DNA of 64,000 nt, taken from assembly GCF_963675165.1 (NCBI RefSeq), contig NC_087392.1, positions 2,309,001 to 2,373,000 of the forward strand, read 5' to 3'. The notes below the pieces were generated by a model. The model was not told the origin of the DNA and did not search any database. It saw only the letters and a program-made list of their open reading frames with translations. Made by a program: the position numbers and the translations under genes. Origin of the DNA: Halichondria panicea. Lineage: Eukaryota; Porifera; Demospongiae; Suberitida; Halichondriidae. Shown here one piece after another: positions 1 to 64,000 of this stretch; positions within the stretch are counted from its first letter, which is position 1; each line of letters starts with the position of its first letter.

Positions 1-2935
1 ACACATTGGCACAAGAGTCGATGATCTGCGTCAGAAACAGCTGCACAAAACATAAGCAACAGTTTCACAACAAAAACAGTGAGTGCTATACAGTAACTAT
101 TAATTGTGACAACACTCCTATCTATCATTTGAATGGGCAAAATTGCACACAATCCCAACCACACACACACACACGCACTTCACCTCATACGCTTGCAGCG
201 TCTGGTTCTGAATGGTTATTGTGATCTGAGCATCTATAGAAACACCGCCATAAGTAACACACTATACAGTCATGTGAGAGTTGCAACGTACTAGTGACGT
301 CAGCTTTGAGGTGAATAGTGGACTGGTTGATGGTGTCTTCATTGGGTGGGGGTATTAACGGGTAGTCCTTGCACTGCTCAGAGGCAATGGAGCACATTCG
401 AACCACCTGATTCCAGGTGAAGTTTTCATAGATAATGACCGCAGCCCATGCATCGCCTTGCTCTACCATGGCAACCGCATCCTCCTCAGTACCATCAACC
501 TCAATCTGTGTGTGTGTGGGCAGAAGATAGATTGTACACTGTATATAGTAAGAATAGCTTTACCGAGCAATAACTATGTACTTAAAAAAACTTACCAGTT
601 CAAATGTTGGATCTTCTTTCAACTTGTTGATGTACAGTTGTCCCAGCGTTTCGACACCGACCAGGCCACCACCATCGTCCGTGTTGCTACAGATATTGTA
701 GAGGTGAAAATCCGTGGGAACAGGAAGGCCAGAGCCATTGAGACCGGTGTCAAGGTTCAGGTAAGCTGTCTTAATGCCCTCCAAATTGTTGCCGATGGCG
801 AAACAGAAAAGGGCAATCTGTAATGTGGGGAGTAGAAACTGGAAGAGGAGTAGGCCGGGGTTTCGCATGATTTTCATCAGGTTCTTCCAACAGAGGGCAA
901 CGATGTTTCTTGGCCGAGGAATAAAATCGGAGGGGTTAAACTTACACCTACAAGAGGTCTTCAGAGAAGTGACCACTCCCCTAGCTGTGGGGTAGGGGAA
1001 AGTACAGTAAGGACATTCTATAGACAGTAGCAATTTTTGCACACCAAACCAAATTATGCAAAGGGTTACCATCTAAGCATAGTAGAGGGACGGGTTTAGC
1101 ACTCACCTGACTTCTTTAGTGAGTCGAGGCAGGTCACCTGATCAACCGGTTCGTTGTCCTCAGAGAATGAAGACGTTCGAGTGGCAACGAGGGGAGTCTT
1201 CTCATCAGGACCAGAGTCGTACGCTACCAAACTCTCCCCAGTGCCATTCTGGGGGTGGGTGGGTCCGACTCAGTATTATTATCGAAGTATATAGATACAC
1301 TTGATCGTAGGTATTTGCAGTACTAGCTAAGTTAACGACAAGCACTCTTACCACAGAAACAGCCATAGTGTTAGCACTCTGGACGTCCTGTTTTTTACAG
1401 AGCAAGAGAAACACCTCCTCCAGAGTCTGCATAATTATGTAGTTAAAATAATAGCACCATAGTTACCTGAACACAATGGAAACACACAATGTCATACCAC
1501 ACAAGTATGAAGTATTTAAAAATAGCCGATACTGAGCAGATGCCATACATGTACGTACATTCATGTTGTATGTCTGAATGAGCTGGGAAGGTGGAGCCTC
1601 GGCCAATAATTTGCCGTCCCTCATGAGGCCAACCTGCAAACAATAGTATAATAACGTACAGCAGTTGGTACAGTAATCCCGTTTTCTGTAGGTGTAATGC
1701 ATGGCAGGTACTGATCAACCTTGCAGTATGTTCAATGCAGTAATGGAGGCTATAACCTACACAATTGTGTTCGCCTAAGAAACAACAGCTGGTGCCACCA
1801 ATGCAAAGAAAAGAGACAGGTGTACATGACATTGTGTTGTTCTCACCTGGTGTGCCTGCTTTGCCTCCTCAATGTAGTGTGTAGTGATGATGATGGTGGT
1901 CAGACCTGAAGAGGTCAGCTCCATCATATGATGCCATATCCTGAGCAGAAGGGGAACAAGCTGACAACACTCTCAATACCGTCTACTGGTACTATAGTGC
2001 TCTAGTTTCCGTGGTAATACATGACTATATAAAGCAGCTGGTGTTGGTGAGAATAGTGATATGAGAAGGAGCTCACTTTGCCCTGAGGAGGGGATCAACA
2101 CCCACGGTCGGCTCGTCCAGAATCAGCAGGGGAGGTTCCTGTAACATAGCAATGGCAAATGAAAACCTCCTCTTCTGACCCCCACTGCAAAAAACAGCCA
2201 TTAATAAAAAATGTTAAAGCTAAGGTACTGACCATAAACTGCATAAATTATACATGTACTTGCTTGATCACATAATGAAGATGGATGAGGCACCTTAATG
2301 TCCTGACTGTCCTGCTCTTAGAGTGTAGTTCGAGCAGCTCTAAGAGGAACTTGCGTCTTTGTTTTACCCTCTGCCTGCTCATCCCGTGGAGGATGCCGAA
2401 GTAGGACATGGTCTCATAGGTAGTGAAGTCTCCATACAAGGCCATCTCCTGTTATGCAACAATAACTTTAAACTACATGTATTGCTTTAACACAATGCTG
2501 CAACGTTTGCAGGTGAAATATAGGCATTCCTCTAGTTTAATATGTTTGCTTAAACTACCTGTGGCATGTACCCGACGTCTCTGCCTGGTATATGATGTCC
2601 CCACGTCCCAGGGACACGCCCCAACACCCGCACTTCCCCCATGACAAGGTTAAGTCGTCCCAGAATGCAGCGGAGGAGGGTGGTTTTGCCACACCCACTA
2701 GATCCAAGCAAACCGTAACTGTGTGGAGACAGTAGGTGCATGCATTATTTTATTATCAGAGATAGCATCAGATTTTCCAATGTGATAACTCTATAGCTAG
2801 CTAGCTAGCTCACATTGATCCATAAGGCACGCTCATGTCGAGGCCCTTGAGCACATCCAGACTCCCATAGCTCTTGAAAGCATCCTTCAACTCGACAGCA
2901 TAGCCTACTTCCTTCATTTCTCCGTTGGCAGCCAT
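1..2935 (-). CDS. ABCH/ABCG-like ABC half transporter, 3' end cut by window edge
   Basis: Inferred exons (complement): 2814-2935, 2559-2718, 2294-2448, 2077-2184, 1847-1940, 1559-1633, 1352-1426, 1107-1248, 596-984, 292-505, 184-233, 1-40 and onward. About 541 residues are present. The order is nucleotide-binding domain first, then membrane domain, as in ABCG/ABCH half transporters. Seen: Walker [10 protein letters not shown] (exon 2), Q-loop YMPQ (end of exon 2), signature LSGGQKRR (exon 4 start), Walker [14 protein letters not shown]-loop THYIEEA (exon 5). Exon 9 carries the first membrane-segment region ([18 protein letters not shown]). Exons 10-11 join to read [20 protein letters not shown], typical of the extracellular part of this family. 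The start is the Met at 2935, just before the first conserved block ([11 protein letters not shown]). An upstream 5' UTR exon is possible, with a GT donor near 3118. The substrate cannot be told; membrane export is known for the family. Sure of family, less sure of ABCH versus ABCG20-type. Confidence 0.85.
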
Positions 2936-3354
2936 GATAGACAAGATCCTGTGCCGCTTGGCTGCAAAGGTCATGGAGAAAAAAGGGGTGGAGCTAATCA
3001 AGATACTTGGAACCACTCCCTTTTCACCCTTATTAATTTTGTCGCCTCCGCTTAGAGAGACATCTGGCCACGCCCAGCTATAAAGAGCAACAACAAACCA
3101 GACAACAAACATATGTACCTGAACAGAGCCCCCTACTGCACTGGAGAGTGTGTCTCAGAGAGGGGAGGGGTAAGAGAGAAAGAGTCCTAATCCTAATCTA
3201 ATCCTAGCTCTCTTGATTTTGTGCCCCCCCCCCCCCCCCCGAGCTATTAGGTGTGGCCTCCAGACTACCAGATAGTGCTGATAATTATGCTCAAAACTTT
3301 TTTCCACAATCCTTAATCTCTGAGACTATACCGAATTAATTAAGTACAGCCAGT
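2936..3354. other. upstream region of the ABCH-like gene
   Basis: No coding signal is convincing here. It probably holds the promoter and a non-coding first exon of the transporter on the minus strand. A run of C (about 3225-3240) ends in GAGC. Confidence 0.4.
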
Positions 3355-4200
3355 GAACTGGTACAGTTTGCACTTTGCATCATGAAAGGGATATTGTTCT
3401 AGTTAATTATTGTATTGATTGTGGGAAACTTCGTATACGCGTAGTACATGTACTTCATATAATTGTTGTTGTACATGAACTGGTACAGTTCGCACTTTGC
3501 ATCATGAAAGGGATATTGTTAACCCGAGGCGCGTGGGCGGCCACGGGTTATAGTAGTCGTTTGGTTTGTCTGTTTGTAAGTTCAGGATCTGCTCACCTGG
3601 CTGCCACAGCACTGCGTTTACAGCATGGATAGCCTTCACACAATAAGTTATTAGTTTTAACAATAGTAGATTTCTATGTTAGAGCTTTGTTGTCGAATAA
3701 AAACGAGCATAAACTAAGAAGCTTGATTGCACGTTGGCAGCTAACACTATACACTATACACGCGGCCTTTATTCGAGGCACCCTCCGTATTTACAGCTGA
3801 AGTGATCCTGTACCAAAAACAGTGGAAAAGGGTCACTACAATAGAAAGCTAGAATTGTGACTTGTTTGTTGCTCTGTTAGCTGACTCTGGGATCCTACTC
3901 CATCCAAGAGTCATACTTCTGATTCTTTGCTGTGATCCTAGACTAGGACCTAGTTCACCTCATGTACCACTAAAACTCTGTTCTCAATGTTTCAGCATGT
4001 CTCCAGTCTGGTTTAGTTTTATTGCTCCTGAGTTGCTGTGCTAGACAGCTCAGTCATACATCACTACATGCACTGCATTATATCACTCTTCTGGTTTCTT
4101 GTCACCAGCCGAGGGTTTGCACTTCAGTGCTCTAGTTCTAGTTATTGTATTGATTGTGGGAAACTTCATGTACTGCATATAATTGTTGTTGTACATGTCT
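3355..4200. repeat. local tandem duplication (about 125-bp unit)
   Basis: Unit 1 (about 3355-3477) and the start of unit 2 (3478-3520) share TGGTACAGTT, CACTTTGCATCATGAAAGGG and ATATTGTT. The rest of unit 2 (TATTGTATTGATTGTGGG, ATAATTGTTGTTGTACATG) resumes near 4134-4195. The second unit is therefore split by the 613-bp element at 3521-4133. Confidence 0.75.
3521..4133. repeat. dispersed repeat family A, copy 1
   Basis: Begins AACCCGAGGC and ends GCCGAGGGTTTGCACTTCAG. It aligns along most of its length with 55137-55697 in an ETFDH intron: shared blocks include CTGCGTTTACAGC, GGCCTTTATTCGAGG, GCTGAAGTGATCC and GAAAGCTAGAATT. No protein is encoded, so it is probably a non-autonomous element. 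Its ends are fixed by the tandem unit it interrupts. Confidence 0.75.
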
Positions 4201-4384
4201 TTGTATGGTGGTAACTGTTTACAGGTAGACTAAGACTAACTTTTAGTATAAAATTATGTACTTATTAATTAAGCTTTGTGGTTGAAGACCTTGACCTGTA
4301 CATGTAAACTGATGAAAGTTTTATAATAAATATAGAGCTGAATTCATTACATCATAATGATGCAATTTCAATGGCTAATTGTGT

Positions 4385-4436
4385 TGGTGGAATGTTAATC
4401 CATAGATAGTATCTATGGTTAATCCAACATTCACAT
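4385..4436. repeat. short inverted repeat (hairpin)
   Basis: AATGTTAATCCATAGATA and its near-perfect inverse flank a very short loop, next to the 3' end of the small gene at 4458-4995. It may shape the 3' UTR or be a small element relic. Confidence 0.5.
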
Positions 4437-4457
4437 CCTGTATGAATTTATGCATTA

Positions 4458-4995
4458 CTATGAGTTGTGGTTGCCCACTGGCATTGATCTTGGCAGGAGT
4501 GTACTCCTGATCTTGGGAAGCTTCAACTGAGAGCTTGCATTCCTTGGCTTCCCGCTTGAGAACTCACTTTTGTATCTTGTCTGGTAGGAAACGGATAATG
4601 GAGGCTTTACATTGGCTAGAGTTGGTACAATCCCTTGAGCAGCTCGTAAAATGCCTTTACTGCACCCATAGCGAGTTGTGTTGCCTTTGAGATTTAAAGC
4701 TTGCCTTGGGATTGTATAAGAAACTTGCACAGACGTGGGCCACGTGGATAACCCTTTTCTTATTCGTGTAGCAGGCTTGCTGCTGGTTGAACCAACTCTT
4801 CCTGAGGAATGTTAGGGTGATCAAGTGCTGTAATTACTGTCACAATGACATACCCTGTGTAAAGCTTGTGTAGTCTCTCTGATACGTAGACAAGACTTTG
4901 TGGCCCGCAATCAGTTGCTCAGGGTTTAGTTGAGCTGTGGCCTGCAGGGATTGCTTAACCAGTGGGTTGAAATGATGGGGTAGTGTCGACACCAT
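4458..4995 (-). CDS. small uncharacterised two-exon protein (161 aa)
   Basis: Inferred exons (complement): 4854-4995 and 4458-4801. The joined length is 486 bases, 161 residues plus stop. The start MVSTLPHHFNPLVKQ is the first Met after upstream stops. The donor (GTATGT after CAGG) and acceptor (TTCCTCAG) keep frame. The protein is basic and rich in Ser, Thr, Arg and Lys. It has no signal peptide or membrane segment. I do not recognise the family. Phrases such as RDYTSFTQ and VSYQTRYKSEFSSGK recall short Tyr/Phe-rich blocks in ciliary microtubule-associated proteins, but that is a weak resemblance. It lies head-to-head with the first ABCB gene. It could also be only part of a longer gene. Confidence 0.5.
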
Positions 4996-5672
4996 GAAAC
5001 CCTGCTAGTGTATACCTAAACATAACTTATCGTTTGTCAGATACCTTGTGCATATCAGGAATGTTTCTGGACCCGTATAGCAATGCACTTGTAGTTGTTG
5101 GTCCTGGTTTCTGGCAGTATTCCTCATTGTAGTTGGAAGTAGCCTCTGGCTTGTGTGTGAATAGCTTTGATACTCTATTTCTGAAATTAGAAGCATTAAT
5201 TTTAACGAATGAGAGTTGAAGTCGTAGATTGTATTTCTACAGTTAGAGTCTACCGTATACGTAGTCATGTTACATTTAATTTTTTTGTACCTCATTACTA
5301 CTGGATATTCGGTGGTTACCATGATTGAAGCACTGCAACTAATTTTGGAAGGGTTATTAACTGTCCACTGGAGGCTGAGCTTGATTGCTGAGCTTCATGG
5401 CAACACCTCTGCAGCACCTATACTGCGCATGCGCATGTACAGGACGCTGTGATAATCATCTTTAATTACTAGTAAAAGGTCATCAGGTTACGGTGTGTTT
5501 TGTGTTTCATCATCTTGATTAAAGGTTATAAATACCCACAAGCTAGCAGGTTAGCTACAGAATTATTTCACGAGACTTATACAAGCCTTAGCGTATCCCA
5601 ATCAACATTAGAAGAAATCATCGAGGGCAACAAGAAGCAAGCAACTCATTGCGTGCAGACAGTCTGTTCAGA
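4996..5672. other. gap between small gene and ABCB gene 1
   Basis: A 677-bp stretch between divergent starts. I see no conserved coding exon or element, only AT-rich sequence that presumably holds both promoters. Confidence 0.4.
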
Positions 5673-8600
5673 ATGGCTGACAATTCTAAAGAATCTAAGG
5701 ATCTCGTAATTGAGGTGGACTTGTCTGAGGATCATGCTCCAGAACCCAAGGAAGCAACAGTTGTAATCTCGTGAGTAGGCTATGCCAATGTTTAATTCTG
5801 CGCCTATAAATATTAGATGCTTAAAATGTGTATTGAAGTACAATTAATTACGTATGTATTATTTTGCTGTGGCTTCAGGAATAAAGAAGAAAAAGAAAAA
5901 GAGGTGAAAGAAGAGGAAAAAGAAAAAAAAAAGCGTGGAAATCCAATTTTCCTTGTGAGTTTCCTTATAATTTATCAACTGTATATCTAGTGTACTAACA
6001 TTCGTCCCTCCCCTCCCCTAGTTTCGTTTTGCCTCCTGTCTGGACGTGATCTTCATGCTGATCGGCACACTAGCAGCCACTATACATGGAGCATCTCTGC
6101 CTCTACTCATGCTCTTCTTTGGAGACCTCATCAACAGTTTTATCTACGAGGCCATTTCCTCGGGTATCCAGCAAAATCTCAATGCCACCTTCAACGTTAT
6201 TTTTGACTGTGACACTGTTATGTTCAACACCAGTATCGACTCTATCATTATGGAACAGTTTGAAGGATCAAGTTGTTTACTTGGAGACGAGTTCACTGCG
6301 GAGATCAATGTCATTGTGTTCATTTTCCTTGGAATTGCCGGAGCTGTGTGGATAGCTGCGTACCTTCAGGTTGGACTCTTGCAAGCGTCTGCTGAACGGC
6401 AAGTTCAGAAGATTCGCCTGTTGTACTACAAGTCTGTACTGAGGCAGGATATAGCATGGTTTGATGAAAACCCCTCAGGAGAGGTGGGAAGCAGAGTATC
6501 TGAGTAAGTCACGACTATCTCCTTTTTATCTCCTTTTTATCTCCTTGCATTCTGTTTTATTTTCTGCTTACTTTTACTATAATTATTGTTTCTATTTTCA
6601 GTGATATTGACAAGATTCTTGAGGGCATTGGAGACAAGATGGCCCAGTTCCTGCAAGGTCTTGCCACCTTTGTCGCTGGTTTTGTGATTGCCTTCTCTCA
6701 AGACTGGAGACTGACTCTCTTCATTCTTGCCTTCACACCGTTTCTGGTCATAGCTGCATCAATTATCTCTGTTCTCACGGCTAAGTTCACGACCAGAGAG
6801 CAAAAAGAGTATGCCTCAGCCGGTGCAGTGGCAGAAGAGGTTCTCTCCTCCATTAGAACAGTTGTGGCCTTTGGTAGTGAGAAGACTGAGATGAAACGGT
6901 AAATAACAATGTCAGTAATAATAGTATGAGAGTGTGAATAAGCTGTTATCCACATTCACACTCTCACACTGTTATTCATTATGTAATTTGTGAGGCATAA
7001 CACTGTTACATGCTCTCGTTACAATTATGGGCATAATCATGCTTCATTAATTCCTCACCACAGCTACAACTCAAAGCTTGATGAGGCTAGGAAACTAGGT
7101 GCAAAGAAAGGATTCAGCTTTGGGAGCATTTTTGGCTTCATCTTTTTCTTCCTATTCTTCATGTACGGCTGTGCGTTCTGGTTCGGAGCTTACCTAATAG
7201 CACGGCAAGGGGCGGAGCCTGGCAATATCCTTACTGTCTTCTTTTCTGCCCTCATTGGAGCATTTTCTCTTGGTCGTGCTGGGCCAGACATGGAGGCTCT
7301 CCTCACAGCTGCAGGTGCAGCACAGGAGGTGTACAACACCATTGACAGGGTGAGTAATGGTATATACGTGTATAAAATTAGTGTTGATAGTAACTGAAAG
7401 ATATTTGACCCACAATGTTGATGAAATTTGATACCTTGATTTAGTGCACTGTGTATAATACAGGTTCCACCAATTGATGCAAGCTCAGAGGAGGGTCTGA
7501 AACCCGAGGGTAAATTTGAGCCTACTGTTCAACTGAGAAATGTTAACTTCACCTATCCCTCCAGACCAGATGTACAGGTAAGAATTTGTACTGTCACCTT
7601 TATTTGGTGTCTGTTGATTATAGCAACGACTATCTGGTGCACATGCAGGTGCTGCATGATGTGAACCTGTTAGTAGGTGTGGGTCAGACTCTCGCTCTGG
7701 TCGGCCCCAGTGGGTGTGGCAAAAGCACAGTTGTGCAACTTATCGAGAGGTTCTATGATGTGCAAGGAAGTGAAACAAACTTCTTCAACACTGACAATGG
7801 ACAGGTAATTGATACGTGTACATAATTATTACCATCATGAAGCATGCATACATGACAACTACTGTGCTCTTTATTTTGAGAACTGTGATCATAAAATTAA
7901 TGTTTACTGAAACTACATAATTATTCTCAGATTTTGGTTGGAGGTGAAGATGTTCGCAATTTGAACCTCAAGTGGCTACGCAGTCAGATAGGTCTAGTCT
8001 CTCAGGAGCCAGTTCTCTTTGACACTACCATTGCTGAGAACATTCGCTTTGGCAAAGAATCTGCCACAATGGAGGAGATACAAGAGGCTGCCAAGAGTGC
8101 CAATGCTCACGATTTCATCTCTGCTTTGCCCAAAGGCTACAACACTCTGGCTGGTGAAGGAGGCACCCAACTCAGTGGAGGACAAAAACAACGGATCGCC
8201 ATCGCTCGAGCTCTCATTGCCAACCCCAAGATTCTTCTCCTGGACGAGGCCACCTCTGCCTTAGACTCTCAAAGCGAATCTATTGTCCAAGAAGCTCTGG
8301 ATAGGGCACGCTCTGGCAGGACTACGATTGTGATAGCTCATCGATTGTCGACCATCCAAAACGCTGACAAGATAGCTGTAATGGAGAAGGGATGTGTGGT
8401 GGAAGTAGGGACACACAGTGAGCTCATGAACAACAAGGGACTCTACTTTGACCTCGTGAATGCACAGGTGAGACACATTCCATTTAAAAAGCAATCTTTC
8501 ATTGTTGATATTATGTTGTTAATCATGAAGCACACGTACGTACACAAACTAACCACCCCGGCCCCTCCCCATGCACACACAGATGGTTGAAACAGATGAG

Positions 8601-11442
8601 GTGTTTATACAGACTAGCCCTGTCAAGAGTTCTGGTCGCATCCGAATGACGTCAGAGAGTGGATCAGTACACGACTTCCAACGACAGGGAAGCCTTCATC
8701 GTCAGGGCAGTGTGAAACGTCAACTCTCCTCCACGACCAAACAAGAGGGGGTCCAGAGTCAAGTTTCGGCGGTGAAGGACAAGGACCAGGAGCAGTGGGA
8801 CAAAGATCTGCCAGAGGTCTCTCTCTTTAGAGTGATCCGTCTAAACGCTCCAGAGTGGTGGATGATACTTTTAGGAGTGATAGCGTCTGCACTCAGTGGA
8901 GCAGTTTTTCCTGTCTTTGGATTGGTGTTTGGTGAAATTTTGGGAGTATTCAGTTTGCCTCTTGATGAGATTGTACCTGGGGTAAGCCTCTATGCCGGTT
9001 TGTTCTGGGTTCTGGGATTTGTGGCTGGATTCGGATTCTTTGTTAAGGTGATTAATCATTGTGGGTGGTACTGTACACGTGTGTGAAGATTTCCAGTGAT
9101 AATGATTTCATATCATGCTATTTGCTGTCTCTGCATACCTAACTGACTATACATAATTGTAATCACCACAGACGTTGACTTTCACAGTGGCTGGGCAAAA
9201 CCTGACGGCTCGATTGAGGGCTCTCTCATTCAAGGCCATTTTGCGACAGGAGATTGGCTGGTTTGATGAGGAGAGGAACTCTACAGGAGCACTCACCTCG
9301 AGGCTGGCTCACGATGCTGCTCAAGTACAGGGGGTGAGTCTCATTGTTCACGGGTGTGGTTTGCATGTACTGTGTTTGCAACAATAAAAGATTGCAGTAC
9401 TGCATGCTGTATTGCAAGAATGGTTTAAACTACCTACTGCACATTAGCAACTTTTCTGGCCATGTTTCATAGTAATTATTATTCCCTGTACAGGCCACTG
9501 GTAGTCGAATTGGCGTACTCATTGAGACGATGACGGGTCTCGTCCTTGGTGTAGTCATTGCATTTATCTATTCCTGGCTGCTCACTTTGGTTGTCCTGGG
9601 CCTGGTGCCCTTCATCATATTTGCCGGAATCATACAAACTAAGGCAATCACCAGCAGAGTCAACAAGAACAAGAAATATGTGGAGACCTCGGGCAAGATT
9701 GTGGTGGACTCGACTAGTAACATTCGCACGGTAGCATCTCTCACTGCTGAGGACAACTTCTACAGACAGTACCACAAGGAGCTCTCTATCCCCTATAAGT
9801 AAGCCATCCCTTTGGTTGTTTCTTTTGTCAGAATGCATGTACTACATGTACATGTACGTGTATTCCACTGTTGTACGCAACAGAGGAATGTACAGTATAT
9901 TTTACTGTGCAGTCTTTCTCGGATTTTTTGTACACAAGTGAATGTGCCTAGTTTGTACCCAATGCTGATACAGGTACATCTATGGTAAGTTTATCCCTCT
10001 GTCTTCTCTCTCCCCCAGACGCTCAGTCTTCGTAAACCCATTGATCTACGGATTCACATACGCCTTCTCCCAAGCCACCCTCTATCTAATGTACGCTGTT
10101 GTTTTCCGATTTGGAGCATTTCAGATTGTTTCCGATGATCCAATTATTCACGAGGATTTCAATGACGTGTTCCGCACTTTCATTGCTCTCGTGTTTGGTG
10201 CTTTCTCCATTGGTCAAGCGAGTGCATTTGCTCCCAACTACGTCAAAGCCAAGCTGTCCTCCAATCGGATCTTTGCTCTCCTTGACCGTGAGCCAGTCAT
10301 CGACAATTATGACGAATCAGGCCAGAAACTAGTAAGGATCGAGTGTATCTTGTTCTGTGGGTATTGAAGTACATGTAAGGCTAGGCTTGACTTGAACAAG
10401 GATTACATACGCACATGTCTTTATTATTATGTAGTGTTTCTAACTCTACAGTAGCTGGTGTTTACTGATAATTTAATTTTACTTTTCCAGGACAAAGTAT
10501 CTGGTGATCTATCTATTGAGGACTTGTTCTTCACTTACCCTGCTCGTCCCGACGTCCAGGTGATCAAGGGAATCAATCTCTCAGTCAAAGCAGGTCAGAC
10601 TCTCGCTCTGGTCGGCCCCAGTGGGTGTGGTAAGAGTACAGTGGTACAACTTATCGAGAGGTTCTACAACCCAAGTAAAGGTGGACTCAAACTGGAAGGG
10701 ATTGACCTGCGTGATTTGAACATCTCCTGGCTCCGCTCTCAGATTGGGATAGTGTCTCAGGAGCCGGTGTTGTTTGACGGAACGATTGCTGAGAATATCC
10801 GATACGGGGCCCTGTTCAGAGAGGTGTCTGATGAGGAGGTGATTGCTGCGGCCAAATCTGCCAACATACACAGTTTCATTGAGACACTGCCAATGGTGAG
10901 TAAAGTAACAGCCTACCGTTTTTGTATTGATTCATCAATTCCAGCCAACAAAAAGCACTGTTTTACACTCCTACTCTTAGCGCTACCTTAATTGTACTGT
11001 TTGTAAAACAGAGTACATGCACTGTAATTCTATTGGTTCACTGTTTTTCATTTTATGCATATAGGGTTACAACACAAATGCTGGTGGAAAAGGCACCCAG
11101 TTGAGTGGTGGACAAAAACAACGTGTGGCCATTGCTCGAGCTCTCCTCCGAGATCCGAAAGTCCTCCTTCTGGATGAGGCCACCTCTGCCCTGGACTCTG
11201 AGAGTGAGAGGGTGGTACAAGAAGCTCTCGACAAGGCCAGGGAGGGCAGGACCTGCATAGTCATTGCTCACCGTCTCTCAACCATATATAACTCCGACTG
11301 CATTGCTGTGATCAAGGATGGTCAGGTGCTGGAGTCGGGGACGCACTCTGAGCTGCTGGCTAAAGAGGGCCTCTACTACAAGCTCAACAAGTACCAGGCC
11401 CTGGCAAAGGCAGGCTCTAGTGAAAATGTTGACTCTCAGTAA
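5673..11442 (+). CDS. ABCB: ABCB full transporter 1 (P-glycoprotein/MDR type)
   Basis: Inferred exons: 5673-5770, 5879-5954, 6022-6503, 6602-6898, 7064-7349, 7464-7577, 7649-7804, 7931-8467, 8583-9047, 9172-9333, 9494-9798, 10019-10331, 10491-10895, 11065-11442, giving 1357 residues. The order is TMD1-NBD1-linker-TMD2-NBD2, as in plasma-membrane multidrug exporters. NBD1: Walker [10 protein letters not shown] (exon 7), signature LSGGQKQR, Walker [14 protein letters not shown]-loop IAHRLST (exon 8). NBD2: Walker [10 protein letters not shown] (exon 13), LSGGQKQR and [11 protein letters not shown] (exon 14). The N-terminus is acidic, then strongly Lys/Glu-rich (exon 2). The linker (exon 9 start) is Ser/Gln-rich and may be phosphorylated. 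NBD1 has an extra stretch after Walker A ([13 protein letters not shown]). The length is near the family's usual 1280. ATP-driven export of lipophilic compounds is inferred from family. Confidence 0.93.
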
Positions 11443-11735
11443 ACTTTTCTAGTTGATATTCCATGCACTGTATATAGTCAATCGATTCTCTGTTTCTAAT
11501 GTTGTATAACTCTTAGTGTTTTAATTGTGATCATTCCTGCAATTATGATTTGCTAACTTTTGTAATTACTATTGTTATTAGTGTGATTATTATGATGTTG
11601 ATGTAGTTATAACTGTAGTCGAGTCAATTACTATAATGCCTGTTTGAGCAAATGCAGTACATGGAATGCTTGCCAAAGTTTATAATCGTATAAAGTGGTA
11701 TGAGCTTGTAGTTTTTAGCAAAAAAAGTTAGTGTA

Positions 11736-14700
11736 ATGGATCCCGTGGTCCCCAGAAGCACACTGTCTCCTGCTGGATATCAGGCTAGTGTTGATAGCAA
11801 ACCCAGGCTATCCTCCCACTCCTACAGACGGGCTATTGGTGGGCCACTAACAGATAAATACAGGTAATCAGTGAGACCTCAAAAGGTTTATTGTGACTGA
11901 AACAGGGCTATACCGGATGTGGGCAAGTAATAATTGCCCACAGTCATGTTGACCATTATTAAATTTCAGTAAGTAATTATAACATTTTCTACAGAACAAA
12001 GAGTGTGAACAAGGTTAAAGTGAGGCGTCTCAAAATGCCTGACAAAGAAGACAAGCCAAAGACTGTTGGATTCATTAAGCTAGTAAGCTGCACACCATGT
12101 ACCACTAGGCCTTATCAGTAGATCAGTAGATCTACTGCTAAAAGTGTGCATATTAAATTCTATATAAAGTGGTCCTCCCTTGCAGTTCCGCTATGCCTCA
12201 TGCCTGGACGTGGTGCTGATGCTGGCTGGACTGGTGGCTGCATGCCTCAGTGGTGCAGCCTTTCCTATTGCAATGAATGTGTTTGGAGACATCACCAACT
12301 TGTTTATCAACCACCAATTCTCCCGAGATGTGGTCAGCTCAAATGTCCTCCCGTGTCCCTCGAATCCAAGCATTCTTATCCTAATATCAAATGTGACTGG
12401 TGGCGTTGTGAATTGCAGCACTAACTATATTTCTCCCGGCTGCACATTCAACTTGTCTCAGTTCATATCTGGCCAAGTAATGTGTTTAAGTAATGAAGAC
12501 TTCATTTCAGAGATCAACCTTCAAGTGTACGCATTCATAGGCATTGCTGTCGGATCGTTCCTCTTCTCCTGGATTCATGCATGGTTTTTCCAGATGGCAG
12601 CAGAGAGACAGACTCATAGGATCCGTCTCTTGTACTATCGCTCTGTTCTCAAGCAGAACATTGGCTGGTTTGAAGAGAACTCCAGTGGAGAAGTGTCCAA
12701 CAGACTCTCAAGGTACTGCTATTGTATATACACTCCCATTGAGTTCATGGTACGCTGCTCTGTGTATTTGCTCTTTTGAAGGATAGACATGATTAACGCA
12801 CTAGTGTGAGCTAGAGCTCGTTAGAAATTGACACTTTCTCCCTCCTTGCGTGCATACACTAAATGCTGATTAAAGTTTGACACCTCTCTTTTCAGTGGAC
12901 TGGACAAGATCTACAGGGGCATTGGTGATAATGTGTCGCAACTAGTGCAGTGGGTGGCCACATTTTTAGTTGCCCTGGTCGTTGGTCTAGTGCGACAGTG
13001 GGAGCTGGCTCTACTCCTCTTTGTGATCATACCGTTTATGGCACTTGCAGGGGCTCTGTTTTCTCGAGTGAGTTACAGCTTTGTCTTTGTTGTTTGGTGT
13101 TAGTATGCTTCATGCCCTTGGGTGTTTGGATTGTGCTAGACTGCTACACTGTGCACAATGACCATGGTTGTACATATACACATAATTATGCTTTGTTAAT
13201 TGTACCTTTATGCAATAATTATATGCGCTAAAATTAATGTGGGCCAAGACTAATTCTTATAATTATAATAGCTTGGAGCCATATTTTCAAGTCGTGAGGA
13301 GAAGCTGTATTCAACTGCTGGAGGCATAGCCAGTGAGGTCCTCTCCTCCGTCAAGACTGTCTTTGCCTTCGGGGGACAACAGAGGGAGAGTGACAGGTAC
13401 CGTAGTACTATACAGTGGGCCTGCGTGCATACTCATCAAGAAGCAACATGCATCACTTTTTGTTAATTGGTGCATTATTGAGGCATCTACCAGGGCTTCG
13501 TTGTCTCCTTATTCAGTAATGCTGAAACTTAACAAATTTTGTGTTTGTTCCTGAGGCCCATGGAATGAGTATTACATGGTGTTGTGTTTCTGTCACCTGC
13601 AGATATGACCGGAACCTAGCAGCTGCAACCAAGCAAGGGGTGTTCAAAGGTGCCACCGTTGGATTCAGTGTCGGGGTCATCTATTTCCTTATCTTCATTG
13701 TCTACTCTGTCTCTTTCTGGCAAGTCAAAGTGTATTATGTTTGTATCCTTTCTCTATACATACCATACCAAACTGAGAAGCACATATGTATTACTATAAC
13801 TCAGCCTATAGGTCAACAGTTAGCTTCATGCTTTTCCTGCTAACCATAGAGATGATATAAGGAAGCAAAATGTTTGCTGCAATCTATATATATATCAATC
13901 TTATATATATATATTTATATCCCGTTACTACGTTGTTGCCAAGTGCAATATGCAGCATAATGCACTGCTGAAAGTCATAATGCACTAACCACAAAACGCC
14001 CCTCCGGCATTAGACAATTAAATATTGTATCATGAGAAATAACAAGTATATCAAAGTAAGTCCAGCCATGCAGGAATGTTCAGCACTGCTGGAGTTTCTT
14101 CTTTGCAACCATGCAGGTTTTAAAATTGTCCAAGGCTCATTTTGTGGAAGATTCTGTGTTCCTAGACCTAGTCCTCGACTTCGTGATGCATGTCAATTCT
14201 GCTTCACCATAGCACTAGAAGCGGCTCTTTTTGCTGGGGCTTGAGCTGTTTTGCAGCAGTGTAGAGGCGAGCTTCTTTGGCTTGGTTGTGATGCCGAGGA
14301 TAGTGGAGGGCTGTTTCTTCGCAGCAGTTACACTGAGTAGTGGGGTGGGGCTGTTTCTTCGGCAACAATAGTAAGTAGGGTGGGGCTGTTTCTTTGCAGC
14401 AGTAGTGGGGTGGGGATGTTTTGCAGTTTTCAGCGTTGGAACTCCAACAATTTTGTGTCAAGCCATTCGTCGGTCATGCCAATCTTATACGCTGCATATA
14501 CTGGCGTCTAGAAGAGAGAAGAGATGGAGCTGTGTAGAGTTGTCTTTGTCATCTTTTTGTGCAGTTTATATTGTGTTACTAAGACAGTGTTACGTTGCTA
14601 TGCCCTCGGGATATAAACTAGTTATAACACGTGCACTCGGGATGCATGGCATATATTGCACTCAGCCCTCGGGGCTTACGCCCTCGTGCTTCAGTGCAAT

Positions 14701-17700
14701 AAATATTCCATACATCCCTTGTGCCCGTGTTATAACTATAACATAATAGTATGCATATATGCATGTAGGTGCAACTTATTGGTAGTTATCCATTCATGTA
14801 CACATAATTATAGTTGTGTGAATACGCTTCTCTGTTTTCTGGCCATCTGTGCAGGTTTGGAGGGTTCCTTGTATCAAGTGGTCGGGGACAAGGTGGTGAC
14901 GTCATCACAGTGTTCTTTGCCATTCTAGTGGGAGCCTTCCAACTTGGACAGGCTGGACCGAACCTCCTCAACCTCTCCGAATCTAGGGGAGCAGCCGGCG
15001 AGATATACAGTACCATTGACAGGGTCAGTTTTGCATCTGTGGTCATGCTCTTCACTGTCACTTTGTTGTAGCCTAGACCAAACTTGTATTAAAAATTTTA
15101 GTTGCACACTTTAGTAAATCGTCACCTTCAGGTGCAGATTGTTCAATGTTACACATAATGATTATGTCCACGGCAGATCCCACACACAGATGTGACAAAT
15201 ATTTAAGCCCTGTCCGCATGGTTAGATCAGAACGTACATTCATTAGAACTTTTGTACCTGAAGGGTCACTAACACAATCCACACAGTGTTTTGACAAGAT
15301 TTTATGACAATGTTAATTGCACAGCCGCTCACAATTGACTCGAGCTCAGAAGAAGGTCTAAAGCCGGATAATATGGAGCACACCATTGAGTTCAAAGATG
15401 TCAATTTCTCTTACCCCCATCGACAAAATGTGCAGGTTGGAGGATAGTCTCGTCAATAAAAATTGTTTTGTACATATATGTATACATGTATGCTATGTAT
15501 ACAGTAGATACACATACGCACAACTTGAAATTCCTGCTCCATGCATACGCACACCGCACACCCTCAGGTGCTCAACAACCTGCAGCTGCGTGCTGGTGCA
15601 GGTCAGACGGTGGCTCTGGTAGGCCCCAGTGGCTCGGGCAAGAGCACTGTCATTGACCTAATTCAGAGATTCTATGAACTGGGTAGTGTTGGGCAGGTAC
15701 GTTCTCAGTTTAAACTATTTCCCTCTCTTTATCTCTGCTATGAGCTAGTATATATTATGTATGTTTACGTATGGACTAGCTAATTGTACTAGTCCTCTTG
15801 TATCGACAGTATTTTCTTTGCCATGCAGCTCCTGATTGGAGGCTATGACATCAAGGACCTAAACCTCAAGTGGCTACGCAGTCAGATGGGTTTAGTCTCT
15901 CAGGAACCCGTTCTCTTTGACACCACCATTGCTGAGAACATTTGCATGGGCAACGATAATGCCACAATGGAGGAGATGCAAGAGGCTGCCAAGAGTGCCA
16001 ATGCTCACGATTTCATCTCGTCTCTTCCAGACGGCTACAACACACAAGTGGGTGAGGGCGGAGACCAATTGAGTGGGGGACAGAAGCAACGTGTGGCCAT
16101 TGCTCGAGCTCTCCTCAGAAATCCTAAAATCCTCCTTCTGGACGAAGCCACCTCTGCCCTGGACTCTGAGAGTGAGAAAGTTGTCCAGAATGCTCTCGAT
16201 AATGCTTGTGCACGTACTGATCGCACAACTATTGTGATTGCTCATCGCCTCTCAACCATTCAAAATGCTGATCTTATCGTGGTTTTAGACAAGGGCCAAG
16301 TCACTGAATCTGGTACTCATTCCGAGCTTCTCACCAAGAATGGATTGTACGCTGATCTCGTGAACACCCAGTCCCAAGCTCTACAACTTGAGGTTCCTCG
16401 ATACAGAGCCAGACCTCTAACTGGACGTAGCCTGAGAAGCAAGTCTTGGAAACAAAAGAGTATCCCTCGTACTCTGCGACGAGCCACAACCTTCACTAGC
16501 TCCGTGAAAAACCTCTCTAGGCGATCCTCTAGAATTAGTACACCGTCTAGAGCTAGTAACCGTAGCAGCTCTGCCACAGAACCCACTGAGATGACTGACG
16601 TTGGTACATCTGTTGACGTTGTTGCCCCAAGTCCAGTGGAAAGCGATATTGACAAGGATAAGCTCCCTGATGTGTCGTCATGGAAACTGATGAAAAATCT
16701 GTCGTGGAGGATTTGGCTGGTGGTGTTCATTGGGATCATGTCCTCCATTTTGAATGGCCTAGTCTTTCCCTCCTTTGCTGTTGTGTTTGGAGAAGTGCTG
16801 GGAGTGTTCTCTCTGCCGGCTTCTCAAGTTTTGGACGAAATTCACCCGTGGGGAGCAACGTTTCTCGCTCTGGGCATTGTACTCGCCGTCTCTACATTTG
16901 TCAAGGTGAGCAGTAAGCAAGATGGATGCAGGGCGGATCTAGCCAAAAATGTATAGGGGGGTTATAGACAAAAGCGAGCGCGCAAAATGTTTGGCCACGC
17001 CCCTTTCACGCCCACTTAATTGAAATTGATATCATGCGTGCACAAAGCAAATCTACTGTCTACTACAGCTAGGTGCCTTGTCATGTATACTAATACATGT
17101 GAATGGTATGTTGGTATGTGTGGATGGAAATTATTGTGTATTACTACTTAGTGTGTCCTGGACTTGTACTCATGTCAACAGATACTAATACTTCATCGTT
17201 CACAGCTTGTAAGTTAACCATGCACATTGCTCATTTAGCCACAAGCAACACAAGTGTAGGTTGATCTAGTTTTTGTGAGTGTTTGGGGGGTTGCAACCCC
17301 TGAAACCCACCCCCTAGATCCGGGCCTGGGATGTGTGTACAGTGTTAGGACCTGAAACTCATGAGCAAATTTTTTCGTGCTATTTTGCCAATAATTTTCA
17401 CCTCATTCAATCAATCATGACTGCTCTCCCACACAGAACCTATGCTTTAGTATATCGGGTGAGAATTTGACTCGAGTTGTTCGCTCCAAGCTTTTCAAGG
17501 CCATTCTTCGTCAGGAAGTTGGCTGGTTCGATGATGAAAGTAACTCAACGGCCGCACTCTCTACAAAGCTTTCCTCCAATGCTGGAGATGTCAGTGGGGT
17601 ATGTCAGTTTATTCAAGCTAGCCCTAAACCTAGCGATAAGGAATTCCATTGTACATTGTACCTAAAATAAATTTTGGCCCCATATAAAATTGGTCTTACT

Positions 17701-19879
17701 TCTTTTCTTTTCTGGTGTTGCCTTGTTTAAACAAGTATAACACAGTAGAAGAGTAATTAATGCTCTGTTGGCTCATGTGTTTGCTGTTCTGTGTCTTGAA
17801 GGCTGAGTGTGTATGTTTCTTGCAGGCTGCCGGTGTGCGGCTGGGTACTGTGATAGAGATGTCTGTGACACTGTTGGCCTCCATGGCTGTTGCGTTTGGT
17901 TACTCCTGGATTACTGCCTTTGTTGTTGTGGGACTCATTCCTATCCTGGCTGTGGGCAGTGTACTGTACTTTTCTTTGGCTGCTGGGCGTAAGAAGTCCT
18001 CCAACAAGGGCCTCAAGGAAGCATCAGAGGTGAGTGCTCACCTTCTTAGCCGAGGGGTTGTAGCTATTACTACATTAGGTAGCTAGCTACTCTCACTACC
18101 AACTGTAGTTGCAATGTAGCAAACAGTATGTTACAGTCTATAATTATTTCTTGTTACATTGTATTTCTCGGTGCAGATTGCTCTGGAGAGTGTGAAGAAC
18201 ATCCGTGTGGTGGCTGCTTTTGGTCTTGAAGAATCGTTTTATCAAACTTTTGAGAAAGAAGTTCTGGGAACCTACAAGTAAGCGTACATATACATTCAGG
18301 AATGCATGAACATGCACTCCTGATACGTTACATATACTTCTTTTTATTTTTATTTCTTGCCTCCACTGATAGGAGAGTATCCTTGTTTGGTAACGTGGTG
18401 GTTATCATTGTTATTATTGCATAATCAGGTCTGCACGGGCTTTTCTGAGCCCATGTATGTAATTCACTGCGAATTTTTGGGTTGGGAGGTCATCAAGCCA
18501 GGGATGTGCCGATGTGACGTAAAGTGTATGCAACCACATGCTCATTGATGTACACGCACACACACAGATTGTCGGTCTGCCTTAGTGTGCTCTTTGGTGT
18601 TGCCTATGCTCTCACCCAATCTCTCGTTTTCTTTGCTTACATTGTCACATTTCGTTTTGGTGCTTACATCGTCATGTTACCTACTGATGACATTCTTTAC
18701 ACTGGTTACGAAAATGTTTTCCGTGTATTTTCTGCCATTGTGTTTGGCTCAATTGCTATTGGAGCAACTGGTTCTTTCGCTCCAGATTACACCAAAGCCA
18801 AGGAATCAGCAAAAATTGTGTATGCCATTTTGGATAGGAATCCTGAAATCGACAATTACTCCCAAGATGGATTAAAGCTCGAAGACGTGAAAGGAGATCT
18901 CCAATTTGAGAATGTTTTCTTTGCCTACCCTCAGAGGCTCCAAGTGAACGTACTGTCAAGTTTCAGCCTCAAGGTGAAGCAAGGTCAAACTCTCGCTCTG
19001 GTGGGGGCAAGTGGAGGAGGCAAGAGTACAGTCATGCAACTCATCGAGAGGTTCTATGACCCGCACGCTGGATGTGCTTCTCTGGATGGCACAAATATCT
19101 TGGACATTAATCTCTCCTGGCTCCGCTCTCAGATTGGGATAGTGTCTCAAGAGCCGGTGTTGTTTGACGGAACGGTTGCTGAGAATATCCGATACGGGGC
19201 CCTGTTCAGAGAGGTGTCTGATGAGGAGGTGATTGCTGCAGCCAAATCTGCCAACATACACAGCTTCATTGAAACACTGCCAATGGTGAGTAACGTTAAC
19301 AGGGCCTACCCTGTTTTCTGCTTGTGCTATGGGAGGCAGTGGAGATGGAATGATGGTTGATGTTAAGTACCCCTAACCTCCCGTACATGAATCTCTCAAA
19401 TCTAACATTCTATATATAGACCCTCGACAAACAAACAACATTATAATACATGGCTGATATAAACTGCGTTTTACGTACAGGGTTACAACACCAGTGTTGG
19501 TGGCGAGAGCAACCAGTTGAGTGGTGGACAGAAGCAACGTGTAGCCATTGCTCGAGCTCTCCTCCGAGATCCGAAAATCCTCCTTCTGGATGAGGCCACC
19601 TCTGCCCTGGACTCTGAGAGTGAGAGGGTGGTACAAGAAGCTCTCGACAAAGCCAGGGAGGGCAGGACCTGCATAGTCATTGCTCACCGTCTCTCAACCA
19701 TATATAACTCCGACTGCATTGCTGTACTGAAGAGAGGCAAAGTGGCGGAGTTGGGGACTCATCGGGAGTTGATGGAAAAGAGGGGGCTCTATTATAGGCT
19801 GAATGGAGCGAAGGCTACAAGCCAGCCAGAGCAGGAGACAAATAACACCGAGAGTGGCATTTCAATTTTACAAATATAA
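11736..19879 (+). CDS. ABCB: ABCB full transporter 2 (P-glycoprotein/MDR type)
   Basis: Inferred exons: 11736-11863, 11995-12082, 12186-12712, 12896-13067, 13272-13396, 13603-13719, 14855-15023, 15325-15435, 15568-15696, 15829-16905, 17437-17598, 17826-18029, 18177-18277, 18568-19285, 19481-19879, giving 1408 residues. It is a tandem paralogue of the gene just upstream, 293 bp away on the same strand. NBD1: Walker [32 protein letters not shown]2: Walker [10 protein letters not shown] (unusual but with the Lys and Ser kept), [20 protein letters not shown] long basic Ser/Arg-rich linker follows NBD1 (exon 10). Exon 6 must end at 13719 with a GC donor to give [12 protein letters not shown] in frame. 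Everything from mid-exon 10 onward is present again at 28175-31975. Its NBD2 exons are nearly identical in DNA to those of ABCB gene 1. Confidence 0.93.
14235..14426. repeat. degenerate minisatellite (GGGGCTGTTTCTTCGCAGCAG-like unit)
   Basis: About five imperfect units containing GGCTGTTTCTT and GCAGCAG, separated by GTAGTGGGGTGG spacers, inside intron 6 of ABCB gene 2. Confidence 0.6.
14618..14739. repeat. palindromic short element (MITE-like)
   Basis: The arms begin TAGTTATAACACGTGCACTC and end in the inverse, GTGCCCGTGTTATAACTA. The whole 120 bp can fold back on itself. It sits in the large intron of ABCB gene 2. Confidence 0.55.
16925..17331. repeat. intronic dispersed element, low certainty
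   Basis: Intron 11 of ABCB gene 2 starts with GGGCGGATCTAGCC and later has CCCCCTAGATCCGGGCC. These are imperfect inverses about 400 bp apart, as in many short animal transposon relics. It is present in both duplicated copies. Confidence 0.4.
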
Positions 19880-20147
19880 TGTGACATTTTAGATATAGCA
19901 ATTTTTAGACATGAGTTTACAGTACATTCAAACACATTCAATAGCTTCATAAGCTAGCGTATAAATTTTGAATTTTACCTTATACGTACGTACACGGCAG
20001 TGGTTCTAGATCTCCAAATGCCAATAATGATTATGATGACAATTATAATTTTCAAATCAATGACATAAAAAAGTAATGTGCAAATGAGCTGACTATTACG
20101 TTATATGCAGCACTTCAGCTAGTATAATAAGCACACACATAATCATA

Positions 20148-20674
20148 CTAGGTATAGTGAGTATCTCTTCGTGAGGACGAGTTAGAATAAGATAGTTTTT
20201 CATGCTTTGATTTTCGCTCATGGTGTAGCTGCATGGAGAGACGGAGAGACAGTACAGGTTTACAGTAAAGTCTTAATGCATTTTAATTAAGAGAACTTAC
20301 CACTCGCTGTTGCTTGTACTTTTGTTTGAACTCTGCAAGAGACAACTTGTTGTCTAGAAAATCTTCTGCAATGACCTGGGAGAAATAATAGAGAAGTATA
20401 CAGCCTGTCATATTACGTACCTCTGATTCAGTTTCTGCTTCCTGCGTCAGTGTCTTCAATCGAGCCACAATGTTTTTGGACTGGTACCTCTGCAAGTGTG
20501 TGTGTGTGTGCGTGTGCGTGTGTGCGTGTGTGTGTGTGTGTGCGTGTGCGTGTGTGCGTGTGTGTGTGTGTGTGCGCATGTACATATAATACGTGATACC
20601 ATTACCTCAGTAAGCTGTTTTTGTTCTTCTAGCAGTTTCTCATAATCAGTCTTCAGTGCTTGCATCTCTAAGAA
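20148..20674 (-). pseudogene. VPS37A: VPS37A 3' fragment (last four exons, copy A)
   Basis: Exons corresponding to 20606-20674, 20421-20489, 20301-20375 and 20148-20228 (complement) code for the end of the Mod(r) domain (QALKTDYEKLLEEQKQ, VIAEDFLDNKLSLAEFKQKY). The fragment is cut at 20713 in the intron before the first of these exons. All upstream VPS37A exons are missing here. The sequence just upstream on this strand is tensin-like. Splicing from the last tensin exon (phase 2) into this exon (phase 0) would shift frame and soon stop, so a useful fusion is unlikely. The intact gene uses copy B at 32241-35422. Confidence 0.85.
20491..20576. repeat. (GT)n/(GCGT)n microsatellite, copy A
   Basis: About 85 bp of GT with regular GC interruptions in a VPS37A intron. 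The copy at 32584-32669 has the same length and interruptions. Confidence 0.9.
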
Positions 20675-21675
20675 CTACATGTATATACAACACAAAACGT
20701 AAACTTCTAAGAAAATATATAAATATAATTATAGAGTCTCTGCAAAGAGAAGTATTAGATTTATAACCTCTAACAAATAAGTGCTAATGACACCTTACTG
20801 TCGAGCACGCACAACACACACACCCACACACACCCACGCACGCCCACACACACACACACACGGTACCTGTTAGCATTGGTAGCCTTGATAAAGACCCTCT
20901 CATGATTTGAGAACGACCTGCTCCTCTGAATAGACTCGGCCCTCTCCCTCTCTTCACTGGTACCCTCTGCTCCGGGGGTTATGTCCAGGTCCGCCAGGTT
21001 AGAATAGAAATCAGAACCAGAATTACTCGTCATGGTCAGATTCCCAGAACTTGAAGACCGACGCCCGATACTGTCAGAGTTGAGTGGAACAGGAACATCA
21101 GGGAACTTCACTTTAGCCCACATGTCATTGTCCACAGCGGACTGTCTGTTAGGCAAATGCTCAACTGAGATTTCTTGATTGAGCGGAATCTCATCATACG
21201 ATGGTTGGTGTTTTAAGACACTTAGAGGGTGGGCTGAAGGTTTTGCTGTTTTCTTTTCCGCTTTTGATGGCGTTTCTGATGGCTTGGTTATCTTTTTTGT
21301 CTTTGTAGCCTCCCCTCTTGATTCTAAATTGGCACTCTCACGCTTTCGTTGAAGATGCTGTTTTAGTATTTGTTTCTGCAGTTCTTCGTGCACAGAGCCA
21401 ATTTTATCGTCTGTTGGTTTGGGTTTAAACACCGGTTTAGTACGAGGGGTGGGCCGTTGTGGGCGTGGCTTTATGACAGGGGTGTGGTCAGGGGACGATT
21501 TGGTTGGTTTGGTTTTGGAAAGCCCCGGACCATCTGTCCCCTCAGTTGCGAGGGTGGTGGGTGTGTCATCGTCTATCTCGGCATAGTCTTCATCAGTGGG
21601 TGTTTGAGAGTCCAGGGATCTGGAGTGAACAATTAATACACTGATACACTTTTATCACCGTACAGTATATACATG

Positions 21676-22417
21676 TAGCCTCCTTCGCAGCCTCTCCTTT
21701 TTCTGTTCTTTGTCACAGAAGAAAAAATTGGAGGAACAAAGAAAGAAAGAAGGAAGCAACTAAGAAAAAGGAGAGCCTGCCTTGCTAAGTCGCGTGATCC
21801 CCTACTGACGTAGACAAATTTTAACGAGCGTGGGCGAGAGAAAACCTCAATAACTGTCCTCCCACACAGTACTTGGAGCGCATTTACCAGGAACATAATC
21901 TGTTATGAACAGTACAGTACAGTGCAGTAGAGTCAGCCTTCGTGAGACCTTTAGTCAGTAGAGGAAGTATGAAAGACTAGAGTAGAGTAGACTATACTGC
22001 TGTAATAATTATATCTACTAATCAAGTGGGTCTGTTCTGAACTCAGGAAAAAAAACTGAGCTAAATTTAGATATTAAATTTTAGTCTCTTTAGTCTTTAC
22101 TAGGTAAGCCCTCGTCTACGATGTCTCCACGCTTGATTCTGGCTTACTATCTACGATGCTAACAGCTTTTATTTAGAGTTTGCAATGCGTAGGCATGCTG
22201 TAGCTTTTTGCTCTGTCAGCCTCCGCCCAGCTAGTGATTGCCCACGTTCATTTTCACTCGTCTACCACTCGTCTACCGTCACGCGACTTAGCAAGGTAGG
22301 CTCTCCTTTTTCTTAGTCTCTTCCTTCTTTCTTTCTTTGTTCCTCCAATTAGTCCCGTATTTTATCTTATTGAACTATGACAAAGAACAGAAAAAGGAGA
22401 GGCTGCGAAGGAGGCTA
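21676..22417. mobile_element. 742-bp element with long inverted repeats and 9-bp target duplication
   Basis: Left end TAGCCTCCTTCGCAGCCTCT, right end its inverse. The arms stay similar for about 140 bp (TTGGAGGAACAAAGAAAG; CTTGCTAAGTCGCGTGA). It is flanked on both sides by ATATACATG (21667-21675 and 22418-22426). There is no coding capacity. Long inverted repeats with a 9-bp duplication fit a non-autonomous Mutator-like element. It lies in the last readable intron of the tensin-like fragment. Confidence 0.8.
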
Positions 22418-23418
22418 ATATACATGTACATGACGACTGTACATGACGACTGTACATGTACATGAATATAGTGGTATAAAATTAAATGCATGCTCATGCG
22501 TTACATCACCATTTTAGAGCTGCATACATATGACACATGTACGTGGCACTCTCATGCAGTCATGATTGCATGCTGTAATCGAAGCCTATTCCACATAATG
22601 TACAGTACATGTTATCTATAATTAACACACGTACATGTACAACCATATGAAGGGGTTACCTTGAAGGGGGTATCCTGGGTAGAGGACGATGGACCAACTG
22701 GCTGCCGGCTTTACGCTCCCCAGAGGGGGGTGGGGGTCTGGGTGGCTTGACTGTCTTCACAACCCCTAGGTTTGGAGTGGATGGAGACGAGTCAGGAACT
22801 CTTCTATCACTTCTATCGAGAAGACTGAAAAGAGAGTCATTCGAAGTAGCTTTGTGTGGCTTTAGGATTTTCTTTGGTGGAGGAGGTGGCTTTTCTTCTG
22901 GTTGAGCAATTACTTCATCTCGTTTTGTCTTGTCTTTGACTGATTTTTGGACGACTGTGTATAACTCTGAAGATTGGGGATGTGTGAAATGGTCTATATC
23001 GTCGGGGTCCATTTGAGCACTGATTTCACTCTCTGCCCTCTCACGACGAAGTTGGGGGTACTTTATCTTTGGGGACTCCAAACTACATGTACATGACAAT
23101 TGTATATATAATTGTGTACGATGGTGAGGGAGGCCAGGGCCATATATTAGACTGACTATAGAAGTTAAATCTAGAGTTTTAAATCTAACTAGCATATGTA
23201 GTATATCCTATATAGACTTTACATCAGAGGAGGTACATGTATGACTCGATTAGGCTAAAATTAAGGTATTTGGTCACATCAATACATGTAGTCTGGCCAC
23301 GCCCTCCCCAACTTTGTATTGGGTCGGGTGAACTAGAACAGAACTACCACAAAGCAACAAACACTAATTTTATAGTTTAAAATAATTATAGCATTCAATT
23401 ATTCTACATGTACATGTA

Positions 23419-23977
23419 TACCGTACTCTACCGAGATTACACCCACCCTAATTGCATGCTACAAAGCAGCTACAGGTGGGATGGGCTTAATTTCGAAAAC
23501 AGTAGTTTTGTCTCGAAATTAAGCCCACCCAGGTGTTTGCCTCGAAATTAAGCCCACTCATTAAGAAACTATTCTTCTCTGTCTGCGTCTGAGGCCTGCC
23601 AGCTTTTGAAATACAATGAATACATCAACATACAACAACGGTGAATGCATGGGTAAAGTAGGTAGGTATAAAAAGTCAAGACTCTGCATCAGAAGGTTGT
23701 TCCTTGTCACTGTCAGTGTCTTCAACAGAGATTTAGAGAAGATTGTCCTTGTCTCTCTTATACTTGCTAATAGAATCTAGCTATATCTAATTATTCAGAG
23801 CTAACCAGCGTACACAATAAACTGCTAAACCTTTTCTTGAAAACTTGCTCACTGACAAGATGTATCACTTCCTGGTGGGCGTATTTTCGAGGCAAATTAG
23901 CCTATGCAGGAACTTTCACCCAAAAGTGGGGGTGGGCGTAATTTTGGACGTGGGCGTAATCTCGGTAGAGTACGGTA
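23419..23977. mobile_element. 559-bp inverted-repeat element flanked by TA
   Basis: Left TACCGTACTCTACCGAGATT and right AATCTCGGTAGAGTACGGTA are perfect inverses, with similarity running on into the next few bases. The interior has repeated TCGAAATTAAGCCCAC blocks and no gene. TA at both ends suggests a Tc1/mariner-like target site. It sits in a tensin intron. Confidence 0.75.
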
Positions 23978-24399
23978 TATACATGTACGTACAATGTACA
24001 AGCAAATAAAAATATATAAAACCCAAAACACGGTCACACCATTGTTCAAATCAAAGCACTCTCACAGATCCACCCACTCACTCCATAAGGTTGGGCGGGT
24101 CGTCTCCCGGCATCCCGCTGTCATAGCCTCCTCTGAACGAAGCGTACGAGTTCCTCTTTGCCAACACGTCATCGTCCAACCCAATGTTCCCATTGGTCGC
24201 CGTCCCATTGTTGACTGTCAGCTGTTTGCCGTCAAGAAGAGAGGAACGGACATCAGCAAATGGTACATCTGTGTGTGTGGGGGAGAAGGGGGTGGAAACT
24301 TTACTATGAAGCATATCGATCTGAATTCATGAGTATTGACACAGGTATGAATATTGCGGTAAGCAGTTGAGAGGATTATTGAGCTACATGTAAGTGCAT

Positions 24400-24551
24400 G
24401 AGAGAACAACCCCCCATAGTGAGAGACAACCCCCCATAGTGAGAGACAACCCCCCCCCCATAGTGAGAGACAACCCACCATAATGAGAGACAACCCCCCA
24501 TAGTGAGAGACAACCCCCCATAGTGAGAGACAACCCCCCATAGTGAGAGAG
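24400..24551. repeat. 20-bp minisatellite (GAGAGACAACCCCCCATAGT)
   Basis: Seven or so near-identical units, one with extra Cs, one with ACCATAAT, in a tensin intron. Confidence 0.9.
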
Positions 24552-24792
24552 ACCCTCAAATCAAAATCAACTATGAGCAGGCAATGGGATCGACAATATC
24601 AATCAATCACAGCGATTAGTGATTAGTGACTCCAGTAACATTTGGTAGTGGTGAAAGCACAATTGCTAGACTTGTAGACTATTAATTTAACGTGAATTTT
24701 AGGAGCGTGTAGAGTCATGAATAGCAGAAGTTAATTCATAACACGGTTAAAACATTTAAAAGGGGATACCTCCCACTTTTTTAATTAATATC

Positions 24793-25506
24793 ATGGCTCT
24801 GCAAGTAACAAACGAAGTGTTTGGTGTGATACCAGAAGACACCTCAACAAAAGCAATCGAAGCTACATTTGATCATATTCACTATGACGGTGGAGTAGTA
24901 TCTGCAGTAACAGTGATCAGCAGCCATGAACATATTATTGGCATCGATATACTACGATCTCTGCATTAACAGTTCAAAGGGAAAGTAAATTGGATGGTGA
25001 AGGTTTTGGTCACCGAAGATCATGAAGACATAGAAGCAGTTTGTGATACTGCTATTTCATATGTAAAGCGAGTTACCGGTGAAGCACCAGTATATCATGA
25101 TGGTGGCTTTAATAAACGCAAGAGAAAGCATCATGTGTACGCACTGGTACACCGAAATCTGTACTACGTGGAAAAGACACCATATCCAACCTATTTGAAG
25201 AGCAGTGTGAGCGCTTATCTTCGAAAAAATCCACTGTCAGACTTTTATATCGGTATTGCTAGTGGTCGTGATGCTTTCACTGCAATGAAAGCACGTCGCA
25301 CAGGTGACGACTACAAGGAAATGCACGGCATCAACCGGATGACGGCTGTTTTCAAATCGAAAGATCAAAAAATATGCAAAAAGCGTGAAAAAGAACTTGT
25401 TGCAGCGTACAAAACGCACCCAAGGAATTTAAATCGAATAGGCGGAGGTGGGGGAAGAAGTACCAAACAACCATGGAGTTACGTGTACCTCGCCATGCAT
25501 GTTTGA
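24793..25506 (+). pseudogene. single-exon ORF with one in-frame TAA; possible GIY-YIG-like domain
   Basis: A Met at 24793 opens a frame of 58 codons closed by TAA at 24967-24969. The same frame continues without another stop to 25506, with a second Met at 24994 (170 residues). Together this is one 237-residue reading frame broken once. It has no introns and lies on the opposite strand, within a tensin intron. The C-terminal half reads DFYIGIASGRDAFTAMKARR, then an EKEL helix and PRNLNRIGGGGGR. The YIG, Arg, Glu and Asn-Gly-rich order resembles a GIY-YIG endonuclease fold. That is a pattern-based suggestion only. It could be a decayed mobile-element gene, a protein translated from 24994 only, or a readthrough ORF. 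I do not recognise the family by name. Confidence 0.45.
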
Positions 25507-25872
25507 GATTTGAGACTGACTAGAAACATATAAAGCTAGACTGATAGAAAGACGGACAGTAGACTAGAAACTGTAACATTTTAAGTACATGTACATGTGT
25601 ACTGTAGCTAAAGATTTCTGTGTACAGATCGAGTTTATATTTTGAATCTAAAAAATTGGTACCTGTACATGTTCAGTACATACACGTACATGTACATGTG
25701 AAATGTGTTCCATATGAAGTCTAAGGCGTCCAAGGTAAAGCCACAAGCAAGCTCAAGACTCCTTAAAAAAGTCGACATAACTGTTACAACTTATCCCGAT
25801 CTTCAACTATTGATCCACGAGCATAACGTTGGATAAAGGTTGCTGCGTTTAGAATGCCTAAATAATTCGTCC

Positions 25873-26238
25873 TTACGATACATTGTCTAGACCAAGCTTC
25901 AATACAATGGCAAGTTTTACTTTGAGGAAACGTTTTTGGGCTATGGACCTTCTTACATGAGTTTGAAGAACAATAACAGCAGATCGCTTTCGTAAGTAAT
26001 CATTTCGTACAATACACATTCGAGCTGAGGCTTGCAGAATGCAAGTAGCTTTGCGAATTTGCTGGTAACGTGCTTGAGATATCATAGATCGAACGTGTGC
26101 CTGAACACGTACCACAGTTTCCACTGTCTTTATATAAACGCTTCGCTCTTGCCTCATAAGCAAAATAGACCTCCATTTTCGCTGCAGCAATGTCGTACAA
26201 ACACTGACACGTGCAAACAGTTTTCTCAGGTGAAACAT
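25873..26238 (-). pseudogene. intron-located ORF with IQ-like calmodulin-binding repeats
   Basis: 121 codons without an intron, within a tensin intron and on the tensin strand. It contains repeated blocks of about 23 residues: VVRVQAHVRSMISQARY, TCILQASARMCIVRNDY, AVIVLQTHVRRSIAQKRF, and a weaker one before them. These match the IQ motif pattern (hydrophobic-Q...R...R-Y/F) found in myosin necks and ASPM-type proteins, which bind calmodulin. No motor or other domain is nearby. It is most likely an inserted fragment of an IQ-repeat gene. It could also be an alternative exon. The start is just the first Met in the open frame. Confidence 0.4.
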
Positions 26239-26246
26239 TTTCCAAC

Positions 26247-26334
26247 TAGGTCGTTAAAATTTCGTGGAGGTCAGCCTGCCCATGAAAATAACGAATATTT
26301 TACCCCACGAAAATTACCTGCTATACGGTACATG
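26247..26334. repeat. degraded relative of the TACCGTATAGC element
   Basis: Contains AAATTTCGTGG, CCCCACGAAAATTACC and GCTATACGGTA, matching the right end of the element at 34041-34273. Confidence 0.5.
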
Positions 26335-26570
26335 CATGCACAACTGTATACCCTCAAGCTTGTAACTCTCCCACTAATGTACTGCATGTACATGTACGTA
26401 TGATAAACTGTTGTTTACAGTCTTGTACATGTATGTAGAAGCATAAACATGTGCATGTACATTGTATGTGCATGTGCATGTAATTGCCTAGCAACAAAGT
26501 ATGAAGGGTGGGTGGTATCATGCAGTGGTGTGAGGCCCGGGTGACTACTTAATTTTGATGCACTAATAAG

Positions 26571-26646
26571 GATCGTGGTTACTCAATATTAGGAGTCCTT
26601 TGTTGTGGCAAACTATAATAATTTACTGATATTGAGTAACCACGAT
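26571..26646. repeat. hairpin, 18-bp arms
   Basis: ATCGTGGTTACTCAATAT and its exact inverse ATATTGAGTAACCACGAT are separated by about 40 bp, in a tensin intron. Confidence 0.7.
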
Positions 26647-27211
26647 TCCGGGAGTATTACTGTACTGTCCAGACAGTTAAAACATTGACCCACTCACGTA
26701 CCATCAGGATACTGGTCCTCTGCATTGTCGAAGATGAGCTCCACCCGGGTACTATCATCAAATCTCTTGTCTTTGAAAGCATCGTCCAGATCTGCCTTGC
26801 TGTACACCATCCGGAGGTTCTCTCCCACCACTGCCGAGTGGAACTGACAGCGAAAGATTATCTCCATTCCGTGGGACTTTTTGTGGAAGCATTTGATCTG
26901 AGTGTGCGTGTGTAGTGGTGGGGGAGGTTATGACAAGTGTGACAGCTGTATGGGTGTGCTTCATAATTACATGGTACATGTACATGCATACACGTACACT
27001 AACCTACATGTACATGTACGCAAAATGTGTACAAAATGTAGGAACAATTAATAATCAAGGGATGTCAATACAGTACTCCTGACCTACCTACATGTATGTA
27101 GCTACATTGTACGTACATGTACATTGTACAGTTACTCACCAAGACTTCTCCTTTTAGACTCAGTCCTCCGTATATGGATATCTTCACTCTCTCCTTGTCC
27201 GCCTGGCAAAG

Positions 27212-27212
<1 letters not shown>

Positions 27213-27267
<55 letters not shown>

Positions 27268-27275
27268 GGGGGGGG
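27213..27275. repeat. (GT)n microsatellite followed by G-run
   Basis: About 52 bp of GT then a run of G. On the minus strand the (CA)n tract leads directly into the acceptor of a tensin exon at 27212. Confidence 0.9.
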
Positions 27276-28174
27276 GTGAACGGTTAGTTATCGTGGGGCT
27301 ACAAGTACAGTGGAGCCCGCCACTTTGCAAAAATAAAATCTGCAAAACCTAAAATAGTAATGGTAATGACACACGGTCGGTCCTTGCCAGAATGCAATAG
27401 TTAGATCGCAAAAGGTTAACATTTCTGCTGATTTGGTCCATTTGCAAAGGTTTCAAAAACCCGCAAAATATTCTAGTAATACGGTGGGATATATTGATGC
27501 ACAAAGTAGGCCACAAAACTCACATACATGACATGTATGACAGAGTGAAATAATTGAGCAAAAATGAGTATCAACCCTCCACCCACCCCAACGCCCACTC
27601 ACTATAGTCCAGAGGTGTAAACGAGGTCCATGTTGTCGTAGATCTTGAGGAACGGTCGAAACCCTCCCTTGCCGTCAAAGTTGGGTATACCGTGGATGAT
27701 GAGATGCTGGAGGGTCACGGGCCTGTGGAACAATGTGCGTACATGTACATGTAGGCTGTAATACTTAGTATGTGTATGTGTTGTGTAGAGTGTATCAAGA
27801 CTAGATATGAGTATACATACATGCATATTCAAGGATACATGTACATTGTAGCTAGTATTCTTGCCACTTTTGTATAGATGCAGTACAGTAATTGAAGGAT
27901 ATCTACGATGTATACAGCACAGTTATAGTAACATGTATACAAATGTAGGTACTGTTCCTGTACAAACGTAATTAATTATCCTGATCAAAACATTTTTGAA
28001 GAAATAGCGATAACGTCCTAAGCATAGACGGATATAATCCACAGACTCACGGTGATTGGAGGTCGATCTTCCCGGCTAGTAGGTCAGCAAAGTAGTGAAC
28101 GTACTTCCTCTGGGAGGGTTGGGTCACGCCCCCACACTTGCTATCGTAGAACCTCTTCATGGCGAACCGATCCA

Positions 28175-31100
28175 GGACAGAAGCAACGTGTGGCCATTGC
28201 TCGAGCTCTCCTCAGAAATCCTAAAATCCTCCTTCTGGACGAAGCCACCTCTGCCCTGGACTCTGAGAGTGAGAAAGTTGTCCAGAATGCTCTCGATAAT
28301 GCTTGTGCACGTACTGATCGCACAACTATTGTGATTGCTCATCGCCTCTCAACCATTCAAAATGCTGATCTTATCGTGGTTTTAGACAAGGGCCAAGTCA
28401 CTGAATCTGGTACTCATTCCGAGCTTCTCACCAAGAATGGATTGTACGCTGATCTCGTGAACACCCAGTCCCAAGCTCTACAACTTGAGGTTCCTCGATA
28501 CAGAGCCAGACCTCTAACTGGATGTAGCCTGAGAAGCAAGTCTTGGAAACAAAAGAGTATCCCTCGTACTCTGCGACGAGCCACAACCTTCACTAGCTCC
28601 GTGAAAAACCTCTCTAGGCGATCCTCTAGAATTAGTACACCGTCTAGAGCTAGTAACCGTAGCAGCTCTGCCACAGAACCCACTGAGATGACTGACGTTG
28701 GTACATCTGTTGACGTTGTTGCCCCAAGTCCAGTGGAAAGCGATATTGACAAGGATAAGCTCCCTGATGTGTCGTCATGGAAACTGATGAAAAATCTGTC
28801 GTGGAGGATTTGGCTGGTGGTGTTCATTGGGATCATGTCCTCCATTTTGAATGGCCTAGTCTTTCCCTCCTTTGCTGTTGTGTTTGGAGAAGTGCTGGGA
28901 GTGTTCTCTCTGCCGGCTTCTCAAGTTTTGGACGAAATTCACCCGTGGGGAGCAACGTTTCTCGCTCTGGGCATTGTACTCGCCGTCTCTACATTTGTCA
29001 AGGTGAGCAGTAAGCAAGATGGATGCAGGGCGGATCTAGCCAAAAATGTATAGGGGGTTATAGACAAAAGCGAGCGCGCAAAATGTTTGGCCACGCCCCT
29101 TTCATGCCCACTTAATTGAAATTGATATCATGCGTGCACAAAGCAAATCTACTGTCTACTACAGCTAGGTGCCTTGTCATGTATACTAATACATGTGAAT
29201 GGTATGTTGGTATGTGTGGATGGAAATTATTGTGTATTACTACTTAGTGTGTCCTGGACTTGTACTCATGTCAACAGATACTAATACTTCATCGTTCACA
29301 GCTTGTAAGTTAACCATGCACATTGCTCATTTAGCCACAAGCAACACAAGTGTAGGTTGATCTAGTTTTTGTGAGTGTTTGGGGGGTTGCAACCCCTGAA
29401 ACCCACCCCCTAGATCCGGGCCTGGGATGTGTGTACAGTGTTAGGACCTGAAACTCATGAGCAAATTTTTTCGTGCTATTTTTGCCAATAATTTTCACCT
29501 CATTCAATCAATCATGACTGCTCTCCCACACAGAACCTATGCTTTAGTATATCGGGTGAGAATTTGACTCGAGTTGTTCGCTCCAAGCTTTTCAAGGCCA
29601 TTCTTCGTCAGGAAGTTGGCTGGTTCGATGATGAAAGTAACTCAACGGCCGCACTCTCTACAAAGCTTTCCTCCAATGCTGGAGATGTCAGTGGGGTATG
29701 TCAGTTTATTCAAGCTAGCCCTAAACCTAGCGATAAGGAATTCCATTGTACATTGTACCTAAAATAAATTTCGGCCCCATATAAAATTGGTCTTACTTCT
29801 TTTCTTTTCTGGTGTTGCCTTGTTTAAACAAGTATAACACAGTAGAAGAGTAATTAATGCTCTGTTGGCTCATGTGTTTGCTGTTCTGTGTCTTGAAGGC
29901 TGAGTGTGTATGTTTCTTGCAGGCTGCCGGTGTGCGGCTGGGTACTGTGATAGAGATGTCTGTGACACTGTTGGCCTCCATGGCTGTTGCGTTTGGTTAC
30001 TCCTGGATTACTGCCTTTGTTGTTGTGGGACTCATTCCTATCCTGGCTGTGGGCAGTGTACTGTACTTTTCTTTGGCTGCTGGGCGTAAGAAGTCCTCCA
30101 ACAAGGGCCTCAAGGAAGCATCAGAGGTGAGTGCTCACCTTCTTAGCCGAGGGGTTGTAGCTATTACTACATTAGGTAGCTAGCTACTCTCACTACCAAC
30201 TGTAGTTGCAATGTAGCAAACAGTATGTTACAGTCTATAATTATTTCTTGTTACATTGTATTTCTCGGTGCAGATTGCTCTGGAGAGTGTGAAGAACATC
30301 CGTGTGGTGGCTGCTTTTGGTCTTGAAGAATCGTTTTATCAAACTTTTGAGAAAGAAGTTCTGGGAACCTACAAGTAAGCGTACATATACATTCAGGAAT
30401 GCATGAACATGCACTCCTGATACGTTACATATACTTCTTTTTATTTTTATTTCTTGCCTCCACTGATAGGAGAGTATCCTTGTTTGGTAACGTGGTGGTT
30501 ATCATTGTTATTATTGCATAATCAGGTCTGCACGGGCTTTTCTGAGCCCATGTATGTAATTCACTGCGAATTTTTGGGTTGGGAGGTCATCAAGCCAGGA
30601 TGTGCCGATGTGACGTAAAGTGTATGCAACCACATGCTCATTGATGTACACGCACACACACAGATTGTCGGTCTGCCTTAGTGTGCTCTTTGGTGTTGCC
30701 TATGCTCTCACCCAATCTCTCGTTTTCTTTGCTTACATTGTCACGTTTCGTTTTGGTGCTTACATCGTCATGTTACCTACTGACGACATTCTCTACACTG
30801 GTTACGAAAACGTTTTCCGTGTATTTTCTGCCATTGTGTTTGGCTCAATTGCTATTGGAGCAACTGGTTCTTTCGCTCCAGATTACACCAAAGCCAAGGA
30901 ATCAGCAAAAATTGTGTACGCCATTTTGGATAGGAATCCTGAAATCGACAATTACTCCCAAGATGGATTAAAGCTCGAAGATGTGAAAGGAGATCTCCAA
31001 TTTGAGAATGTTTTCTTTGCCTACCCTCAGAGGCTCCAAGTGAACGTACTGTCAAGTTTCAGCCTCAAGGTGAAGCAAGGTCAAACTCTCGCTCTGGTGG

Positions 31101-31975
31101 GGGCAAGTGGAGGAGGCAAGAGTACAGTCATGCAACTCATCGAGAGGTTCTATGACCCGCACGCTGGATGTGCTTCTCTGGATGGCACAAATATCTTGGA
31201 CATTAATCTCTCCTGGCTCCGCTCTCAGATTGGGATAGTGTCTCAAGAGCCGGTGTTGTTTGACGGAACGGTTGCTGAGAATATCCGATACGGGGCCCTG
31301 TTCAGAGAGGTGTCTGATGAGGAGGTGATTGCTGCAGCCAAATCTGCCAACATACACAGCTTCATTGAAACACTGCCAATGGTGAGTAACGTTAACAGGG
31401 CCTACCCTGTTTTCTGCTTGTGCTATGGGAGGCAGTGGAGATGGAATGATGGTTGATGTTAAGTACCCCTAACCTCCCGTACATGAATCTCTCAAATCTA
31501 ACATTCTATATATAGACCCTCGACAAACAAACAACATTATAATACATGGCTGATATAAACTGCGTTTTACGTACAGGGTTACAACACCAGTGTTGGTGGC
31601 GAGAGCAACCAGTTGAGTGGTGGACAGAAGCAACGTGTAGCCATTGCTCGAGCTCTCCTCCGAGATCCGAAAATCCTCCTTCTGGATGAGGCCACCTCTG
31701 CCCTGGACTCTGAGAGTGAGAGGGTGGTACAAGAAGCTCTCGACAAAGCCAGGGAGGGCAGGACCTGCATAGTCATTGCTCACCGTCTCTCAACCATATA
31801 TAACTCCGACTGCATTGCTGTACTGAAGAGAGGCAAAGTGGCGGAGTTGGGGACTCATCGGGAGTTGATGGAAAAGAGGGGGCTCTATTATAGGCTGAAT
31901 GGAGCGAAGGCTACAAGCCAGCCAGAGCAGGAGACAAATAACACCGAGAGTGGCATTTCAATTTTACAAATATAA
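28175..31975 (+). pseudogene. ABCB: truncated copy of ABCB gene 2 (3' part)
   Basis: Starts in mid-exon 10, inside the NBD1 signature ([13 protein letters not shown]), and runs to the same stop as ABCB gene 2. Exons correspond to 28175-29002, 29534-29695, 29923-30126, 30274-30374, 30664-31381, 31577-31975. Transmembrane domain 1 and the NBD1 Walker A are absent, so a normal transporter cannot be made. All remaining splice sites and frames are intact. Coding differences from copy A are few: an Arg codon at 16426 is Cys at 28523, and several silent changes lie in 30780-30990. There is no promoter of its own. The open frame happens to run left into antisense tensin sequence as far as 28052. This intactness fits either a very recent duplication or an assembly artefact. 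Confidence 0.9.
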
Positions 31976-32240
31976 TGTGACATTTTAGATATAGCAATTT
32001 TTAGACATGAGTTTACAGTACATTCAAACACATTCAATAGCTTCATAAGCTAGCGTATAAATTTTGAATTTTACCTTATACGTACGTACACGGCAGTGGT
32101 TCTAGATCTCCAAATGCCACTAATGATTATGATGACAATTATAATTTTCAAATCAATGACATAAAAAAGTAATGTGCAAATGAGCTGACTATTACGTTAT
32201 ATGCAGCACTTCAGCTAGTATAAGCACACACATAATCATA

Positions 32241-35200
32241 CTAGGTATAGTGAGTATCTCTTCGTGAGGACGAGTTAGAATAAGATAGTTTTTCATGCTT
32301 TGATTTTCGCTCATGGTGTAGCTGCATGGAGAGACGGAGAGACAGTACAGGTTTACAGTAAAGTCTTAATGCATTTTAATTAAGAGAACTTACCACTCGC
32401 TGTTGCTTGTACTTTTGTTTGAACTCTGCAAGAGACAACTTGTTGTCTAGAAAATCTTCTGCAATGACCTGGGAGAAATAATAGAGAAGTATACAGCCTG
32501 TCATATTACGTACCTCTGATTCAGTTTCTGCTTCCTGCGTCAGTGTCTTCAATCGAGCCACAATGTTTTTGGACTGGTACCTCTGCAAGTGTGTGTGTGT
32601 GTGCGTGTGCGTGTGTGCGTGTGTGTGTGTGTGTGCGTGTGCGTGTGTGCGTGTGTGTGTGTGTGTGCGCATGTACATATAATACGTGATACCATTACCT
32701 CAGTAAGCTGTTTTTGTTCTTCTAGCAGTTTCTCATAATCAGTCTTCAGTGCTTGCATCTCTAAGAACTACATGTATATACAACACAAAACGTAAACTTC
32801 TAAGAAAGCCCATTATCACATACAAACAAGTTTCAATGTAATCACGTGCACATTCTATGGAACATATTGCTAATACATGTACATGTACATGTACAACCCA
32901 TACATGTACCTTTTCCTGAAGCTGTGTCCATGATTCCTGCATGTCGGGCTCAACTCTCAGGTTGAGACCAGCCTGCCCTTCATTGTCAGCCAATAACTGG
33001 TCTCTGTCGCTGTGCACTTTTCGGATCTGCGTAGCAGGTTGAAACAAGTTCGTAAGTAAACTCCCATCGGACATATAAATTGACACTAGCACAATGACAA
33101 TGTACTATGAGTATGTACATATCTATACACTGTACACGACATTATACATGTAACAAGGCAAACAAAAATGGTGGACACACAAGTGCATGTGTTCGTGTGC
33201 TAAGCACTTACCACATCCATCTTTGTGACGTACTGCTCGACTAGGACCGGCCCTTCTTCCTCATTGAGGTATCTATTCAGCTCCTCAGTACTGCACACAC
33301 ACGACAAGGCAATCAACTTTACACACCTCATTCAGCACACACAATCAAGCGTACAATGGATCCGATGTAAACAAAAACTATGGATACAGTCTTCATATAA
33401 TACAACCCTTTTCACCTCATTTGAAACATTCAAAACAAAATGTCACTCCAATTGACGTACAGAGTGTGCTACAGTAGTGGTTGACTTATGATAAGGTTTT
33501 CATTTAAAGTGAAGTAAAAAGGGATGTGTAAACAAACACACAACAGAAACAATGAATTCACCTCATTTGGCCAATGTCCTCTAATTTATCTTGGAGAGAG
33601 GGGGGCACGTAGCGACTCCTGGCAGGGACAGCCTGAGGGTGAGATAATAACACACACGATATCAACACATGTACAACACATTCCAAGCCTGAGGGGATAG
33701 TAACACACACAATATCAACACGTGTAGAACACATTCCACGTCAAGGGTACACTGTACAAAGATCAGTACTCACAACAGAGGGTGGTGGGGCTGGTCTCCT
33801 GGTTCCCCCATGCTCCCATTCGTCACTGGTCACCGTGTGAGGTACAGAGCTGTACATGAACGTTGTGTGAGGTGCACTCGAGGGGGGAGGAAATAGAGGG
33901 ACATAAAACATGCTGGAGCCGGCCTGCACTGGAGTGGGGTGTGACATGGGGAGGAGCTCAGGAGGGTGCTCTGTAAACTCCTTAACAATCTGCAAGAAAG
34001 TGTGGCATCGCACGATAATTATGTGCTTTGTGGTCGTGTATACCGTATAGCGGGAAATTTTCGCGGGTGCAAATTTTCGCTATTTGGCTCCCAGAGAAAT
34101 TTTCACGGTTTTAATTTTCGTGTCAATGCCAATAAACCACACCCACCAATAGGTTTTGCACCTGCGTATACCGGTGCGTGGGAGTTTATCCCAGTTTTAA
34201 TTTTCGCGTTGACTACTCTGCCCTCGAAAAACGCGAAAATTTGCACCCCACGAAAATTTCCCGCTATACGGTATTTGTATGTATAATTATAGAGAACCCA
34301 ATTTAAAAAAGCCACACTGGCATCACTGCAATACTAAGAATGGCTTACTTGTTGAATGGCTTTGCCCAGGTTTGAGTGAATTGAAAACTGCGAAGGAACA
34401 AAGCATAGCTACTAACAACACGTTATCAGCAAAAATACTCACATTCTTGATGGCCGGACTCCCATCCACCATCATCTGCACACAGACAAATCAACAAGCC
34501 ATGAAAATACAGCAGAATCTCACAAACATCTACACTACATGTATCACACGTGCTTGAAGGACACTGTCATCAATTGCATAGTATTAGACCAGAAGAGGAT
34601 TGTCAGGGTCAAAAAGGTCTTAATGCTTCCGGATGACTTCAATTGAATTCCACTCAGCTAGCTCCACGTGAATTGGAGATACGTGGAATTCAATTAAAGT
34701 CCTCCGGAAGTAGCTTTATGATTGACCCTGACGACCTCTGGTATTAGACTAGACAGTTGAGTTTTAGTATTTTTCTCTACGCATGAGCACATGTGATATA
34801 GTAGAGTTATACACATGATGAAATGCCTGACTCTATAGACACTAACAAAGGAAGTAATATGTGTACACTGACGTACATGCTCATTGATCCAGGGATGTCT
34901 CATTGGAGGGTACACTGTCACGATCGGGGCATGATCAGTCAGAGGAAAGCTCTGAGGCAGCTTACTGCATAATAAACATTACTAATTCATACTTTAGTGT
35001 ACAACGCATACGTCACTCCAGTGCCAATGTGTAGGTGGTCTGCTAAGATCATGAGGCTTACACGGCAGCGGATGTGGAAACGCTCTAAAATTTATAACTT
35101 GTCCTTTACTAACCCAAACCACTCCCTTCCACACCTACATCCGGTGCCCCATAAATATTACTCAGCACCTTGTCACTTACATATCCAGAGTTATGGTCAG

Positions 35201-35422
35201 ACTGTTCACGGTCAGGTCGACCCGATACAACTCATCTCTGCTCACCTCCACCGCACTACAGTGAAGATAGTCTAGTCACAGTTTATGTTTATATTATAAT
35301 TATACTCACTTTGGAATGTGCTCCCTCAGACACTCTATCTGCTTGTGCTTTTGTTTCTGAACAGAACTGACTGCTGGTACGTTGCTGGCTGTGCTAGAGC
35401 GACTACCAAACCATGAACTCAT
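32241..35422 (-). CDS. VPS37A: VPS37A, ESCRT-I subunit
   Basis: Inferred exons (complement): 35310-35422, 35181-35255, 34877-34964, 34443-34475, 33774-33989, 33562-33632, 33212-33290, 32910-33026, 32699-32767, 32514-32582, 32394-32468, 32241-32321. They give 361 residues (human about 397). The N-terminus MSSWFGSRSS and QKQKHKQIECLREHIP, then a UEV-like region (LTITLD, PIVTVYPPMRHPWINEH), match VPS37A rather than shorter VPS37 paralogues. A Pro-rich stretch follows. The C-terminal Mod(r) coiled-coil domain carries TDYEKLLEEQKQLTE and VIAEDFLDNKLSLAEFKQKY. It acts with TSG101 and VPS28 in sorting ubiquitinated cargo into multivesicular endosomes. The last four exons lie in duplicated DNA. It starts 267 bp from the divergent CWH43-like gene. 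Confidence 0.92.
32584..32669. repeat. (GT)n/(GCGT)n microsatellite, copy B
   Basis: Same length and interruption pattern as 20491-20576. Confidence 0.9.
34041..34273. mobile_element. 233-bp inverted-repeat element flanked by TA (MITE)
   Basis: Left TACCGTATAGCGGGAAATTT and right AAATTTCCCGCTATACGGTA are perfect inverses. The similarity continues inward with repeated AATTTTCG motifs. It lies in an intron of VPS37A and is likely Tc1/mariner-type. Confidence 0.8.
34590..34740. mobile_element. 151-bp MITE with 9-bp target duplication, copy 1
   Basis: Ends CAGAAGAGGATTGTCAGGGT and its near inverse. Arms of about 60 bp include CTTCCGGA and CAATTGAATTCCAC. It is flanked by GTATTAGAC on both sides (34581-34589, 34741-34749). 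It lies in a VPS37A intron. A relative is at 45473-45645. Confidence 0.85.
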
Positions 35423-35689
35423 GTCACTATGTTACAGTACAGTAGAGATGCTACAGTGAACTGATGAATAAAAGGAGATGGTGCCTACACAGCATAAGTT
35501 TTATTTTCAAAATTACTTTTCTGTAAATTAAACGACAAGAGTTCTTTGACCTTTGACCTTCATTCCTAGAAGAGGAGCACCAGAGGAGCACTGCACTGCA
35601 TTGAATCAGTTTACTGTTTAATAGTAGAGTGGTTCTGGTACCTACTTAGTACTAGATCTACAGCTAAGAGCTATATCTTATTGTTGAAT
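35423..35689. promoter_or_regulatory. bidirectional promoter region VPS37A / CWH43-like
   Basis: 267 bp separate two divergent start codons, so both 5' UTRs and promoters must lie here. No TATA box is placed convincingly. Confidence 0.5.
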
Positions 35690-38600
35690 ATGGCTGACGA
35701 TGAATTACATATGCAAGATGTGTCTGAAGAAGAAGTTAATGCAATGGAGGCGACAACCAATGCAGTTAAACAACAACGAAAGCAGCACACATCCCTGCAA
35801 AAACGCACCCCTGTAAAATTGGAGCATCGACACAGAGCACAGAGCATCATACAGAGCAAGGCCTTGGATGAGCTGGAGACTGAGGTGTTCGAGACAGGCC
35901 TCTATGAGAATTCAGACCTGAGCACTGGAAGCAGTTATGGAGTGATGGGTGCAGAGATTCTCTACAGTAAGGGCCTTCCCAGAGAGACTCTACTTAATCG
36001 ATTAATCATTGGTTGCATGTATGCTATTAGTTTCATAAATCAGCCACCCTTCCTAGGGTCTTTACCTAGGAAGGGTGGCTGATTCATGAGATTAGCATGC
36101 CTATAATTATATGCACAGATCATTCACCTGTAGGGGATATTATGAGACATTCATTCGTGCAGTAATCTTGAGGGAGCTAAATAGCCTGTTCACTAACTAC
36201 TCACAGTAATAGGCTTTGTATGTAAGCAAACAAATTATAGTGACAGTGCACTTTGTTTGCAGCTAATGCTAGCATTTAGTGTTCAAGTGGTTCGGGGCAA
36301 GGGGGATATGAGACACACTAATTGGCTACTCTAGCATATCTGGAACTTTCTTATGTAGTGGTTATTCTGTCTATAAAAACAGTTACTCCTGTTTTAACAA
36401 ATACATTTGGCACCCACTTAAATTTGGTCAATTAAAATGTTTTCTCCAATTAAACTCTGTGCTAAACAAACTATTGTGGTATCTCTGTCAACACAACCAG
36501 AAGAGATACGACACGCGTGCCTCAATTTAGCAATTAGCCTAAATCGAGGCACACGTGTCGTACCCTCCTCTGGCATTCAAAACCCAAGCATACAATTCCA
36601 AATTTCTTTTGGACTAGAAAGCCTTTCTAAGGTAACACTATTAAATAAATGCAGAAAAATATCTGAAGCACTTTTGAACAGCTGTCTCATATTGGTTCTG
36701 TCTATTTAGGATGTGTTTGAGTGCTTGAAGCATGAGTGTATATTCAGAAATTAGGTGTGTACATTTTCCATCATCTGTTTCTGTATGCAGGTTATGTGTG
36801 GTGGAGCATCTTCCATGCTCTACCAGCAATGGTGTGGTTCTTCCCTCTATGTGAAATGGAGATCAGTGGATACGAAGCAGCGGCATTCGTTTGGTTCTCC
36901 CCAATTTTCACTCTGATAGGTCCAATACGGAGAGCCATTTCTACCCCGTTTGGACTCATGGTCCTCCGCTTGTTGAGTATAGTGGGTGTGGCCTCATTCC
37001 AAGCACCCACCAACAAATCCAGACTCCTCATCTTGGCCGCAGGAAACTTATTTGTAATGCTTGGCTGGGTAGCAAACTGGTGGAACATGTCAAAGTTAGA
37101 CAGGTGTGTCCAGTGCATTGAGTCGGCACATAATTATGTGTATTGATATTAAATTGTTTAGGAGACCCCTCTAGGTGCTTTTGCAGGAACTAGACTGAGT
37201 AGTGAATTTTGAATGGTGATTTGGGTGTACATTATTTCCCTGTACATTGTACATGTAGGTTGGCAACAAGGGATTTTACTCAAGGAAGCGTTGCGTTGAC
37301 TGTTACAAAACACTAAGCTTCACTGTACTATAATTATATACACCACACACTAGTCACACTCCTAATTGTAGGGTTAGGGTTAGGGTTAGGGTTATGGTTA
37401 GGTAGCTGAATACTGTGTTGTTTTTATTCATGCAGGCATCGTCGTATCTACCTGCACCTGCTAGGTTACCTGTTCTTCCTGGCTGTGCGGGTGTGGGGCT
37501 CCACCTTCAACTACATCTACATGAGCTACCAACTAAACAATGTTGTTTCTGTGCTCTGTGTCCCACTAGCTATCTACTTGTACATACGAGACCAGAGAAC
37601 CCCAGTGATTAGTCATGAGTTAAGCGAACCCCCACGGGCTAACACTAGATATCCAGGTCTCCTGGCAACAGGGGTGGGATTTGGTGCGCTGCTGTTTCTG
37701 ACTGGACTATTGTTTGGAGAGGTGTCAGTTATCGTCAGGTACTCAGTGGTGCCGATCGGAGAGCAGGGGCCCCAACCTTGGCCATGGGGGTGAGTTATAA
37801 TGTTCGTGTACATGCATGTATTTCTTAGCTTGTCTAGATGTCTGTAAGCATACTATGATGTATTGAACCAATAATTTATGTAAAAAGTACATTGGTCCAG
37901 AATTTAACACAACTAGACATTTCACAATAACTAGAATGGTTTGTTATGTACAACGTACCTTATTTATTTGTTCTCCTCAGACTGGCCACCCTGTGTGCCC
38001 TCACTGTTGGCCTGCTGGGATCTGGTCATTGCAGAGACCTCCTTTCTTCCCATCCCTGGACCATGGTCGGGCTCTTTTTCTCAATGGTCTTCTATTTCAT
38101 GGAGTCCTATACTGCCTTCTTTGGTGGCCTCATATTAGCAGTGTACACAATGTCCCTTTTGCCTCACATCTCCAAGCGTCTTGTTAATTTCCCATCTGGG
38201 AAGGTCTTCCCCATTGCTATGCTGTCATACTTCTTCTTATTGCTACTCTCAGTATGGGTGGTGGCGTATAAGTTTGTACCCGGTGGAGTGATCACTAGGG
38301 AACGGAGCGATGCCATGCATGTTCTTTTGATACTGCTAATAGGGATGGCCTCAAGAAAATTTGGAAGTGAGCACGAATCATCGAAGATGCATAGTCAGAA
38401 AGCAGCCAACAAAAAATCGACTTTGTTTGGTCGATTCTTTCGTCGATTGTCCACAATCACTGAGGAAGACAGTGAAGAATGGCAGGAAACGACGAGAGGA
38501 AGTACCACTCATCAGGTGAGGGCCAGGGAGCTGATAGTAGCCGAGGAGAAAGAAGGAAGACGCTTCCATAGCAAAGCCATCAAAGGTACATATACATGTA

Positions 38601-41080
38601 TTTTATGATTCTAACAATGTCAATACCTATACAGTTGGTGTGGCCATTATTTTGCTCGCTCTGCTTGGCTTTGCTAGTCGTTATCGTCCTTACCCTCCAA
38701 TGCCAGTCGAGGTATGCCAAATCCTGTGTGTAAAAAATCATGTCTGAATTAACTTTGTTCGTCTGTTCTCAGGAACACCCTAATATTGTGAGTGGTGGAA
38801 TCTGGGCCTTTCATTTTGGCTATGACAACAAGGCTTTTCCGAGCATGGAGAGAGCAGCTCAACTCATTCTCAACTCAGGTCAGAGTCTGTGCGAAGCAAC
38901 GTCTATTGTCACTGGCTGGTCTTCTTGGCGTCACTGTTCAGTTTGTAGCTGTTGTAGATTTATAGTTGGAGGAATGCAAAAACTAAAAATCAATCTTTGA
39001 GGCCATAACAGTATTGGTTAGCTCTTGTGTGTTTTACTTGCAGAGGTGGATGTGATAGGTCTCCTGGAGACGGATGCAGCCAGGCACTTCATTGGTAGCA
39101 GGGACATCGCCACCTGGCTGGAGGAGAGACTGAATGTGTATGTGGATTACGGTCCAGGCCCCAAAGCCCACACTTTTGGGTGAGTGACAATTAGTATTGC
39201 TACATGTGCTGATCTATCCCTTTCTGCAGGTGTTTACTGGTCTCCAGGTATCCTATTGTCAAAAGTACACACCATCTCCTTCCGTCACCAGAAGGTAAGT
39301 TCACTGCTCTGTTCATAATTAATTTTAATTAATTTTAATTTTGTGCCCACAGGGGAGATTGCCCCAGCTATTGTGGCTACTGTCAATGTATCTGGAAGCC
39401 TAGTTGACTTCCTCGTTGTACACTTTGGAAATGAGGAGTAAGTTAATTATGCCTCGATGCGCATGGGCAAACGAGGTATACGGTAGTGTGTTTGTGTGTC
39501 TGTGTGTGTGTAGACTGCTACAGCTGCTCAAGGATCAATTATATGCAAGTAAGAGTTTCTATAGGCTTCTAGTCATGTTTTCTTGGATTTTAATTCGTGG
39601 ATTTGCAAAATAATGCTTTGTTCTCGAGTTATGCCTAGTTTTGCTTAGTTGGAATGCCATTGCAGCCTTTTCAGAAGAGTGCGTAGCAATACTTGTTCAC
39701 TGAGTGTGCTACTCCATTTAGTAGTTAGCTCTGCACTAGAACGCTAGCTATTGGTAGCTGTAAGAGTGAGAAGAGAGCTGCAAGGCTCTGCTGATGCAGC
39801 CATTGATTTTAGACTATAACTTTTGGCATCAATCGTTTTTAACAACAATCATGGTCGATCATTACCCACTCTTGAGTTTCCCTGTGATTCTGGATTCTGC
39901 CTGCTTGCAGCAAAATTAATTAATGCAAAATGTTCATGATAATTATAATGTGTGTATAAAAGCTATTTGTAGCTTTATGTTATGTAGCTTTGGCATCTCC
40001 ACCGAGGCATCAGCACCTGCAGTGCTTTCATTATACCACATTACTTATCTTGTGGTAATTCTTGACAGGGATAATCTGGATCGGAAACTTCAGGCACACG
40101 CGGTAGCTGAGCTCTTAGCCAATGCTACGAACCCCATTGTTATGCTGAGCTACGTAACCGATCGTCATGGGAGCAGAGACTACAAAACAATAGTGGAGAA
40201 AGGGAATGTGAATGTGAGTTTCTCTCTGTTTGGATGGAATATTAAAAATTAAGATATTGATTTTTAGGATATTGACACGACTGACAGGAAGAGATTCTGT
40301 GAGTACATCTTCTATCGAGGTCTCATAAGGTCAGTTCAATGAGTGTCCGCCTATTTTGAGAAAATACAATTTTGATACTGCTGAACTTTTCCAATAATTA
40401 TATACTCCTGGTTTAAGCGCACTCCTCATGTGCAAATTGGTCTGATGTATATCTGCAGACTTGGCTATGCTAGAATATCCCATGGAGGGCTGAGTGACAC
40501 CGAGGTCCAGATAGGAAAGTTCAGGATCCCGTCTTCACCTGCTGAACCCGATCACTCCACCGTAACTCAGAACCCGGAGGATGTGCCAGCATGGACACAC
40601 TTCCCTGACATGTGAGATTCATGCCAATATTTTGATGCCCTATCTCTCTTAGACTTGTTACCATTAGGCCACACAAACTAAATCACTTGTTTCTCAGGCC
40701 CACTTCCTTCGTTTTTTACCCCCGCTTGCTCCTTATTTTTAAATGATTAGCTGTAAAGATCGTCAAAAACAACTAACGTAAAGTAAACTTTTAACGACCC
40801 TGCATCCCTGCGTTACTTTTTAGGTCTAAGAAACAGTTTGTGTGCTTTTAGCCTTACACATTAATTAGTGCCCATCAAGTCATTGTACCTACATCCGACT
40901 ATTCACCCTAACCTAACCACTGTATGGATATCACTTGTTCAATACGTGATACACGAGGTTATATGATCACACATGCATCTAAATGCACACTGCAGGTTTG
41001 GGAAGTTGTTCCAGGGTCACTATTATGATGAGTCAAGACATCACTTTCATATGAACACACCAAAGTACTTTAAAGTATAG
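35690..41080 (+). CDS. CWH43: CWH43/PGAP2IP-like membrane protein with phosphatase-like C-terminus
   Basis: Inferred exons: 35690-35966, 36791-37103, 37436-37789, 37981-38585, 38635-38711, 38773-38878, 39044-39179, 39230-39294, 39353-39437, 40069-40213, 40268-40329, 40459-40611, 40996-41080, giving 820 residues. The N-terminal about 90 residues are polar and unlike anything I know. A multi-spanning region follows ([39 protein letters not shown]). The C-terminal part is an endonuclease/exonuclease/phosphatase-like domain: [55 protein letters not shown]43 in yeast and mammals acts in the endomembrane system on GPI-anchor lipid remodelling. The upstream PGAP2-like half of yeast Cwh43 is not evident here, so PGAP2IP may be the closer name. 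Intron 1 holds two hairpins; intron 9 a dispersed repeat. Confidence 0.87.
36015..36100. repeat. hairpin with about 37-bp arms
   Basis: AATCAGCCACCCTTCCTAGG and its exact inverse CCTAGGAAGGGTGGCTGATT surround a 9-bp loop. The outer arms (GCATG...GCTA) continue imperfectly. In intron 1 of the CWH43-like gene. Confidence 0.85.
36507..36562. repeat. hairpin with 24-bp arms
   Basis: TACGACACGCGTGCCTCAAT against the inverse ATCGAGGCACACGTGTCGTA, two mismatches, in the same intron as the hairpin at 36015. Confidence 0.85.
37369..37403. repeat. telomere-like (TTAGGG)n tract
   Basis: About four GGGTTA units followed by GGTTATGGTTAGG, in intron 2 of the CWH43-like gene, just before the acceptor region of exon 3. 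Confidence 0.85.
39450..39810. repeat. dispersed repeat family B, copy 1
   Basis: Starts GCCTCGATGCGC and shares TTCTATAGGCTTCTAG, TGGATTTTAATTCGTGGATT and CTCGAGTTATG-like blocks with 61660-62040. Non-coding, in intron 9 of the CWH43-like gene. Confidence 0.75.
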
Positions 41081-41317
41081 CTACATACATGGTTATAGTG
41101 GTCTCACTACTCTACAATATAATTATAGAGCTGAGATCAAGATGTATTCATTTACTATTATTGTATTCGAAAGACAACAATGGAGTCATGTTGAACATGG
41201 AACATATTGAGTACATACAGTGAATGAATCGAAGCTAGCATAAAGGCTGACATAAAAAGTGGTAACAGTTCAATAAATAGTTATAGCTATACATCATAAT
41301 AATTATATATACATGGA

Positions 41318-46350
<5,033 letters not shown>

Positions 46351-46607
46351 GATAGTTTTTGGTTACAGTAGGGAGCCATTTCACTTAGTACAATGAACTA
46401 CACTGCTACACAAGCTACTTCTACGATATAGTGCTGTAAACACAGAAGTAAAGGCAATTGCGCAAAATGGTCCTCCTCTTATTTCAAAAGGGTCGAAGTT
46501 CAAATTGACTGGTAGCTAGCGCATGCGCCATGTGATTCGTCACTCCCCCTTTTAATACTGCCACATGGCCCATATTTTCTATTTCCAGTTGAACAGCAGC
46601 AATAATT
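46351..46607. promoter_or_regulatory. bidirectional promoter region PLK4 / DNAJA3
   Basis: 257 bp between divergent start codons. It includes GCGCATGCGCC (46519-46529), a palindromic GC-rich site of the NRF1 type; function inferred. Confidence 0.5.
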
Positions 46608-49121
46608 ATGAGGAGCTGGAGCAGATTATTGAAGTACATTCCAACTGTTTGTCACAGAGGGACAGCGTATGTAGCTCAGGGAGTTGGAAATTCTTTGGCT
46701 TGTAAGACAATTCCAAATAGAAGAGTACATGGATGTATCCTTGGCTGTACATCTTCCACTGGCATGTTCCAAGGATGTAGGGCTATACACACCAGTGGTA
46801 AGGTTCCTGTCGCCTGGCGTATCTATTAATTGATCACAAGTATTGTGTGTGTGCGTTACTAAATCACCATGCGTGCCCTCATACACTTTTTGAGCTTGGA
46901 GTCATTCAAAGATGCATTGTGTAGCTTTGCTCATCACGTTATGGTGGTATTAATTTCTGTGTCACCCAATACCATTGTACTCAGGTTCTTCGGACAAGGA
47001 TGACTATTACAATATGCTGGGTGTTCCCCGTAGTGCCGGTCAGAAAGAGATCAAGAAAGCATATTATGAACTGGCCAAGAAGTATCATCCTGATCTAAAT
47101 AAAGACAATCCAGATGCTGCAAAAAGGTTCACTGAGATCGGAGAAGCTTATGAGGTAAATCATACTCATTCATCATGAATGAAAGATAAGCAGCTCCATT
47201 GTGCAGGTATTGAGTGACCAAGACAAGCGCAACACCTACGATGCCACTGGACACTCAGAATACACTGCCGGATCTCAAGGGGCTAGTAGTGGTTTTACTT
47301 CTTCACAGGCCGAGGAGATATTCAAGTCCTTCTTTGGTGGTGGAGGTTTCGGGAATATGTTTGAGCAGGGCGCAAGTACTCATCGTATTGGTTTGACCTT
47401 GAGTTTTAATGAGTCAGTGAGTGGCTGTACAAAGGACATCTCATTGAGGGTGCAAGGTACATGTGGGAGGTGTTTTGGGACTGGAGGTGAGCCGGGAACC
47501 AAGGAGCAAATGTGTCCTTACTGCAGAGGGAAGGGAGAGGTCAGTGTTTTGGTCTATTATAGATGTGCTATTATATATCCTTTTTATTGTGTGCTAGATT
47601 TACTTTCTGAAGTTTTAATGATGGTATTTACCTATTCTCACTTTTGTCAGGAGTGTATTATAATATCTTCATACACTCCTGCTTTTGTATATGTACTTTT
47701 TCCCTCTCCCTTTTTCCCACAAAAGTATTGACTTTTAAATACTTTATACTGCTGCCCCTTCCCCCACAGGAGGTAATCAACACAGGGTTGTTCCACATGA
47801 AGTCAACGTGTCGACGTTGCCACGGTCAGGGGAAAATAATCACCACCCCCTGTCATCAGTGCTCGGGTACTGGGACCACTGTTCGTGCCCAGAGTGTCAA
47901 TGTACAGGTACCAGCTGGTGTTGCTGACGGCCAGACTCTCAGGGTACCAGTGGGCCAGTCTGAAGCCTACGTTGTCCTGAAGGTGAGTGGTGTGTGAAAT
48001 GGTAGTTTGTTCAACAATCATTACCCTGTGCCGAAACATAATAGTTCTGTGTGTTCTCTGACTGTGCAGGTTACAGACAGTGATTTGTTTGAGCGAGATG
48101 GCTTTGATGTACACTCCGATACTGATGTCAGCTTCACCCAGGCAATACTAGGTGGGGAACTCAAAATTCCAGGACTGAGTGGACACATCATGCTCAAGGT
48201 ACACGTACACGTAGTTGTCATGCCGCAATTAATTTTTATGTCCTGTTCTCATTCAGATACCTGCTGGAGTTCAGTCACATCATCGCATCAAGTTAACCAA
48301 TAGAGGAATACCTCAACTCAATGGATATGGCAAGGGTGACCACTATGTTCATGTAAAGATCTCAATCCCAAAGTAAGTACTGCTGTTTCATACAGCGGCG
48401 TATCCAGTTTTGGGATCAGGGTGCTCGAGCATCCCCCTACACTAAAATTATTACCGTAACTTACTGTTTATCTGGGAGCTATTCTTAAACGGTGAGCAAC
48501 ACTGATATTATCCTATGGATACTGAAGATTATCACTAGCTATTCAGATTGAAAACTAGAGCTTTTGCATGTCTATTGATTAAAACCACACCTTAAAAACG
48601 TTGTCATGCGCCATTCGTTCGATTATTGTTGTTATTTTTGTTATAGGAGGTTAACCAAGCAGCAGAGAGAACTAATAACTGAGTATGCCCTGACAGAGAA
48701 CTTGGTGAATGGGACAGTCAATGGACTTGACAAAGGTCAGTATAATAATATACTAGGGCGCGAGTGAAGTTAGCAAATTAAGATGTACGTAAATCAATCG
48801 AGTGACTTCAATTGAGTAAAGCATTAGTTTGTTTGCTTAATTTGAGCGATGTACTTGCATACATACAAACAGAAAAATCCCCATGTAACTCACTAGTGTG
48901 AGGCTCGCTTCTCTTGCCCAATAATTATGTCAACAGCTTACAATCTGTTATGTATGGTATATCATTTCCCAGGTAGAACGGAGAACAAAGATGGACCTTC
49001 CTCTGTCGTCAAAGTCGAAGAAAAAGGAATCATTCAAAAGTTAAAAGACGTGTTTTGGAAGTCAGATGATGACGAAGCTGAACAACAACAAACTGATCAG
49101 AGTAGAGATAAAATGAGCTAA
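46608..49121 (+). CDS. DNAJA3: DNAJA3/TID1 mitochondrial type I J-protein
   Basis: Inferred exons: 46608-46797, 46985-47154, 47207-47539, 47770-47982, 48070-48198, 48257-48372, 48647-48735, 48973-49121, giving 462 residues. The N-terminal about 60 residues are basic and hydroxylated without acids ([18 protein letters not shown]), like a mitochondrial presequence. The J domain follows ([23 protein letters not shown] motif in KKYHPDLNK). Next are a Gly/Phe-rich part ([11 protein letters not shown]) and four zinc-binding CxxCxGxG repeats ([32 protein letters not shown]). The C-terminal client-binding domain comes after. It stimulates mitochondrial HSP70 ATPase and folding. Head-to-head with PLK4 and tail-to-tail with UFM1. 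Confidence 0.94.
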
Positions 49122-49264
49122 CTCACAGCTCTCATTGTACATATAATTGTGTTCATTATTAATTTGTCAATTCACCACAATAATATTAATGATAATTCCA
49201 TTCTCTGTAAAACTTTTTTGTGAAAACATCAAAATGCCATAATTATAGAGTGTGATCTAGAAGA

Positions 49265-49996
<732 letters not shown>

Positions 49997-50210
49997 AGTG
50001 GAGTGTTGTTTCTTTCATATACTTCGAGCTTCATGTACTTGCATATCTGAAACCACATGGCCTAGAAATTTTAGCTGGGTGTGGCCTAACATCTCCACTG
50101 CAGGAAGTGAATGGCCCTAATTATTAACGTGTATAACTGGATGTAAACAAACAAGCTCTGTGAGCTCTTGAACGTGATTTACCACAAGCTCCAAGAAATA
50201 GCACAAAGCA
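49997..50210. promoter_or_regulatory. bidirectional promoter region UFM1 / VOPP1-like
   Basis: About 214 bp between the inferred UFM1 start and the divergent next gene. Confidence 0.45.
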
Positions 50211-50943
50211 ATGGAGCCAAAAACGTTTCTGCCATTAACTGTCGTGATCATTGGTCTATTTACCCCAGCAGGTAAGGTGTCAAATCCAGTAAAATCTTTG
50301 TAGTTAGCTAGAAAATTACGATCCTCCATCGACTATTTCTTTTGTAGCATACGCACAGGGGACTATCATTGACCTTGAGGAATGTCAGTCACTGGGACTC
50401 CACTGTGGCAGAGAAGAAGCTGGAACCTCACAGCAGTACTGCTGTATCGAGATCAATGGCCATTTTCCAATTCACAGCTGTTGTAACCCGTACATTGGGT
50501 GAGTAGACTAGTTTACAATAATTTTGTGTGTAATACTTTCCATTTACAGACTAGCTATTGGACTCTCAGTAGCAATCCCACTCCTTGTTGCCATCATAAT
50601 AGGCCTGATCGTCGCCTACTGTTGGTGCTCTCGCTACCAGAATCGGAAGATGGACCGTCTCATGATTGCCTATCGCCAAGCCCAGCTAGAAGATGAGCAA
50701 GAGGAGGATGGCAGCGATGAACCAGTCAACTCTGCTGCTCCCCCTGTCTACACACCAGTTGCTAGCTCTGAGCGGGACAATTCTGAAGCTGGGCTACCTG
50801 TGTATACCAAGTCTGATCCCTTTGCCCCCCAAAGCACTGATACTGCTGCTGTGATAGAGCCTACGGTTGAGCAGCAAAGCACTGAGACGCAACTCGACGA
50901 TGTTCCTTTGTTGCCGGATGAAAACGATACTGAAACAGTATAA
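50211..50943 (+). CDS. single-pass membrane protein, VOPP1/WBP1/CYYR1-like, with PPxY motif
   Basis: Inferred exons: 50211-50271, 50348-50498, 50550-50943, giving 201 residues. A signal peptide is likely (hydrophobic LPLTVVIIGLFTP, then AYA). A short Cys-rich ectodomain follows (CQSLGLHCG, YCCIEINGH, HSCCNPY; eight Cys). One membrane span comes next (LAIGLSVAIPLLVAIIIGLI), ending in YCWCSRYQNR. The acidic cytosolic tail contains APPVYTPV, a PPxY WW-binding site, and a similar LPVYTK. The layout of a short Cys-rich ectodomain, one span and PPxY tail is that of VOPP1, WBP1 and CYYR1-type proteins, which recruit NEDD4-family ubiquitin ligases at endosomes. The exact orthologue is uncertain. A Shisa-like protein is the alternative. 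Confidence 0.7.
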
Positions 50944-51138
50944 AAATGTGTGATGGGTAACGTACCAAAACATTGACTTTTTAATGGTTGCTTAGCTTTT
51001 CGTCCATTTTAAACCAGTTTTGTATTTCTTGCTGTTTTTGGTTTTAATTTCATCTCATCTTTGAAATTAATTTTGTGTGTGAAACGATATACATAATATT
51101 GATTACATGTACATGTACCACGACAAATTAACAAAACT

Positions 51139-52339
51139 TTAAAGTTTCTTGCCTATTACACACCAATTCTCATGGTCATAAAATTCTTCTATAACTACTA
51201 CATCAGTACATTTAGACAACAATTGAACAAGTTCCCCTCTTTGAAACACATGGTAGTATCTCTGGAATGTTTGATAGCCCCTCTTCTCAAGACCATTGCT
51301 TGCATTAGCTGCACAATCATCATTTGGGGAGTTCCTTTGTGCTAATTCATGTGAATTTGTTATCTTTCCTTTATATGGAGCAATGTCAACATTGTTAGCA
51401 ATGGCTTCTGTTGAGCATTCGACGTCAGTTCTATGAAGCTCATGTGATTCCTCTCCAATAGTTTTGTGCGGTCCAATTGCTAGATCTTCGTCGCTTAAGT
51501 TTAGAGCTGACAAGTCACCCAGTAGATATTCAGTATGTGATGTATCCTCCGTTAAATTGAGTTCAGTAGAGTCCTCGTGTCCAACAGCACTTGCCTGTGA
51601 TACTTGACTTTTTTGCTGTTTCTTTTGTTTCTTCTTTAGTCTTTTTCTTTCTCTCATTCTCGCATTATCTGTGCTCTTTTGGGATACTTTTTCTTGGCTT
51701 GCCCCTTTCGCATATTTAGGTTGTAGATGCCAAGGAACCATAACATCCTGTGCCTCAAACTGCATATACAGAGATATAGCATTTCCTTAGTGTTCATATC
51801 ACTACCAAATTGGGTGTCATAATACAATTACCTGCTTCCTTTCTTGCTCCATGGCCCAAACATACACCAACATGTGCCCTCCACTCCTAAGTATTCTGGT
51901 CATCTCCCTGAGAGCTGCCAGTCGTCTCTCCTCGGTCGACAAGTGGTGAATCACAGCAATGCAGATGACAGCATCAAACATTCCCGTCCTATAAGGAAGT
52001 TGCAGACAGTCACACACAGCCACCTCATGACCTCGATCATTTGCTATGGATATCAACTCAGGACAAATATCCGAGCCAAGACAATATGTTGATTGGTTGA
52101 CTCCGAGGTACTTTCCATTACCACATCCTTGAAAATAATGATTATAGTCATTAGTACTATAGTAGTATCATGTGATATTGCTCCTCACCTACATCGGCAA
52201 TGATGCTTGAAACAGGTTGGTCATTCAAAAACTGAGCAATCCTGGGCCAAGGCTTGAATCTTGTGTCACTGAAGTGGGTGGCAATCTGTGAATACACCTT
52301 GTGCACATGTTCATGCTCTAGATCAGCAGTTAGCTCCAT
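51139..52339 (-). CDS. Trm9/TRMT9B-type tRNA wobble-uridine methyltransferase
   Basis: Inferred exons (complement): 52189-52339, 51832-52127, 51139-51759, giving 355 residues. The start is MELTADLEHEHVHKVYSQIA; an upstream GTG is not a start. Seen: HFSDTRFKPWPRIAQFL, then SAM-binding motif DVGCGNGKYLG (across the exon 1-2 join), GSDICPELISIA, FDAVICIAVIHHLSTEERR and ILRSGGHMLVYVWAMEQ. These are hallmarks of the Trm9/ALKBH8 methyltransferase domain, which methylates carboxymethyluridine at position 34 of tRNAs with TRMT112. There is no RRM or AlkB domain, so it is Trm9/TRMT9B-like rather than ALKBH8. A Lys-rich, low-complexity insert (RMRERKRLKKKQKKQQKS) precedes the C-terminal block YYHVFQRGELVQLL and WCVIGKK. 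Confidence 0.88.
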
Positions 52340-52605
52340 CACAACTTAAAGTACTAGATACAGTGTACTACAGTGTAGTGCACATGGACAAAGTAGAATT
52401 TCTAAATAGAGATCATTTTCTGGGTGCAAAGGTCAAATGCAAAAGATTAAAGATGATGAAACGTTCTCTACATGTTTTCAAGGCAGCCAGACATGGTAAA
52501 CTCAAACTTTAAGCTGTCAGAAATGTATCCAGTGCTCATGGGTGCATGCCCAAAAAGCTTGTATATAAATCTTATATAGGAGATCTAGTTAGGTTTCACA
52601 TAATT
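52340..52605. promoter_or_regulatory. bidirectional promoter region Trm9-like / ETFDH
   Basis: About 266 bp between divergent starts. The ETFDH start could lie upstream at 52546, in the same frame, which would shorten the gap. Confidence 0.45.
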
Positions 52606-55600
52606 ATGATCTATACTGTCATCCATCTTTGCACAGCTAGAAGCAGGGGGCTTGGTTCTGCACGATTTACAGCTGGTATTCACAGTACAGCCATACGCCA
52701 ACATGCAACGCACCCCCAAATCACCACCCACCCCTCTGTAGTACAACGAGAGAATGACTCAAGATGGGAAGGTACTTTTGTTTAAACAGAAAACGTATTA
52801 TGTGTGTATGTATGTACTTGAAAGGGATACACTCTTGTAGTTTGCTTGAATTCAAATTTGAGATACTGTTATTTGGTGGTTAGAGGTGTTTAGTAATGCG
52901 TTCCTCGTTTGGGCGATTGTTATTTAGTATTAAACTCTTACCCTTCTTCTTGTATTCAGGTGTGGACATGGACCGAGTGTCCGATGAGTGTGACGTTGTG
53001 ATAGTAGGTGGGGGGCCAGCTGGACTCTCAGCAGCCATCAGACTTAAGCAGCTGGCAGAGGAGAGTGGGCAAGATTTCAGAGTATGTCTTGTCGAGAAGG
53101 CTTCTGAGATTGGTAAGGAGTAGTAGGGTGAAAATGTATTGGCAACTTTTATCTAACTCTATAATAATAATAATATTGATGCTCGTATACTTGTTTGGTT
53201 AGATGCTATTTGTTGTATCAGGTTCTCACACATTGTCTGGAGCTGTTTTGGAACCAAGAGCACTGCAAGAATTGTTTCCAGACTGGAAGGACAGAGGGGT
53301 AGGTGTGGTCAATGTTGACGGTTGTGGCCACTGAACACCAACCTAATTATAGGCTCCTCTACACACTCCTGTCACCAAGGACAAGTTCTACATTCTCACT
53401 CAGAAGTCGCAGATTCCATTACCAATGTTTCTTCCAGGTAATGTCATTTCTGTATAAAATACGATTTAGGTATGCTTAACCCCTTATCAGGTTTACCTAT
53501 GAACAACCATGGCAACTATGTGGTGAGACTCGGTAATGTGGTGCGCTGGCTGGGGGAGCAGGCAGAGCAGCTGGGAGTGGAGATATACCCTGGAATAGCT
53601 GCCAGTGAGGTAGGGGCATTTGTAGTAGTAGGAAGCAGTACATGTATTTCCTTATTGTGTAATCATTTCTGTACACTGTGCTTGATTGCAGGTGTTGTAC
53701 CATGAAGATGGCAGTGTTAAGGGCATAGCTACAGTCGATGTTGGGATAGCTAAAGATGGCTCTCCCAAGCCTACCTTTGAGCGTGGAATGGAACTTCATG
53801 CCAAACTGGTTCTGTTTGGTGAGGGCTGTCATGGCTCTCTGGCTAAGACACTCTACAAAAACAAGAGCTTTAAATTGCGAGAGAATTGCCAGCCACAAAC
53901 ATACGGCATTGGGATAAAAGAGGTAAATAGAGCTAGATAATAATTATTCACACATCATTGCTTTCCCCATGCAGCTCTGGGAGATAGATCACTCAAAGCA
54001 CAACCCTGGCCTTGTTCAGCACACAATTGGCTGGCCCATGGTGCGTATGATAGATGAAGCTAATGTTTTGACTGGAATGTGACATATCCTCTATTACTTT
54101 TCGATCAGAATCGTTCAACGTACGGAGGGTCATTCATGTACCATCTCAATGAAGGGGATACTCCTCTCGTTTCTGTTGGATTTGTGGTGAGTACTCCACG
54201 CACACTGTTACAACACTCTCGTGTACACATTTATATCATGTTGTCAAGATTACAAGGGTGTAATAAACGTCATACAGTCCCCTCCGTGTTATATTTTATT
54301 ACACGGTCGCGTAGCCTGGAGGCATGATTTGGTAAGGGGTTGTCATGATATAAAACACATAATTATTGCATAAGAATCCTTGTGTTTTACAGGCAACTCG
54401 CCCTTATATTTTATATAAAACACTCGGTCTCATGCTATAATTATCTATTACACACAACATAATTATTGTCACCACTTTACAGGTGGCCCTGGATTATGAC
54501 AACCCACATCTCAGTCCGTTCAAAGAGTTTCAGGTCCGTATTATCTACTAGTACTTCATAATGAGTATGCTTTTCTAACGTATATACAGCGTTGGAAACT
54601 CCACCCACATGTACGATCGACCTTTGAAGGTGGAAAAAGGATTGGCTACGGGGCACGTGCCTTGAACGAAGGAGGGCTTCAGGTTTGTGCACCAAAAATG
54701 TGCTTGTACTGTATAACCCCCCTTTAAATAGTCTAGGACCTACATGTACTGTACATGCACTGCGGGTCATGAGGCTTTATTCATGAAGTTACTTTTTCTA
54801 CAGAGCCTGCCTAAGCTAGCGTTCCCCGGTGGTGCTCTCATTGGGTGCAGTCCTGGGTTCATGAATGTACCTAAAGTGAAGGGGACTCACAATGCCATGA
54901 AGACTGGTATGCTAGCTGCTGAGAGTGCTTTTGAAGCACTGAGCAAAAGCTCTCCTGATGACCAAGGTAACATGCTATGTATACATACTTATATCACATT
55001 GTCAAGGTTACAAGGGTGTATTAAAGTCATACAGTCTCATCCGCGTTATTTTATTTTGTCGCGTGCCTTGAGGAATGATTTGGTAAGGGATCGTCATGAT
55101 ATATAAAACACATAATTATACATGCGAATCCTCATTAACCCGAGGCCGTGCCGCGACCAATATATTTGTTTGTTTGTATCTGAGTCTATTTACCTGGATG
55201 CCATAGCGCTGCGTTTACAGCGTGGATAGCCCTCACACAACAAGTTATTTAGTGGCAGATTTTGATGTTAAAGCTTTGTTGTCAAACAAATTTGCACGTT
55301 AGCTGCATAGCTAGCTAGCTACATGTGGCCTTTATTCGAGGTACGTATAATAATTATATAGCTGAAGTGATCCCAAACCAGGAACAGTGGAAAGGGTCAC
55401 TGAGTAGAAAGCTAGAATTCTGGGTGTGGTTGCTGCTTCTTTTGCTTATCCTAGCCCCAGAATATACCACTCTTTTGATTATCCTAGCCCCCCAAAATAC
55501 CAGGAGGCTTCTTTGCTGTGATCCTTGTCTCATGCACTACTAAAACTGTCTCTAGTCTACTTCTAGTCTATTGCTCCTGTTTACTTGCTGCTACCAGCTG

Positions 55601-56331
55601 CCATGCTCATACATACTACTGCATTATTTTATTGTATAGCAGTCTTTTGATTTCTATTGTTTATGTGAACAGCCGAGGGTTAGTACTTCAGTGCTCTTGA
55701 AACACTCAGTCTTATGCTATTATACATTGTAATTATTACTACGTGAAAATTGTCCACTGCTTTAGGTATTTACCTCGAGTCATACGAGGCTCGTGTCAAG
55801 AATAGTTGGGTCTGGAATGAGCTCAAGCAGGTCAGAAACGTTCGGCCATCGTTTAATACCCCTCTTGGCTATTGGGGAGGGATTGCTTATGCTGGACTTT
55901 TTAATTGGATACTGCGTGGCAAGGAGCCGTGGACTCTCAAACACCACGGGACGGATGCCAACTCTTTAAAACCTCTCGAGTCATGCTCACCCATAGACTA
56001 CCCCAAACCAGATGGTGAAATCACCTTTGACCTACTTACATCTGTTGCTCTAACCGGTACCAATCACGAGGGCGACCAACCACCCCACCTCACACTTGCA
56101 GATGACAGCGTACCCGTCGAGAAAAACCTGGCCGTTTATGGAGGACCTGAGCAGAACTTTTGTCCGGCTGGTGTCTATGAATATGTGGAGAGAGAGGATG
56201 GACAGGGAACGAGACTGCAAATTAATGCACAGAACTGTATTCACTGCAAGACTTGCGACATCAAGGACCCCTCTCAGAACATCAACTGGGTACCACCCGA
56301 GGGGGGTGGCCCTGCATATAGTGGCATGTGA
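52606..56331 (+). CDS. ETFDH: ETFDH, electron transfer flavoprotein-ubiquinone oxidoreductase
   Basis: Inferred exons: 52606-52771, 52960-53112, 53222-53298, 53353-53437, 53491-53609, 53692-53922, 53975-54040, 54109-54186, 54483-54533, 54590-54682, 54804-54966, 55766-56331, giving 615 residues. The N-terminus is a mitochondrial presequence ([20 protein letters not shown]). The FAD-binding motif is [18 protein letters not shown]. Other conserved parts are [47 protein letters not shown] and [20 protein letters not shown]. The C-terminal 4Fe-4S cysteines are in CPAGVYEY and [13 protein letters not shown]. It sits in the inner mitochondrial membrane and passes electrons from ETF to ubiquinone. 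I chose the Met at 52606 because the presequence begins there. Two introns (54187-54482, 54967-55765) hold related repeats. Confidence 0.95.
54226..54439. repeat. intronic repeat family C, copy 1
   Basis: Shares TTGTCAAG, TTACAAGGGTGTA, GTCATACAGTC, ATGATTTGGTAAGG and AACACATAATTAT with 54985-55133. It ends with AACACTCGGTCTCATGCTAT, which matches 55700-55720. Confidence 0.7.
54985..55720. repeat. intronic repeat family C, copy 2, split by family A
   Basis: The left part 54985-55133 and the right part 55699-55720 match the two parts of the repeat at 54226-54439. The DNA between (55137-55697) is a family A element, so the A element landed later. Confidence 0.65.
55137..55697. repeat. dispersed repeat family A, copy 2
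   Basis: Starts AACCCGAGGCCG, ends GCCGAGGGTTAGTACTTCAG. Aligns with 3521-4133 along most of its length. Inside the last ETFDH intron. Confidence 0.75.
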
Positions 56332-56550
56332 CACTGGCTATATTAAACAATATTGCACATAGCTAGCTAGTTTATAAGATTTTACATTTATTGTGGACTA
56401 TGCAATCTAATTATCATCCGATCATCATAATTATTATAATTATTATAGTGAGTGCATTGCAAGTGAATACATGTAATATCAGGAGTGCATTTTGTAATAT
56501 TAATTGATTGAGGGTGGAGTGGGAAAATTATGTGAATGAGCGAGTTAGTG

Positions 56551-58393
56551 TTATACCATCCAGTGTGAGTGGACCTCCTGTGCCCCTGGAATTGCATCCA
56601 GTTGGCTATGTCTTTTCAACCGAGGGGCTCCTGCTCCAGCTCTCCTCCAAGGTTCGTTGAAAGAAAGCACATGCTGCAGCAGAAAAAATGAAATTGAGTT
56701 TCATGATGTAAATAAAAAATAATGGATTGGTACTACATTCTGCTCATCTGGTTGTCGTCGTCTTCCTTCTTTTTCCCACATCTGAGCCATAGTCTCTGTG
56801 TGAAGTACATCTAGTTTCTTGTCATCGTGTCTCCTCTGTTGTAGCTGCTTGTGCCTCAGTTCAGCCTGATCCTGGAGATCAGTGTAGTAGCTCTTAGAGC
56901 CACGGGAGTTGGGGTTCTGTAAATGCAATATAATAGGCAGCCCAAGAAAGGAAATTCATCTTCAACTATTGTCATGGTTTACTTGACAAATAACTACAGT
57001 ACATGCGTAAGTAGTATAGCAGCACAAAAGAAAACATGGAAAGCACTTACATGATTTTCTCCATATTTCTGTCGATGATCAACTTTTCTTTCCACATCTT
57101 TAGCTTTCATTAAAGTAGCCATATCGACCCCACACCCTCGACCGAGCTGCATTACCTGGCCTTGTCTGTTTCTCATAGGAGCACCTGCGCCTGGTCTACC
57201 CCACGGGTCAAACTCTTCCACACCTTGATCTGAGATAAAAAGATGTCGCTAATTGAGTGAAGCTCATCTCAATCTTCATACTTAGCACAGTACACAGCTA
57301 TGCAACAATCAGCTATGCAACAAACCACTTACTAATAATGGGAATAGGTGCTTCATATCCTCTTTTCCTCATCTGAGCTGCTATACTGGTAAAGCCAGAG
57401 TCTGAACTGTAGGTGTCCCAGTCCATGACCCTCTTTCGTGCGTCCCTGCGGGATACTTCGTTTCTACCCCAGATGTAGTCAGAAGGAGCATCCTTTAACT
57501 CTCTTTTCTCTCTCTCACGTCTATCAATATCTTCAAGGCGCTGCTCTTCTGTATATGCAATTATACTCTTACAATGATGAAATAAGACATACATGTGTTT
57601 ACCTAATTTCTTCCCATAGATCAATTTCCTGTTCCTCTCCTCTATCATTAATAACTTTTCAGAGTCAGACCTTTCCAACTTGTAGTTTTTCTGCCTCCCA
57701 CTTTTCTCAGGACCACCGGGTAGACATCTCTACAATATAATTAGTTGTTAAAATACAAGTTATTGCCAGCACCTGAAAATGTAAGGCATTGTACCATGGA
57801 GTCAACTTCTCTCTTAAGGTGATCCTGGAATTTGATGTCCCTAGCTCCTTTGATGTGAGTGGTGAGCTTCCCTGAGCTAGTCCTTAGTAGCGCTCCAGCC
57901 CCCGGCTTGCCATAAGGATCATATCCACAACCACTCTGGGAGTGAGGATGTGTAAATGAGATCTGGAAACGACACGTATAATTATATAGGCACTGTCCGT
58001 TCAAACCTCTTACTTTGGTAGATACACCTACAGCTGGTCTCCCCCATGGATTATACTGTTGTAGCTGCTCTAAATCCTGCATTGATAAAATCAGTAGTTA
58101 TTTATCCCCACTTAAAAGTAACCGTACTTTTCGTTGTTTTTCCACCTTCTCTCTCCTCTCTGCTTCTCTCTTGGAAAGGTATGCACGATGGTCCTCCTCT
58201 GTGATTAATATAATTGAATGTACAAGCACGTACACAACTAATACTTACGGATTTCTTCCTGTTGTTTCTTCAACTTCCTTCTTTCAGCAGACCTAGGAAC
58301 GTTATTTTATATTGGGACAAATATTTAAATGTGACTGCCTTACGTTCTCTGTGCTCCTTCACCAATATAGATATTTGTATGCCAAGAACTCAT
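56551..58393 (-). CDS. CSPP1-like protein with repeated PWGRPGAGAP motifs
   Basis: Inferred exons (complement): 58344-58393, 58249-58292, 58128-58198, 58014-58076, 57795-57962, 57603-57729, 57333-57548, 57051-57229, 56737-56916, 56551-56673, giving 406 residues. It is highly charged, largely coiled-coil-like and has no membrane segment. A motif recurs four times: NPWGRPAVG, DPYGKPGAGA, DPWGRPGAGAP and EPWRRAGAGAP, the last at the very C-terminus. Similar blocks followed by R..G..... occur in centrosome and spindle pole-associated protein 1 (CSPP1), a microtubule and ciliary protein, from memory of the family. It is much shorter than human CSPP1. It is divergent to the Kelch gene. A different ciliary coiled-coil protein is possible. 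Confidence 0.6.
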
Positions 58394-58615
58394 TGCAAAC
58401 CTTAAACCCCTCAGTTCACTCTTTGCCTATTGAAATAATAATGTGCACTGCATGTTATCTGAGTTTTAGTTTTATCTCTATGGATACATGTCCATGTACT
58501 TTTGGGAGGGAGGGGCGGGGCTGAAATGGAATTCCGAGGGCGGGGCTGGCCTTTGCCCTTTACTTTGCGTAGCTACTAAGCTAGCTAGCTAGCTAGCGTC
58601 AAAAACATATAAAAT

Positions 58616-59391
58616 CAGAGATACAAAAGAAAGGGGATTGGAAACGACCGCCCACGCCCTATGTAAAAGGACTGACATCCGGTGAAGCACTCCGTGTAAT
58701 CATTGCGCTCGCAAATAATTACATGGAGGACTGCGCTACGGTTTTGTATCCCTGGTTTCTAGCTCTCCTATCCACTAGAGATCACTCAGGGCCTGGGAGA
58801 TACTTGAGAGAAGTAAGCTTATACCACTGACAAGCTCTAAGTCCGTTGTCTTTACTCTGTTTCCAATTTTTTTGAGTTTAGCTTGAATTACTCTGTGTCA
58901 ACTTTTCTCTGTCCCTCCTGTGAAGTCAAAACAGCAAAGGACATTGCTTGACTTGGTTATTATGTATCTAAGTGCTACATAGAATGGCTTTATGCTATAA
59001 ATAAGCTGTACTGTTCATAAACGTTTGCAGTATAGTCCTTCAAACTGCTTTAGTATACTTTTAGACACACCACGGGCCTGTCCCTCCTACGACTTCATAG
59101 TAAAGGCTATTTCTTCTTGCATAGCATTTATTTGTCTAGTAATAGTGGCTGCATGGCTTAGTCGACTTTTTAGAGCTAAATTCTCTTTACTTTTTAGAAA
59201 AATCAACATTAAAGATTATCAATTTCACTGTTTCTATGTACAGCACATTGTAGAGCAGTCAAGACAGGTAATGAGCATGCTGACTATAAATATAATCCTT
59301 TGTAGTTTTAGTCACGCCCTATAACACGGAATGCTTCACGCAAAAATTTCGTAAAAATTTCGTTTCCAATCCCCTTTCTTTTGTATCTCTG
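58616..59391. mobile_element. 776-bp inverted-repeat element inserted at the Kelch gene start
   Basis: Left CAGAGATACAAAAGAAAGGG (continuing GATTGGAAACGA) and the exact inverse at the right end. The inner arms also share GTGAAGCA and TTCCGTGT-like blocks. ATAAAAT flanks both ends (58609-58615 and 59392-59398). The exact duplication length is ambiguous because the terminal bases T and A also pair. No coding capacity is seen. Confidence 0.82.
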
Positions 59392-59396
59392 ATAAA

Positions 59397-61308
59397 ATGG
59401 AAAGACATTCAAGGTCAAGCTCTCCTTACTCAGAGCTAAGCTGCTCTATTCCCGATGTACGAGTAACAATAGAAGAACGCAATGGTTACACAGAAACTAC
59501 AGCGGAAGGTATTGTCTTCACTGCTGAAGGTCACTCAACTCGATTGCTCTCCCAAATGGCATCCCTAAGAACCAAAGGCCGGCTACTATGTGATGTCATT
59601 CTTAGAATAGGAAGCGAGGAAGTGTATGCACACAGAGTGGTTCTGTCTGCTTGTAGCACCTACTTTTGTGCCATGTTCACCAACAAAATGATGGAAAGTA
59701 CCCAAGAAACAGTCACTCTAGCTGAGATGGACCCTCAAGCTGTAAAAAGTCTCGTGGAATTTGCTTACACAGCCAAGATCATAGTGAACGAAAACAACGT
59801 CCAACCCCTTCTAAAGGCTGCTTCTATTCTTCAGTTGTCTGAAGTTGTTGGAGTATGCTGTAACTTTTTATGTGTCCAGCTACACTCAACCAACTGTCTA
59901 GGTATAGTATCATTTGCTGAAGCTCATGGTTGTAATGTGTTAGCTGACTCTGCTCAGCAGTATCTTCTCGATCACTTTATGGAAGTTGTGAAATCTGACG
60001 AGTTTGTTCATCTCAGTTTCGATCGTGCTCAGAGGTTGCTCTATTCCGACAACATTAATGTCTCAAATGAAGAAGTTGTGTTCGATGCTGTTTATCGTTG
60101 GTTGACTTATGATTCGAATACACGGAAGATGCACGCGTTTGAAATGCTTTCTGCAGTTCGATTGCCCCTTCTCAAACCTCGCTTTTTAGCTGAACAAGTT
60201 TACACGAAGGACACTTTGCGACAAAATCCACAATGTGTCAATCTGATGATGAATGCTATGATCTACCATTCAGTGCCTGAAAAGAGACTACATCTCAAAG
60301 AGATACTAAACGACACTCCGCGTAAAGGGACAATAGGAACTATGTTTGTTATCGGAGGAATGGAGTCTTGCCAGAACAAAGGTACTGTGGAGTTCTTCAA
60401 TGCACGCAAGAATGAGTGGTTGCTAATGATAAACTCACAATCGACATGCAAAAGGCTACAATTCGGATGTGCTATTCTTAAGTCCAAAATCTACATTGTT
60501 GGTGGCCGAAATGGACTAAGAACTTTAAATACAGTTGATCGATTCAATCCCCTGACCAGTAGCTGGGAGGCTTGTGTGCCCATGTGCTCATACAGACACG
60601 GAGTTGGAGTGGGGGTGATGTCAGGTCCTATGTATGCTGTTGGTGGACACGATGGTTGGTCATATCTCAGCTCAGTGGAAAGGTGAGTATTAAATTTATC
60701 CTTAAATTAGTTACTGTACTGCTACACAAAATAATGACTTAATAGTTACATCATTTCCTTTTCTGCACCACAGGTATGACCCTAACATGAAAGTCTGGTC
60801 ATATGTGTCTTCGATGAATTGTGCTCGCAGTACTTCAGGAGTGGCTGTACTCAATGGAAAGCTCTTTGTGGTTGGTGGTAGAGACAGCAATGCGTGCTTG
60901 AAGTCGGTAGAATGCTACGACCCTCACACTGATCGCTGGGCAAACGTCCCTGATATGAATGTTGCAAGAGGAGGTGTAGCTGTCGCTGTGCTCTTCAGAA
61001 AGCTGTATGCCATTGGTGGACACGAGATATCAGATCCACTCTCATCCGTTGAAGTGTATGATCCTCTCACGAATGTGTGGTCGATGGTGGCTTCCATGCG
61101 ATATAGAAGAGATGCTGTCGCTGCTGCTTCGTTTGGAGGAAAGGTGTATGCAGTTGGAGGTTTTGATGGGTCAGACTATCTCTGTTCAGTGGAGGCCTAC
61201 GATCCTGAGTTGAATGAGTGGAGCCTGGCAGCAGAACTGAGATTGGGTCGTGCTGGCTCAGGGGTTGCAACCAGCTCGGACATTTGTGTCAGTGAACTTC
61301 CTAAATAG
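59397..61308 (+). CDS. Kelch-like protein (BTB-BACK-Kelch), CUL3 adaptor
   Basis: Inferred exons: 59397-60682 and 60774-61308, giving 606 residues. The BTB domain (about residues 55-165) reads LLCDVILRIGSEEVYAHRVV, CSTYFCAMFTNKM and FAYTAKIIVNENNVQPLL. The BACK domain has NCLGIVSFAEAHGC, DEFVHL and YRWLTYD. The C-terminal half has six Kelch repeats with GG pairs (MFVIGGME, IYIVGGRNG, MYAVGGHDGW, LFVVGGRDS, LYAIGGHE, VYAVGGFDG). Such proteins bring substrates to CUL3 ubiquitin ligases. It resembles the KLHL20/KLHL12 group, but I cannot name the orthologue. The start codon lies at the edge of the transposon described at 58616. Only the large first exon and one intron are present, which is unusually few for this window. 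Confidence 0.92.
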
Positions 61309-61659
61309 TACATAATATATAATATAGTAGTGAATGCTATTTTTATCCCAATCACTTTTTAATTGCATTCTGTGCATTCTGTGCACGCATTTTTATATCC
61401 TCTGTACAGTGTCTGGAGAGTTGATTATGCATGTATTGTCAGCACGCCCCTATTGTTTCTTATACCGTAGAGCTGTCATCAAGTTTATACAGTGAAGCAC
61501 ATGCACGATGTTCGATGTTAGGTCATGCAGAAGGAATTTGAAAGATGTACATGTAACAACTAAGAGACCAATTTACATGTATATTATGAGCATAAACTTG
61601 TTAACCATGTACCAGTACTCACACCCAATAGCCAGAGCCCAATTAGCCCCCCAATAATT
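61309..61659. other. 3' flank of the Kelch gene
   Basis: About 350 bp with no gene or element that I can support; presumably the 3' UTR and spacer. Confidence 0.35.
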
Positions 61660-62040
61660 ATGCCTCGAGGCGTAGCCGCACGAGGGATACGGTAAAGCTG
61701 ACTGTGTGTGTCTGTGTGTCTGTTCCAGCTGTAACTGCTCAACTGTTGCAATACGACGAAAACTAACAGCTTCTATAGGCTTCTAGCCACGTTCTCTTGG
61801 ATTTTGATTCGTGGATTAGCAAACTAAAGCTTCTTTCTCGAGTTATGGCTAGTTTGACTCACATTGAAGGCTGTTGCAGTCTCTTCAGAATCTTTCATAG
61901 CATCATCTGTCCGCACAAACTTTCTATTCAACATATGAGTTAGCCTTGCACTAAAGCGCTAGCTTTTTGTTAGCTACAAGACTCAGAAAATAAAAAACAG
62001 CTAGCTAGCAGTAGCCATTTGTGAAATTGATCTCTTTGGA
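61660..62040. repeat. dispersed repeat family B, copy 2
   Basis: Begins with palindromic GCCTCGAGGC and shares ATACGGTA, TTCTATAGGCTTCTAG and GATTCGTGGATTAGCAAA with 39450-39810. Non-coding. Confidence 0.72.
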
Positions 62041-62065
62041 CACACCCTTTAATTATTCCTATGGA

Positions 62066-62950
62066 TTTTTTTTTTTTTTTTTTTAGCCTTTATGGCGAAA
62101 GTAGTTAAGGTAAGTACAAACGGGTAGACAGATATAAATAGAAATCTAAGTAAGGTAAAGATATGAAGAACAAACATATAGTAAGTTTAGGTATGCCCAT
62201 CAAGCACAGGTGATAGAGTTGGTGACCTGTGAATGAGCATGGAAGCATTCCCTCGCCAAAGGGCTATGCTGACTCTCCCAAAGAGGTGTTTAATGGTGAC
62301 TGAGTCTCGGTCCGCGCCTGAGCGGAGACAAATTGACCGGCCGATATCACGGATGGTTGAGATGAAGTCCTCTGCTAAGCCTCCCAGGGTTTCGGCCACA
62401 AGGGGAATGCATGTCATACCCACAGACCTGCAGCTGGGGAGATTGGAAGCCAGCTTACGCTGGACCCCCACTTGGAGAGTGTGGCCCTGGGTCCTTGCAG
62501 CCTCAGACAGTGTGAGAGACTGGAGAGGAGAAATGACATGGACGTCAAGAGCCGCTGGACGACCATTGATCCAGTTGGGGAGGAGGACGTCTGCAGGGCG
62601 AGAAGCCGAGTCAGGAACAAGCCCTGTAGTTTCTCTTGAGGGGCCCAGAGCAGCAGACTGAGCCGCTTTAAAAACAACGTCACGGACGGCGTTGTGACGG
62701 CTGATACGGTCACTGTTGCCTCCACATCCCACCTGGTGGTCACCAAGGGAGTCAGCAACACCATGACACTCAGGGCAGGTGAACTGGTCATTGTGCAGCG
62801 GGACCCCTAGCCAGTAACACAGGCAAGAGCGAAACTCCCTATCTTGGAGGTGAAGCCCGAGTGAGGGAGAAGGGATTACGTTCAGCCAGTCGTGAGCGTG
62901 AGGGAGACCAGTGGAGATGTAATGCGCATGCGCGCTCATTCCCCAGATCC
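62066..62950 (-). mobile_element. 5'-truncated non-LTR retrotransposon (C-terminal ORF part plus poly-A)
   Basis: On the minus strand a reading frame ending at 62187 encodes a Cys/His cluster (CPECHGVADSLGDHQVGC) and then RPADVLLPNWINGRPAALDV, typical of the region after reverse transcriptase in some LINE polyproteins. About 100 bp after the stop there is a run of 19 A (62066-62084 on this strand), the expected 3' tail. The reverse transcriptase core is absent, so the copy cannot move by itself. The open frame continues upstream to 63050, but the part beyond about 62950 looks like flanking repeat sequence. No flanking duplication was identified with confidence. Confidence 0.65.
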
Positions 62951-63290
62951 TCCTGGCAGAATCATATTTTTCTTGAGGGCCTGGTAAGCCACAAAACACT
63001 ACTATGTACACAAGTCTTTTCTTCTTAAATATTATAATTATACACTGCATGAACTACAGATCCAATTTTCTTCTTTCTTGAGGTCCTGGTATTAAAGCCA
63101 CATAATACAACAATAGCATGTGTAATAAGTCTTTTCTTCTCAGTGACTTTATATAGATAAGCTAACTTTATGAAATAATTATGCACTTCTGCTTATAATT
63201 AATTGAAAACAAAATCTTCTTTGTTGCTTCCTAGATCCTCGAGGTCCTGGTATAAGCAGCCACAAAACACAACAATGATACCATAATTAT
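62948..63290. repeat. three diverged direct repeats upstream of HSP70 3' end
   Basis: The block CTTGAGGTCCTGGTA, followed by AGCCACAAAACAC and (in two copies) AAGTCTTTTCTTCT, recurs near 62972, 63080 and 63238, with spacing of about 110 and 160 bp. Confidence 0.6.
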
Positions 63291-63517
63291 ACAATTGCAA
63301 GTCAGTTTTAGACAGATTATTTTATACACTTTTCCTCTTCTATACTTTCTCTTCTATACTTTTCTATACTTTTGAGCAAAAGCAAATCATGGCGAGAGGC
63401 ATTAGCACAGCGCCAGCTTGAACACTAGTTGATTCAGTGAAACAACCATGTAATAATTACAATCACAACAATAAAATAAATATCCCTAGGATGTTAACAG
63501 TTTTAGACCGATTGAAT

Positions 63518-64000
63518 TTAATCCACTTCTTCAATTGTTGGTCCACCACTGCTGTTGTCACCACTGTCTGCAGGGCCACCTGGTCCACCAAATCCTCCTG
63601 GCATTCCACCGGGCATGCCACCAGGCATACCACCTTCAGGCATACCACCAGCTTGGTACAACTTGGTGATGATGGGAGAACACACTTGCTCAAGCTCTTT
63701 TTGTTGATGTTCAAATTCTTCTTTTTCAGCAGTCTGGTTCTTGTCCAGCCATTCAATGACCTCTTTACACTTCTTTGTAATGGTCTCGCGTTCTTCTTCG
63801 GTTATCTTGTCCTTGATTTTTTCTTCATCCATTGTGCTCTTCATGGAGAATGCGTAACTTTCAAGCCCGTTCTTGGCACCAACACGATCACGTTGTTTGT
63901 CGTCCTCAGCCTTGTAATCTTCAGCTTCTTTAACCATGCGTTCAATATCTTCAGCAGAAAGCCTTCCTTTGTCATTTGTAATGGTGATTTTGTTTTCACG
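63518..64000 (-). CDS. HSPA8: cytosolic HSP70 (HSC70/HSPA8-type), C-terminal part
   Basis: Only the last 160 residues are in the window; the gene continues off the right edge. The frame starts [20 protein letters not shown], the end of the substrate-binding beta domain. The helical lid follows ([40 protein letters not shown]). Then come Gly/Met/Pro repeats ([10 protein letters not shown]) and the C-terminal EEVD that binds TPR co-chaperones. EEVD marks a cytosolic rather than ER or mitochondrial HSP70. No intron is seen in this part. It folds and disaggregates proteins with J-proteins. Inducible versus constitutive form cannot be told from this end. Confidence 0.95.

Follow-up and report, generated by a model that had tools for sequence, protein, structure and literature searches.

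A probable templated-insertion cycle that placed a tensin gene fragment between two copies of an ABCB-VPS37 segment in a sponge genome

How does the middle of a tensin gene come to lie between two nearly identical copies of a segment shared by an ABCB and a VPS37 gene, and what became of the three genes concerned? The question is raised by a window of 64,000 nucleotides of Halichondria panicea DNA, corresponding to C16:2309001-2373000 in an assembly that comprises 131.5 Mb and 39 contigs. Comparing the window with itself by BLAST, we found that the two copies of the host segment, here called segment A, match with 99.655% identity over 4,638 columns (E = 0; 10 mismatches, 4 gap openings). Counted base by base, they differ by 10 substitutions in 4,632 sites, three 1-bp indels and one 3-bp indel. 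This bears out the original prediction, which had described near-identical repeats at 16078-20713 and 28175-32806 and was right to one base at their ends (99.66% by self-BLAST). The assembly thus reads, in order, left flank, segment A, a filler of 12 bases, 5.7 kb of tensin sequence from contig C6 with three extra pieces (E1-E3), segment A again from its start, and right flank (Table 1), with the host segment present twice, once on either side of the insert. A search with copy 1 against the 131-Mb assembly of 39 contigs gave no third full copy and only partial other matches among the 40 of 1,221 candidates scored. The results support the view that a single ancestral ABCB-VPS37 locus gained one copy of the segment plus the insert. 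We suggest that a germline templated-insertion cycle is the best explanation and give this reading a probability of roughly 0.72.

Table 1 Features of the rearranged locus (positions in the window).
Feature	Position	Strand	Remark
ABCB-II (P-glycoprotein type)	12168..19879	+	left flank through copy 1; start approximate
Segment A, copy 1 (ABCB-II 3' half, intergenic stretch, last VPS37 exons)	16078..20714	+	runs on from left flank
Apparently orphan VPS37 last exons	20283..20674	-	fragment in copy 1
12-base A+T filler, left inner junction	20715..20726	.	no exact match elsewhere in searched DNA
Copied tensin fragment (plus E1-E3)	20727..28176	-	collinear with C6:5820667-5826404; part of PTEN_C2
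E1, MITE-like element with terminal inverted repeats	21676..22417	.	absent from C6 donor
E2, 604 bp	24551..25154	+	no other DNA match reported in genome
E3, patchwork	25714..26294	.	dispersed repeat, IQ-motif sequence and MITE-like end
2-base microhomology GG, right inner junction	28175..28176	.	donor and target both GG
Apparently orphan ABCB-II 3' half	28175..31975	+	fragment in copy 2, without 5' exons
Segment A, copy 2	28175..32807	+	runs on into right flank
VPS37-type (Mod_r) gene	32376..34978	-	right flank into copy 2; 5' limit approximate

The insert is collinear, in a single orientation, with a tensin-2-like gene on C6. In this region, parts of the minus strand match the C1, tyrosine phosphatase and SH2 families (Pfam), the phosphatase motif HCKGGKGRTG is readable, as is the C2 exon that also occurs in the insert, and among solved structures the SH2 part comes closest to those of a 'tensin-like C1 domain-containing phosphatase', which we take to be tensin 2. 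For the tensin PTB part at the 3' end of the gene, two candidate C6 stretches chosen by eye gave no Pfam family. A phmmer search with 27602-27922 of the window returned no useful match. The insert holds only the middle of the gene with part of the PTEN_C2 family (Pfam); the copied stretch does not reach the phosphatase-motif, SH2 and C1 parts, and by eye both insert ends were placed within exons. As read from the sequence, the insert is a fragment, since the C6 tensin gene extends past both of its ends. The source has therefore been retained, and looking for a tensin gene elsewhere in the assembly, as had been recommended, led to this longer gene. Searches with 20714-21714, 22418-24550 and 25000-28174 revealed no third locus of the tensin stretch.

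The inner segment had also been called foreign, a description that does not hold, as it is an endogenous sequence matching C6 of the same assembly. An origin as a retrocopy was rejected because non-coding donor DNA is kept and introns have not been lost. Likewise, we rejected a transposon origin of the whole insert, as inspection of the junction sequences by eye showed neither terminal repeats nor a short target-site duplication at either end. The donor's non-coding DNA that has been kept includes a repeat of about 560 bp with many genomic relatives, which insert and donor share.

At the left inner junction, the target can be followed through 20714, and the filler, which matches neither side, leads directly to the donor at C6:5820667; an exact template for the filler was found neither in the window nor in the readable part of 40 kb around the donor. 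The shared bases at the right inner junction sit within a match of five of six positions (donor GGGCAG, target GGACAG). Overlaps of 2 bp (imperfectly 5 of 6) and a 12-bp filler are junction signs of the kind expected for MMBIR/FoSTeS, though not specific to MMBIR, and alone they do not separate replicative switching from end joining.

Both inner junctions are read from the assembly, where they lie on one contig. Could the arrangement be an artefact in which two haplotypes, or chimeric molecules, were wrongly joined? Six of the seven A-copy differences in ABCB exon ORFs are synonymous, as would be seen between two working alleles, which speaks for this view. However, a chimeric join of two ordinary haplotypes, which the original prediction had offered as one option, is not supported: neither a normal haplotype nor one with a simple insertion contains a junction from the end of A to tensin or from tensin to the start of A. 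Moreover, the junctions are non-homologous, with a 12-base filler and a 2-base overlap, and overlap assemblers are not expected to join sequences at such places. Nor is the insert a reused piece of the C6 assembly: 55 substitutions and 15 indels separate the two, as do the three pieces of about 0.6-0.7 kb each, and the searched parts of the insert gave no further locus from which it could have been taken. We consider an artefact improbable and the rearrangement probably real.

The other option of the original prediction, template switching, is supported, as the collinearity of insert and donor, the repeated segment A, and the filler and microhomology together fit the form of a cycle. A replication or break-repair intermediate on C16 would have left its template at 20714 and would then have copied the C6 tensin locus. 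Synthesis would have switched back to 16078, 4.6 kb upstream of the point of exit, via the 2-base microhomology, and segment A would have been copied a second time. Replicative template switching is what we infer from the structure.

The same end product could arise from a widely staggered double-strand break, both long ends of which were filled in, duplicating A, and then joined via a copied filler (patch-mediated repair), a model described for insertions in rice (in the parts of PMC7407515 dealing with these). The insertions known from that account measure 10-1000 bp and stem from short ectopic donors or from templates within 200 bp of the break (PMC7407515, same parts), whereas here the stagger would amount to 4.6 kb and the filler to 5.7 kb from another contig, and we regard this route as unlikely. 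Alternatively, a circle made up of A and the tensin piece might have arisen at the outset and then entered A by homologous recombination, which would yield the same A-insert-A structure with the same junctions. This route would take the same template switches and, on top of them, the formation of a circle and its re-entry, and as no observation calls for these additional steps, the circle seems very unlikely. Tandem duplication and insertion are each common alone, and an ordinary tandem duplication of A might have been followed by a tensin insertion exactly at the new junction; that the insertion should have hit this junction to the base, and without a target duplication, makes the two-step scenario hardly credible. 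A heterozygous reciprocal translocation misassembled into the present order was set aside, as it requires a rare event and a misjoin as well.

When would the cycle have taken place? Across four blocks, with E1-E3 and block edges omitted, we counted 55 substitutions between insert and C6 donor over 5,440 aligned bases (57 mismatches by BLAST over slightly wider blocks). Compared to the 10 in 4,632 between the A copies, this is a nearly fivefold gap (Fisher p = 2.5e-7). In coding stretches, set by eye from conserved peptides, eight of ten differences between insert and donor are synonymous, against about 28% expected without constraint (P = 0.001, with an assumed transition/transversion weight of 4); positions 23073 (synonymous), 24284 (S/P), 27454-27546 and 27863 (the last two in frames judged non-coding) were omitted from this count, and adding 23073 and 24284 makes it nine of 12. 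None of the 15 indels falls inside these stretches. Because a dead copy is not expected to collect mainly synonymous changes, the divergence seems to have mostly built up between working tensin alleles and not in the dead copy. On sequence evidence, the event is probably young, and the C6 allele that was copied probably differed by about 1% from the assembled one.

The differences between the A copies are unevenly spread. Six of the ten substitutions, all synonymous, lie within 238 bp of one ABCB exon ORF (18649-18886; simulated P = 0.0003, with the window width of the test taken from the data), leaving four differences in about 4.4 kb outside this tract. The cluster points to later conversion or allelic exchange in one A copy; ABCB-I as the source of the tract is not supported, as self-BLAST at 1e-10 gave no match of the tract to it. 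An old event with A copies homogenised by gene conversion would also produce the nearly fivefold gap, but it accounts less well than a young event for the synonymous bias in tensin.

Three extra pieces of about 740, 600 and 580 bases in the insert are absent from the C6 copy. The first, E1, is called MITE-like from its visible inverted repeats; it is flanked by an 11-bp direct repeat, which we read as a 9-bp target duplication beside a terminal TA, and has at least 39 other near-full matches in the genome among the 40 of 680 candidates scored. An ORF that starts in E2 runs on to 25506 (24551-25506); of this ORF, C6 has only the 3' part, 96% identical over residues 63-178; a relative on C4 (C4:2865338) has 52% identity. 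As the ORF continues into DNA that C6 has kept, and as it has this relative on C4, C6 probably lost the E2 part. With E values of up to 10 allowed, Pfam gave no match for the E2 ORF; by eye, some of its motifs are reminiscent of a GIY-YIG nuclease.

The third piece, E3, stands where the C6 donor has a MITE-like element. It is made up of a 92-bp piece from a dispersed repeat, 443 bp of IQ-motif sequence (98% identical to C6:6574415-6574861, about 750 kb from the tensin donor) and a stretch leading into a broken MITE-like end. The source of the IQ-motif part presumably resembles ASPM. This patchwork looks like a second templated repair event. As the insert itself contains it, the 12-kb stretch may carry two such events, one stacked on the other, and distant gene pieces might even be inserted repeatedly in this way in the germline here, with convergent gene pairs perhaps serving as safe landing sites; this wider idea is speculative and, at present, rather doubtful.

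What did the event do to the host genes? ABCB-II and VPS37 are convergent, and segment A holds the 3' ends of both, with the ABCB-II stop at 19879 and the VPS37 stop at 32376 in copy 2. The exon ORF of the first nucleotide-binding domain (NBD1; 15793-16956) crosses the border at 16078 unbroken, and the P-glycoprotein match spans this border. The left part of the window carries two tandem ABCB genes of the P-glycoprotein type (6022-19879). In the VPS37 gene, positions 13-67 of the 146 of Mod_r match in the right flank, at 23 bits and thus below the curated cut-off of 30.1 bits, and positions 111-138 match inside A. Pfam gave no Mod_r match for the middle exon and no family for 33741-34079, and the structure match to VPS37A is weak (E = 0.36).

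Each host gene can apparently be read through one A copy, ABCB-II through the left flank and copy 1, VPS37 through copy 2 and the right flank, and judging from order and open frames both parent genes appear whole. As the two genes converge and both of their 3' ends lie within A, no parental gene need be lost. The expectation of three broken genes is hence not supported, the tensin gene also continuing on C6. Rather, the event apparently added three fragments, namely an ABCB-II 3' half, the last VPS37 exons and the tensin fragment, and was apparently harmless to the parent genes, a sparing that may account for the tolerance of the variant. The case shows how the copying and pasting of 12 kb can spare parental genes and still leave fragments, which automatic annotation might list as genes that are broken or fused.

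The present case is a further example of an already known class of rearrangement. In a reference assembly, it offers a base-level view of a class that owes its name to cancer genomes; the donor, both junctions and the relative ages can all be read. The PCAWG study defines a 'cycle' of templated insertions and states that most such events have two junctions (PMC7025897). As in those cycles, a string copied from elsewhere returns to the host chromosome and a host segment is re-copied; the cycles described in that study are somatic and from human cancer, whereas here we deal with a reference assembly and one remote 5.7-kb template. Complex chromosomal insertions attributed to FoSTeS/MMBIR, as described in part of PMC5120786, share the interchromosomally copied insert and the short microhomology or small insertions at junctions, but the basic cases given there always have a deletion at the insertion site, in contrast to the 4.6-kb duplication found here. 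Patch-mediated repair of double-strand breaks in rice (Vaughn and Bennetzen 2014, as summarised in part of PMC7407515) likewise leaves an insertion with a flanking direct duplication, at a scale of 10-1000 bp in that summary compared to kilobases from another contig at the sponge locus.
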